Of a DNA stretch of 64,000 bases, positions 1 through 64,000 are shown piece by piece. The translations under genes were made by a program, and so were the position numbers. This stretch comes from Isoetes taiwanensis. Its lineage: Eukaryota > Streptophyta > Lycopodiopsida > Isoetales > Isoetaceae. The stretch is taken from contig JAJEKV010000211.1 of the NCBI GenBank assembly GCA_021234155.1, positions 744,001 to 808,000 of the forward strand, written 5' to 3'. The notes beneath the pieces were generated by a model. That model saw nothing but the letters and a program-made list of their open reading frames with translations. It ran no database searches and was not told where the DNA came from. Position 1 is the stretch's first letter. Each line of letters begins with the position of its first letter.

Positions 1-152
1 ATGAGACATTCAAATTGAAACATTAAAAAGTCATGAATTACGGTAAAATAACTTGATAATTCTAATTTTGAGTTAAGAATTAGTAGAACTAATATATCAT
101 ATTCCCAGAAACATGCTTAGAAAGTATGAAATTTAGCAGTGGGTCCCACCAT

Positions 153-219
153 GTCTCACACGTCGCGCCAGGACAGAAAATGGACTTTCCATTATCGGGC
201 TGGGCGCAACGTGTGAGAC
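153..219. repeat. 67-bp inverted-repeat (hairpin) element, copy 1
   Basis: The left arm GTCTCACACGTCGCGCCAG pairs with the right arm CTGGGCGCAACGTGTGAGAC around a loop of about 25 bases. It lies about 75 bases upstream of the TATA box of the H3-like gene. Five more copies of exactly 67 bases occur in this and the minus-strand element, always upstream of a cargo-gene promoter. It could be a palindromic protein-binding site or an RNA hairpin; its function is unknown. Confidence 0.85.
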
Positions 220-295
220 CATGCTTAAATTAGGTGTTCTAGATGTTTTAGGCAACCCAAAAAGGTAGTTTGAAATTTGACCTAAAATCGACCCC

Positions 296-304
296 TATAA
301 ATAG
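296..304 (+). promoter_or_regulatory. TATA box of the H3-like cargo gene
   Basis: TATAAATAG lies 109 bases before the ATG at 405. The same box lies 112 bases before the matching ATG in the minus-strand copy and 109 bases before an ATG in the fourth element. The conserved box and spacing suggest an internal Pol II promoter separate from the LTR. Confidence 0.7.
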
Positions 305-404
305 ATCTAGACCCTCCCCATTTCCGCGTCCCTTCCTTAGAAAATCTGCTCTCTTTTGCCAAGGCGATCTTCTGGCGCATAGCTCCGATCGGCGAACCGT
401 CGAA

Positions 405-1655
405 CATGGCCCGGACAAAGCAGTGCTAGGAAGCCCGTAGAGGCAAATCTTCGGCGCCCGATGATCCATACGATCGAGAGGATACTCCAAGAACGCCTTT
501 TTCAGCAAGGCGAATCGTCATCAAGTGAGGAGGCAGACTCGGGCCAAAGCGACGGAACAGAGGTCATAGGGGAGGAGCAGCCGGATGTCATGCACCAGAT
601 CCTCGAAGAAATCGCCGAGGAGGAAAGGAGGAGCAAGGAGGAACGGGAGCAGAAGGGACAGCCGACCGTCGAGGAACAACTCGAAGCTTGGGCCCGTCTG
701 TGAAGAAGCCGGGGAGAGGGAGGGCAGCGGGTACCGGCTTAGCCCCTCAAGAAGAAGACCTCCAGGGCGTTCATCGCCAAGTATGAAGCCAAAGAGCCAC
801 GAGAGAGGAGGACTAAGAGACGGAGGACGAGCCCTAGGGCACGGGTGAGCCGAAGAAGAGGAAGGCCAAAGGCATTAGGCGTAAACGTAAGAGTTGTGAA
901 GGTTGGTAAGCGAGGGCAAGGTCCCGTCATCAATGAGCCATCAGACGAAAGAGCCAGCCCGCGCCGACCAGAATAATTTCGGGACGAGGATTACGCCCCC
1001 AACACGAGGGGGGGGGCAAGCTCCTCCAAACCCCTACGTGGAGAAGGAAGTACCTCGGCGGGTGGCACGGAAGAGGAGCAGCCCGCAGGCGGCTCGAAGC
1101 CCCCACCTTTCGGCGTGGGATAGAGTTAAAGCCCAGCGACCACAACGGGAGGGCATATGTGATAGACCGGATCAAAGGTCTATCAAGAAAAGAAGATCGG
1201 GGGAGCATAATGCCTACATGGCTAAGTGGGAGGCATACAACGCTTACTACGAGGGAGCAATGGGGTGAGAACAATTGAAGGCGGACACCGGACAAAAGCC
1301 GAGACCACAGAAGCCGCCACCCGTGCCCAAGCCTCCGAGAGCACCGAGGAAAGAAGCGGACCAACGGCAAGAAGAAGGAGCGAGAGCCCTCAAAGGAAAC
1401 CGCACTTCCAGCGAAATTCACGGACTCTTGATCCCCCGGGCACCGTTTCAACACTTGGTCCGAGAGGTTATGCAAGAGTATAACACAGACATGCGGGTGA
1501 CCGACGAAATGTTGCTGTGCCTACAGGAGGCAGCAGAAGCAAAACTGGTGCAGCACTTTGAAGATTCGATGGCCTGCACAGTTCACGCGAAGAGGGTCAC
1601 GCTCATGAGGCAGGATATGCATCTTGCTAGGCACATCAAGGGAGAACGCCCTTGA
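405..1655 (+). CDS. histone H3-like cargo protein, broken reading frame
   Basis: The ATG at 405 opens an H3 tail, MARTKQ, then hits a stop; inserting two bases at the CAG/CTG site would restore ARTKQTARKP. A linker of roughly 300 residues follows, rich in Glu, Lys and Arg and split over three frames (461-703, 903-1268 and others), with the segment EHNAYMAKWEAYNAYY shared with the minus-strand copy. The end, 1410-1655, is one clean frame with an H3 histone fold: LLIPRAPF, LVREV, LQEAAEAKLVQHFED, VHAKRVTLM and a final IKGERP. The fold aligns to plant H3 without gaps, so it lacks the longer loop 1 of centromeric CENH3. It has its own TATA box and lies before the second cargo gene. An H3-related protein is well supported; the role is unknown. 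Confidence 0.85.
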
Positions 1656-1798
1656 ACTTTTTGTAAATAATGAACAGTTTGTTAATATAAAGAATTTTTG
1701 TGTAAATAATGTGTCCAATCTTGCTTAATCAGGTTAAGATATTGAATTCTAGCTTTTGTTTTGGTCAAATTGGAGTTTTTGAGCAAAATTGAGACGAT

Positions 1799-1865
1799 GT
1801 CTCACACGTCGCGCCAGGACAGAAAATTAGAATCTCATTTTCGGGCTGGGCGCAACGTGTGAGAC
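1799..1865. repeat. 67-bp inverted-repeat (hairpin) element, copy 2
   Basis: It has the same arms as the copy at 153-219, and the loop sequence has diverged while the arms are kept. It lies between the H3-like stop and the TATA box of the second cargo gene. Confidence 0.85.
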
Positions 1866-1997
1866 CATGCCCCAAAAATGCCCAAAACTGCTCCAAATCG
1901 ACAAATAAGGGGTCAATTCTGCCTAACTCGACGAGTTGAGTAGAATTACACCCTCAGATCACCCAAATTGATTAAGTTTAGCCCATTTAGAGCCCAT

Positions 1998-2064
1998 GTC
2001 TCACACGTCGCGCCAGGGCAGAAAATGAACTTTTCATTATCGGTCTGGGCGCAACGTGTGAGAC
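1998..2064. repeat. 67-bp inverted-repeat (hairpin) element, copy 3
   Basis: This is the third 67-base copy, about 190 bases upstream of the second cargo-gene TATA box. The pairing of two hairpins before this promoter is repeated in the minus-strand element (46912-46978 and 47110-47176). Confidence 0.85.
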
Positions 2065-2256
2065 CTCGCACCATTTTTTCTTCACCATGCCATCCCTAAA
2101 TGATCTCCAGTCATTGCAATAGGTCATTTAGTTGTTCTTAGCATGCTTAAACCATAAAACTAGTTTTCAAACTCTCAATTGCACCTCTTAATAGATCAGA
2201 ATCGCCCAATCCCAGTAAATTCTAGGTCATCCAAAAATTAGGGTTTTCCCCTTTTC

Positions 2257-2265
2257 TATAAATAG
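2257..2265 (+). promoter_or_regulatory. TATA box of the second cargo gene
   Basis: TATAAATAG lies 122 bases before the ATG at 2379. The minus-strand copy has the same box exactly 122 bases before its own ATG, which supports function and also fixes the start codon. Confidence 0.7.
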
Positions 2266-2378
2266 GTCCCCCATTTCTCATTTAGCACCCTACAAATTTG
2301 CTCTCCACTGCTTAGGCGATCTTCCAGCTCCCTGAGGCGCTTCTGCATCTGTTTGATAGTCTCTTCTTCGCTAGATCA

Positions 2379-3919
2379 ATGGCCACTGCTGACTTCAGGC
2401 GATGGTACAGCGCCAGTGCTCATGCCGCCGAGGCCGATGTCAATGACATCTTCCGAGTCTTCCGCAAGGAAATAGATGTCCAAGCCACTTTGAATGCAAC
2501 CCCAAATGATACTCTTGTATACAGACAGGTCTTAGCAGAGTTCCAAGCTAGGGTAGGACCCTCCCTCGTCCAGCTCTCCCCTTGCATAGGTCATTTTGTT
2601 CCCCGTCCATCCCTTCAAGCGGCCTTGGGTGATGTCAGAACATCGCCAAGTACTTAACTAACAAAGGCGCAGAGGGCTGCGGACTACATGGTCCGGCGAG
2701 TTGACAAGACCAAGTATTTCTCCTACACCGGCCGCCGCCCTAGCTATTTTTCCTATCCCACCGTGCGAAAACCGAGATGGGGGCAACCTCGATCCCTCCG
2801 ATGGAGGTGGACCCCATAGCAGCCCAAGCGAGAAGAAGCGGATGCTTTTGCGCATTACCAAAGAAAAGCAAGAAGGAAGGGAGGAAGAAGAGGAGTCGGA
2901 CGGCGAAGAGTACACCGAGCTAGACTTCGAGGAGGAGGAACGCAAGCGAGCGTAAGAGGAGCTGGTCAACTTCGAGCAGAGCCGTGAGAACATCGTGAGT
3001 TGCTCCCCACTTGGGCTAGGCATCACAAGCCTAGCCCCTATCATCATCGACGGAGAGGGAGTATCTACTCTCGGCCGACATCCGTAACCTCCCCAATGCA
3101 GGGAGAGGAGCTCCATTGGATGAACTGCTCCACCAACTCACGGCGGTCCGACTTGGACGATTTCATCGCCCAGGAGCCCCGGACTTTCCACTTCAAGTCG
3201 GAAGCCGAGCACCTACTGTGGGAGTCGACTTGACATCCGTGCCTACAAAAGAATCGGGGCAAATGATGGAAGAGAGCTGCCAACGGAGGAGGAGTTCCTC
3301 TCCTCCAGAATGAGATGGGGATCCGTGGGAAGACCACGCGACCATCTTAATGCCTGTGCCGGTTACACACCTCCAACAAGAGGGAGAGGGAATCGACCTC
3401 AAAGCAGTCGACTCCACAATTGAAGACTACCGACCTCACCGAGATAGAGGTAAGCTTTAATACGGCCGGACGGCATAGAGCCGGAGGCCAAGCAAGTGGG
3501 GGAATCATCTCGGCGACAACAACGACAGGTCGCTGAGGTACTACCTGCCACTGCTGCTAGACGGGAGAATAGCGGTGAGACACCGCAAATTCAGCCCCCG
3601 GGGTGAAGAAGGAGTGTTCATGCTGATTGCACTTTCATTCGGCAGGCATGCTCGAATAGCGGCAAATGTCGACTATGTTGTCCTAGTCAAGAGAGCAATG
3701 GCACTTGACCTCTTTGACTTCGCCATACCCCATCGACGGCAGGCAAGACTGGCGGTGACCGCCGCCTACACATCCGACAGCAGGGTGGAAGAGTTGGCGA
3801 GAGCCTTGCAGGGCGGCTCATCAGCAAATGTCCTCAGGAACTTGGGACGTTCGGTAGGCACGGCCCAAGTTAAGAAGTTCCTTGAAGACAACCCGTCCTA
3901 CCGGCGATTTCAAGAATAG
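2379..3919 (+). CDS. second cargo protein of unknown function, broken reading frame
   Basis: It starts MATADFRRWYSASAHAAE; this opening is conserved in the minus-strand copy at 46595. The first 90 residues look helical and include a region ending in FVPRPSLQAALGD. A middle part is acidic and probably coiled coil (2840-2955, Glu-rich), followed by a patch around SDLDDF conserved between the copies. The last 115 residues (3575-3919, one open frame) include LIALSFGRHARIA and VKRAMALDLFDFA and end in YRRFQE. Roughly 500 residues in all, in several frames. I do not recognise the family; it shows no enzyme motif, zinc knuckle or histone fold that I can see. It lies between the H3-like gene and gag. 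Confidence 0.65.
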
Positions 3920-4068
3920 TTAAACTCTTGATCGCGGAGGCTTTTTGTACTAAAATATTATATAATATATGAATATAATTTCTTTTGCACTTTAAATGTT
4001 TTGTTGATGTATCTTGTTTCCCCAACTATACCAACAAACATAAATAATGCAAGAGAACAAGTATAGCC

Positions 4069-5370
4069 ATGAATTACTTGTGTATGCAGCTAGAAGCCTA
4101 GGCTCAGGGGAACAACAACGCCGAGACCACATGGAAGAACAGAGTCCGCCTGTGCCACCGGCAAGGAACCCGCTTTGAGGAATATGGACCCATAACCCCT
4201 TTAAGAGGAAATATCACGGATGAGGACGGACCTTTGAGCAGATAAAGGCTTTGCTGGCCGCACAAGCAGGAGTGGGTTCAATGGGCAACGCTCAGTTGCC
4301 GCAAGCATCAGCTCGGAAAATGGGAAGGGACAAGAAGAGGAGCAGGAGAAGGAGGTCCTCCAGCTCGGGATCCTCCGACTCAAGCTCGGACTCAGACTCC
4401 GACTCCGACGAAGAGGAAGAGCAGGCCGAGAACCGTAGAGATGCAAGGCAGAGGGTTACAGCAGATGGAAGGCAGAGGGACGCCCCAGATGGACGACAAA
4501 GGGACACAAGAGCCTCTGACTACCAGAAGAAGGTAGACTCTGCATTAGGAAATGTTTGGAAGGCCAGGAAGCTCGAGCAATTCTCAAAGCGAGAAAACGC
4601 GTCGCATGGAGGCAGAGGCTTGGCTCGATGAGATGAGTGAATATGGCAACGCTTATGATATGAAGGATAAGGATAAAGGCCGAGTGGCAACAGCCAACCT
4701 GAAAGGAGCAGCGCGCATTTGGTGGAAAGGGTATGCAAAGGCCCATGGCTTGAGCAGGGATGCTTGCAGGTTCAAGAAGTTTGCTAAAGCCTTCAAGCGC
4801 CACTACGTCCCAAGAGAGCACAAGTCCAGCATGATGCAGCAGTTCTACAGGTTGCAGCAAGGAAACAAATCAGTCCAGAAATATCTGAGAGGAATTCATG
4901 AGGCTAAGGTCGTATGTGCAAAGCAAAGTTGGGTGAAAAGCATGCAAGATGGAGAGCTATATTGAGGGGCTGAATGATGAGATCCGCGAAGCTTGTAAGG
5001 GCAATAAACCCTAAGACAATATCGTTTTGAGTCCAAGGCAATAAGCTTGCAAGGGGCGGGACCTCGGAATATGGCAGAGGCGGCGAAAGTACTTCCGGGA
5101 TAAAGGCAAGGCAACAGGAGTTATAGCCCTAGGGCAGCAGTCAGCCCGGCTAGAGCCCCATATGGCGGGCAGAGGGGAAGCAAAGACGAGAAGAAGCAGG
5201 TGTCCTTCAAGGACAAGCGGAGGGGTCAAACTACTCCAAAGCAAAGGCGATCCTTTGCGAGGCTATGCCCAAGGAGAAAGGCGGGAGTGTATAGAAAAGC
5301 AGCTTTGCTTGGTGCTTCCGGCCGGGCCATAGAACAAAATAACTGCCCCTACGTCATGAGTGCAGCTCTA
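4069..5370 (+). CDS. gag: chromovirus Gag, broken reading frame
   Basis: Gag would form the particle shell that packages the element RNA. The Ser/Asp-rich stretch at 4350-4430 and the capsid-like region at 4600-4965 (WLDEMSEYGNAY, ARIWWKGYAKAHG, FKRHYVPREHKS) match the Retrotrans_gag family and align with both minus-strand copies. The zinc knuckle near 5290-5345 is scrambled here; it is intact in the copy ending near 43670. The ATG at 4069 sits where the minus-strand gag also starts. Frames change at least four times. Confidence 0.8.
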
Positions 5371-5379
5371 GCGAGTTGG

Positions 5380-8300
5380 GAGATTGGGACACCCTGTAAA
5401 CGACGCGGCGAGGCAGCCAGCGACTACATCGAGGGGGTGAGTGTCGATCTTTGCCGCAATAGATCTGAGCAAGAGAGTCGGTATAAGGTAATTTCCATAG
5501 TAGGGAAGGCCAAGGCCAAGTCTTTCATAGTCACGATAGACTCGGGGAAGTAGCCATAATTTTGCATCCCCAAGGATGGTAGAAATGTTGAAGTTGAAAC
5601 CATCAAGTCGGGCCGAGGCCCGTTGTTTTAGCAAGTGGGCGATAAAGGCGCATGAGCCGGGCAAGAGGATCAACTTCGACATCGATTTACCAGGGATTAA
5701 CATCCAGATGGGAGCAGAAGTAATGGGCATTGGCAAGTATGACTTGATCATAGGAATGGAGTACCTTGGACCAGCGAGGGGGCCATCATTGATTGTGGAA
5801 AGCGGAAGGTGACCTTCCCAACTACCGACGGCAAGATCATTGAGATCGCGGTAAAGAAGTTGTTCCCATCATGCAGTGTATGTCTTCTAAACGACTGTTC
5901 AAGTGCATCAAGAGCGAACAGGTAGCATAAATCTTCAAGCTTGAGATTGAAGAGCCGGAGTCCGAAGAAAACAAAGAAGACAAGGTGCTCAGCAAGTTGC
6001 CGAAGCAAATAGCTAAGTTGATCACGGAATTCCATGATCTCTTTCCTGATGAAATCGAGCACCTCCCTCCTACTTAGGGGAGTCGAGTCATGTGAGATAG
6101 CACTTTCGGGCGGGAGCGAAGCCGACAAGTAAGGCTCCATCTGAATGACGACCTTGAGGAGTTGGTGAACTAAAGAAGCAATTGCAGGAGTTGCTCGACC
6201 TAGGCTTCATTAGACCTAGCGTCTCGCCATTTGGAGCGCCTATTCTTTTTGTCAAGAAGAAGGATGGCAGCTTGAGGATGTGCATAGACTATAGGCAGTC
6301 GAACAAGCACACCATCAAAAACAAGTACGCGCTTCCCAGATCGGATGACTTGAAGGAGCAAAGGTCTTCTCCAAAATTGACTTAAGGTCGGGGCTATCAT
6401 CGAGATCAGGATAAAGGAAGAAGATATTCATAAAACCGCTTTAGCAGCGGTATGGGCATTATGAGTTTACGGTAATGCCTTTCGGCTTATCGAAACGCCC
6501 GCGACATTCATGAGGCTCATGGCCGAGCATCTTGAGGGGAGTTCTTAGACACCTTTGTGATTGTGTTCTTTGGCGACATTTTGGTATATAGCAGATCCCT
6601 TGAGGAGCACGTACAACACTTAAGGAGAGTGCTAGAGAAGTTGAAGAGGCACCAGTTGTACGCCAAATTGTCGAAGTGCCAATTCACAACGGAGAAGGTG
6701 GAATATCTTGGTCATGTGATCTGTGAAGGAATTTCGACGGACCCTTCAAGATTGAAGCCGTCATTCGATTGGCGGCACGATCAAGAATGTGCATGAGGTC
6801 GAAGTTTTTCGCCCTAGCGGTATTACTGAGGAAGTTAAGTAAAGAACTTTGCTAAGATAGCGGCCCCGCTAACAGACTTGACGAGGGCGGAAAAAGTGAA
6901 AGATTGGGCAGATCATTGGCACAAGAAAGCCCAAAATGGATTTGAATTGTTGAAGGAAGATTTAACGACCGCCCCCCTCTTAACCCTGCCAGACCCAGAG
7001 AAAGATAAGCTTGTAGCCCACAGTCACGAGCAAGATAGCTTCAGTGCGGTGCTCATGCAAGAAAAGCGGCGTGGTAGCGTATGATTCGGGAAGATGAACG
7101 GCGCGAAAGCGCGCTACCCCACGCATGATCGGGAATTGCTTGCGGGTTGTCGGGGTATTAAGTATTTGGAGGCATTACCTTTTGGGAAGGAAGTTCCAAT
7201 TGGACACAGATCATCAGAGCCTCCAGTATGTATTCACGCAACCACACCTTAACCCGAGGCAGAGAAGGTGGATGGAGTTCCTTGAAGAGTATGACTTTGA
7301 TATAGTCTACAAGCCGGGGAAGCTCAATGTGGTAGCGGATGCGCTTTCAAGGCATCCCGACAACTAGAGTGCATTGCAATGCAATTTCGACGCTCTCGGT
7401 GACTTTGGTAAGAAGATTGAAGAATCCTTGCCAGCGGATGCGGATTTCAAGGAAGTATGGGCAAGCCTCTCTAGGGAGGCTAGAACAGATAAAGTGCGGG
7501 AGACCTTCAAACATTATAAGAAGGAAGGCAACCTGTTATACCATAAGAACAAGTTGTGCGTGCCAGAATCATCAGGTGTAAGGAAATTGATCCTCCACGA
7601 CACGCTGCTGACCCAATAGCTGGCCATGCGGGATTCATGAAAACATATTTCAAAGTGCGCGGCTATTATTGGCCGGGAATGAAGAAGCGGGTAGCTTCGC
7701 TACATCAAGGAATGTCAAACTATGCGAAGGCAGAGCGCGACTTGAATTCAGGAGCATGAGAGCCATTAGCGGTGCCAAACGCTAAGTGGGAAGTGATCAG
7801 CATGGATTTTATAACAGGGCTTCCAAGGATAGTAAGAGGGAAGGATGCCTTGATGGTAGTGGTCGACAAGTTGTCGAAGATGGCACATTTTGTGCCTTGC
7901 AGGACCACCATGACACGCTATGGATACAACAAAGCTCTTCACCAAAGAGATCTTGGGCTTCACGGCATGCCAAGGGAGATTATCTCAGACGAGGGGATCC
8001 GAAGTTTATGAGTGCCTTTTGGCAAGACCTCTTTGCGACCATTCGCAGGCGAAGCTATCCATGAGCACGGCATATCACCCTCAGACGGATGGCCCAAGCG
8101 GAGCGGACCAACGGGATTTTGGAGGACATGCTACGAAACTATGTCTGGAATAAGCAAGGTATGTGGGAGGAATTTATTCACTTGGTGGAGTTTACATACA
8201 ATAGCACCAAGCAGGAATCATCCCAAATGTCGCCGTTTATGATCAATTACGGCTATCAATGCCTAACTCCAGACACTTGGCACAACCCGTGTCAAAAGTA

Positions 8301-8885
8301 GAAGTTTCGCAGCAGATGTTGTCGGACATGCAGCAGCTCGTGGAAGAAGTTCGAGGGTATCTTCTTGCAGCAAGGAGTCGACAGAAGAGCATCGCCGACA
8401 AGCATCGAACAGTCAGAGAGTTTCAAGTTGGCGACGATGTGTGGCTGAAGATCAAGGTGAAGCAGGCGAAGCTCAGAATCGGGAATTGTAAGAAGCTTGC
8501 TCCAAGGTGGGCTGGACCTTTCAGAATAGTCCAGAGAGTAGGTAATCAATCCTACAGATTGGATCTACCAGCACACCTAAAGATTCATAAGGTCTTCCAC
8601 GTGAGTTTGTTGAAGAAGCATACTCCAAATCAGGGCCGAAGTCTTGGACACTCCAACGTTGTTGGAAATGACGGAAGAGCAGCTGGAAATAGTTCCAGAG
8701 TTGATTCTTGATAAAGCCTTCAAGAAAACAAGGAGATCAGAGTTTCTCCAGTATTTGGTCAAGTGGAAACACTTGCCATTGGAAGATCTTGGCGTGGGTA
8801 CTTAAGAAGGATCTATTAAAGCGGTACCCCGGTTTATGGAGCAATGGGACGGCAAGGTCATCTCGAAGAAATCGGCTCGGGCATG
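5380..8885 (+). CDS. pol: chromovirus Pol (protease, RT, RNase H, integrase, chromodomain), broken
   Basis: In order: a retropepsin-like part (5530-5800; DSGK, then [11 protein letters not shown]), reverse transcriptase (6180-6800; [20 protein letters not shown], then [10 protein letters not shown], where the usual DD reads GD), RNase H (7000-7360; [26 protein letters not shown]), integrase (7400-8300; MDFITGLPR and a damaged DGxxE region near 8090), and a C-terminal chromodomain (8630-8880; [17 protein letters not shown]). Stops and frame changes are frequent and largely fall on CAG/CTG sites where the minus-strand copies read differently. Here the codon at 8212 is CAG, where both minus copies have TAG. 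Confidence 0.88.
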
Positions 8886-9738
8886 TCGATTTGTGTAGAT
8901 TAATTCTATGTGTAGTTAAGATTAATCACGCATGCAACCTATGCGGTAGGGAGTGCATGCGTTATTTGCAGATGATGAGACCCTTTGCGGTGATCTCTAG
9001 GGCGTGGTGTAATGTCAATGTAGGCATGGCCAGCGTTTCGCTTTGGATGAGTGGAAGGTAGATTAGAAAGTCCACTGCATTCCCGCAGAGTAAGACGACC
9101 TCGAGAGAAAGGAGGTCATGGAGGAATGCATTGATAGGAAAAGCACCTCTAGCCCCATATATGCCTTGATAGGAGGAATCTGGCCTTCGCCCCATATACG
9201 GGAAGGACCTATCCTCCACGCCGGGCAACTAGGGTGTAGGCATGGAGCGCATATAGGCATATAATTTGTCTCCACGGCCATAATGGAAGAATCACCCTCT
9301 TCCTATGCTTAGGAGATTAGCCATGCATCCATGTAGATAGGTGGGGTGGTCACCATATAAAATGGTACTAACGTAGTGTCGACCTGCAGGCCAATAGAGC
9401 GCTCCGGAGGGCAAGGAGGTCGAACTACGAAGACTTGCAACACAAATTTTGTTAGAATGTGTTGCAAGGAATGAGGAGTACCTCGAACGTTAATTTAAAA
9501 TTTTGATAAACTAAATTGTCGTGATAAGTGAATTATTGAGTAACTTGTTTTAATGATGTTATGAATTGATAAGTTATTTCATAAGATAATGGCGTAATAA
9601 TGTTCCAAAAATATTACCTTAAGGTAATCTTAATAAATGTGTAAGTATTATAGTAGTATATCGTATGTATCAGGTTGATTGCAGGTTAGGAAGATCCCAA
9701 GGTGGGGAGACCCACGATGCTGCGGACAACATCATTTC
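8886..9738 (+). other. 3' non-coding region of the chromovirus
   Basis: It runs from the chromodomain to the polypurine tract and holds no credible gene. It is homologous to 33834-34630 and 39364-40180 in the minus-strand element, so it belongs to the family. Confidence 0.7.
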
Positions 9739-9751
9739 AAGGTGGGGAGAA
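9739..9751 (+). other. polypurine tract
   Basis: AAGGTGGGGAGAA directly precedes the LTR start TGTGACGT. The same tract, reversed, precedes the 3' LTR of the minus-strand element at 33809-33821. It would prime plus-strand DNA synthesis. Confidence 0.8.
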
Positions 9752-11416
9752 TGTGACGTTCCGGCAACGATTATCGGTCCCGGGGCGTATATCTTTGACT
9801 TTGCCTAAATCACGTGCACATGCCACCCCGACCGACGTGTACGCCGACGTATAGCCAGGCGGGTAGCCCCTAGGGGGCAACTTGCAAGGAGCGTGCATTT
9901 ATTAATGTGCACATTTAACCATGTGCACATTTATCTAGGTGCACATTTTCCCATGTGGACACTTTATGCCAAGTGGGCCATACCCAAGTGTGCAATTAAT
10001 GTGCACATTTACCAATATGCACATTAATGTGGGCACACCTTTCCATGTGGGCACATTTTGCCACCTAGCCATTAAAGGCAAGTGGGCCCATTCCCAATTA
10101 TCCCACATGCCTAAAGGGGATAATTGGAAACCCTAGCCACCCCCCTTGTCTATTTAGGAGGGGAAACCCTAACTTACCCAATTTTCGTTTCTAGGGTTTT
10201 AGAGCTCTGTTTTGGCTGCCTCAAGAGCCAAAACCGCCTCCCAGACTCTGTCTGAGAGAATTGCACCATTAGTTTCCCTTGATTCGAGCAGTTCAGCAGG
10301 ATGGTCGAACTCAGGTCAGGAGGAGCCACTCAAGGATCAGGTATTTAGGCAATTTAATAGCTTAAACCATATTTCAGTCATAGAATCAGTAGGTTTAGCC
10401 TATTAAATTGCCCATAGCAGCCTTCTAGATCTCTAGATACCAGATTCTAACTAAAGAACCTAACTCTATGATATAGATTAGATCTAGTTCTTTAGTTCTT
10501 CTGAGATGTATATGGATGATGTATCTCTATGAACTCCTTGTATTGGGAAGGGGGGTAGAGACCTAAAGCTTGGTAGTAGATGCTCCTAGATTAGCCTCTC
10601 TAGCACACTATAGATTTCTTTGTGCACAAGAACCACACCGGGTTGTGGGCTTAAGGGGCCGACCGGGCTTAGAAGGAAGTTCGTGTTCTGACTCTTGAAC
10701 GATCCCTATGGTGTGTTAGTGCTACCGGGGATCATTGTGATTAGGTCTAATGGCTTGCCACTGAGTGTGGGTAAGGCATGGGCTCGACACCCGTGAAGTG
10801 GTGAACACTTTCCATTGGGTTCAAGTCGAATACGGGCAGGGGCCCTCTAGTCACCTTGAGTCGGCATGTAGATCTCCGGAGGGAGTGATCCCACCCGCCC
10901 CATCGGGACTAGGGAGATGCAACCCGGGGAATAGCCCCTTTGGCTATGCACGTGAATTCTGGTCAGTCCCGACACTTTTCAGCCTACTACGCAAAGTGTG
11001 CACTGTGAGGGGAGGATGGAGTGGACATCCTAATGCCATGTTCTTATGCCAGCCCAATCCATTGTCATGATTAAATGCGCAAAGAACTCGGAGACACAAG
11101 CCGTCGGTCGTTCCTTTGAGTCTGAGCCTTGGGTAGGATTTCCCATATGCATTGTGCTGATCATTGTCTATGCAGATGTGATGTACCACCCTAGAGGTGG
11201 ATATGTGATGCTCTTGTATACTGACATGTATGTTTTTCGGCAGCCTAGGTAGGCCCCGAGGGAGACGGGTAAAATGACCCCTTCACTCTTCCCCTTTGGA
11301 ACCCGTCATGGTTGCGGTGTCATGTGGAGGGCCCCTGTATCGCATGGAGCCGGGTATGGGGGATGAACTCTGTTTGTATACGGTGAGTGCACCGTATACG
11401 AGTAGGGGACGTCACA
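9752..11416 (+). repeat. 3' LTR of the plus-strand chromovirus
   Basis: It begins TGTGACGT and ends ACGTCACA, a perfect 8-bp terminal inverted repeat, and is 1665 bases long. Internal blocks (for example CCATCGGGACTAGGGAGATG near 10900) match the LTRs at 32276-33808 and 58590-59842. Open frames within it are not genes. Another LTR copy could not be compared because the 5' LTR is outside the window. Confidence 0.88.
9893..10064 (+). repeat. GTGCACATTT repeat cluster in U3
   Basis: Variants of GTGCACATTT occur about nine times over 170 bases near the start of the LTR. In the U3 part of an LTR such clusters often serve as enhancers. The minus-strand LTR keeps only one or two (33640-33665). Confidence 0.6.
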
Positions 11417-11935
11417 GAATCTTTGCGAATCTAGGGGTATCCTCATAAGATGTAAGGGAAGCTAAAAGAATTTACATAGTTCTTGAGGAATCTATAGGAA
11501 TCTTAGGATAGTCTTTGAAAATTTTAGGGAATCTCAAGAGAATCTTAGGGACTATGGGAATCTCAAGAGGATCTATGGGAATCTAGGGAATCTTCATAGA
11601 ATACTTGAGAATTTAGGGAAATCTTGATAGAATCTTAGGGAATCTAGGAGAATCTACATAGAATCTTGGGGAATCATGTGAATCTTAAGAGAATCTTTGG
11701 GAATCTAGGGGAATCCTGATGGAACCTTTAAGAATCTAGGGAAATCTTGATGGCATCTTGGAGAGCCTAAGGGAATCTTCATAGGATCTTAGATATTCTA
11801 TGAGAATCTATATAGATTCTTGAAGAATCTATGGGAATCTTTAGAGAATCTAGAGGAATCTTGCAGAATCTAATGGAATCTTCATAGAATCTAAGGAAAT
11901 GTAGGAGAATCTACATAAAATCTTGGGGAATTTTG
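11417..11935. repeat. degenerate GAATCT short-unit repeat array
   Basis: GAATCT and AGGGAATCT variants recur about every 15-25 bases. The array begins exactly where the LTR ends, so the chromovirus probably inserted into a pre-existing array; the first five bases after the LTR are GAATC. Confidence 0.75.
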
Positions 11936-12047
11936 TAGGTTATTTTTCACACATTTTTGTCACAAATATCTTTAAATGTGTAGGCCCTAAATATTTATAA
12001 ACTTGTATTGTATAGTTATAGATAGATAACAAATTAAACCATCGGAT

Positions 12048-12184
12048 AACAGTACACAAGACTTAATTTTTTGGACAAACTAATAAAAAAGAAGTCATCA
12101 CTTCCACCTTATGAAAACTAAGTGACAGTACACAAGACTTAATTTTTTGACAAACTAATAAAAAAGAAGTCATCACTTCCACCT
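12048..12184 (+). repeat. tandem duplication of about 65 bases
   Basis: Two near-identical direct copies, 12048-12113 and 12122-12184, both run from ACAGTACACAAGACTTAA to CACTTCCACCTT. A second small direct repeat around GATGCTTGGCT follows at 12213-12290. Confidence 0.8.
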
Positions 12185-12538
12185 TTGAGTAATGCCCTGG
12201 TGGCAGTTCACATGATGCTTGGCTATTTGCAGTTGCCTTCTACGTCCATAGTGATGCTTGGCTGTTTGTAGTTGCCTTCTACTATGGTGCTTGATTTGAC
12301 AAAATTGAGAGGTATTTTTTCTGCTCACTTTGCAGTTTGCACGCTTATGGTTTTTGAAGGGATTCATCATTAATTTCAGGATTTGGTAGTTTCTGATGTG
12401 CTTAATTTATTTTTTAGTTAAGGTTACTCAGACTGTACCATCTTTACGTCTAGGTATCTGAAATATACAGTGCATCAGACTGAGATTGGTTGATTTACTC
12501 TACTTAATGTTTATTGGGTTTTTGTCTTTTGGGAACAG

Positions 12539-13028
12539 GGAACGCCTTTTTAATATGATGAATGAGTTGCCAACCGTATTTGACATAGTTAGTGGACGAA
12601 GAACTGTATTTGACATAGTTACTGGACGAAGAACAACTTCAAAAGATAATAGAACAGAAGCCAACAACAGTGGTAATAAAGCCAAATCAACAACAAAGCC
12701 CGAGCACTTTTGCTGGCTAATTTAAGTTTTGGATATGTACATCACAGTGAAATTTGACGTTGGTTACTCAACAACAAACGGCCCGCAAGGCAAGCTGCTA
12801 CTCCTTCTGAAGAGGAGGAGGATGAAGAGGATGAAGAAGGGGAGCATGGCGATACTTACTGGGGTATTTGCGCCCATACCCCATGCATATACTGGTGATG
12901 AGTTTTGGATAGGTTGTGACATTTCTCAAAAATGGTTACATGGAAAGTGTGTGGTCACTCCAGCCAGAGCTGTGCACATCAAACAATATAAGTGTCCTTC
13001 ACGCATCAACAAAAGAGCTCGTCTATAA
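12539..13028 (+). pseudogene. Alfin-like PHD-finger pseudogene
   Basis: The sequence starts right after an AG and reads RERLFNMMNELPTVFDIV, the hallmark of plant Alfin-like proteins, which bind methylated H3K4 through a C-terminal PHD finger. The motif TVFDIVxGRR is duplicated. A Glu/Asp-rich linker in a shifted frame and a PHD-like part (12855-13028; [21 protein letters not shown]) follow. At least three zinc ligands are lost (the first Cys reads Trp, CDIC reads CDIS, CPSC reads CPSR), a stop occurs at 12724 and the frame shifts. The upstream exons are absent. It is a dead gene fragment. Confidence 0.8.
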
Positions 13029-16000
13029 CATGGAAATCTTATGGCAATCAGTGCCTCCAATATGAATTTATGCCTCAAAATCATTTGCAGAGCAGCCGTT
13101 GATCTACTGATTCATTGCTAGCAGATCTTGCAGGCCAAATTAGACCATTTCCTGTGATTTTGGCAGTTGTTACCTACATCCAAAAGCATTAGCACAAGAA
13201 AGACAATAGACAGCAAAAATAAGAAAAAAGAAATGTGAGCAAGTCGAGCAAAAGCTCCATCGGCTTTAATCCTCTGGAATAAAGATGCTCCTAAGCTTCT
13301 GTCTTTTCAAACAACACACCTGCACAAATTTTTCGATGCAGCAATGAAGTCGGCAGTTTAGAAACAATGAAACACCACTTCCAGGTGGCGGCTTTCCAGA
13401 GCAGAGCCCCCTAGTATGCCTCATGAATCCTCAGAGAATAGAAAAAAAAGTACTACCAATTTTTTTTACAATGTAATCCACATCGCATGCCCGTCGCGAA
13501 TCTGGCCCCAATCTGGCTATGGCGTTCCCCGGGAGGGCTCGTGCAACTAAAGAGCTTGTCCAATTGGTATGCTGAAAATGGGGAACATCTAGCCTACCTT
13601 TGCAATACGTGTATAATGATTTGGTTAGTCTTCACAATCATAGCTTTTAATCCTATAGAATGCTATGCAACGGTGAGCGCTGAATTCTGAAGGAGCGCAT
13701 ATAGAAAGAAATGAAGGGCTATGCGTCGTGGGAGAACGGTACGACATTCTACAAATTGCCGCTAAATAGATATAGCTTTTTCCTGGGGTTGATTTGCCCA
13801 TAAATATAGTATTGCAAACGGGTGCAAAACCCATTGAAACATGAAACAATCGTATGAATGGTTCTAAAACCATTAAAATTAAAGCTGTAGAATACTATTA
13901 TGAAAAGGTGTGCACCCATAAATCGGGTGGCTCACCGTAGGTCGCTACTCTGAGGAGCGAATTGGGCATGGAAGTCTTTGGAATGGGTCGGCTTTTGCCC
14001 GAGGTAGCCGGCAGATGGTCGCCACATGGCTTTTGCCACGTTGGCATGAGCCAAACAAAAAGGAAAGCTGCGATATGGAGGAGCCGGATTGTTACGGTGA
14101 AGCATTACGTAAGGAGTATCCGGTGAATTTAGCAATGTATCCAAAGCCAGCTATACAACTAGAAGGGAGCAGCTATATGGTAGAATGCGGAAATAAACCA
14201 AGCACCCATGAAACTGAGAAGCTCCACGAGACGCCTTTGGAATTGTCCTCCGATTATAGAGCGGGGCTTGCCTTGAATTTGATTGTAGTATGTTATCGCA
14301 GGCGAAAAAAAAAAAGAGATCCCGCACCAAAACGAGGCCCTAAGTCGCCTTCAAGTGGAATTGCTCGAGACTCTTGTGATTGATCTATGAAGTAGATGAG
14401 TAATCAAACCGCTTTCGAGGATAGAAATTGAACTAGATTGAAGCGAAAAAACAGAGTAATCAAGGGGCGAATTGAGATGTTTAAATCGTGGTGATTTTAG
14501 AAATTCAAATATTCCTATCTCAGGCATGAAGGAATCCCTACGTAATCAATGCATTAGAAGCGCTCTCACCGCCATATAGATGGACTCCTTAATAATTCAT
14601 GGGCTCCTTAATAATTCATCCCTTTTGTGAATTCGTTCGATAACATTAACTATAAACTATTGTACACGGCTATACGGTTTTCAACAAATTTTCACGCCCT
14701 TAATATAAAATCCGGATCCAAACTGCAGACTTTGTCCGGCCGAGGGATAGCCTTTAAGTAAGAAAGCTTAATCTGGACAAGCTCTTCCGATAATTTCCGG
14801 CCATCCTAGCCCCAATTAAAAATCATCCTAGCTCCAAATTATAATTTACCGGATCGTTTGCCCTTTCCACAAGTTTATATCATCACCGACTCCACCTTTC
14901 GATGCGGTCAAATGTGCTTTAGGAAATCGAATTCAGATTGAACCTTCTAAACGAAACTCAAAAGGAATTGGGGAATAGTCGACGGTTTTTGCTCCTTCTA
15001 TGTTGCTTGGAGCTGCTTAGTCCGTCTGTAATCCACATCAAATTATAAGAAAAGCACCGCCAGATCAAATTATGAAAGTAGATTCTTTAATAACATGTTG
15101 GGCAGCGAAGATGAAAAAAACGCAGATTTGGAAGGGAAGAAATAAACCTCTGGAGCTGCCACAACACAAGCGCAAAAGAAAGACCGGCTATGGTGGATAA
15201 CTCTGCAAGATGCAGGAGCAATTGGGCATGGCGGACCCGATGGTTGCACCTTGGCAGCCGATTGTAGAGCCCTTGCAAGAATCCTGTCACCATAGCCACA
15301 CCTCGCAAATCAGAAGACTTAAAGCCTTATCTTAATCCGATACGTGTCACAAAACTTTCAATAGAAGTGTTGCGCACGAAAAATGCTTAGGTGTTAATTT
15401 TTTAGTAAGGCATCAAACCGTAATATGCCAAAAGAATCGTCCTCCAATATTATATATGTTAAGATAGATAACCAATTGCTGCATCGATATGATGAGATTA
15501 GTGGTTTGTAAATGTTCTTTGCTTTTAAATCACTTTACCAGATGTTTTTTTTCTGATCACAAATTGAAATTAAGAAAATAACTTTCCCAATAAATTCATG
15601 TTGATTCCTTAATAATGATTAGGCATGAGCAAGTTGTCTGACACTCCTAAGAATTTTTTAGTCCAACCATTTTAAATTAAAGTTGTGGCAAAGTGCCCTC
15701 GTGGCCTTCTCTACATATACTGCTCTCAATTGTCTGAATACATAAAACACAAATTATCTTCTCAAACTACAATCAGGACTACATGCACAATCTAATTTCA
15801 ACGCAGAATACAACCTAATAATTGTTATTTAAAGTCCGTTTTGATGCTAAATATGCTTGTAATCCTAATAGCTGCTGTTATAATTTGCATTTTTATATAA
15901 ATTTGCTATATGTACCCCATCCTCAAGCTACTCAAAAAGTAGTCAATAACGTGCAGGAAATTTAGTTAATCATTCACCTCCTCTATGACTGTACTATCAC

Positions 16001-17042
16001 TAGCTGAGTCCAGTCAAAAGTTTTATTTTCAAGGTGCATTAACAATGTCAACAATTCCATATCCAATTTCAGTCCATTGCTTTTAGTTTGGCTTGAATCG
16101 ACTCCTATTACACTAGCCAATTGAATCAATCTTGTGAAATATACACAATGAGACTCGTCCTATGCATGGCATACTACTACTCTTAACCAACACTCCATCA
16201 ATGCATCAGTTGTTGTTTCCAAATTCCAGTAGACCAGTTCAATTATTTGACCATACAAACGAACAAAGTCTACCATGCTGGTTCTCTAACATCTGTAAAA
16301 CATTTCCCTCTATAGCTGACGTTCTATCCAGCTTTATTGTACTATTCCTACTTATCAATTATTTGTCCAATAAGCAACACCCTGATTTCGAGCTCTTACC
16401 AAGGCATTTTCTTCTTGCAACACATTATTTGGCAGGAGGAGTCCATTATTCCTCTTTGACAAGATTTAATGTATTACAAGACTTAAAAGTAACTCGCATG
16501 TGTCGAAATCCAAAAATTCGTATTAAGGCCATCCCATGACATTGAACAATGCAAATAGCAGATGCGTGCAAATAAACCATGTGACTAAATTGTCTGCCAA
16601 TTCTAATAACCTGCTACTTGCACATTCCACAGATAGAAAATCAATATAAAAATGATGTATACGCAATGTTGTACTCCTTTAACTATAGTTAGACACGACG
16701 GGACAATACAATATAATGATTGAGACAAGCACAAATATAATGATTGAGACAAGCACAGTTTGATCACATCTTGACAAGCAGTATTTCCATTCTTTGCTCT
16801 ATTAGACTTGTCCTTATGCTTTTGCAATCCTTGTTCCATGATGAGGACTCAAGATTTTTTTAGGCCAATCTTCATAAAGTCATGGTATCAAGTATTGTAT
16901 TGTTTTCAAGCAACTTTAATTTATTATGGAAACATGACTTTGAAATATGATTTAAGCCACTTCATCCTCGGGCTATGTAGGGCAACCCTCCGTGCGCAAC
17001 CCTCCGTGCGCAGCACCTTGTTTTTAAATGTTAACTTGATCC
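13029..17042. other. intergenic region, no supported gene
   Basis: AT-rich DNA with short open frames only (for example 14015-14383 +, 15087-15308 - and 16162-16539 +). None resembles a known family or has a convincing exon structure. Confidence 0.6.
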
Positions 17043-17067
17043 AAAAAAAAAAAAAAAAAAAAAAAAC
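17043..17067 (+). repeat. poly(A) run, possible retroposon tail
   Basis: Twenty-five A bases follow about 100 bases that include a doubled GCGCAACCCTCCGTGC motif (16980-17010). It could be the tail of a small SINE-like insertion just upstream of the ATP synthase gene, but I see no Pol III boxes. Confidence 0.4.
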
Positions 17068-17163
17068 TATATAACAGAATATTTAAGTCACTACAGAACA
17101 TTCCGTCTTCTAAGCTATAGGGTTATCTCGTGGGCGATCCAGAGGGGGAGCGCCGGATCAAAT

Positions 17164-18902
17164 ATGAGTTCATTGGGGGGCCAAGGCGTCGGAAAGGCAG
17201 CTCAGCGTGCTGTTGGCAAGGTAGACTGGAGTAAAGTCGACAAGTCTATTTACAGTGATGAAGGCAGACGCGAGCTGGAACGCCTAAAGCGTCTCTATGA
17301 AGAAATGGAAGAGACCGTTGAAGCCAAGCTCAATCTGGTATTCCCTTATACTTGATTCTGCAATTGCAAAAGTGTCGCTTAGCTTTTCATTTGGTGTTCG
17401 TTTTAGGCATTTAGCTATTAAATGAAGAGGAAGTTCGTTACTTGAACCTTTTTAAGAAGCCTTATGAACCCGTACTGAATGTTATGGCAGTGATACATAG
17501 GGTGTGTGTAGTATTTTTTATTTCAATGCCTTACACAATCCATTATATTTACAGAAGCCCTCTATAGATTGGGAGAAATATAAAAAAGAGCTCGGCCCTT
17601 CAATTGTCAACATTTTTCAGAAATCGTATGAAGGTATGTCTATTTTTTACAGCTTCTACTGTCAATCAAATCAAGTGGAGCTTCATATCCCGGCTTTTGA
17701 AACTTTTCTACGAGCAATTTTGTAAACATTCACAAGTACCTTTTAATGAATTTGCTATGGAGCTGTGTCTCTTGATGTGCCTTTTGTTGCTTTTGGCACG
17801 ATGAAGATGTGCTTGCCCAGGAGGGAAGATGATATTTGTCCTGGATATTTGAATAATTTGAGGATCAACTTGTGAAGCTCATCAGCATTGCAGACAACTG
17901 TTAACCGGCATGGCTGTTGAAAATTAATTTGATGACACATTTGCAAATGCCATTTACAAATGTGTCTGCGCTAGGACTAATATGAGTATATGTTGAAACC
18001 CAAACTAACTTATGCAGTAGAAATGAGTGACTAGCATTGTGCCATCTGACATGGCTCATTATAAAAAGGACATGTGGAGCATATTTTTTGTGACTATGTT
18101 AGTTGCCTAGGTGTCTATCTTCTAATTTTATTTTACAGTGATTCTTGGAGCTATTTAGAGGTTTCCTGGATGAAGATTTGCTCATGCCAATTTCATTGCC
18201 AAGTAGTTAGATTAGTCCAGACACCAGATCCAACATAATTCTGCATCAGGGAGAGATTAGTCAAGATCTGCCACTTCTTGATAAATTTATGTTGGCTATG
18301 GCAATGGCATTTGCTCTTAAATACTTCAGACAATGGGCTTCCATTTTTCGGGAGGATTTTTGCATGCATGCAAAGCATTAGGTCTCAACTCTAACTATAG
18401 TTGTTATTTTGGGGCGCAAATTTATGTACAGCTTGACTTTCTAAATGATTTCATTTGAATATTTTAAATTTTATGTTGTGATGCAGCTATTGAGCTCCCT
18501 GAGGATGAAGAGCTACCTGAAATGGCAGAGTTTGATAAGATGAATGATGATTTTGTAAGTGTCATTATATCAATAATAACTGAGTAGAGAAGTTGGCTGT
18601 GATTCCTTACCAATTCTATTGGAAACTTAGGTTGCTGAAACTGAGAAGATACGGGATGATTATAAAAAATATGCAGAAAAGATGAGCAAAGAGATTGAGA
18701 AGGTTGAAGAAGAAAAGGTATTGTATTATAATGCACTAATATATTTGGCACTTGCTGGTGTAGTGCTGATTTTATTCGTCTTGGTCATCGTTATCAACAG
18801 AAAAAACTCAGGACAATGAGTGTAGATGAGTACTTTGCAAAGCACCCAGAAGTGAAGCAGGAAATTGACAAAGAAATAAAAGAACAAAACTGGTGGTTTT
18901 GA
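17164..18902 (+). CDS. ATPQ: mitochondrial ATP synthase subunit d, five exons
   Basis: Subunit d is part of the peripheral stalk of mitochondrial F1Fo ATP synthase. Exons are 17164-17337, 17555-17633, 18487-18554, 18631-18717 and 18801-18902; every intron starts GT and ends AG and the phases agree. The spliced protein has 169 residues, close to the 168 of the Arabidopsis protein. It matches the family throughout: VDWSKV near the start, SDEGRRELERLKR, SIDWEKYKKELG, a long charged helix, and MSVDEYFAKHPEVKQEID before a final NWWF. There is no cleavable presequence, as is usual for this subunit. The frame is clean and its CAG and CTG codons are undamaged, unlike the nearby transposons. It looks functional. 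Confidence 0.95.
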
Positions 18903-19889
18903 TTTCTTCGGTTTGATGATGCAACAAGATAATTTCATGCAGCTTTCACTATCAGTTGCATTTTCTGTCATAAAGGGACATTTTCCTAGGAAAGAGGATA
19001 AACTAATTTGCAAAGCTATTTTCATGTCCTGCATATATTTGTGTACAGATGGTTCAGGGAGTTATGGTGGTAAGGGTTTCTTTTGTCCTGAAGTGGAAAG
19101 CTCTGAACGAAGAATAATTGGCTGGAAGGGGCTGAGGCTTGGCCAAAATAACTGTATACTGCATCACACTGAGCAATGTGCAAGCTGAAATACTAAGTTC
19201 TCCCTCACCTCGCAAATTTTTACTTTTCTTCTTGCCTCTCCTAGTCCAAATAATTGAATATGGTATGCACCAGCACCGTCCTGCTTAACAAGGTTCAAGT
19301 ACATCTGAAAACATTATGTGGTTGCTTATATGTTAAAAAGTAAACAAGGTGCTAAAGCACCATTGCTCGACAACAGTTCAGTTAGCTTATAGTTATTTAT
19401 ATGTGGTGCATGGAAGGGCTAGTCAACTAGTTCTCTTGTAATCTTCACAAAGTTGCTACACAATTAGTCCACTTTTACTCTCTTATCAGCGAAATATGGA
19501 ACTAGTCAAATTATGCCCCCCTCCATGCTCAAGAGCACCAGCATTTCATCATCTTGCTTTAATCTTGTGTTGATCTACTTAATTACAACTAGTAATGGTG
19601 CCCAGCGTTGCTGGGCTATAAAGCAGTTATCGGGTTCAACGTTGTAGGATTCATGTAGCATTAAGGTGCAATTCCCAATCTATGGCACCTCCATTCTTTG
19701 AATTTGTTTATATTCTACCTATTAATGTATCTTATACAAGCTTCTACACAAACCTAGATGTTGCAAACCTTGTTGTATATGGCATTGGGGCAATTATTGC
19801 CCGACATCTTGTTTGAATAGTTATTAAGGTATAAGTAGTGTGTAAAAATAAATACCAAAATTTTTGGCTTGAAAATTGGACAACCAGAG
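18903..19889 (+). other. 3' region of the ATP synthase gene and spacer
   Basis: The start of this stretch should hold the 3' UTR and poly(A) site. No other gene is visible. Confidence 0.5.
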
Positions 19890-20205
19890 GTGGTTTACTA
19901 TATCTTGACCATGGCAAATAGCATTCACTAATTTTAGGTATATAATAAAACTAGTCTCTAAAATATTCACAATTCATAGCGTAATTCCTACTAGCCATTA
20001 TTGTTTTAATGAACCACAATAAACTTTACAAACCACTATAGCATTGATAACTGGCATTGATAACCATATGACAAACCAACCAAACCACTATGGCACATGG
20101 TTTTCTACTATCAAATAAATTCATGCATAAAAAACCACATATATCATGGTTTTTGGATGATGTGATACTCATTAAATATAATGGTTTATTTTTGGGGGCC
20201 TTGTG
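19890..20205. mobile_element. terminal part of a CACTA-like DNA transposon
   Basis: Its right end, TTTTTGGGGGCCTTGTG, is the reverse complement of CACAAGGCCCCCAAAAA and closely matches the ends of the transposon at 49473-58586 (CACAAGGCACCCAAAA). The preceding 300 bases are full of AAACCA/TGGTTT motifs, as in that element's subterminal regions. It interrupts the gag-protease remnant at 20206. I could not find its left end. Confidence 0.55.
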
Positions 20206-22415
20206 TGGGTTAATGACTTCAACTTCCAGAAATTGAATATGCGAAATGACCTCCGTGTCTGTGATAGTATGAGCAGAAGGTTGGAATACCATGGGCGGTT
20301 CAACACTCTGGGTAGAGAAAAATAGAGGCTGTTGAGTGGCGTCTATTAAGGGTTGCTTCATAACGGCAGCACCATCAACGATGCTTCTAGGAGTGTCATC
20401 ATCGGGGTAGATGTCAACACGCTGAATGCAATTATAAGGCGCAAGATAAGGATCCAGCAATGAAGCCACAACGTGGTCTTGATTGAGACTCATATCACCC
20501 CAAGGATCCACATACTCAGGGTAGGAAGACAAAGGTAGACCAGCTGCGGGGGCTTGGACTTGATAAGTGTTTTGAAGATCTTCTGAATCACTATCCGAGA
20601 TGGAGGGTTCGACGTGTTTAACAGAGATGAGCTTCCCAGTTTCGAGATCCATTGTGGCATTCAATGTTCCATCAGTGATGACAAGTTGATTAGTAGCCTA
20701 GTAGTAAATGCTTTTAGCCTGGCGGAGAAAAAGTCGTCCAACCAGCATTTCATAATCACTGGGATCCTCGCCAGCTTTGCAAACACCAAATTCCAAGGGG
20801 AATTTTAGATTACCAATACTGATATGAAGAAGAGGAGTGACGCTTTGAGGTCGCGTGATATGGCCATTAGCAAGCTTAATGTCATAAGAAGCACAATAGA
20901 GTTGAATGATGCCCAGTTGTCTCCGAAGTTTATCTGTGATAAGGTTGGTAGCACTACCGCCATCAATTTGTACATGATTAATTTGTTGATTCCCAACAGT
21001 TGCATGAACCGTGGGGGTAGAAGTGGCTACCGCACTGACAAGAATGGTGGGCAGGGGCAACTGTTCCTTGAGTGCAGGACATATCTTGAGTATGGTAGTG
21101 GAATCTTGATTTTTGCAAGTTGTTCTTGTAGCTCCAGGGAAACATGAGCAAAGGGATCAGCAAGATCCAATAGTGCGGGTGCCTGAGGCATTGATGCAGA
21201 GACTTCCTTGAGAAGTTCAACTTCGGCAGCAATGTTGTGATACAGCTGAGTGCGTGGAGGGGTCTTAGATGTCGAGGGGGTATCCTGACGTTGTTGAGCA
21301 CTTGTGGTGGCATGAACGTCAAGCATTCGTCCTTCAGCAACTTGCATAAGCTCGAGAATACTTTGGCGAAATTTAGGCATGACATGAGGCACGAGCTTGT
21401 TAAGATCGGGGTCGAAATGGACCGTCTTTTGTTCCTCATGAGGAATAGTGTCAACTGCAAAAGTAGGTTGCATGTCGTGAGGGATGATCATCAAGGGGCG
21501 TGAGCCCAGGTGCTGGCGTGAGACCAGACCTACCCAATTGGATTGTTGAACGGGAGGATATAGGGTTTGATAGATTTCTTCTTGAGCTTGTTGATCAAGG
21601 GCGGCAGATGGAGTCGCTTGTTGGGGTCGCTGTTGCTGAGGCGCACGAGGTGGTTTCTTTAAGATAGGCTAAGGGCCCTGTTTGCCATTAGCAACCACAG
21701 TTGATAGCAAAGTGAGGCATCCGAGGCGATTTGATTCGTGCACGAAGTTGTATTTGGACTTGAGGAAGTTGTGGGCATGCCCTGGTGATGTCCCCACTCT
21801 TGACAATGATAGCATTGAGCTTTGGATGGATCAAAAGGAGTGCCTGAGATTAACCTCATGATTGCTAAGGTTGTTGAGATTGTGGATATTGTTGTTGCTG
21901 ATATTGCTGTTGCTGTGGATATTGTTGAGGCGTTGTTTAAATTTGGATGACCATTTTTTGTCGAAAAGGGGTAGGATGAGAGTGCGTGCATTATTTACTA
22001 GCATGATTGCGCATGTTGCAACATTTGCAGTGAGGAGGACCATTAGTGAAATTGTGTCCAGGTGTCCTTGATAATTACATATGTGACACCAAATTTGACT
22101 GCGTTGTGGTGGAGCAGACTGATGAGGTTGGACCGTGTTTTGTGGAACCATGAGAGGGGGCATAAAGGAAGATCTATGAGAGGAACACTATGGGAAGACA
22201 TGTTGACATAATGGTTGACTAACTCGATAGCTTGGTGCAACGTCTTGGGACGCAGGTACTCAGTCATAAGATAAATGACAGGAGGAAGACCTTGCAGAAA
22301 CCAAACCAGGATCTGGCTCTGCGTGGGGTATTCTTTGAGCGCACTAACGAGAATATGGAGATGATCTGCAAAATCACGGGCAGACTCCATGGGTTGTTAT
22401 TGGAGGTCATTGAGT
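20206..22415 (-). pseudogene. Ty3/gypsy Gag-protease remnant
   Basis: Read leftward: a Gag part (22390-22043; RDFADHLHILVSALK), Cys/His-rich pieces resembling zinc knuckles (CHICNYQGH), a Gln-rich stretch in several frames, and a retropepsin domain at 21060-20698 with the active-site-like VQIDGGSATNLI and later YEMLVGRLFL. It then runs into the DNA transposon end at 20205. On the right it stops at the poly(T) of the LINE. This Gag is clearly different from that of the two chromoviruses. No RT, integrase or paired LTR was found, so it is a fragment. Confidence 0.75.
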
Positions 22416-24947
22416 TTTTTCTTTTTTTTTTTCAAAAACCATAGCAGGCATCCAAGGCCCACAATGGAAAAGTAGAGATGGCTAAACTAGGCCATCAGAG
22501 TCCTTTTATGGGAAGGATACCCAGTCAATAAGAAACCACTTTTTTAAAATATAGATATTGTTCAGAAAAAAGAGATTACTTAGTCTGATGTTCTGGTCTG
22601 CATACTATCTTCTCATAAAATATCAGGCACACCATCAAGAGTGATTATAGCGAAGGCCTCCTCTGTGTGGATGAACATCAGATCATCAAATTCATTGGGC
22701 CCATAACCTGTGGAGTCCAGCAAATACATAATCCAGGAATCCCCAGCATCCTCATGAATCTTTAACTTGGCTTGGAAATAAGGCTTTATCTCCGGATTGA
22801 ACCTCCAGATATCGTCGTCCTCCAACAGTCGGGTAAAAGTGATACAGCTGATAACCTCTGTTTTAAGCCAAAAGAGAGCGTCTATGGTCTCCATATCTGA
22901 TAGACGGACAGTGGCAGGGTCTACCTCACGAGCATGACCTCCCGCATGGTGCCTCCTCAGCAGAAGTTCTATTAAACAAAGAATCCACATCATTAAAAAG
23001 AATGGAGAAAAACTGAAAGAAACCATTAAAGGTTCCCAAGGAGTCCCATTGTCTATCATAATTCAGGCCCTTTTTTGCCTTATGAGCCATGGCAGCCTCA
23101 GCTAAAAGGACCTGAAATGAAGCTTTGAGCTTATTCAAGCTTGGGGCCGATCCTGTTATGGCCACATCATTCCTATGCTTCCATACAGCCCAGCAAGTAA
23201 GGGTTCGAATAGTCCCCTTAAAAGGGGGAGCTCTGATTTAGGTATTGAAGCAGAGAAGCCTCATCAGAAGGAATTTGTTGCACTAGAGGCTGAATCCACT
23301 GCCAAAAAGGGGAAAGCCAGACACAAATAAAAACATGTGAACTCGTTTCTCTTGATCTACATCCCAGCGGGCATAAATCTGAAATTTGATTGTCAAACTG
23401 AGCCCGAAAACTATTTGTCTTAAGACTTTGATTCAGGAGTAGCCACCTGAAGAACACAATTTTATTAGCACATTGTAGCTTCCATCCTTGTCTTATAATT
23501 GCAATGGCTGTGTCCTGGTGATAGTCCCACACTCTACTAACTTTTAGTTGAGTTCTATCCAAAAGCATACTGTATATCTCTGAGACTTTATATGCATGTC
23601 CACCACATGTCTAATTTTAAGCACAATTGCCCCAGGTCCCAATGGGTTCCTGGTAAGAACAGCATAAATATTTCTATTTATATCAGTATCTGACAGTTGT
23701 GAGGCTAAATCACACCACTCTTTCCAATTGTTATTGTTTTTCAGAGAACCAATGGAGTGAAGCCCTGCATAGCACCATTCTTTATATTTAAGGGGATGTT
23801 TACTAGGTTCCAGGCTGAGAAAAATCTTCTCAGGATTTTGGAGGTACCTGGAGCAGCTTTGAGCTGAAAAAAAGCTGAGTCAGGGAGTTGATGGGGAAGA
23901 GAAGGAGCCCCCACCAAGGATGTTGCCCCCAACCAATATCTCACTAATTTTAAAGCTGGTGAGAGGGCATTGGACATCAGGGATCTCCAAACTAATTTTG
24001 CAGCCAAAGCCTGTGCTTGGACAAATAGATCTTTGTAGCCCAGGCCCCCTTCCTTTTTGGGAAGTGTCAAATTATCCCAGGATACCATTCTAGCACCTTG
24101 CCAAATGTATTCTCATGGGCGACTCCGTTTTACGTATGAGGATTTGTCAGCAATGATGGCAGAAGAGAAGAAAATATGTGTACTTGCAATCACACTGTTG
24201 ACAATCCCAACCCTTCCTGCAAGAGAGAGGGATTTTGGATACATCTGGATCTTTTTCTTCATCCTGTTGACAATGGAATCCCACAACCCTGCCAGGTTCA
24301 TGTTAATTGCCAAAGGGAGGCCAAGCAGCTTGGTGGCAGTTCTATGGCCTGTGACTTTTATGCCATGAATCTCATCCTCATCTGATTGCAACACAATTGT
24401 ACTTTTGCTTTTGTTCAATTGGACTCCAGAGGCTCCCCCAAAGAGATTAAGCATCTGCAGGAAATTTGGAAGGCTAGAACCATCATTTTGAAGAAAAGCA
24501 AAGGTGTCGTCAGCATATTGCATTATTGAAAAATCTCCGAAATTCTGAGGCAATTGAAGACACTGAATTTCCTTGGCAGCGAAAAGAGACAATGTAGCCC
24601 TTGTGACCATTTCAGCAACTATCAGAAAAAGATAGGGGGCCAGGGGACATCCCTGTCTAATCCTTTTTTTACATTCAAAAAACTTAGTGGGAGTGCCATT
24701 CACCAAAACAGCAGAGCAACTAGCTACATTCAAGCTATGCACCCTGCTGATGACTTTGTCAGAGAATTCCAATTGTGCCATTGCTTTGTACAAGAATTTC
24801 CAATGAATGGTGTCATAGGCACGTCTGAAATCCAATTTGACCAGCATACAGTTTTGCTTGGAGAAAAGATTCCAATGCAACCCCTCATGAGCACCAACAA
24901 AATTGTCCAGAATGCTTCTACCAGGGAGAAAAGCAGACTGTACTTAC
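22416..24947 (-). mobile_element. 5'-truncated L1-type LINE
   Basis: The reverse transcriptase (24947-24113) includes AFLPGRSILDNF, the catalytic Asp in KLDFRRAYD, and QYADDTFAFLQ with the YADD box. A connection region follows (24088-23741; WDNLTLPKKEGGLGYKDL), then a zf-RVT-type domain (23568-23218; RWLLLNQSLKTNSF, CPLGCRSRETSSHVFICV). The poly(T) at 22416-22433 on the + strand is the poly(A) tail of a minus-strand LINE. The endonuclease and RT N-terminus are missing, typical of 5' truncation. Frames shift a few times, so it is inactive. It separates the gag-protease remnant from the third LTR element. Confidence 0.88.
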
Positions 24948-25594
24948 CTTTGGTGGCTTGGGCCACTTCGGGTAAGGTGGTCTCGCATTGGGATTTGAAG
25001 TCTCCCCCACTTTTCCTTTGAACTCCTCTTTTCATCTCCTCCCTCGACCTCCTCTTCAACTTCCTCCTCCTCCTCCTCCTCCCCGTTGGGAGATGTTCGG
25101 CAAGGCTCCCCTATGCGGACGGTCCCCCTCGCCTTGTCTTCTTGTCGATTCATTTTTCTCTCCCTTTGGCGCTCCCTTCTTTCTCCCTCCACCCTTTCCT
25201 CATCCCATTCTCTTACCTTCTCCTTCCCCTTCCTCTTCCTTGATGTCTCGTCCATCTATTACTGCTCTCGTCCATCTACTACCGCTGGTGATCTTCTTGC
25301 TGTTGCTACTCTTCTTATATTCTTGCTGCTTTTGAGGCCTCCCTCGGCTCCCTGAAAGCATATCCTGGATGACTGTCTCGTCCGTGTGCTGAGCCTCCTC
25401 GGACGAGCTGCTTGGGACTCGCTCGTCTGTGGTGTGATATGTCTCATCGGTGGAGTCCAACATGCTGGGTTCGTCTCCCTCACTCCTCCTCAGCCTCAAA
25501 TGCTCTAGAATCTTCTTGCCACGCCCGACAGCTAACTCCGCCATGCTGGGCCTGGCTCCTAACTTTCCTCGCAGTGCACTTGGTGTGTGCCATG
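24948..25594 (-). pseudogene. H3-tail cargo gene of a third LTR element, truncated
   Basis: The ATG at 25594 opens MAHTKCTARKVRSQAQHGG, close to the start of histone H3 (M-A-R-T-K-Q-T-A-R-K-S), keeping K4 and K9. Next come charged stretches in shifted frames, rich in Glu and Arg (25544-25200 and 25255-24944), like the linker of the H3-like genes in the two big chromoviruses. The histone fold itself is absent: the LINE begins where it would be expected. It lies about 540 bases after the primer binding site of the LTR at 26143-27603, the same place as in the other elements. Tail identity is based on 11 residues plus context. Confidence 0.6.
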
Positions 25595-26129
25595 TCTTAG
25601 GTTAGGGAAACTGATTAACTTAAGCTGGAGATCAAGAGAGAGAGGGTTTAGGGCGAAATTAAAGGAGAGAGGCTAAAATGGTGTTTAAAAAGGGAAATAT
25701 ACTCTATGCCACAGAATATTTCTTTGCCATAATTACTTCTATTAATTAGCCACCCTTATTAATGGTTATTCCTTGTTATTATTATTATATTGAATTTCCA
25801 ATTTTTTTTTTTTCTAATGGTTTGGGGTTTTAATTATGGTTTTGCGTTTTTCACCCGGGTCTCAAATTGGAATGATTCTTCGACCCATTTAGCGTGAAAT
25901 TTGATGCCCATGTATAATTTCCACTCCAATTTTACTAGAATGTTCATTTGACTTATTCTTTTCCCTGAATCTATAATTTATCCTAACGCTATGACCCTAC
26001 TACTTGGGGAAGAACCCCCCCCCCCCTTGAGGTCCAATGTTGGAATTCTCATCCCACACTCTACTAGGGCAGTTAATCTATTTAATCAGGGTTATGGCCA
26101 GTGCTAGCTTTTGGTCAACCAAGAACATT
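25595..26129 (-). other. 5' leader of the third LTR element
   Basis: This lies between the H3-tail ATG and the primer binding site. It holds no gene and carries a run of C bases (26017-26028). I found no 67-bp hairpin here and only a weak TATA-like run (25684-25692). Confidence 0.5.
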
Positions 26130-26141
26130 GCTCTGATATCG
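26130..26141 (-). other. primer binding site, initiator-Met tRNA type
   Basis: The reverse strand reads ATATCAGAGCAA next to the LTR end, one base off the usual TGGTATCAGAGC complementary to initiator tRNA-Met. Confidence 0.65.
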
Positions 26142-26142
26142 T

Positions 26143-27603
26143 TATGGCACTCCCCGAAACTATACGATACTCCGCGGTATACTCTACGGGAAATTCCCCA
26201 TCCAGCATCAACTGCCACATGGGCGTCCGTGCGCGCCTCGTTCACAGGATGGCGGGGATGCGGCACGCGGAGACCGAGGTGTCTTGGCGAATCCCCTTAT
26301 GGACTCCTATAACAGCGGAAGCATACTATAATGTCAGCACTGGCATCAATATACATAAACAACTACAAAGGGTAGCATATCCATCCATCCATATAACAAA
26401 GATAACAACATATCGTTAAACATATGAGTCCCTATCCAGACTCAGACTTGTAAAAGGGAGAGTAGAGTGATGGTTGGGCTTCACGATAGAGCAGACCAAG
26501 ACATAACAATGGCGGGGCTGGCTATAGACAATGGCTAGAGTTGACCAATCCATCCGCCCCTCCTGTGCATACTTTGCAGATGGGCTAGATCGGGCTCTAG
26601 CATGACATAACCTGCTGGAAACATAGTCTCATGGTATCACCCATTGGGACTACTCTGGGTTGCATCTCCTCGTTCCGATGAGGTAGGAAGGGTTGCATCT
26701 CCCCCTCCCAGAGAGTAGTGGCTCCATGGATGACTAGAGGATCGTGGCGACACACGTCCATACCCGACTAAACTCCCAAAACAAGAGCCAGGCCAACACC
26801 TGCAACTCTTGAGAGTCGGGGCGACACCATTGACCCAGGAAGTGTCGGACCCATACCTAGCCCACGAAGTGATCGACTATATAGGCCTAGCCCGCTATGG
26901 GATCCCCAGTTGCCGCGCTCAGCAGGGACCTCCCTCCATTTTGCCACTAACCCCGTTATGTGGTGCTAAGTCACTCCATAGCTCCCGTAGACGGGTGGGC
27001 TCCTATGCACAGGCCGCATATAATAGGAACTAAGGGGTCTAACAAATGAGAATAACGTCTAATCATAATCATGTGCATTTAACTTATGGTTAGAGTTCAT
27101 TGATTAGGGTTCAAGATCTAGACTGAGGGTTCTAGAATAGCTCTACTAGAGATACGAATTACTAACTTGTCTGGAATCCTAACCTCCAGATGATCTACAA
27201 AGGACTCTACTCCTGCTCCCGCTCCATGGATTTCAAGAGGTTTGAAGCAGATCCCGCTCATTTTGATGCGCACATGCTCTGGGGGCTGTTATACTATGCT
27301 ATGCCACAGCAGATGGTTCTCAAAAAGGAGTTTCAGTGAGAACAAGGTTGCCAGACTGTTGGAGCTAGAAAAATGGCCTAGGATTAGGGTTTGGCCATTT
27401 ATAGGTTAGGGTTGCCATGTCATGCCATGTGGCTCCAATTGGATACATCCGTGTGGCGGGTGCTCAATAAGATGGGGCCATGTGGAAAATGGTCCCATCC
27501 CTAAGGTTGGCTAAGTTGTGTAAAGAACTTAGCCATGTTCCTTTATCCACACTCTATGGTATACAAGGCTACTAAGGTACGCTTGTATGGTGATGTGTCC
27601 TAG
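26143..27603 (-). repeat. 5' LTR of the third, diverged element
   Basis: It lies beside a tRNA-Met-type binding site and shares blocks with the other LTRs, such as CCATCCGCCCCTCCTGTG near 26549. Its outer edge near 27600 is uncertain because the terminal TGTGAC motif has decayed. No second LTR is seen. Confidence 0.65.
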
Positions 27604-27645
27604 AAATATACATATTTATACTGTATATTTTAGAGGAACATCATA

Positions 27646-27822
<177 letters not shown>

Positions 27823-29073
27823 TCAACATGAATAAAAACGTTGGATTTGCATTTGCATATAAAAGTGTTATACATTTTAAAATACAAGGGCAAAGGATAG
27901 ATCCAACCGTCGAATACTCAGCTCTAGTGGAGTGTTGTGTCTTTCTAAAATTTTGAACAGATCCGACCATTGGAAGTGCTAGAAATGCACATTAACAATT
28001 GAAAACCGAGGTGTGCAGTACTGGACGACCATCTCAAATATGCCAATTGCTAGATCTGACTGTTGAACTGTCAATACCTCTGGACGTCAGTGTACCCATA
28101 AAGGTTGGATACATCCGATCCGAACTGCTAGAAACACACAATAGCCTTTGCAAACTAAGGGGATATAGCATTGGACGAGCAACCTCAACACCCTGGAATG
28201 CCAAACCGATTGCTCGATGGTGTTTAGACTACCAATAGTACTCTAGGAACTAGGTTTTAGGGAAAACAAACCATCCAACGACATGTTACGAGTACATGAC
28301 ACTATTTTAGATGAGGTGGCGCATCATGTGGTGAGGTGGCAAAGATGGACTAATGATGTCGCAAAATATGAAGAGGTGGAAACTTGAAGAACTTTCCCAT
28401 CCAATTTTGCAACATTTGCATGTCACATGATGACTAAGAATTTTATACTCATTTAGTAGAAAATGACTAAACCAATTATTGAGTGGGGGATTTGTTGGGT
28501 GTTTTTAACAAGTGGAGTCATCGAAATATAAATATGTGCCAAAAAGTGGTGCATATGTGGCATAATATGAATTAACATGCAGCAAGTGGAAAAATAAAAC
28601 AATGAAGCACCTTTTCATGACGAGTCCATATGGCACTAGTTTAGATGAGGTGGCATATCATGTGGTAAGGTTGCAAAGATGGAGTGATGATGTGGCAAAA
28701 CATGAAGTTTCTCACTTTTGGAGTTGGATCTTGATTGTTCTTCATGCTTTTTGGTCTTCTATTGGCTGCAACACATTGTTTAGCAATCAAATTTCCCTAT
28801 GGTTTGTGATTCTACCTTATGTTCTCATGGTTCATGGCATGGACATTTTTATTATGACTATTTGTGACCCTAATATCATGAAAATTCTATTCTGAGTCAG
28901 ATTTTGAACCATCATTCATTCAATTGAGTTTATGTCTGTTCCAAAATTCGCCACTTTTGCATATCCCTTTTTAAATGTAGTGGTGTGGTGTATGAGATGT
29001 TATGCAAGAGTACAGGTTTTACCTTAAATTTAACAGATGTTGTAGTTTTTTTGTTGATTATTGAGAGGAAAGT
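27823..29073. other. spacer with a dispersed 63-base repeat
   Basis: There is no supported gene. A segment beginning GATGAGGTGGC occurs at 28310-28373 and again, diverged, at 28643-28705. Confidence 0.55.
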
Positions 29074-30548
29074 TGTGACATTCTAGCATAATATGTGGTA
29101 TAAATATGTATATTATATTGCCACGTCCGTAGTACATGTTGAATACGACGACATGTACACGACGACCATAAAGGGTTGTACCATGGGGTATTACCATTAG
29201 AACCCATTATGTTGCACATGTTATGCAATATGTGAATATATCCTATATTGCCACGTGGCAATACCCCATATAAGCCATATGGCCCATTAGGACCCTAACC
29301 CTAAAACGTGGGCATAAAGAGGCAGGAACCTTAAAAGTGCCATCTTTTTCAAGTTCCAATCTCCAAGAGCCATTTTGACCAAGTGCCTATGCCATTCTAC
29401 CTTGCCAGACGCTGCGAAGCCAGCATTGCCCAACAGATCACGTGCATTCGATCATCTCAGGACTTCCTGACTGGCATTAGGCCGAGTTTGCATCTTTTCT
29501 TAGCCTTAGAGGACCTCTAGATCCTTAGATCTCAGCCTCTAACGAAGGAACCTAACCATGTAAGTTTAGATAGATAGATTAGATGTTATTCTATATTTCA
29601 GTTCTATGGATGATGATCTTCTATCTCTGTGCGCACTCTTGTGTATTGGGAAGGGGGTAGAGACCCGGAGCCTTCTTAGTTGATGATTCTAGATTAGCCC
29701 ATTAAATCCAAATTAATGCGGCTTGTGCATAGGAGCCCACCTGGCTGTGGGTGGCGCGGGTTAGACTGGTTGATAAGGAAGGCTTGTCCAGCTACATTTG
29801 ATCCCTCTGGTGCATAGCGACTGCCGGAGAATGTTGTGGGCTAGGCCTAATAGTTTGCCACTGAGTGTGGGCAAGGTATAGGCTCGACACCTCCTAAGTG
29901 ATACGTCGCCTCGGTGGGGTTCAAGTCGTAGATGAGTAGTGGTTCTCTAGCTCGCCTGTAGTTGGCATGGACGTTCTGGAGAGGAGTGATCCCCTCCTGC
30001 CTCATCAGGACTGGGGAGATGCAACCCAGGAGTAGTCCCTATGACTATGCACCCGACAGGTTACAGTCACATCCCCAATACTTTTCAGCCTATCTGCAAA
30101 GTATGCACAGAAGGGGTGGATGGAGTGGACTATCCAATGACCATGTTCTATGCCAGCCAAGTCCATTGTTATGAACTCTGTCTACTTTGACCTCTGGAGA
30201 CCCGAGTTGTCAATCGATCCCCTTGAGTCAGAGCCTTGGGTAGGATTCCCCTTATGTTCATGTTACTGATGTTGTTACAGATGCTATGTTATGGTGAGCC
30301 ACCCGTCGAGGTGGATATATATGTTATTTGATGCTACATGCTCATGTTTGATGTGCTTCTGCAGCTAGGTAGATCCCGATGGAGACGGGATGAATGACAC
30401 ATCCATTCGTCCCCGCCGAGTTCAGTTGCTCACCATCAAGGGCCCAATGATAAATGGACGGTCTCATGGCAGTGAGCCTTCACTATCAGGAGGGATGAAC
30501 TCCACTTCTATACGATCGGGGCATCATATATGAGCAGGGGATGTCACA
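29074..30548 (+). repeat. 5' LTR of a fourth LTR element
   Basis: It starts TGTGACAT, ends ATGTCACA and is followed by a tRNA-Met-type primer binding site; length 1475 bases. It is related to, but clearly diverged from, the LTRs of the chromovirus nested in its element. Confidence 0.85.
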
Positions 30549-30549
30549 G

Positions 30550-30561
30550 TGGTACCAGAGC
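30550..30561 (+). other. primer binding site, initiator-Met tRNA type
   Basis: TGGTACCAGAGC begins one base after the LTR end, as in the minus-strand element, and differs from the usual sequence at one base. Confidence 0.75.
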
Positions 30562-31346
30562 AATGATCTTGGAGGATCAAGACCGAGCTTCATTTTCCTA
30601 GTAGTACTAATAGTCTAGATCTTTAGTCTTGGAGTTGAAACCCCAAGCATGAACCTCGGGAAATGGGGAGGGAGAAAATTCTTTCCCATCAGTACTATAA
30701 AAGAGTTAAGCTAGTAATAGTTAGTGAAAAATAAACTTGAATTAAATTTATAGAACTTGAAAATTTTGGCCACTAGAAAGTGTACTCACATAGTGAGCCT
30801 AGGGCCCTATCTAAAGTTTAGCTCCATAGTCTAGTGCACTATGTGAGTAATCAAGCATAGTTCACCTAGAAAGATAGCAAACTAGTATAATCTGATGGAA
30901 TATCTACGCTTAAAATCAAAATCTAAGCTAGGAAAACCTGTCATATCCCTAAGAAAGTGTAGAAAACATAAGATAGAGTCAGGAATTAGTGACTACTCAC
31001 AGAGTGCAGCTGGAGCCCTACCTAAAGTTTAGCTCCATGCTCTGGCGCACTGTGTGAGTACACGACCTCCAAACTGTATCAAAATGAACCCAAAGCTAGA
31101 AAGTAAGGGTGAATTATAGCTCCACTCGTCGAGTAGAACAGGAAAATGCCACTATATGAGTAGTCAAAATTTTGAACCTTCATAACTTGAGCTAGACAGC
31201 TCCAAATCACTTGAAATTTGTTGCAAATAGGACCATTAGTCTAGAACCCATTTATAATCTCAAATTAGCTAGAAATGTTATACTCCATCTCAAAATGACC
31301 AAAATTTCTCAAACCCTAAATTTTGTCTTCCAAACTAAGGTTTGTT

Positions 31347-31355
31347 TATAAATAG
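31347..31355 (+). promoter_or_regulatory. TATA box of a decayed cargo gene
   Basis: TATAAATAG lies 109 bases before the ATG at 31456, the same spacing as the H3-like gene at 405. Confidence 0.5.
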
Positions 31356-31455
31356 AAACAATAGCCCATTGGGACTTCGCAAGTCCTTCTCTAAGCTCAA
31401 AGTTGATGTCTTACTCTTGGGTAGAAGTGCTCAAGAACATTCCTTTACTGTAGTC

Positions 31456-32070
31456 ATGTAGACCCTCAGCATAGCAAAACAAGCTGAAGTCTTGGTACAT
31501 CACCTCTTCTCATGCCAGAGGCGTAAACCTTGACCTAACTCTGTTGTCTTTCCAATAGAATTTGACTTAGCTACCACATTGACACTTCCTATTGCCAGGA
31601 TATCTAGAAAGGAGCTAGAGTCTAGAGCTGCCCAAGTTATTCCATGTGTAGAGTATTGGAACTCCCCAAAACCAACCTTTGCTAGGATCTCAGAGTATAA
31701 CCCAAAAGTCATGAAAGCTTTGTAAAACAAAGCTCAGTTCATGCTAGGCCACATATCCTAATGTCCATAGACTTGAAGGCTATAGGTATGTCTCTATTGA
31801 TACTGCCCGAGCCATTTTGCTTGCTTATAGAGCCCAAAATGTTGTCTGAGAGCCCTTCAAGTAGCCATTTGATCTGAACCCTTAGACTGCAAGATATACG
31901 AGCATTTGCTTTGGAGTACAAGGTTAGAGCCACAGATGAGCAAGAGGCACAGCATTTTGAAGACATTGAAGACCCATGCAACGTACTGACAAACGAGGGA
32001 AGGAGAGTGAAAAGGCAGACCCAAGAGAGCGAAGCACAATATCAAATACATCTACCAACAAAACGAGTAG
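31456..32070 (+). pseudogene. possible H3-like cargo remnant in the fourth element
   Basis: An ATG at the expected distance from a TATA box is followed at once by a stop; the next codons contain KQAEV, only faintly like an H3 tail. Further on, 31881-32010 reads LRLQDIRAFALEYKV, then EAQHFED, a Cys and GRRVKR, in the order LRxQ, ALQ, FED, C, KRV of the H3 fold. The match is partial and includes gaps, so this is a suggestion that rests mainly on position and promoter spacing. Confidence 0.35.
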
Positions 32071-32270
32071 TACAAAGCACCCTCTGCCTATCAGCAATCT
32101 TCATGGAATGGAAAACATATGTTAATCATCCACGTCAAGAATCTTTTGGACTATCAAGCACCGCCTGCCGCATCCAAAAGCTCACATCAGAAAGAAGATC
32201 TCGACCCCTTCACCGACAATGCACACGAGTTCAAATGGAAGAACGCAAGGCAGAAACATACAGATGGACG

Positions 32271-32275
32271 AGTAT
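32271..32275. other. target site duplication AGTAT, left copy
   Basis: AGTAT directly precedes the LTR start and is repeated directly after the far LTR at 59843-59847. Five bases is the usual length for Ty3 integration. Confidence 0.85.
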
Positions 32276-33808
32276 TGTGACGTCCCCTACTCATATACAG
32301 TGCACTACCATATACAAACAGGAGTTCATCCCCCATACCAGCTCCATGCTAATATAGGGCCCTCCACGTAACACTGCAACCATGGAATGTTCCAGTGGGA
32401 AGAATGAAGGGGTCATTTACCCTGTCTCCCTCAGGGCCTACCTAGCTGCGGAAGCGTAATATATACACGTCAGTAGCACATACATCAATAACATATCACC
32501 ACCACGAAGGGTGGCTCACCACATAATCTGCATAGACAAAGATCGATTACATCACATAAGGGAGTTCTACCCCGGATCAGACTTCGGGGTTGGACTAACA
32601 AGCTTGGGTCTCGGAGGTCAAGCGGGGCACGCACAATGCAATAACGGTGGAGTTGGGCGGCAAGGGAACATGGCTGTCCCGGGTAGTCCGCTCCATCCGC
32701 CCCCGTGTACACTTTGCGAGTAGGTTGATAAGTCTTGGGGACTGGATCAGAAGCCATGGGAGGCATAGCCAAAGGGGCTATTCACGGGTTGCATCTCCCG
32801 ATTCAGATGGGGCGGGGTAGGGATTACTCCCCACGGAAGCTAACATGCTGACTCAAAGGCGACTAGAGGGCCTTTGCCCTTACTCGATTGAACTCCATGG
32901 AAGGTGTACCGCGACCCCAAGAGTGTCGAACCCATGCAGCGGCCCGCACGATAGCGATTGGCAATTGCATTAGATCTAGTGCGCTGAAGTCCCCGATAGG
33001 CCTTACTACCAGAGGGACAGTTCATGAATCAGGACATGAGCTTCCTTGTAAGCCAGTCTGGTCCCGCCACCCACAACCAGGTTTGGTTCTTATGCACAGG
33101 CCGAATACTAGTAATGCACTAAAGGGACTAGCTAGGAGCATCAACTACTAAGTTGTAGGTCTCTACCCCCCTTCCCAATACAATGAGTCCACAGAGATCA
33201 TCCATCCATCACATCATTATAGAACTAAAGAATAATATCTAATCTACATCATAGAAGTTATGTTCTTTAGTTAGGGCTCGCTATCTAGGGTTCTATGTGG
33301 CTGTTAAGGGCAATTCAATAGGCTAAACATGCTAACTCTATGCCCGGAAGGCGGATTAGGCTATTGAATTGACGAAATACCTGGTCCTTGGCTTGCTCCT
33401 CTTGATCCGAATGCGTCCATATCACTGTCTTGCTTGGAGATGCGGTCGGAAAGGAAGTCTGACGAAAGCCGGGCGCCAGTAGGGTCTTGGGAGTCGGGAT
33501 TGACTCTTGAAACGCGCGAAACGGAGCTCAGAAGGACTGTGGACGAAAAAGGGAAAGTTAGGGTTTGGTAGCCTTACATAGGCTATCAGTTAGGGTTAGG
33601 GTTTCCATGACCCTTGGTATGCCTCTAATGGTTAAGGTCTAAAGTGCGCACATTAATAAGTGTGCGCACCCTTGCAAGTTGCCCCCTAGGGCGCTACTTG
33701 CTTGGCTACACATCGGCATTACCGTCGATTGAATGCGCGTGTACGCTGCGTGGCCGGTGTGCGATTCGGTATACGTCTTGAGACCGTATATCGTACTGGA
33801 ACGTCACA
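32276..33808 (-). repeat. 3' LTR of the nested chromovirus
   Basis: It is 1533 bases long with TGTGACGT and ACGTCACA ends. It matches 49208-49472 joined to 58590-59842 along its whole length, with differences concentrated at CAG/CTG sites. Confidence 0.9.
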
Positions 33809-33821
33809 TTCTCCCCACCTT
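33809..33821 (-). other. polypurine tract
   Basis: The reverse strand reads TAAGGTGGGGAGAA up to the LTR, as at 9739-9751. Confidence 0.8.
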
Positions 33822-34639
33822 AAAAATGATGCTGTCCGCAGCATCGTGGGTCTCCCCACCTTGGGATCTTCTTGTCTTGCAAACAACTTGATGCATACAA
33901 TTTATTATTGCTACACTTATACATTTATTGACATTATCTTAGGTAATACTTCAAAACATTACTATCTAACCAATAAGTTACAACAATATTTATATTTATT
34001 CAAGTTTATCAGTTTCATTATGTTTTCTTGGTACTCTTCATTCCTTGCAACACATTTCAATTACAATTGTGTTGCAAGTCTTTCTAGCTTCGACCTCCTT
34101 GCCCTCAGGAGCTCTATTGGCTGCTGTGTCGACTCACGTTAGTACCATTTTAATTATTTATAATTTTGGTTATAAAGGGGACCACCCATTTAATTAACTA
34201 AATGGATGCATGACTAATCTCCCGGCGTAGGGAAGAGGATGCTTCTTCCATCGCGGGCCGTGGAGAGGCCCTATAATGCCTACATGCGCTCGTGCCTACA
34301 CCTTTAGTTGCCTGGGGCGTGGAGGATAGAGTCCTTCCGTAATTGGGGCGTGAAGGATGGGGTCCTCCCCTGTAGGCATTGGCTAGAGGTGCTTCCCTAT
34401 CCATGCATTCTGAATGACCTCTTTTCTCTCTCGAGGGTCATCTACCGTGAGGCGGAAGTAGGCGTTTTAATCTACTTTTCTGACTAATTCAAGCGAACGG
34501 CGGTCATGCCTACAATGACATTACACCACGTCCTAGAGATCACCGTAGTGGTCCCATCATCAGTAACAACGCATGCAACCCATACCTAGCATAGGTTGCA
34601 TGCGTAGATTAATCTTATTCAAAACTTCAATTAATCTAC
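33822..34639 (-). other. 3' non-coding region after gag-pol copy 2
   Basis: It holds no gene. It is repeated at 39364-40187, after gag-pol copy 1, which marks the extent of the internal duplication. Confidence 0.75.
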
Positions 34640-37600
34640 ACAACGAACGACATGCCTTAGTCGATTTCTTGAGGAGATGATCTTGCCATCCCATTGCTTC
34701 ATGAATTGCGGTGCGCCTTTATGAGGTCGCGTGCTTAAGTACCCACGTCGCGTCTTCCACTGGCAAGTGTGTCCACTTGACCAAGTATTGGAGAAACTCT
34801 GACCTCCTTGTTTTCTTGATTGCTTTATCAAGGATCAAGTCTGGGACTATCTCTAGTTGCTCTTCTGTCATTTCCAACAAGGTTGGTGTGTCCAAGACTT
34901 CCCGGGGTTGGAGTATGCTTCTTTTTGAGACTCACGTGGAAGACTTTATGAATCTTTAGGTGTTTGGTAGATCCAACTTGTAGGATTGATTACCTACTCT
35001 CTTGTCTATTCTGAAGAGACCCGCCCACCTTGGAGCACGTTTCTTGCAATTTCCGATGCGGAGCTTTGCCTGCTTTATCTTGATCTTGAGCCAAACGTTG
35101 TCGCCAACTTCAAACTCTCTCATTTGTCGATTGCGCGTGATGCTCTTTTTGTCGACTCCTTCTTTGCGAGAAGATATCCTCGAACCTCTTCTACCCGGTG
35201 GCGCATGTCGGACAACATGTGCTGCTGAAACCTCTACTTTTGACCTTTGGATTGTGCCAAGTGTCTGGAGTTAGGCATTGGTAGCCGTAGTTGATCATGA
35301 ACGGCGACATTTGGGATGATTCCTACTTGGTGCTATTATACGCGAACTCCACCAAGTGAATAAACTCTTCCCACATACCCTTCTTGTTCCAGACATAGTT
35401 TCGTAGCATGTCTTCCAAAATTCTGTTGGTCCGTTCCGTTTGCCCATCCGTCTGCGAATGATAGGCCATGCTCATGGACAACTTCGTCTGAATTGTCGTG
35501 AATAGATCTTGCCAAAAGGCACTCATAACCTTCGGGTCTCTGTCGGAGATGATTTCTCTCGGCATGCCATGGAGCCTGAAGATCTCTTTGGTGAAGAGCT
35601 TTGCTGTATCTAGAGCTGTGTCTGTGGTCTTGCATGGTACAAAGTGTGCCATCTTCGACAACTTGTCGACTACAACCATCAAGGCATCCTTCCCTCTGAC
35701 TGTCCTTGGAAGCCCTGTTATGAAGTCCATGCTGATGACCTCCCACTTAGCGTTTGGCACCGCTAATGGTTCTAATGCTCCTGGAACTCGAAGTTGCTCT
35801 GCCTTTGTTTGTTGACATAACTGGCACTCCTTGATGTATCGAGCAATCTGCTTCTTCATGCACAGCCAATAATAAGCGCCGATTTTTGAAGTAAGTCTTC
35901 ATGAATCTGCATGGCCAGCTATTGAAACATTGTGGGTGCGAGAATCAATTTCCTCACTCCTGATGACTCCGGCACACACAACTTATTCTTGTGGTATAAG
36001 AGGTTACCTTCTTTCTTGAAGTTCTTGAAGGTTTCCCTCTCCTTATGCATCCTTGCTTCTTTGCACGCTTCGCCCATACTTCCTTGAAATCTATATCTGA
36101 TGGCAAGGTTTCTTCAATCTTTCTTCCGAAGTCGCTGGTGAGCATGGATATTGCGTTGCAATGGACTCTTGTTGTCAGGGGGTGCCTTGAAAGTGCATCT
36201 GCTACCACGTTGAGCTTCCCCGGCTTATAGACTATGTCGAAGTCATATTCCTCGAGGAACTCCATCCACCTTCTTTGCCTCAGGTTGAGGTGTGGTTGCG
36301 TGAAGACGTATTGGAGACTCTGATGATCTGTGTCAAGTTGGAACTTCCTTCCTAACAGATAGTGCCTCCAAATCCGTAGCGCCCTGACAACTGCAAGTAG
36401 CTCCTGGTCATGGGTCGGGTAGCGTGTTTCGGCGTCGTTCATCTTTCGCGAATCATATGCTACTACTCGCTCTTCCTGCATCAATACTGCGCATGTAGCA
36501 ATTTTGCTTGCATCTGTTGCTACGAGCTTGTCCTTCTCGGGGTCTGGCAAGGTTAAGACGGGTGCGGTTGTCAACGCTTCTTTCAACAAGTCGAATCCCG
36601 CTTGGGCTTTCTTCCGCCAGTGCTCTGCCCAATCTTTCACCTTCTCTGCCCTTGTCAAATCTGTTAGCGGGGCTGCTATCTTTGCAAAGTTCTTTACGAA
36701 CTTCCTATAGTACCCTGCTAGGCCGAGAAAGCTTCTGACCTCATGGATGTTCTTTGGTGCCGGCCATTGTATCACTGCTTCGATCTTGGCAGGGTCTGTC
36801 GAAATCCCCTCCGCTGAGATCACATGCCCCAGGTAGTCTACCCTCTCCGTGGCGAAGTGACACTTTGACAACTTCGCGTACAACTGGTGCCTTCTGAGCT
36901 TCTCCAGCACTTTTCTTAGGTGTTGTACATGTTCTTCTAGGGTTTTACTGTATACTAAGATGTCGTCAAAGAATACTATGACGAATGCATCTAGGAACTC
37001 CCTGAAGATGTCGTTCATGAGTCTTATGAACGTTGCTGGGGCATTCAACAATCCGAACGGCATCATGGTGAACTCGTAATGCCCATATCGGGTTCTAAAT
37101 GCAGTCTTGTGGACGTCTTCTTCCTTGATCCTGATCTGATGGTATCCTGACCTCAGGTCGATCTTGGAGAATACCTTTGCACCTTGGAGTTGATCCATCA
37201 GGTCGTCCGATCTTGGGAGCGCATACTTGTTCTTGATGGTGTGCTTGTTTGGCGCGCCGTAATCTATGCACATCCTCAAGCTACCATCTTTCTTCTTTCT
37301 GAATAAGATAGGTGCTCCAAATGGCGAGACACTAGGTTTGATGAAGTCTAGGTCAAGCAACTCCTGCAATTGCTTCTTCAGCTCGATTAGTTCTTGCGTT
37401 GTCATCCTGTACGGCGCTTTGCTTGTTGGTTTCGTCCCTGGTTCGAGTGCTATCTCACACTCGACTCCCCTGTAAGGAGGAAGCTTTTTGATCTCATCCG
37501 GAAAGAGATCGTGGAACTCTTTTACCAACGTAGCTATCTGTTGGGTAGCTTGTTGAGCAACTTATCTTCCACACTTTCTTTAACTTTCGGGCTCCTCCAA

Positions 37601-38130
37601 GCTGTAGCTTGAAGATATAGGCTACTGTTAAGCTCCTTATGCTTTTGAGCAGGTGCTTACTAGACATACATTGCATAATAGGCAATCGACTTCCTTACAT
37701 GTGATTTCTATGATCTTTCCATTGGGCGCCGTGGAGGGTCACCTTCCGCTTTCCACAATCAATGATGGCTCCTGGCTGGGCGAGGTACTCCATCTTAGAT
37801 AATTAAAGTCGTACTTTCCAATGTTCATCACACCGGCTCCCATGGGGATGTTGATTCCCGCAAAGTCAATGTCGAAGTTTATCCTCTTTTGTTTTTGTGT
37901 GCCTTATTCCCGTTTGCTAGCACTCTGGTCTCGGCTTTGACTTCAATGGTTTTCAGCTTCAACATTTTCGACCATCTTTGGGGGCCTTAAAATTGTGGCT
38001 ACTTCGAGTCTATCAAGATTACAAAATGACTTGAACTTGGCCTTCCCTCTTTTGTGATATTACTTGATCTTTGCTTCTCGGCACGTTCAGTATCTATTGC
38101 GGCAAAGATGTGGCACTCACCTCACCTGTA
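34640..38130 (-). CDS. pol: chromovirus Pol, copy 2, partly open
   Basis: The best-preserved stretch is 37528-35954, an open frame of 524 codons with reverse transcriptase ([38 protein letters not shown] with the catalytic DD) and RNase H (ending near [14 protein letters not shown]). The integrase core follows at 35859-35323: CQLCQQTK of the zinc domain, [14 protein letters not shown] and DGQTERTNR supply the D, D and E residues. A TAG at 35323 replaces the CAG of the plus-strand copy. The C-terminus and chromodomain (34960-34640) are broken. The protease (about 38100-37690) is also damaged. Confidence 0.9.
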
Positions 38131-38149
38131 TGAAGTCGGGCGGGCCTGC

Positions 38150-39363
38150 CGCCGCCGTCGTCGGAGGGAGTCTCCCATCCGCCCATTTACGCTAATCTTT
38201 GTGTTCATGTGAGCGGCGGTTTGTCTGTCCTATGGCCCGGTTGGAAGCATCGAAGCGAGTTGCACCCCGATGCACTCCTGCCTCTTTTCTTTAGGTATTG
38301 CTTGTAAAAAGGACCGTACTGCTTTTGAGTAGTTCGACCCTTCCTGCTTGTCCTTGAAGGACACTCGCTTCCTCTCCCTGCCGCTTCCCCAGTTTGCCAC
38401 TATATGGGGATTTATTTGGACTCCGGCCGGCCGCTCTCGGGCTATAACTCCCACATTTGCCTTGCCTCTATCCCAGTAATATTCTTTGCATACGCCCTTT
38501 GTTTCGAGGTCCCGTTCCTTGCAAGCTTATTGCCTTGGATTCTGCTTCGATAACGGTCTTGGGGTCTATTGCCCTTACAAGCTTACGGATCTCTTCGTTC
38601 AATGCTTCAATATAGCTCTCCACTGCGTGCTTTTCACTCAACTTCGGCACATAAAGCCTTAGTCTCATGAATTCCTCGGTGTATTGCTGGACTGTTTTGT
38701 ACCCTTGCTGCAACTTGTAGAACTGCTGCATCATGTTGGACTTGTGTTCCCTTGGGACGTAATGGCGCTTGAAAGCTTTAGCAAACTTTTTGAATCTGCA
38801 CCCGCCTCTGCTTAAGCCATGGGCCTTGGCATAACCCTTCCACCAGATGCGTGCTGCTCCTTTAAGGTTGGCTGTTGCCATCCTGCCTTTGTCGTTGTTC
38901 TTTATACCATAGGCGTTGCCATACTCACTCATCTCATCGAGCCACGCCTCTGCTTCCAAGCCTGACCTGTTCTCGCCTGAGAATTGCTCAAGCTTCCTGG
39001 CCTTCCATACATTTCCAGTGCTGAGTCTACCTTCTTTTGGTAGTCTGAGGCTTTAGTGTCTTTCTGCCTGCCGTCTCTATGGTCCTGCACTTGTTCAACC
39101 TCTTTCTCGGACTCAGAGTCCGAGACCGAGCTTGAGTCGGAGGTATCTGTGCTAGGAGACCTCCTTCTCTTACTCCTCTTCTTATCTTTCCCCGACTTTC
39201 GAGGTGTTGCTTGCGGCCCTTGGGTGTTGTTATCCAGCCCGACTGATGCTTGCGCCACCAGTAGGGCTTTTATTTGTTGAAGCTCCGATTTCATTTGCGA
39301 CATTTCTTCTTCAGGAGTTAGAGGGCCGTATTCTTCGAACAGGTTCCTTGCAATTGGTTGCCT
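38150..39363 (-). CDS. gag: chromovirus Gag, copy 2, N-terminus replaced
   Basis: The frame 39426-38929 and then 38959-38468 covers a Ser/Asp/Lys-rich part and a Retrotrans_gag capsid domain (ARIWWKGYAKAHG, FKRHYVPREHKSN, LNEEIRKLVRAIDPK). The first codons of the open frame come from 3' non-coding DNA: the gag homology starts abruptly at 39363, inside the gene, where copy 1 continues to its normal ATG. This is the duplication joint. Confidence 0.85.
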
Positions 39364-40187
39364 GTCCGCAGCATCGTGGGTCTCCCCACCTTGGGATCTT
39401 CTTGTCTTGCAAACAACTTGATGCATACAATTTATTATTGCTACACTTATACATTTATTGACATTATCTTAGGTAATACTTCAAAACATTACTATCTAAC
39501 CAATAAGTTACAACAATATTTATATTTATTCAAGTTTATCAGTTTCATTATGTTTTCTTGGTACTCTTCATTCCTTGCAACACATTTCAATTACAATTGT
39601 GTTGCAAGTCTTTGTAGCTCGACCTCCTTGCCCTCCGGAGCGCTCTATTGGCCTGCAGGTCGACTACGTTAGTACCATTTTAATTATTTATAATTTTGGT
39701 TATAAGGGGACCACCCATTTAATTAACTAAATGGATGCATGACTAATCTCCCAGCGTAGGAAGAGGATGCTTCTTCCATCATGGCCGTGGAGACAGCGCC
39801 CTATAATGCCTACATGCCGCTCGTGCCTACACCTTTAGTTGCCCAGACGTGGAGGATAGAGTCCTTCCCGTAATTGGGGCGTGAAGGATGGGGTCCTCCC
39901 TGTAGGCATTGGCTAGAGGTGCTTCCCTATCCATGCATTCCTGAATGACCTCTTTTCTCTCGAGGTCATCTACTTCCGTGAGACGGAAGTAGACGTTTTA
40001 ATCTACTGTACAGCTAATTCAAGCAGAACCGTGGTCATGCCTACAATGACATTACACCACGTCCTAGGGATCACCGTAGTGGTCCCATCATCGGTAACAA
40101 CGCATGCAACCCATACCTAGCATAGGTTGTATGTGTAGATTAATCTTATTTAAAACTTCAATTAATCTACATAACGAACGACATGCC
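39364..40187 (-). other. 3' non-coding region after gag-pol copy 1
   Basis: It is nearly identical to 33834-34639 and ends about 25 bases short of where the polypurine tract and LTR should be. Small differences sit mainly at CAG/CTG sites. Confidence 0.8.
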
Positions 40188-43100
40188 TTAGTCGATTTCT
40201 TCGGAGATGATCTTGCCATCCCATTGCTTCATGAATTCTGGGTACTGCCTTATGAGGTCGTGCTTAAGTACCCACGTCGCGTCTTCCACTGGCAAGTGTG
40301 TCCACTTGACCAAGTATTGAAGAAACTCTGACCTCCTTGTTTTCTTGATTGCTTTACCAAGGATCAAGTCTGGGACTATCTCTAGCTGCTCATCTGTCAT
40401 TTCTAACAAGGTTGGTGTGTCCAAGACTTCTTCGGGGTTCGGAGTATGCTTCTTTAACAGACTCACGTGGAAGACTTTATGAATCTTTAGGTGTGCTGGT
40501 AGATCCAACTTGTAGGATTGATTACCTACTCTCTTGTCTATTCTGAAGGGACCCGCCCAGTTTCTTGCAATTTCCGATGCGGAGCTTTGCCTGTTTTACC
40601 TTGATCTTGAGCCAAACGTTGTCGCCAACTTCAAACTCTCTGACTGTTCGGTGCAGCGATGCTCTTTTGTCGACTCCTTGCTGCGAGAAGATATCCTCGA
40701 ACCTCTTCTACCAGCTGCTGCATGTCGGACAACATGTGCTGCGAAACCTCTACTTTTGACACTGGATTGTGCCAAGTGTCTGGAGTTAGGCATTGGTAGC
40801 CGTAGTTGATCATGAACGGCGACATTTGGGATGATTCCTACTTGGTGCTATTATACGCGAACTCCACCAAGTGAATAAACTCTTCCCACATACCCTTCTT
40901 GTTCCAGACATAGTTTCGTAGCATGTCTTCCAAAATTCTGTTGGTCCGTTCCGTTTGCCCATCCGTCTGCGAATGATAGGCCATGCTCATGGACAACCGT
41001 GCAATTGTCGTGAATAGATCTTGCCAAAAGGCACTCATTCTCGTCGGAGATGATTTCTCTCGGCATGCCATGGAGCCTGAAGATCTCTTTGGTGAAGAGC
41101 TTTGCTGTATCCAGAGCTGTGTCTGTGGTCTTGCATGGTACAAAGTGTGCCATCTTCGACAACTTGTCGACTACAACCATCAAGGCATCCTTCCCTCTGA
41201 CTGTCCTTGGAAGCCCTGTTATGAAGTCCATGCTGATGACCTCCCACTTAGCGTTTGGCACCGCTAATGGTTCTAATGCTCCTGGAACTCGAAGTTGCTT
41301 TGCCTTTGTTTGTTGACATAACTGGCACTCCTTGATGTATCGAGCAATCTGCTTCTTCATGCGGCCAATAATAAGCGCCCGGATTTTGAAGTAAGTCTTC
41401 ATGAATCTGCATGGCCAGCTATTGGCTGTTTTGTGGGTGTCGTCGAGAATCAATTTCCTCCTCGATGACTCGGCACACACAACTTATTCTTGTGGTATAA
41501 GAGGTTACCTTCTTTCTTGAAGTTCTTGAAGGTTTCCCTCTCCTTATGCATCCTTGCTTCTTTGCACGCTTCGCCCATACTTCCTTGAAATCTATATCGA
41601 TGGCAAGGTTTCTTCAATCTTTTCTTAGAAGTCATTTGGTGAGCATGGATATTGCGTTGCAATGGACTCTTGTTGTCGGGGGTGCCTTGAAAGTGCATCT
41701 GCTACCACGTTGAGCTTCCGGCTTATAGACTATGTCAAAGTCATATTCCTCGAGGAACTCCATCCACCTTCTTTGCCTCGGGTTGAGGGTGTGGTTGCGT
41801 GAAGGCGTATTGGAGACTCGATGATCGTGTCAAGTTGGAACTTCCTTCCTAACGGATAGTGCCTCCAAATCCGTGGCATACGACAACCGCAAGTAGCTCA
41901 CGGTCATGCGTCGGTAGCGTGTTTGGCGTCGTTCATCTTTCGCGTGAATCATATGCTACCACTTCGCTCTTCTGCATCAATTTGCGCTGTAGCAATTTTG
42001 CTTGCATCTGTTGCTCTGAGCTTGTCCTTCTCGGGGTGCGGCAAGGTTAAGGCGGGGCGGTTGTCGCTTCTTTCAACAAGTCGAATCCAGCTTGAGCTTT
42101 CTTCGCCCGGTGCTCGCCCAATCTTTCACCTTCTACGCCCTTGTCAAATCTGTTAGCGGGGCTGCTATCTTTGCAAAAGTTCTTTCTGAACTTCCTATAG
42201 TACCACCGCTAGGCCGAGAAAGCTTCCCGACCTCATGGATGTTCTTTGGTGCGGCCATTGTATCACCGCCCGATCTTGGCGGTGGTTCCGCCGAAATCCC
42301 CTCATTTGAGATCACATGCGGGGTAGTCTACCCTCTCCGGTGGCCTAAGTGACACTTTGACAACTTCAAGGCATACTGGTGTCTTCCGAGCTCTCCAAAG
42401 ACTTTTCTTAGGTGTTGTACATGTTCTTCTAGGGTTTCTTGTATACTAAGATGTCGTCAAAAGAATACTATGCCGAATGCATCTAGGAACTCCCTGAAGA
42501 TGTCGTTCATGAGTCTCATGAACGTTGCTGGGGCATTCGACAATCCGAACGGCATCACGGTGAACTCGTAATGCCCATATCGGGTTCTAAATGCAGTCTT
42601 GTGGACGTCTTCTTCCTTGATCCTGATCTGATGGTATCCTGACCTCAGGTCGATCTTGGAGAATACCTTTGCACCTTGGAGTTGATCCATCAGGTCGTCC
42701 GATCTTGGGAGCGCATACTTGTTCTTGATGGTGTGCTTGTTTAACTGCCTGTAATCTATGCACATCCTCAAGCTACCATCTTTCTTTTTTACGAATAAGA
42801 TAGGTGCTCCAAATGGCGAGACACTAGGTTTGATGAAGTCTAGGTCAAGCAACTCCTGCAATTGCTTCTTCAGCTCGATTAGTTCTTGCGTTGTCATCCT
42901 GTACGGCGCTTTGCTTGTTGGTTTCGTCCCTGGTTCGAGTGCTATCTCACACTAGACTCCCCTGTAAGGAGGAAGCTTTTTTATCTCATCCGGAAAAAGA
43001 TCGTGGAACTCTTTTACCAACGTAGCTATCTGTTCGGGTAGCTTGTTGAGCAACTTATCTTCCACACTTTCTTCTTCGGGCTCCTCAAGCAGTAGCTTGA

Positions 43101-43570
43101 AGATATAGGCTACTGTTGGCTCCTTATGCTTTTGAGCAGGCGCTTACTAGACATACATTGCATAATAGGCACGACTTCCTTACCTGTGATTTCTATGATC
43201 TTTCCATTGGGTGCCGTGAGGGTCACCTTCCGCTTTCCACAATCAATGATGGCTCCTGCTGGGCCGAGGTACTCCATGCCGATAATTAAGTCGTACTTTC
43301 CAATGTTCATCACCTCGGCTCCCATGGGGATGTTGATTCGGTAAAGTCAATGTCGAGTTTATCCCTTCTTGCCGTTTGTGTGCCTTATTCCCCGATTTTG
43401 CTAGCACTACAGGTCTCGGCTTTGACTTCAATGGTTTCAGCTTCAACATTTCGACCATCTTTGGGGACGCAAAATTGTGGCTACTTCCAGAGTCTATCAA
43501 GATTACAAATGACTTGGACTTGGCCTTCCCTCTTTGTGATATTACGGATCTTTGCTTTCGCCTGTTCCGT
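40188..43570 (-). CDS. pol: chromovirus Pol, copy 1, broken
   Basis: Domains run protease (43500-43110; [23 protein letters not shown]), reverse transcriptase (42960-42457 clean, then broken), RNase H (badly broken, 42160-41700), integrase (41480-40830; [18 protein letters not shown]; the second Asp region is damaged) and a clean C-terminal frame, 40508-40188. That last part carries [15 protein letters not shown] and a chromodomain with [19 protein letters not shown]. In chromoviruses this domain steers integration to modified histone H3. Confidence 0.9.
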
Positions 43571-43599
43571 ATCTATTGCGGCAAAGATGTGGCACTCAC

Positions 43600-44904
43600 C
43601 TCAGCTATGAAGTCGCGGGCCTCCCGCCCGCTGCCGCCGGAGGGAGTCTCCCATCCGCCCATTTGCCGCTAATCTTTGTGTTTGATGACGAGCGGGCAGT
43701 TTGCTGTCCTATGGCCCGGTTGGAAGCATCTGAAGCAGAGTTGCTTTTCGATGCACTCCTGCCTCTTTTCTTTAGGTATTGCTTGTAAAAAGGACCGTAC
43801 TGCTTTTGAGTAGTTCGACCCTTCCTGCTTGTCCTTGAAGGACACCTGCTTCCTCTCCTGCTGCTTCCCCTGGTTGCCACTATATGGGGATTTAGCTGGA
43901 CTCGGGCTATAACTCCTCGTTGCCTTGCCTCTATCCCGTAATATTGCCATACACGCCGTTCGGAGGGTCCGGATTCCTTTTGCAAGCTTATTGCCTTGGA
44001 TTACGCCCGCAAGATCTTGGGGTCTATTGCCCTTACAAGCTTACGGATCTCTTCGTTCAATGCTTCAATATAGCTCTCCACTGCGTGCTTTTCACTCAAC
44101 CCGGCACATAAAAGCCTTAGTCTCATGAATTCCTCGTATGTATTCTTTGATTTTGTACCCTTTGCCGCAACTTTGTAGAACCGCCGCATCATGTTGGACT
44201 TGTGTTCCTTTGGGACGTAATGGCGCTTTGGAAAGCTTTAGCAAACTTTTGAATCGCGACCCCGCCTCGCTTAAGCCATGGGCCTTGGCATAACCCTTCC
44301 ACCGGATGTGTCTTTGCTCCTTTAAGGTTGGTCATTTGCCATCTGCCTTTGTCGTTGTCCTTCATACCATAGGCGTTGCCATACTCACTCATCTCATCCA
44401 GTGTGCGCCTCTGCTTCCAAGCGACACGTTCTCGCTTTGAGAATTGCTCAAGCTTCCTCGGCCTTCCATACATTTTCGGTCTTTGAGTCTACCTTCTTTT
44501 GGTAGTCTAAGGCTTTAGTGTCTTTCTGCCTGCCGTCTCTATGGTCACAGACTTGTTCAACCTCTTTTCGGACTCGAGTCAGAGGCCAGAGCTTCAGTCG
44601 GAGGTATCTGTGCTAGGAGACCTCCTTCTCTTACTCCTCTTCTTATCTTTCCCTGACTTTCGAGGTGTTGCTTGCGGCCCTTGGGTGTTGTTATCCAGCC
44701 CGACTGATGCTTGCGCCACCAGTAGGGCTTTTATTTGTTGAAGATCCAATTTCATTTGCGACATTTCTTCTTCAGGAGTTAGAGGGCGTATTCTTGAGCA
44801 GGTTCCTTGCAATTGGTTACTGTGTCGGGGTTTCTTCATCTCAGTTGCCTCTCTGTTTTGTTCGATTTCTTTGTTCCCCTAATTTTGCATACACATTTGA
44901 CCAT
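43600..44904 (-). CDS. gag: chromovirus Gag, copy 1, broken
   Basis: The ATG at 44904 matches the position of the plus-strand gag start at 4069. The capsid region is frame-shifted in several places. The zinc knuckle is intact here (43760-43710): CFRCFQPGHRTANC, the CX2CX4HX4C pattern that binds RNA. A Lys/Arg-rich segment (GKDKKRSKRRRS) lies near 44620. Confidence 0.85.
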
Positions 44905-45079
44905 AGCCTTACGGTTAGATTCGTTTGTTTTATTGCGTTCATGTATTTGCCGATATAGTTTTGGAACGAAATACAATCAACAAAACATTTTAATATTGGC
45001 AACAAAATATATTTATTATGTAATATCTCAATTACAATGCTACTTAGGGATTAAGAATCTAACTATTCTTGAAATCGCG

Positions 45080-46595
45080 GTAGGATGGGTTATCTTCGAG
45101 AAATTTCTTAACTTGGGCGTTCTCTGCGTCCCAAGTTCTGAGATGTTGGTTGGCGTCAGCCTGTAAATTTGTCACCAATTCCTCTACTGCTGATGATCGG
45201 AGGAGGTGTGGGCGCGGTTCTTGCTAATCTTCCTAGCGTCGGTAGGGCGGTCGGTCGAAGATGTCCAATGCCATCGCTCTCTTGACTAAGGCGGCATAGT
45301 CGATGTTTTGCGACGGTCGAGCATGCATGCCAAAGCGGAGAGTGCGATGAGCATAAACCTCCTTCTTAAGCCCACGGGGCTGAATTTCGCGATTGTATTA
45401 CCACTATTCTCCCATCGGCGTGACAAAGGAAGATAGTACCTCGGCTGTCATTGTTATTTGCGTTGTTGATGACTTCGTCGCCCCTCGGCCCGGCTCTATG
45501 TCTTCCGGTATTCATCGACTTCTACCTCATTGATTTCTCTCGTAATCCCGATTGTCGATGAAACTTCGCTGATGTCAATTCCTCCTCTTAAATGCGTGGG
45601 AGCTAATGTCGAAGAGCTCGACATCAAAATGCTTCGCGTGGTCTTGCCACACGGATCCCCATCCGTTCTTGGATGGCATAGAACTCCTCCTCGGATGGCA
45701 GGGTTCCGAGCTTCCATTATTTGCTTGATGTTGCTTTGTAGGCTTGGAGGTCGAAGTCGACTCTCCGTATAGGTGTCGGCTTTCTCTCACTTCAAAGCGG
45801 GAAATTTGAGACTCCGGGACGACAAAATCATCTAGGGAGTGCAGTTTCGCTGCGCGGTTGGTGCAAAGAACTTCGCCGAGTCGGAACTTTCTCCCCGCAT
45901 TCGGGAAGGTTCGGATGTCACCGAGGAGCGGGTACTCCTCGTGAGTCAATGATGATGGGGTTCTGGGCTTGTGATACCTAGCCCGGGGGGGGCGACTCTG
46001 AGGGTGGTTGGAGGCCGGCTTCGAGAAGTTGGGTAACTCTTCTTCCGCTAGCCATTTGTTCTTCCTCTTGGGTCGAGCTCCATGTACTCTTCATCTTAGA
46101 TTCCTCTTCTTCTGTTCTTCTTTCTTGCTCCTCACGATATTGTAAAAAGGAGCTGGTCTTTGCCGAGGATGCTATGGGGTCCACCTCCATGGGAGGGATA
46201 GAGGTTTCCCCATTGGGTTTTCATTGTGGTGGGAAAGGGAAGATCGCTAAAGGCGGTATAGGAAAAATACTTGGTCTGTCGCTAACCGCCGGGACCATGT
46301 AATCTGGCAGCCTCTGGGCCTTGTTGGTCAAGTACTTGGCAATGTTCTGAACATCACCCAAGGCTGCTTGAAGGGATGGGCGGGGGACAAAATAGCCTGT
46401 ACAAGGGGGAAGCTGCACTAGGGATTGTCCTACCCTAGCTTGGAACTCCGTTAAAACTTGCCTATATGCTGGCGTTGCATGTAGAGTTGCTTGGACATCA
46501 ATCTCTTTTTGGAAAAGTTGAAAGATGGTATTGACATTGGTCTCAGCTGCATGGGCACTGGCGCTGTACCATCGCCTGAAGTCAGCAGTTGCCAT
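45080..46595 (-). CDS. second cargo protein of unknown function, minus copy, broken
   Basis: The ATG at 46595 opens MATADFRRWYSASAHAAE, placed by its TATA box 122 bases upstream. The first 125 residues are one open frame and align with the plus copy (IDVQATL, EFQARVG, FVPRPSLQAALGD). An acidic and basic middle part (46190-45978) and a patch around LHSLDDFVVPES (45949-45575) follow. The C-terminal part is scrambled but recognisable (DGRIVV at about 45410, VKRAMALDIFD near 45260). No known domain is recognised. Two copies keeping the same order and promoter argue for a real gene. Confidence 0.65.
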
Positions 46596-46708
46596 TGCTC
46601 TAGGGAAGATGCAACTAACAAGCAAATCTTGAAGCGCCTCACGGGAGTTTGGGAAATCGCCTAAAGGGTCGAGAGCAAACTTGTAGGGTGTCAAGTGAGA
46701 AATGGGGC

Positions 46709-46717
46709 CTATTTATA
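46709..46717 (-). promoter_or_regulatory. TATA box of the second cargo gene, minus copy
   Basis: TATAAATAG on the reverse strand lies 122 bases before the ATG, identical to the plus copy. Confidence 0.7.
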
Positions 46718-46911
46718 GAATAAGGGAAAAACCCTAATTTTTTGGGTAACCTAGAAATTTATTGGAGTTGGGCAATTATGACCTATTAGGAGGTCCAAAT
46801 GGGGATTTGAAGGCTACTTTGGGTGTTTGAGCATCCTGGAACTACCTAATGAACCTATTGCAACAAACTGGAGGTCAATTGGATACGGCATTGTGGAGAA
46901 AATGCTAGGAG

Positions 46912-46978
46912 ATCTCACACGTTGCGCCCAAATCAAAACTGGGAGTCTTGGTTTTGCTCCTGGCACGACGTGTGAGAC
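46912..46978. repeat. 67-bp inverted-repeat element, minus copy a
   Basis: The arms are CTCACACGTTGCGCCCA and TGGCACGACGTGTGAGAC, 67 bases in all. It corresponds to the hairpin at 1998-2064 by position. Confidence 0.8.
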
Positions 46979-47109
46979 ATCGACCCTATCTTGGTCAAAA
47001 CTTGTCCAATTTGGGTAATCTAAGGTCTAATCTGCTAGACTCATCGAGTTAGGCATAATGGACCCCTTACTTGGTCGATTTGGAGGTGTTTTGGTCCAAT
47101 TTGGACATG

Positions 47110-47176
47110 GTCTCACACATTGCGCCCAGCTCAAAACCTGGAGTCTTGGTTTTGCTTCTGGCGCGACGTGTGAGAC
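47110..47176. repeat. 67-bp inverted-repeat element, minus copy b
   Basis: This is another 67-base copy, with arms GTCTCACACATTGCGCCCAG and CTGGCGCGACGTGTGAGAC. It corresponds to the hairpin at 1799-1865. Confidence 0.85.
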
Positions 47177-47315
47177 ATCCTCACTACTTGCTCTAAAAGG
47201 TCTAATTTAACTAAAACAAAAGCTATTAGTTGCTAAGTCAACTTAGTTAAGTACATTTATATACTTAGTCTACTCAAAAACACTTGTATTAAACAAAATT
47301 TTTGATTTACAAAAT

Positions 47316-48588
47316 TTAATAGGGCTCTCCCTTAATTACACTGGCCAAGTGCATATCCTTCTTCATTAAGGTGACTCGCTTGGCATGCACGGTGCAGGCG
47401 GTGGAATCTTCAAAATGTTGCACTATCTTTTGCTCAGCCGCTTCCTGTAGTGCCAACAGCATTTCATCTGTTACCCTCATGGCGGTGTTAAACTTCTGCA
47501 TTACTTCTCTAACTAAACGGGCAAACGGTGCACGGGGGATTAGGAAGCCGAAGCTGCGTTGGAAGTGCCTGATTTCTCGTAGTGCCCTTCTCTCGTTCTC
47601 CTTTCTGCTGGCTCTCTTCTTCGCTGGCTTCTTGGGAGGCTTGGGCTTTTCTGGCGGCGGCCTTAGAGTCTGCTTCTTCGTCGGATGTCCACCTTCGATA
47701 GTTCTTACTCTGTTTTGCTGGTAATAGGAGTTGTAATCCTCCCACTTCTTCATGTACGCGTTGTGCTCCCTCATCTTCCTCTCGTAGACCTTGATGGGGT
47801 CTACCACATAAGATTCTCGGGCAGGTCGTGGCTGTTTCTTCCTGTCCCAAGTTGGATATGGCGGAGGCTTCTGCACTTGATCCGGCTGTTCTTGGTCCAC
47901 CTGCTCTGCCCCTGGGGGCTTCAGTGTTAGGGTTGAAGTCCTCGTCGTCAGAGTCGTCGGACGAGGCAGGTTTGTCGGCCGGCCGCTCCTGGATAACGAC
48001 CGTTGCTCATGGAACCTTCTTGATCTTCCTTTGGCCCGCCTCCACGAACTTTCCTTTCTTCTGCTTCAGTTCCTCGGCCTCTTTGGCCTCCTGCTCCTCC
48101 CTCTTCCTCTTCTTCTCTGCCCTCTTCTTCTCTCGGCGGCGGTCTTTTGCCTCGTGTTTCTTGATCCATGCCGCGAGCTCTTCTTCTTCCAATTTGGATC
48201 GGCGTCGGCTCCCTCATTCTTCTTGCTCTCTGCCTCCTTCTCTCGAATCCGGGCTTGAGTTCTTCCTCCATGGTCGGCTCGAGTCGGTGCCTCTGCTCTT
48301 CCGCGAGCCTTGGTTCTCGTTCTCGCTGCTTCTTCATCCTCGAGCACCTGTGCACGCATCAGGTGCACCTGCGTCTTGATCGACCTGCTGGTCTATCTCC
48401 TCGTCCTGTGCTCCTCCCTGCTGGGATCCTTCTCTCTGGTGCTCATCTGAAGCCGTTCCCTCGTTCGATGAAGACTGGTCTCCTCTGTTGAGAAAGCTCA
48501 CGAAGCATCCCTGCATGTATGGGTTTGGATCTTGGCTGGTCGATTCGCCAAGTCGGGGAACTCGAGTGGTCTGTTTGGTCCTGGCCAT
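47316..48588 (-). CDS. histone H3-like cargo protein, minus copy, broken
   Basis: The ATG at 48588 opens MARTKQTTRVPRLGES, whose first seven residues match the H3 tail. A linker of about 300 residues is Glu/Lys/Arg-rich and changes frame near 48340 and 47950. The final frame, 47900-47316, contains EHNAYMKKWEDYNSYY and a Lys/Pro-rich stretch. It ends in a complete H3 fold at 47582-47319: REIRHFQ, LIPRAPFARLVREV, LLALQEAAE, QHFEDSTACTVHAKRVT and KDMHLASVIKGE, with no gaps against plant H3. Loop 1 has the length of ordinary H3, not CENH3. It has its own TATA box and lies first after the 5' LTR. Role unknown; a chromatin mimic or a targeting factor is plausible. Confidence 0.88.
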
Positions 48589-48691
48589 GTTTTACGGCTC
48601 GTCGATCCGAGGTCGGCGCTTAAAGATCGCCTTAAAAAGCGGGAGCAGATTCTCTAAGGGGGGGAAATGTACAAATGAGGGAGGTCTAGAT

Positions 48692-48700
48692 CTATTTATA
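48692..48700 (-). promoter_or_regulatory. TATA box of the H3-like gene, minus copy
   Basis: TATAAATAG on the reverse strand lies 112 bases before the ATG at 48588. Confidence 0.7.
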
Positions 48701-48802
48701 GTTTGGGCAATTTTTAGGTCAAATTTCAAGTTGCTCTATTTAATGTGCCAGGGCACCTATTGACTTAAAACATATACTTATTTCAGAGTTTTCTAAGTAT
48801 TG

Positions 48803-48869
48803 GTCTCACCGCGTTGCCTGGGCCAAAACCTAGAGTCTTGGTTTTGCTTAAAGTAGCGACGTGTGAGAC
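48803..48869. repeat. 67-bp inverted-repeat element, minus copy c
   Basis: This 67-base copy is upstream of the H3-like promoter, with a disturbed left arm (GTCTCACCGCGTTGCC). A further right half alone, GCGACGTGTGAGAC, lies at 48988-49001. Confidence 0.75.
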
Positions 48870-49193
48870 ATTGTACATTTTGACTAAATTATGTGATTGT
48901 AATATACCATTCTAGCTAAATCTTATCTTAGAACTCGATCTAGCATGTTACTTTTCTGAAATTCATCAACTTTTAAGGTGTTTATGGCCGCGACGTGTGA
49001 GACCTTCTTGCTTTAGAAGGATTTGGCTCACTGTTTTTAATCTTTTTATGTTCCAATTCACTTAACTGTTACTAGCTTAGCATATACCACAAAAATGAGA
49101 AATTTTTTTCCCATTTTTCGAGGTTTGAGGATCCTATCAAGTTAGTACTACTGGGAGCATGGTCAGTGCTTTGCTCTTGGTCTCCAAGAACAT

Positions 49194-49206
49194 TGCTCTG
49201 ATACCA
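49194..49206 (-). other. primer binding site, initiator-Met tRNA type
   Basis: The reverse strand reads TGGTATCAGAGCA, one base after the 5' LTR end. This is the standard plant retrotransposon site for initiator tRNA-Met. Confidence 0.9.
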
Positions 49207-49207
49207 C

Positions 49208-49472
49208 TGTGACGTCCCCTACTCATATACGGTGCACTACCGTATACAAACAGGAGTTCATCCCCCATACCAGCTCCATGCTAATATAGGGCCCTCCACG
49301 TAACACTGCAACCATGGAATGTTCCAGTGGGAAGAATGAAGGGGTCATTTACCCTGTCTCCCTCAGGGCCTACCTAGCTGCGGAAGCGTAATATATACAC
49401 GTCAATAGCACATACATCAATAACATATCACCACCACGAAGGGTGGCTCACCACATAATCTGCATAGACAAA
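49208..49472 (-). repeat. 5' LTR of the nested chromovirus, inner part
   Basis: It matches 32276-32540 almost exactly, then stops where the DNA transposon begins. The rest of the LTR resumes at 58590. Confidence 0.9.
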
Positions 49473-50309
49473 TTCACAAGGCACCCAAAATTAAAACCAA
49501 TATGGGTTTTTACCCTAGTTATATATATAAAACTGCTTAATAAAACCAATACATCTTTGTGGGTTGATATCATTAAAAACCTTATATGAATTTTATATGG
49601 TGTTCACCAAGGTGGTTTTCTAACATGTTTAAAAGCAATAATTAAATATAATGCTTTATATGCATGGTTTGTGAATGTGGTGTGGTATGGTGGTAATAAG
49701 ACGTGGTTTAATATATTGTTATATATGCGTGGTTCTTAGAATGCTAAAATAGCATGGCTTATTGATGTGGTAAATTTATATGGTTCTCCTTATGTTTACG
49801 TGTCATAGGTCATGATTGTTTAATGGCCTAAAGCCTTGCATGTTTATGCATCAAACCCATAATGCTTTTAGTATGCGATGATGGTTTAGTAAGTTTTTTA
49901 TGGACTGGTTAAAGTTCATAAATCATTAGTGTTTTGTTTCGAAAGCAGATTAAGATACTTTATAACACCATATCATTTTATTTTCTTAACTTGTAGTGGT
50001 TTCTTTGTTCAAACCCTTCATAATAATTGGTGTGTTATCTGAAGCATATATCACTACCGTCTTGTATATGACTAGTGGTTTCTAAAAGATAGTCCCAAAT
50101 TCCATAAGCTTGCAAGATCAAAAAATAATAAAAACAAATAAATCAAAGCTATGAGGATTTGAACCCCATTTTAACCATATATTGTGCATTATACCCAAAG
50201 TGGATACTTTAGTCATGCACTAAATCACTTTCTTCATATTGACTTATCCTCCGCACATTTTATTCAAAAAAAAGGACCTATGATAATTTATTAAATAAAA
50301 AACTACTTG

Positions 50310-52466
50310 TATATGTATACAAGTATTTTGCAGCTTAGATGTGGAAATTGAAGTAATTAACAATGAAAAACAGAACTATAGAATGGTAATCTCGTTTGCC
50401 TTGAAAGTGGTCGCAACCTCAAGGCCATTTTGGAAGCGCTTTGAAGTGATACCACATACACATAGACCAGACCGATAGTAAGTTGATTAGAAAGAAGCTC
50501 AATGCACTTTGCTCAAACATTACAAAGATGTGGGTGGTAGCATTCAAATCAAAATAACGGTTTTAAATTGAAGAACACGGGAAGAATTATCGGATGGTGG
50601 GCTCGAAGCCAAATATGCCCATTAGGAAATGTCTCACCCGTTCTTTTTCTTGATGCCCAAAACCGGCCCAACTAATTCCTTAGCAATAACGGAGTTAGAA
50701 AGGGCTGTAGACGCTATTGATCCCATTTTGTAGATGTACCAATACGTTGGAAATATTGGGATTTTCCTCGCCCAACCTTGAGGCCCCTTGTGGAAATCAC
50801 ACGCACTCCATGAAACCTAGATTGGATCAAAGAAAGATTATATTTTTTGCATAGAAAACCGCATAAAACATCATGGACAAGGATTTTACAAAGAAACCGC
50901 ATTTTTCAAGGTCACAAAAAGAGGTTTCCATGATTATAATAAAGCGGCATTATCTTTATCAACCAAATAAGACATCACTTTGGAAGATTCAACATCATTT
51001 ACCGATGACATTAAATATGTTTCATGCGTACAACAATTAAAGAACCTAGTATGAAAAACATACACTCGCTTCTGTTTAGATTAATTGCACATTTTTGCAC
51101 ATTTTGCAAATTTTCAAAGCAGAAACAGACCTCCACAATGTGAGATGAGCATCCAAATGAAAATCGTCGATGGTGACATCAAGAAAAGTCCGATGTGGCT
51201 CCATCTTCACATGAGCAATACCAGGTGCCTCCCATTGAAAACCATCGGCTCTGTATTTCCTTCATTGCGAACAATGAAGTAAACCTTGCATCCTGCATGA
51301 TGGGGTTTCAAGGTTAGGAAAAAAAGAAGGGCTGGTAAATAGGGAAGACAAAACGAATGGTTACGTCTTTTTGAGATGGTTAAAAAGAAAAACCGACATC
51401 ACTTTATACTTTGAACCCATGGCCAAGAAGAAGACAAAAGTTTCCTAATTTTATCGTTTTAGATTTTTTTTTTTTTCTTCTTCATGTTTTATGCTATATC
51501 TCTAGGAGGTCAGAATTGCACCCCCTAGTCAGTAAATGATGGGGCAAGCATACATTAACCCATGCACTTAATCAATTTATCATCAAGTTATAACTTGAGT
51601 CTAGACCATCAAAAAAGAAAGTAAACAGATCCAATCATTTAGACTACCAAAAGATGCCAGCTTGCAAGTAATAGAACCAACTCAGATCTTTGCGGAAGCC
51701 AAAGAAATCGGCAAAGAAAGAAAGTGCTAACCAAGTTCGTGAGCTTATTGTATAGCGATTAATTCGGGGCTTGAACATAAACCGCCAACGTTAATGCCTT
51801 CCAATCTTTGGATTTACATTGTTGTGGGTGTTGGCCTGGAAAAAGAACCCAAATAAGCACAAAAAATACATGACATGAATTCACACTGCCAAAACGACTG
51901 ATGTTTGCTATCAGCAGTGACAAAGGCACCTAAAATACTCACAAAATTGACAGTAAGATATAATTTCCCCATTTGATAGCCAACAAAGCAGTAAAAATGG
52001 GATCAACCTCTTACTTTACCACGGCTACAATGATTATTGCCATGCTTACTGGAATCAAGATTTTCAGCCGGATCGCTACCATGGGGCTTCTACATGCATC
52101 GTGCTACCTTTTACGAAGCAAGAAATTTGGGCATGTTGGCAAAGAAGGAAGAAAGCAGACAGAGGAATCCTTCTAGGATGTGAATCTTTGCAAACAACAT
52201 CAAGTCAAAAGTATGATTCAGAGTGTAAATAAGGAAATACCGATTGCCTGTCAAAAGGCACGCAGCATGCCTAAAGGTCTGCTAATGTCCCTCACTGGAA
52301 GCAAAAATGTAACTCTATTTCAAGTTCAACTCAGAGCAAGCAAACCTCCAAACTGAGAGAATCAGAGCACAATGTAAGATTACGGGGCTGTTTGCTGAGA
52401 ACAGACTCCTTACTTGGCTTCAATATGCACCCAAGTTTTTAAACAATGATATACAAGTTTAAAGTC
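50310..52466. repeat. 2.16 kb tandem duplication, unit 1
   Basis: Unit 1 runs from ATATGTATACAAGTATT to AAGTTTAAAGTCT and is directly followed by unit 2. It contains short exon-like pieces on the minus strand but no full gene. Confidence 0.88.
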
Positions 52467-54627
52467 TATATGTATACAAGTATTATGCAGCTTAGATGTG
52501 GAAATTGAAGTAATTAACAATGAAAAACAGAACTATAGAATGGTAATCTCGGACTGCCCAGAGCAGCAGTCGCAACCTCAAGGCCATTTTTAGAAGCGCT
52601 TTGAAGTGATACCACATACACATAGACCACTGATAGTAAGTTGATTAGAAAGAAGCTCAATGCACTTTGCTCAAACATTACAGCATGTGGCTAGTAGCAT
52701 TCAAATCAAAATAACGGTTTAAATTGAAGAACACGGGAAGAATTATCGGATGATCGAGCACTCGAAGCCAAATATGCCCATTAGGAAATGTCTCACCCAG
52801 TTCTTTTCTTGATGCCCAAAACTAGTTCCAACTAATTCCTTAGCAATAACGGAGTTAGAAAAGGTCAGTACTCGCTATTGATCCCAAGTCGTAGATGTAC
52901 CAATACGTTGGAAATATTGGGATTTTCCTCGCCCAACCTTCGAGGCCCCTTGTGGGAATCACCGCACTCCATGAAACCTAGATTGATCAAAGAAAGATTA
53001 TATTTTTGCATAGAAAACGCATAAAACATCATGGACAAGGATTTTTTACAAAGAACCGCATTTTCAAGGTTACAAAAAGAGGTTTCCATGATTATAATAA
53101 AGCTGGCATTATCTTTATCAACCAAATAAGACATCACTGGAAGATTCAACATCATTTACTGATGACATTAAATTTGTTTTATGCGTACAACAATTAAAGA
53201 ACCTAGTATGAAAAACATACACTCTGTTTCGTTAGCTGCACATTTTTGCACATTTTGCAAATTTTCAAAGCAGAAAACAGACCTCACGGTGCAGATGAGC
53301 ATCCAAATGAAAATCGTCGATGGTGACATCAAGAAAAGTCTGATGTGGCTCCATCTTCACATGAGCAATACCAGGTGCCTCCCATTGGAAACCATCTGGC
53401 TCTGCATTTCCTTCTGTTGCGGACAATGAAGTGAACCTTGCATCCTGCATGATCGGGTTTCAAGGTTAGGAAAAAAAGGAGGGCTGGTAAATGGGGAAGA
53501 CAAAACGAATGGTTACGTCTTTTTGAGATGGTTAAAAAAGAAAACTGACATCACTTTATACTTTGAACCCATGGCCAAGAAGAAGACAAAGGTTTCCTAA
53601 TTTTATCGTTTTAGATTTTTCTTTTTTCTTCTTCATGTTTTATGCTATATCTCTAGGAGGATGTAAATTGCACCCCTAGCTGTACATGATGGGGCAAGCA
53701 TACATTAACCCATGCACTTAATCAATTTATCATCAAGTTATAACTTGAGTCTAGACCATCAAAAAAGAAAGTAAACAGATCCAATCATTTAGACTACCAA
53801 AAGATGTCAGCTTGCAAGTAATAGAACCAACCTGTACTGCGAGCGCCAGCAAATCTGACAGCAAAGAAAGTGCTAACCAAGTCTGTGAGCTTATTGTATA
53901 GCAGTTAATTCAGTTGAACATAAACCTGCCAATAGTTAATGCCTTCCAATGCTGGATTTACATTGTTGTGGGTGTTGGCCTGAAAAAAAAAACCCAAATA
54001 AGCACAAAAAATACATGACATGAATTCACACTGCCAAAATGACTGATGTTTGCTATCAGCAGTGACAAAGGCACCTAAAATACTCACAAAATTCCGCAAG
54101 AAGATATAATTTCCCCATTTGATAGCCAACAAAGCAAAGAAAAATGGGATCAACCTCTTACTTTACGCGGCTACAATGATTATTGCCATGCTTACTGGAA
54201 TCAAGATTTTCAGCCGGATCGCTACCATGGGGGGGCTTCTACATGCATCGTGCTACCTTTTACGAAGCAAGAAATTTGGGCATGTTGGCAAAGAAGGAAG
54301 AAAGCAGACAGAGGAATCCTTCTAGGATGTGAATCTTTGCAAAACAAAGATCAAGTCAAAAGTATGATTCAGAGTGTAAATAAGGAAATACCGATTGCTT
54401 TGTCAAAGGCACGCAAAGATGCCTAAAGGTACGCTAATGTCCGCTAATGTCCCTCACTGGAAGCAAAAATGTAACTCTATTTCAAGTTCAACTCAGAGCA
54501 AGCAAACCTCCAAACAGAGAGAATCAGAGCACAATGTAAGATTACGGGGCTGTTTGCTGAGAACAGACTCCTTACTTGGCTTCAATATGCACCCAAGTTT
54601 TTACAATGATATACAAGTTTAAAGTCT
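52467..54627. repeat. 2.16 kb tandem duplication, unit 2
   Basis: Unit 2 aligns with unit 1 from end to end. Differences cluster where one unit has CAG or CTG and the other does not. A minus-strand exon-like piece at 53450-53282 (GIAHVKMEPHQTFLDVTIDD) ends at a GT and may be captured gene sequence; I do not recognise it. Confidence 0.88.
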
Positions 54628-54797
54628 TTGACGCTGATGATCTCAATGTGGGTTCCTACAAATTGATCAAGAGAAAAACTTTTCAATCCTCGCTGTCCGG
54701 TTTTAAAAGCACGAATCATGCAATCATCGTATATGAAGTACCTATGGTGAAAGATCTTGGTACGAAACATGAGCATGCGCCGCATGAAGAAACGCAT
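54582..54797 (-). pseudogene. captured gene fragment, unrecognised
   Basis: An open frame starts MRFFMRRMLMFRTKIFHHRY and has a clear coding look. It lies just outside the second repeat unit and reads into it. It could be the first exon of a captured host gene whose later exons lie in the duplicated unit. I cannot name the protein. Confidence 0.4.
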
Positions 54798-55469
54798 ACC
54801 TAGATAAAAAAAAAGGAAATCGCAAACTGTTAACCCTAACTCAATCAGAAGACCTGTTTCAGCGCAATCAGGAGCTTTGGAGCATCACGACACTATCTTG
54901 ACCAAATCGAGTGTTTTGAGCGCTTTACCTCAAGCGGATTCAGTGATTGGAAGCCATCGGACAGGAAAAGAATATCTGGAAATGGAAAAGGGGGAAAAAG
55001 ACTTGAATTCGTAAAGGGCAACGCAACCCTAAACATAACAATTAAAACTTTTGCTCCTTCATGTAGTGGATAGACATATTATGGGTATATTACTGGATAT
55101 TCATTGTACCTGCATAGACCTGCTGTTGGAGGTTGCCGGTGGTGGTCTTATCTAAATCCAGTGTATTCTCAAATTCGGTGGTTCATCCCCTTGCAATGGT
55201 TCTAACCTAATCATCTTTCTTGCTCTTCTTACCCTTCCATTGCTTTTTCTCAATTCTTCCCTGCCTTAATTTTCACAGGATTTGGATATGTCATTTTCAA
55301 ACTGCAAATGAACCCTATTTTGCCCTTGGAGGATCCCCCTCCTCCCCCTTTTTGTCATTCCAATATGGAACATCGTTGTTGTCTGGACTGCTTAAACATA
55401 GGCTTAAATTGCTCTTCTAGGGTGTTAAGATCAATTCGTAATAAATAAAAGCCTTCTTGTTCTTGAGAT

Positions 55470-55780
55470 AAATTAGATGAGACCTTGGCCCCGTGACTTC
55501 CATTGATGTTGGCCAAATTTGGAGCCCATTATAATTGCCATAATGAAATAAAGCCCTAACAAGCTGTCTATAATGCTTGTTACGGACAAACTATAACTAT
55601 TCTTGATAGTAGAGTTGGAGAAAAATCTGATATTTTGCAAAATTGTTGTTGAAGATGATAGCTTAAGATTTGCAGTTGGTCCAGAAAATATGTAGTCGTT
55701 ATCTTGAGTCCAAGACACTCCCTTGCTATCTGTATAGCTCTTTGAAGCGCCACAAAATCCAGGATTAAGAATCATGTTCA
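55470..55780 (-). pseudogene. malectin-like receptor kinase fragment
   Basis: The frame reads GFCGASKSYTDSKGVSWTQD, then DNDYIFSG, LQNIRFF and SYSLSVT. This is the opening of the malectin-like extracellular domain of plant receptor-like kinases. After a frame change the RALFYYGNYN motif is still visible. Only this one domain part is present and no kinase follows, so it is a fragment carried by the transposon. Confidence 0.7.
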
Positions 55781-56046
55781 AAACAATTATACCCCTTTCA
55801 AGAAAAAATCTAAACTCATGGACAACCCTTCACATGTAACACCTTGTTAATTTAGACTTTGAAAACCATGTGGATGGTTTTGTATTGCAAATCAACAATT
55901 ATACAAAAGTTTCCCAACAAAATATAAGTTCAGGCTGGAATTCACAATAGATAAAGAGGCTGGGCTTCAGAATAGAGCAGAAAGAACCTCCCAACATCAA
56001 GGGTGATGAAGAGGTGCTGGAACCAGAGAAAATATTTACACACCAA

Positions 56047-57360
56047 GATAAGAATAGAATACAATAGAATATGATTTTATCGTCCACGGAGACCAACTGG
56101 CCTATGGGACCCAAGTACAAAGAGAGAGAGCAAAGAAAGCGATATTACTACGGGATTAAAAACCCCGCCCCAAGGGTTTTTGGGAAAAACCTTAGTAGCA
56201 ATAAGGATGCCGACATCCGCATGATTATATATATAATCACAAGTACAACCGAGGTTAATGCCGGACGGGGGCATAACCGAGTCCCGCGTATCCATTACCT
56301 CCCCTGAGGTACGATCCCAACAAGCCTACGAGAGGCCGTGCTTTCGATTAGCTCATGCAAGGCGATGGGGCACAACTAACCGAAAGCATACCGAGGCCGG
56401 ATATGCTCAGATAGACGACGTGCTGGAGGGCATGACTTTCATCCTCAACGGCGCTGTTGTTGACAAAGACTGCAGGACTCGGCCCTCACGCTGCTCCCGA
56501 ATCCATCTCCCTGTCTCAACGCGGAGGTGGTGTGCACCTGTCGCGAATGGAAGCAATCACCTGCGCTTTTTCATGGGTAGATGGGTGCGCAGTAGTGGTG
56601 TGGCCCCTCGTGAGCATGGGATTAACTCATTGCCGATAATTTGCCACCTTGACATGTGACAGGCCTCAGCATCCCAAAGCTTGGCCATGAAGCAAGCATC
56701 CAAGCTTCGCTTCAAGGCAGCGTGTTCCTTCGGTATGCATGCCACCGGTCCACATCTGTGCCTCGCACATTCCATAGCGAGAACCACCGGGCTTGCTTGT
56801 CTTTCCAAAGAGGCTTTGAGTCGCCGGGCCCATCGCCACGCCAAAGCAAGGTTGGGCAGCCGGGCTTCATCCATAGCCACCACCACCTTCTCGGAAGTAA
56901 ATAATGTGACGTTCCAAATGACCCTCGTAATGGAAGGAAGCCTGTCTCCGGAGCAAGATCGATATGGGACCGTGGATTTCACTCCCGAGGCCGGGCCAAG
57001 AAGGCCTTCAGTACTGCTCTAGATCGTTCCAAGTGGTGAGGGATATCACCGCCCCCACACTACGCCCCATAGAGGAGGACCCGGTTCAACCAAGGCCCTG
57101 AACAAGTGTGCCTGGTGACCCCATGCATCTGACTACGCCTTGTGATTGTTGTTTTGCATTGCATATGGGGCTTTCCCACCGCAGATGTGACCGTAACGAT
57201 GGATGCATCCGGTGTGTGGTAGTAGAAAACTCAATGCCCAAATACTTATAAGGTGAGCCACCTCCACTACACCTCGGTAAGTGAATAAGGAGACTAGGAG
57301 TTCCACCTATCGAAGGTATCTTGTGAAATTCAAATTTCATCCGATCCACCGATGTGGCAT
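56047..57360 (-). pseudogene. LINE fragment inside the DNA transposon
   Basis: The minus frame 57349-57086 has the end of a plant LINE reverse transcriptase, YKYLGIEFSTTTHRMHPSL. A C-terminal part follows at 56982-56557 with Cys and His residues. The left end reads, on the minus strand, into GTCCCATA...GTGGACGATAAAAT and then ATTCT-like units, a microsatellite tail. It is 5' truncated. Confidence 0.6.
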
Positions 57361-58586
57361 GGTATTCTAAAATTCAACTAAAAGAATATGGCTCGCTAGT
57401 GGTGGAATATGAGCGAACTTTGCAATAATAGTGGGCAAAGTTTAGAGACCTTCAAATTTTGTACTTGGAACTCTCTAATATTAAAATTGCAATTACTCAT
57501 AAATTCTTTATTAACGATTGTAAAGATGTCAAGTAACCTATAATGTAAAGATGTCAAGTAACCTATATACTTCGTGGATTCAAGTGGCTGCATATGCAAT
57601 TTGCTACAATGAGAGAATCTTACGCACTCCTTAAAAGTTGTATTACCTCTAATGTCATTGAGGAAGTATGATTGATTACTTCTAGATTCAAGTAATCATA
57701 TATGTTGTAAATTGCAACACATTTCTTAAATAAAGACAAACTTGCCATCCGTTTCTTAAAAATATTTAAACTCAGGTAATACACATGATGCTATAAAAGG
57801 TATGCTCCTTTATAGATTGACATATGGTAAATTAAAAAACTGGATATTTTTACAATGTTGTAAATGCAAGTGGTTTGTTTGGTATCATAGAACAAAAATC
57901 ATATTGACATATTGAAATCAAGTTTATTTAACATATTGAAATCAAGTTCATTTACCATGGTTAACATACCATGGCAAATTAACATGATCAAATATTGTAT
58001 CACTAAACTTGGTGTATTAGTTTAGTACACATCATAGATACCGTATATTGGTCGTGAACCTTTCGAGCAACCCAAAAATAATTATACCTATATTGGTCTA
58101 GTAACGATTAGTTATAATAGCTATTTCCTTTGGAGTCTTGTGTTAATAGCCATCATGAAATGACGACCCTTTTGAGTGAAACTTATGAGTAACCACTAAT
58201 AATAGAAAAACCAACATGAATAATCACTATGAAATTTAAAATAGTATTAAAAACTCCCACAATTGAAACCAATGTGAATAACCATCATCACCTTGAAACA
58301 AATATTGAAAAACTCTTAAGAAAAGCCACTACCAATTTGATAAACCATGGTATAATAAAAAACCATAATGAATTACCACTATTGCATTAAAAACCATATC
58401 AAAAACCATTATCAACTCAAATAAACCATGCTTCAACAAAAAACCAATATAATTAACTATGTACTAATTATAAAAACCACAATAATATGTGGTTTTTATT
58501 AAGGATAAAAAAATCTGCATAGAAAACCACACCAATAGTGGTTTTTTAGTGGTAAATTATAGTAGTTAATTTTTTGGGTGCCTTGT
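57361..58586. other. right subterminal region of the DNA transposon
   Basis: AT-rich. From about 58080 on it is dense in AAAACCA motifs that mirror the TGGTTT motifs at 49490-49960. No gene is visible. Confidence 0.55.
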
Positions 58587-59842
58587 AAAGATCAGTACAT
58601 CACATAAGGGAGTTCTACCCCGGATCAGACTCAGGGTTGGACTGACAAGCTTGGGTCCTCAGGAGAGGTCAAGCGAGTGAGTGCAATACTTGATGGAGTT
58701 GGTGGCAAGGGAACATGGCAATCGGGTAGTCCGCTCCATCCGCCCCTCCTGTGTACACTTTGCGAGTAGGTTGATAAGTCTTGGGAATTTGGATTGTAGC
58801 CACGGGAGGCATAGCCAAAGGGGCTATTCACGGGTTGCATCTCCCGGCCCGATGGGGGCGGGTAGGGATTACTCCCACGAGAAGCTAACAAAGCTGACTC
58901 AAAGGCGACTAGAGGGCCACGCCCTTACCGGTGAACTCCATGGAAGGTGTACACCACCCCAAGAGTGTCGAACCCATGCAACAACCCCCACGCCTTGGGT
59001 GGTGCATTAGATCTAGTATCTTTGAAGTCCCCGATAGGCCTTACTACCGGAGGGGCGGTTCATGAATCGGGACATGAGCTTCCTTGTAAGCCCGATCGGT
59101 GGTCGCCACCCACAACCGGGTTTGGTTCTTATGCAATGGGCGAATACTAGTAATGCACTAAAGGGACTAGCTAGGAGCATCAACTACTAAGGCATGTGAG
59201 GTCTCTACCCCCTTCCCAATACAATGAGTCCACAGAGATCATCCATCCATCACATCATTATAGAACTAAAGAATAATATCTAATCTACATCATAGAAGTT
59301 ATGTTCTTTAGTTAGGGCTTGCTATATGGGGTTCTATGTGGCTGTTAAGGGCAATTCAATAGGCTAAACATGCTAACTCTATGCCCGAAAGGCGGATTAG
59401 GCTATTGAATTGACGAAATACATGGTCCTTGGCTTGCTCCTCTTGATCCGAATGCGTCCATGTCCTTTGTCTTGCTTGCGATGCGGGGGAAAGGAAGTCC
59501 GACGAATTTGCCGGGCGCTTCGGACAGATCTTGGGAGTCGGGATTGACTCTTGAAACTTGAAAGCGGACTCGAAAGGACCGTGGACGAAAAAGGGAAAGT
59601 TAGGGTTTGGTGGCCTTACATAGGCTATCAGTTAGGGTTAGGGTTTCCATGACCCTTGGTATGCCTCTAATGGTTAAGGTCTAAAGTGTGCACATTAATA
59701 AGTGTGCGCACCCTTGAAGTTGCCCCCTAGGGCGCTACTTGCTTTGGCGCACGGCGCATTACGCACGGATTGAATGGCGTCTACGGTGGCAGTGCGGTTC
59801 GATATATCGTCTTGAGACCGTATATCGTACTGGAATGTCACA
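58587..59842 (-). repeat. 5' LTR of the nested chromovirus, outer part
   Basis: It matches 32541-33808 and ends in TGTCACA at 59842. Many differences from the 3' LTR are at CAG/CTG sites, so LTR divergence should not be used as a clock here. Confidence 0.9.
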
Positions 59843-59847
59843 AGTAT
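59843..59847. other. target site duplication AGTAT, right copy
   Basis: It is identical to 32271-32275 and directly abuts the LTR end. Confidence 0.85.
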
Positions 59848-60880
59848 GTCGAATGGGGAAGCCTAGATTAGCATCAAGAGCTAGGGTTGAAGAGCATAAT
59901 CTTCCATTGAAACGACAATTCATGGCGACACAAGAGCGCAGAGAACCGGAGGGAATACCACCACGATCTCGCAGCCTAGAAGCTCAAGCGGATGTCAAGA
60001 AACATCAATAAAAGGTGCAACAAAGATAGACAATTGCAAAGCACCCAAGTCCGGCCATGATGAGCTCCCAGCTCCCTTGCACCAATAGAAAGACAATAAT
60101 AACTTCATCAGTTTCAAAAAAAATAGGGGATCATGATGGAGGAAGGAGAGGCGACACATATCAGAGGAGGAATGTCTCCGACTTGAAGGCCTATATCAGT
60201 ATCAAGGGCAAGGTCAAGGAGGAGGATAGTCAGTTCGAACAAGAGCTCCAGACCAGAAATGCCTGAAAACCCAAGGAAGGACGACTTTAGTGCTTCAGCC
60301 AAGTACTTCGAGACTTGAGTGTACCTGACCCAAAGGATGGAGGAGTTGACCTAGTCAACAACCATAGACCATTCAAAGGCAACCCAGAGGAGCAATGTTA
60401 TGGAGATGACCACACTTTCAGGCACTTGGGGGGCATCTTGCAACGATAAAGTCTAAGCAATAGAAGTCGCCCTTACAAATTCAACCTGTGGAGAAATGAT
60501 ACCATCTACCTACCGATCGTCATCTCATAGCTTCGAAGGCATGCCAAAATGCCCGGCTGCAACAATCGGGTGATCTTACACAAGCGAACAAAGGCACCAC
60601 ACATCTTCAACCTCGCAACGACACACTGCATGTAGGGACTCAAAGCGGTCACTGCACTTTACACGATAGGTAAACACATTAAGGAGGAGCATTTTCCAAT
60701 CAAGGGGTCATATCGAGGAACATTCTTTGCAACTTTGGATGGCGAGCTCAGATCAGACACGAAGGTCAACTATAGTAAAAGCATCTCAAGGAAACACGGA
60801 GTCAATCAAAACGAGGAATATGCAGTAAAATTGAAGAATCAAATGCGATAGGAGGAGGGAAAATCCTAAAGGAGTATAAA
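59848..60880 (+). mobile_element. continuation of the fourth LTR element
   Basis: Joining it to 32275 restores the pre-insertion sequence. The DNA is GC-richer than what follows and has short charged open frames (59928-60011 and 60057-60266), but I recognise no gag or pol domain. Its 3' LTR was not found, and the right boundary is a guess. Confidence 0.45.
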
Positions 60881-63306
60881 CATTTAGGTATATCCTCTTA
60901 GGTAATACGGAAAAGTGGATGAATTAGAATCCCAATATAATTTTATGTATGTCTATCGTAAGTATCGGGCGCTCACACATAGTATAAAACATGAATTTAA
61001 GATCATGTTTTATGGTTTAGCATTTGGATCAAGAAACTCCATCACTTCGACTGCCAAAGGACGAAGCAAAGAAGCACAGTTTGATTTGCTAATGAAGATA
61101 TGATTCAAGTTGTTTATGACCATAGTATCATAAATTGCAACGATCAACTTGCATATATATACTACTCTGCAATGTCTACATGGATTGCATTTTGCACATG
61201 GTCCAAAGGAAATAATATAATACTTTGCAATAATTTTTAAAAGATGCCTATATGGATTTCACTTCATATTTCACATGGTTAGGTAAAGTAATTTACATTG
61301 CAAGTGGTCCAGTAGAGATGGTTCAGAAGAAATATGCATCCTCATGATGATCTAGAAAAAGTACATCATGAAGTTCATATAAGTTTTGTGTAATTGCACC
61401 ATCTTACGAACCTGATTAATCAGATATGTTTAACTTTACATACGCTAATGAAAATTGCCAATGATTTGTAATTGTAAAAGTTGGCAACAATTTGTATGAA
61501 TCTTCTGTGACACATGACACAAGCTAGCTGACTAAGGCAAATAAATATAAAGCTTCTCTAACACATGACACAATTCAACTAAGGCAAATAAATATAAAGA
61601 TGTATGCATGATGGCTCATTATCCTAATCGCATGACATACATTTGAGGACTTCAACACCTATCTTGCACTCATACTTGAATGTGTCAATTCCAAGACTGC
61701 AGTATCAATTGGTTGATATATTTTTGTATGCTTTTAAGAAATTTGGATGTACAGTAGATCTTGAATAATTATGGATGCACGGACACACTCATAGCCAATC
61801 ATTCAGCTACCATTTTTAATGTAACAAACAATTACAATAAATCCAATACAACTGAGCCTAAAGCAAAGCAACTTAAACTCACAACTTTGCACACAGAATT
61901 TGTGGTGTTTGTACTGATTCATTATAATATACAAATCTTTGTATCTCGACATAGTTTACATCTGCTCCTCCAAATACCAATATGATTGTCATCTTCTTTA
62001 AGTTGCTAATTGCTCTCATTCTGTCTAACATCACCTACTTAATACAACCAAATGCCTCACATTACCTTTATAAATTTTGTCAAAATTTGAGATGCTTATT
62101 ATATTACTACAAAGCAGAGTTGGAAGTTATTAGATCTCCTTTTTCAATTAAACATCTCTTTTGAGTCATTATATTACATCTCGATGCATGTCCAACATAT
62201 GAATATGACTGACCAAAGCATATTGCCGACATGTGCTTTTATATTTGTGGTACACAAAAATCATCCTACACATTTAGAACATTCAGATGAACAAAGTAAT
62301 TATGCGAACCAATAGTTATCCTATACACCAATCACTGATATTCCCAACTTGCAATAAGAGGAACACCGTGCTTTATAGTAGAGGCATCAATCAAGAGCTA
62401 GAGTATGCTAATGGCGTCGTCTTTGGTATTTATGTTACACGACAAATCAACAATGCCCCTCACACCAATGCTCACGTTCACACCTTCCTTCCGTTTTAGC
62501 ATCATATCAAATATAAAAATCACCACTTCATTCTGGCCAACAATCAAACAACCACCCTTTCAAATTGTAGTAAAGCCTGACAATGTCGGGCGCCATAACT
62601 AGTTGCATCTAATATGCCAATCTTTGCAATAACACTCTTGTCTTAGGCAAGATCCTAAGCCTCAGTATCCAACTGGCTTCTCTTTAGTAGATAAGATAAG
62701 ATAAGATAAGATGAATTTTTACGTCCACGGGAACCCAACGGGTTATGGGACGGCACATGCAAGGGCAACAGCCCATCTATAGTAATAGAATAGGACATAT
62801 CATCATTTGCACACTTGAGAATGTAAGACGATATATCTCTCAGTTATGCTTATGTGTTTTTGTTGGTTATTGCAAGGAGGTGGCACCCTCCCATCTTTTC
62901 CACTGGGATAAATTGCCATATCTAGTACTAGCATATTTCAGCCACAGCAAAGAATTTGTGGATGATTTTCCTAGGGTCTGTGGCTGACAAAATGATCTGC
63001 AAAGCCCCAGCCATGTTTTGCTAATTAATGTATTAGTGATGTGCAAAGCCATAGTTGTTGGCTCGTCATAGTGAAAGCAAAACCCATGGCCATAGTTGGA
63101 GAATGTCAGAACAAATACAATACAACTATAAATAGGAGGAGGACGCTCCAACATTTTCTGAAGTAGAATTTCCAAGGGGGGGGATTACGTAACATTTTCA
63201 GAATCTGAACTGTCTACCCTTCTCTTTTTGTAACGAAAAATTATAGCCAACAAGTAGGCTCGTTTGCCGGGGTTTAGGGTTTACGGAAGCCGCAATAGCA
63301 TCACAA
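60881..63306. other. intergenic region upstream of the Pumilio gene
   Basis: AT-rich, no supported gene. The last few hundred bases should contain the promoter and 5' UTR of the gene at 63307. Confidence 0.55.
62690..62752 (-). repeat. GATAA microsatellite plus LINE 3' end
   Basis: Four to five GATAA units (62690-62712) are followed by ACGTCCACGGGAACCCAACG and TTATGGGAC. The latter matches the 3' end of the LINE fragment near 56083. It is probably a very short, 5'-truncated LINE copy with a pentanucleotide tail. Confidence 0.5.
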
Positions 63307-64000
63307 ATGAGGCGTGATAAGCGATCCAACAGGGCTGCTGCCAATGAAGACTCCATGTCTTCTCAATTTTCCGAAGTGGGAATTCAAAGAGGTAGAAATG
63401 GCAGGGCGTCTGGTCGGATTAAGGGCATGGGCGTCTCAACTAGGAACCGAGATATGGATGATATTGTAGCCCAGGCCTTAGGACCAACTACTGCCAGGTA
63501 TGATGAACGTTATATATGTCTCGAAGTCAGTAACGCAGAAATGATACCACAGTCCAGTCCAATGGTCCATAAATTAATTCCTAAACTATAGAAGATATGT
63601 CACATACGAGACTAGAATAACTTTTTAGCAACAGTTGTACGCTTTCTAACCACGTAATCTGTTTCATATGGATCATAAGCAGAGGTCATGTTGATCAAGA
63701 TTGTATGAAATATTTTTTGGAGTTATCGGCTTTAATTGATGGAGGATCTATTACTGATCCTGAAGAAAGGGCAATTCTTTGTGGCAATGCCCTTGAAGAA
63801 GCTCAGGGGAAGGATTTGGTGCTTGCTTGCGATCCTTCTTGTAGTCGAGTCCTTGAGAACCTACTATCTTCTGCCAAGATTGTTGACATTGCAGTATTTT
63901 TGGATCGCTGTGGCATGATTTTTCCATCCATGATAATGGATATGTGTGGCTCACATGTTGCAGAGGCTGCCTTAAAGGCAGTAGATGCTGCATTACTGCT
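63307..64000 (+). CDS. Pumilio homolog 23 / Nop9-like RNA-binding protein, 5' part
   Basis: Nop9-type Pumilio proteins are nucleolar RNA-binding factors needed for maturing small-subunit rRNA. Exon 1 is 63307-63497 and exon 2 starts at 63683 and runs off the window; the intron has GT and AG ends and the phases fit. Exon 1 is basic (MRRDKRSNRAAANEDS). Exon 2 reads GHVDQDCMKYFLELSALIDG, ERAILCGNALEEAQGKDL and, from 63862, the first Pumilio-type repeats with MDMCGSHVAEAALKAV. This order matches plant Pumilio 23. The frame is clean, with intact CAG and CTG codons. The assignment rests on the first 170 residues. Confidence 0.82.

Follow-up and report, generated by a model that had tools for sequence, protein, structure and literature searches.

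A high-copy chromovirus lineage of Isoetes taiwanensis carries a gene for a histone H3 variant, and it is almost certain that this is a gene of the element itself, kept by selection. Histones are core machinery of the host, and here an H3 variant borne by an LTR retrotransposon is selected about as strongly as the element's reverse transcriptase (RT), which means that some of the chromatin of a selfish element may be of its own making. Two copies of the gene lie in the 64,000-nucleotide stretch of DNA analyzed (contig JAJEKV010000211.1, positions 744,001 to 808,000; hereafter the window, numbered from its first letter), one in a minus-strand insertion (element B) and one on the plus strand (copy A).

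The minus-strand copy starts with an ATG at 48588 and reads MARTKQTTRVPR, the tail start being MARTKQTTR. An open reading frame covers its 5' part (48337..48588, minus strand; tail start and first part of the linker), and its 3' part (47319..48065, minus strand) comprises the end of the linker and the complete H3 fold; the two stand in different frames (48591-48334 for the tail, 48065-47316 for the fold), so the gene is broken. The fold scored 93.9 bits against Pfam PF00125 (E 1.1e-26; curated cut-off, 26.4 bits), its top match among PDB sequences was histone H3.3 (E 1.5e-24), aligned without a gap, and AlphaFold2 predicted the alpha-N helix and the three core helices in the 3' part (153-171, 178-191, 200-230, and 235-244). 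The preliminary description of this copy, a MARTKQT start followed by a complete, gapless H3 fold, was thus borne out. The same tail start and fold had been ascribed to the plus-strand copy (406..1652, by open reading frame and PF00125), and this held in part: the fold is present (frame 1269-1652; E 4.8e-26, 91.9 bits) and the ATG at 406 opens MARTKQ, but a stop follows after one further residue and the gene is frameshifted. Likewise, the claim that an H3-like protein is encoded stands for the complete folds and for 11 intact single frames at other loci of the genome, but not for either window copy, both being broken. A further helix was predicted ahead of the alpha-N helix of the minus-strand copy (47697-47798, minus strand; model residues 90-123, pLDDT ~80), in a block of moderate conservation (pN/pS, 0.294).

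Element B is a chromovirus (Ty3/gypsy). Self-BLAST of the window delimited the whole insertion at 32276..59842 (minus strand), with an insert nested in the 5' LTR and an internal duplication; its ends are TG..CA, and AGTAT lies on both sides (32271-32275 and 59843-59847). The 3' LTR (32276..33808, minus strand) pairs with the downstream part (49208..49472, 98.9%) and the upstream part (58587..59842, 87.7%) of the 5' LTR, both on the minus strand, the downstream part being followed by the primer-binding site TGGTATCAGAGC. This pair is patchy, 32276-32540 and 49208-49472 being the 98.9% segment and the rest 87.7% identical, perhaps through gene conversion. The gag-pol region (33832..44818, minus strand; self-BLAST and Pfam) is a tandem duplicate (33832-39359 and 39362-44818, 91.6%) with Retrotrans_gag, RVT_1, RNase H, integrase, and chromodomain (PF00385, E 3.1e-07) matches. 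The gag of copy A was found at 4549..4965 on the plus strand (Retrotrans_gag, E 1.5e-12).

A second gene, ORF2, is conserved at ~508 amino acids, the length of a reference copy elsewhere in the genome (L009:4481-6004). A tblastn search with this copy located broken versions in element B (MATADFRRW..., 45068..46595, minus strand, including the stretch 46224-46595) and in copy A (2379..3919, plus strand). ORF2 matched no Pfam family above the cut-off, and no partner histone was found among those proteins of the element that were searched. Its one public relative among the 8000 scored candidates sharing most words was P0141 (source lgn), with 49% identity over 99%. A third ORF2 relic lies in the window at 60144-60707 (24% identity to the L009 protein, E 7e-8).

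The assembly of 1,658,258,908 bases in 1110 contigs was searched, and 150 of 11,788 first-pass candidates were scored. We read 42 copies, 20 with 9.5 kb of context, 20 with 1.85 kb, and the 2 in the window; the sample is not random, the first 20 being the best matches and the second 20 partly chosen for long open frames. The H3 fold was present in all 42. A tblastn search with a tail-like query, which strongly drifted tails escape, detected the H3-tail start in 38 of the 42 and missed it in L012, L018, L045, and copy A, in the last of which it is visible by eye. One open frame runs through tail and fold in 12 of the 42 copies; L026 lacks an ATG, which leaves 11 intact genes of 429 to 456 amino acids. 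The last residues are altered in L030 and L042. The elements are laid out as LTR, primer-binding site, H3 gene, ORF2, and gag-pol: the primer-binding site was found in 17 of 22 loci, and among the 20 long loci gag was found in 16 and RT in 14 (L015, L017, L022, and L025 have neither).

The neighbors of the gene keep steady distances. Among the 85 ORF2 matches listed (from 15,120 candidates), at least 28 have a listed H3 match on the same strand 525 to 800 bp upstream, against a chance expectation of 0.01. A listed H3 or ORF2 match lies upstream of at least 12 of 80 related RT matches (from 40,995 candidates), a lower bound from a comparison of 80 of the 81 RT rows with 15 H3/ORF2 rows picked by eye; the distance from RT to H3 was 4274 to 4313 bp in four of the five H3 cases and 2837 bp in the other. 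When we looked blind at the H3 distance from two further RT matches, the fold was present at one (L078) and absent at the other (L077). The LTRs of L026 are 98.3% identical over 1071 bp, so at least one copy is young; those of L010 are 93.5% identical, and no LTR pair match was found for L027. Because its position is fixed in the elements read, because it has its own TATA box, and because it is under purifying selection at near-saturated synonymous divergence, the gene between LTR and gag is part of the element, as had been proposed. A host H3 family misread as element genes was rejected, as the H3 copies in the loci read have gag, RT, a primer-binding site, and ORF2 near them at steady distances; seven host-like H3 loci (L053-L059) moreover hold a normal 136-amino-acid H3 in a single frame.

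Selection on the fold was then determined, with the first 16 codons of copy A, the last 8 of L042, the last of L030, and all stop codons masked as gaps. The comparison of dN/dS across copies under a codon model gave an omega of 0.085 for 42 sequences, which is strongly purifying and far from neutral, and the fold frame is open in the intact copies; fixing omega at 1 cost 397 log units (lnL -3186.2 versus -3583.1; 2 delta lnL ~794). The median dS of 1.38 is near saturation and is undefined for some pairs. The ratio was higher in pairs with dS below 0.1 (median, 0.27; 9 pairs), in line with the decay expected after insertion. Within the same loci, which were chosen by the H3 protein and so favor the fold somewhat, pN/pS was 0.097 for the fold (21 loci), 0.135 for RT (14), 0.264 for the N-terminal part of ORF2 (20), and 0.380 for gag (17), one tblastn match being taken per locus and codons inserted relative to the query being dropped. 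Across the 11 intact copies, which were chosen for open frames, as were 9 type II frames (see below), pN/pS was 0.075 for the tail start (on nine codons), 0.414 for the linker, 0.255 for the pre-fold block, and 0.115 for the fold. Among 39 copies compared with element B (copy A and L042 excluded), 21 are more than 15% distant from it in nucleotides (16 to 27%) and retain 82 to 94% amino acid identity in the fold. The best amino acid identity in 12,000 draws of a neutral simulation was 80% at 15% distance, 73% at 20%, and 66% at 25%; because neutral draws stay below the observed identity, the conservation of the fold is not an effect of choosing copies by the likeness of their proteins.

The protein consists of H3 residues 1-8, a charged linker of ~290 amino acids, a remnant GGHPTKxQTLR, and the fold; a full H3 tail of ~40 residues adjoining the fold is absent. 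T3 and K4 are kept in all 38 detected tails, a set that includes broken copies; R2 and R8 are kept in 36 each, T6 in 35, Q5 in 34, and A1 and A7 in 33. Position 9 holds V in 23 tails, K in 14, and R in 1, and where it is K the next residue is A, P, L, or R. The motif ARKS is the setting of the silencing methylation of K9 and K27, while K4 is able to carry active marks. ARKS occurs twice in host H3, in none of the 11 type I proteins (those of the kind found in the window), and in 1 of 9 type II proteins, three of which lack the N terminus. In 40 of the 42 folds (copy A and L042 left out), we counted the residues of the H3-H3' four-helix bundle and the main DNA contacts: C110, D123, L126, R69, and R72 are kept in all 40, H113 and R116 in 39, and R83 and T118 in 38. 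All 40 have P in place of R63 and V in place of F84, R129 is kept in 7 of the 40, and K122 is kept in 28. The type I fold of L029 scored 96 bits with PF00125.

The H3 gene and ORF2 look like separate Pol II genes, judging by the signals upstream of each. A TATA box, TATAAATA, lies 112 nt before the H3 ATG of element B (48693..48700, minus strand), and others lie at 296..303 (plus strand) before that of copy A and at 46710..46717 (minus strand), 122 nt before the ORF2 ATG of element B. Across type I elements, 38 of 39 copies have TATAAATA 89 to 119 nt ahead of the H3 start codon, and 21 of 21 have it 103 to 124 nt ahead of that of ORF2 (some of the ORF2 starts being set by extending a partial match); these upstream sites make up 59 of the 73 such octamers in 250 kb. 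Repeat comparison also revealed an inverted-repeat pair, TCTCACACGTCGC ... ACGTGTGAGA, upstream of the H3 gene (48803..49002, minus strand) and a second pair upstream of ORF2 (46913..47175, minus strand); the second arm of an outer inverted repeat upstream of H3 was not found in the element B copy. The repeats have CACGT cores and mostly lie ~200 bp apart; where both copies of a pair were found, the spacing was 134 to 214 bp before H3 (134 bp in element B) and 163 to 200 bp before ORF2. Pyrimidine-AG sites, looked for as candidate splice acceptors in the 150 nt upstream, were present before H3 in 7 of 12 copies and before ORF2 in none of 12; 41 of 1412 background windows had one.

A query with fern CenH3 led to a second chromovirus lineage, type II (L065-L072 and L049-L052), with a near-canonical H3 fold (141 bits with PF00125 in L071), a different N-terminal part (RIPYPIFHF...), and, in the proteins with a visible start, no conserved ARTKQTAR. 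The fold pN/pS was 0.119 (9 frames). At least 22 of the 94 ORF2-II matches listed have a listed H3 match 93 to 244 bp upstream (chance expectation, 0.006), a comparison that used 107 of 150 H3 rows and 94 of 95 ORF2-II rows, the other 43 H3 rows being those of host H3 together with part of type II. The ORF2 proteins of the two types are remotely related (22% identity, E 3e-9). In L073, protease, RT, RNase H, and integrase share one downstream frame, and the stretch stops short of the chromodomain. No TATA box in a comparable position was found in the 265 to 370 nt upstream of type II genes at five loci or in 630 nt at L050, where one TATA box lies at -242, and no inverted repeat was found in L049-L052. 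In the fold tree, from which P0138, L052, L064, and L068 were excluded, each of the two types has a clade of its own, with support of 100/99. On grouping with CenH3 the tree shows a fork at 86/85; neither a clade of type I with CenH3 (p-AU 0.498) nor one of type I with type II (p-AU 0.139) was rejected, so one H3 capture and two are not separable. Most of the named proteins that match the type I fold best outside these elements are plant CenH3; loop 1 speaks against membership in CenH3, since by eye count it lacks the extra residue of the plant CenH3 rows. Type I differs from plant CenH3 also in keeping the H3 tail start and in its ~290-amino-acid linker.

As for what the gene does, the H3-like protein would be made from its own TATA promoter, would pair with host H4, and is likely to enter nucleosomes, as far as its residues tell; pairing with H4 is likely because most of the H3-H3' bundle and the DNA-contact residues are kept. 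Nucleosomes with the element's H3 on new or integrated element DNA could then carry K4 marks and be poor substrates for silencing, as the retained K4 end and the lack of ARKS sites suggest; the argument from K9 fails for some subfamilies, since K9 is present in 14 of the 38 tails. The reading as a whole, that a resident H3-variant gene of the chromovirus lineage pairs with host H4 in nucleosomes and hinders silencing, we regard as probable. Its most likely use, held tentatively, is to form nucleosomes on element DNA that bear K4 marks, lack the two host ARKS sites, and are harder to silence. Rather more speculatively, the H3 variant and the second gene might be a long-held chromatin kit that gives the element's own copies a private, silencing-resistant chromatin; in this still doubtful extension, the type I TATA boxes sit behind paired inverted repeats spaced by ~200 bp, about the length of one nucleosome. 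A sharp prediction about silencing follows from the retained K4 end and the absence of ARKS motifs, and whether mobile elements write chromatin state instead of just undergoing it becomes directly testable.

Other uses of the protein were weighed against the same residues. It might act off the nucleosome, its free ARTKQTAR end occupying tail readers or writers and its fold serving for chaperone binding or dimerization; this we consider unlikely. The N terminus directly behind Met1 is kept, with K4 in every detected tail, the tail start has a pN/pS of 0.075, and normal histones have no such long charged linker, all of which fits a decoy. A protein acting purely as a decoy could, however, do without a complete fold, whereas this fold is as constrained as described and retains the majority of its tetramer and DNA residues, and ARTKQTAR is not kept in type II proteins with a visible start. 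The element's H3 could instead be a landing mark for the integrase chromodomain, or a link between the integration complex and chromatin. Such a tether is in keeping with the encoded chromodomain and with the ARTKQTARK tail of some subfamilies, but residue 9 is V in most tails and the chromodomain, aligned by eye, keeps W45 but not Y24 and Y48, which the excerpted text of PMC3350952 gives as essential to the aromatic pocket, and we hold it to be improbable. A role in packaging, with the histone covering the element's cDNA inside the particle or at nuclear entry, is distinctly improbable: a basic DNA-binding histone gene does share the element with gag, and the DNA-contact arginines R69, R72, and R83 are conserved, but the gene has its own TATA box in place of a Gag fusion and no partner histone is among the element's proteins searched.

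Two further explanations concern the origin of the gene. A descent of type I from CenH3, by which the protein would target elements to centromeres, finds its footing in the outside matches and in the clade with CenH3, which was not rejected; the alternative clade with type II was not rejected either, the extra loop-1 residue is missing by eye, the H3 tail start is kept, and the listed copies are spread over many contigs. We consider this route very improbable. To a passenger gene, picked up from a host H3 once by chance and carried without function, we give hardly any credence. There is a precedent in fungal transposons that picked up H3 and left hundreds of dead copies (excerpted text of PMC6710886), but a neutral passenger in Isoetes is ruled out by the omega, by the fit at omega 1, by the same-locus comparison, and by the neutral simulation, and the conserved TATA box speaks against it as well.

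Transposons with an H3 gene are already known; what differs here is the class of element, its age, the selection, and the gene anatomy. We found no LTR retrotransposon with a histone gene in the open-access literature, a scope outside which most subscription papers and preprints lie, in agreement with the preliminary description; fungal hAT DNA transposons with H3 have been published, though (PMC3538342, PMC6710886). The main text of the Isoetes taiwanensis genome paper (PMC8566536) does not contain the word histone. According to the excerpted text of PMC3538342, a hAT DNA transposon of Pyrenophora tritici-repentis carries H3L, a multicopy gene that is represented by ESTs and has an N-terminal tail interrupted by insertions; its 26 very similar, recently spread copies fully match neither H3 nor CenH3. 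The Isoetes gene is likewise an H3-like gene of a transposon, with an N-terminal insertion and many copies, but its carrier is an LTR retrotransposon lineage with gag-pol and LTRs instead of a hAT transposase and terminal inverted repeats, and it combines near-saturated synonymous divergence with purifying selection. In Pseudocercospora fijiensis and relatives, hAT elements multiplied H3 into hundreds of copies (784), which RIP has inactivated and most of which are truncated, as stated in the excerpts of PMC6710886; multiplication of H3 by a transposon is common to both cases, whereas RIP inactivation and truncation are features of the fungal copies. LTR retrotransposons of bdelloid rotifers also have genes beyond gag-pol, enzyme-like or env-like in the portion of PMC5408684 at hand (DEDDy, GDSL), and its main text has 0 occurrences of histone. 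Chromoviruses of non-seed plants share gag-pol, RT, RNase H, integrase, and chromodomain with the Isoetes element, and the excerpts of PMC3350952 do not mention a histone gene.

No public protein related to the type I protein over its full length was found among 20 matches (8000 candidates sharing most words scored), whose query coverage, where given, was at most 27%. Three public proteins (P0135, P0119, and P0090; sources lgn and ena) have an H3-like tail start, a long linker, and an H3 fold, P0119 standing for a cluster of 25 members, and these may represent the same strategy elsewhere; no relative of P0119, P0135, or P0141 was confirmed among viral contigs. Two minor features of the window lie apart from the H3 gene. 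The 5' LTR of element B is interrupted by a 9.1-kb insert (49473-58586) with the inverted ends CACAAGGCACCCAAAA and TTTTGGGTGCCTTGT, probably a DNA transposon, which holds a 2.16-kb tandem duplication (50310-52467 and 52467-54627, 92%). A LINE-like reverse transcriptase frame was found at 24113-24943 on the minus strand (RVT_1, E 1e-23).
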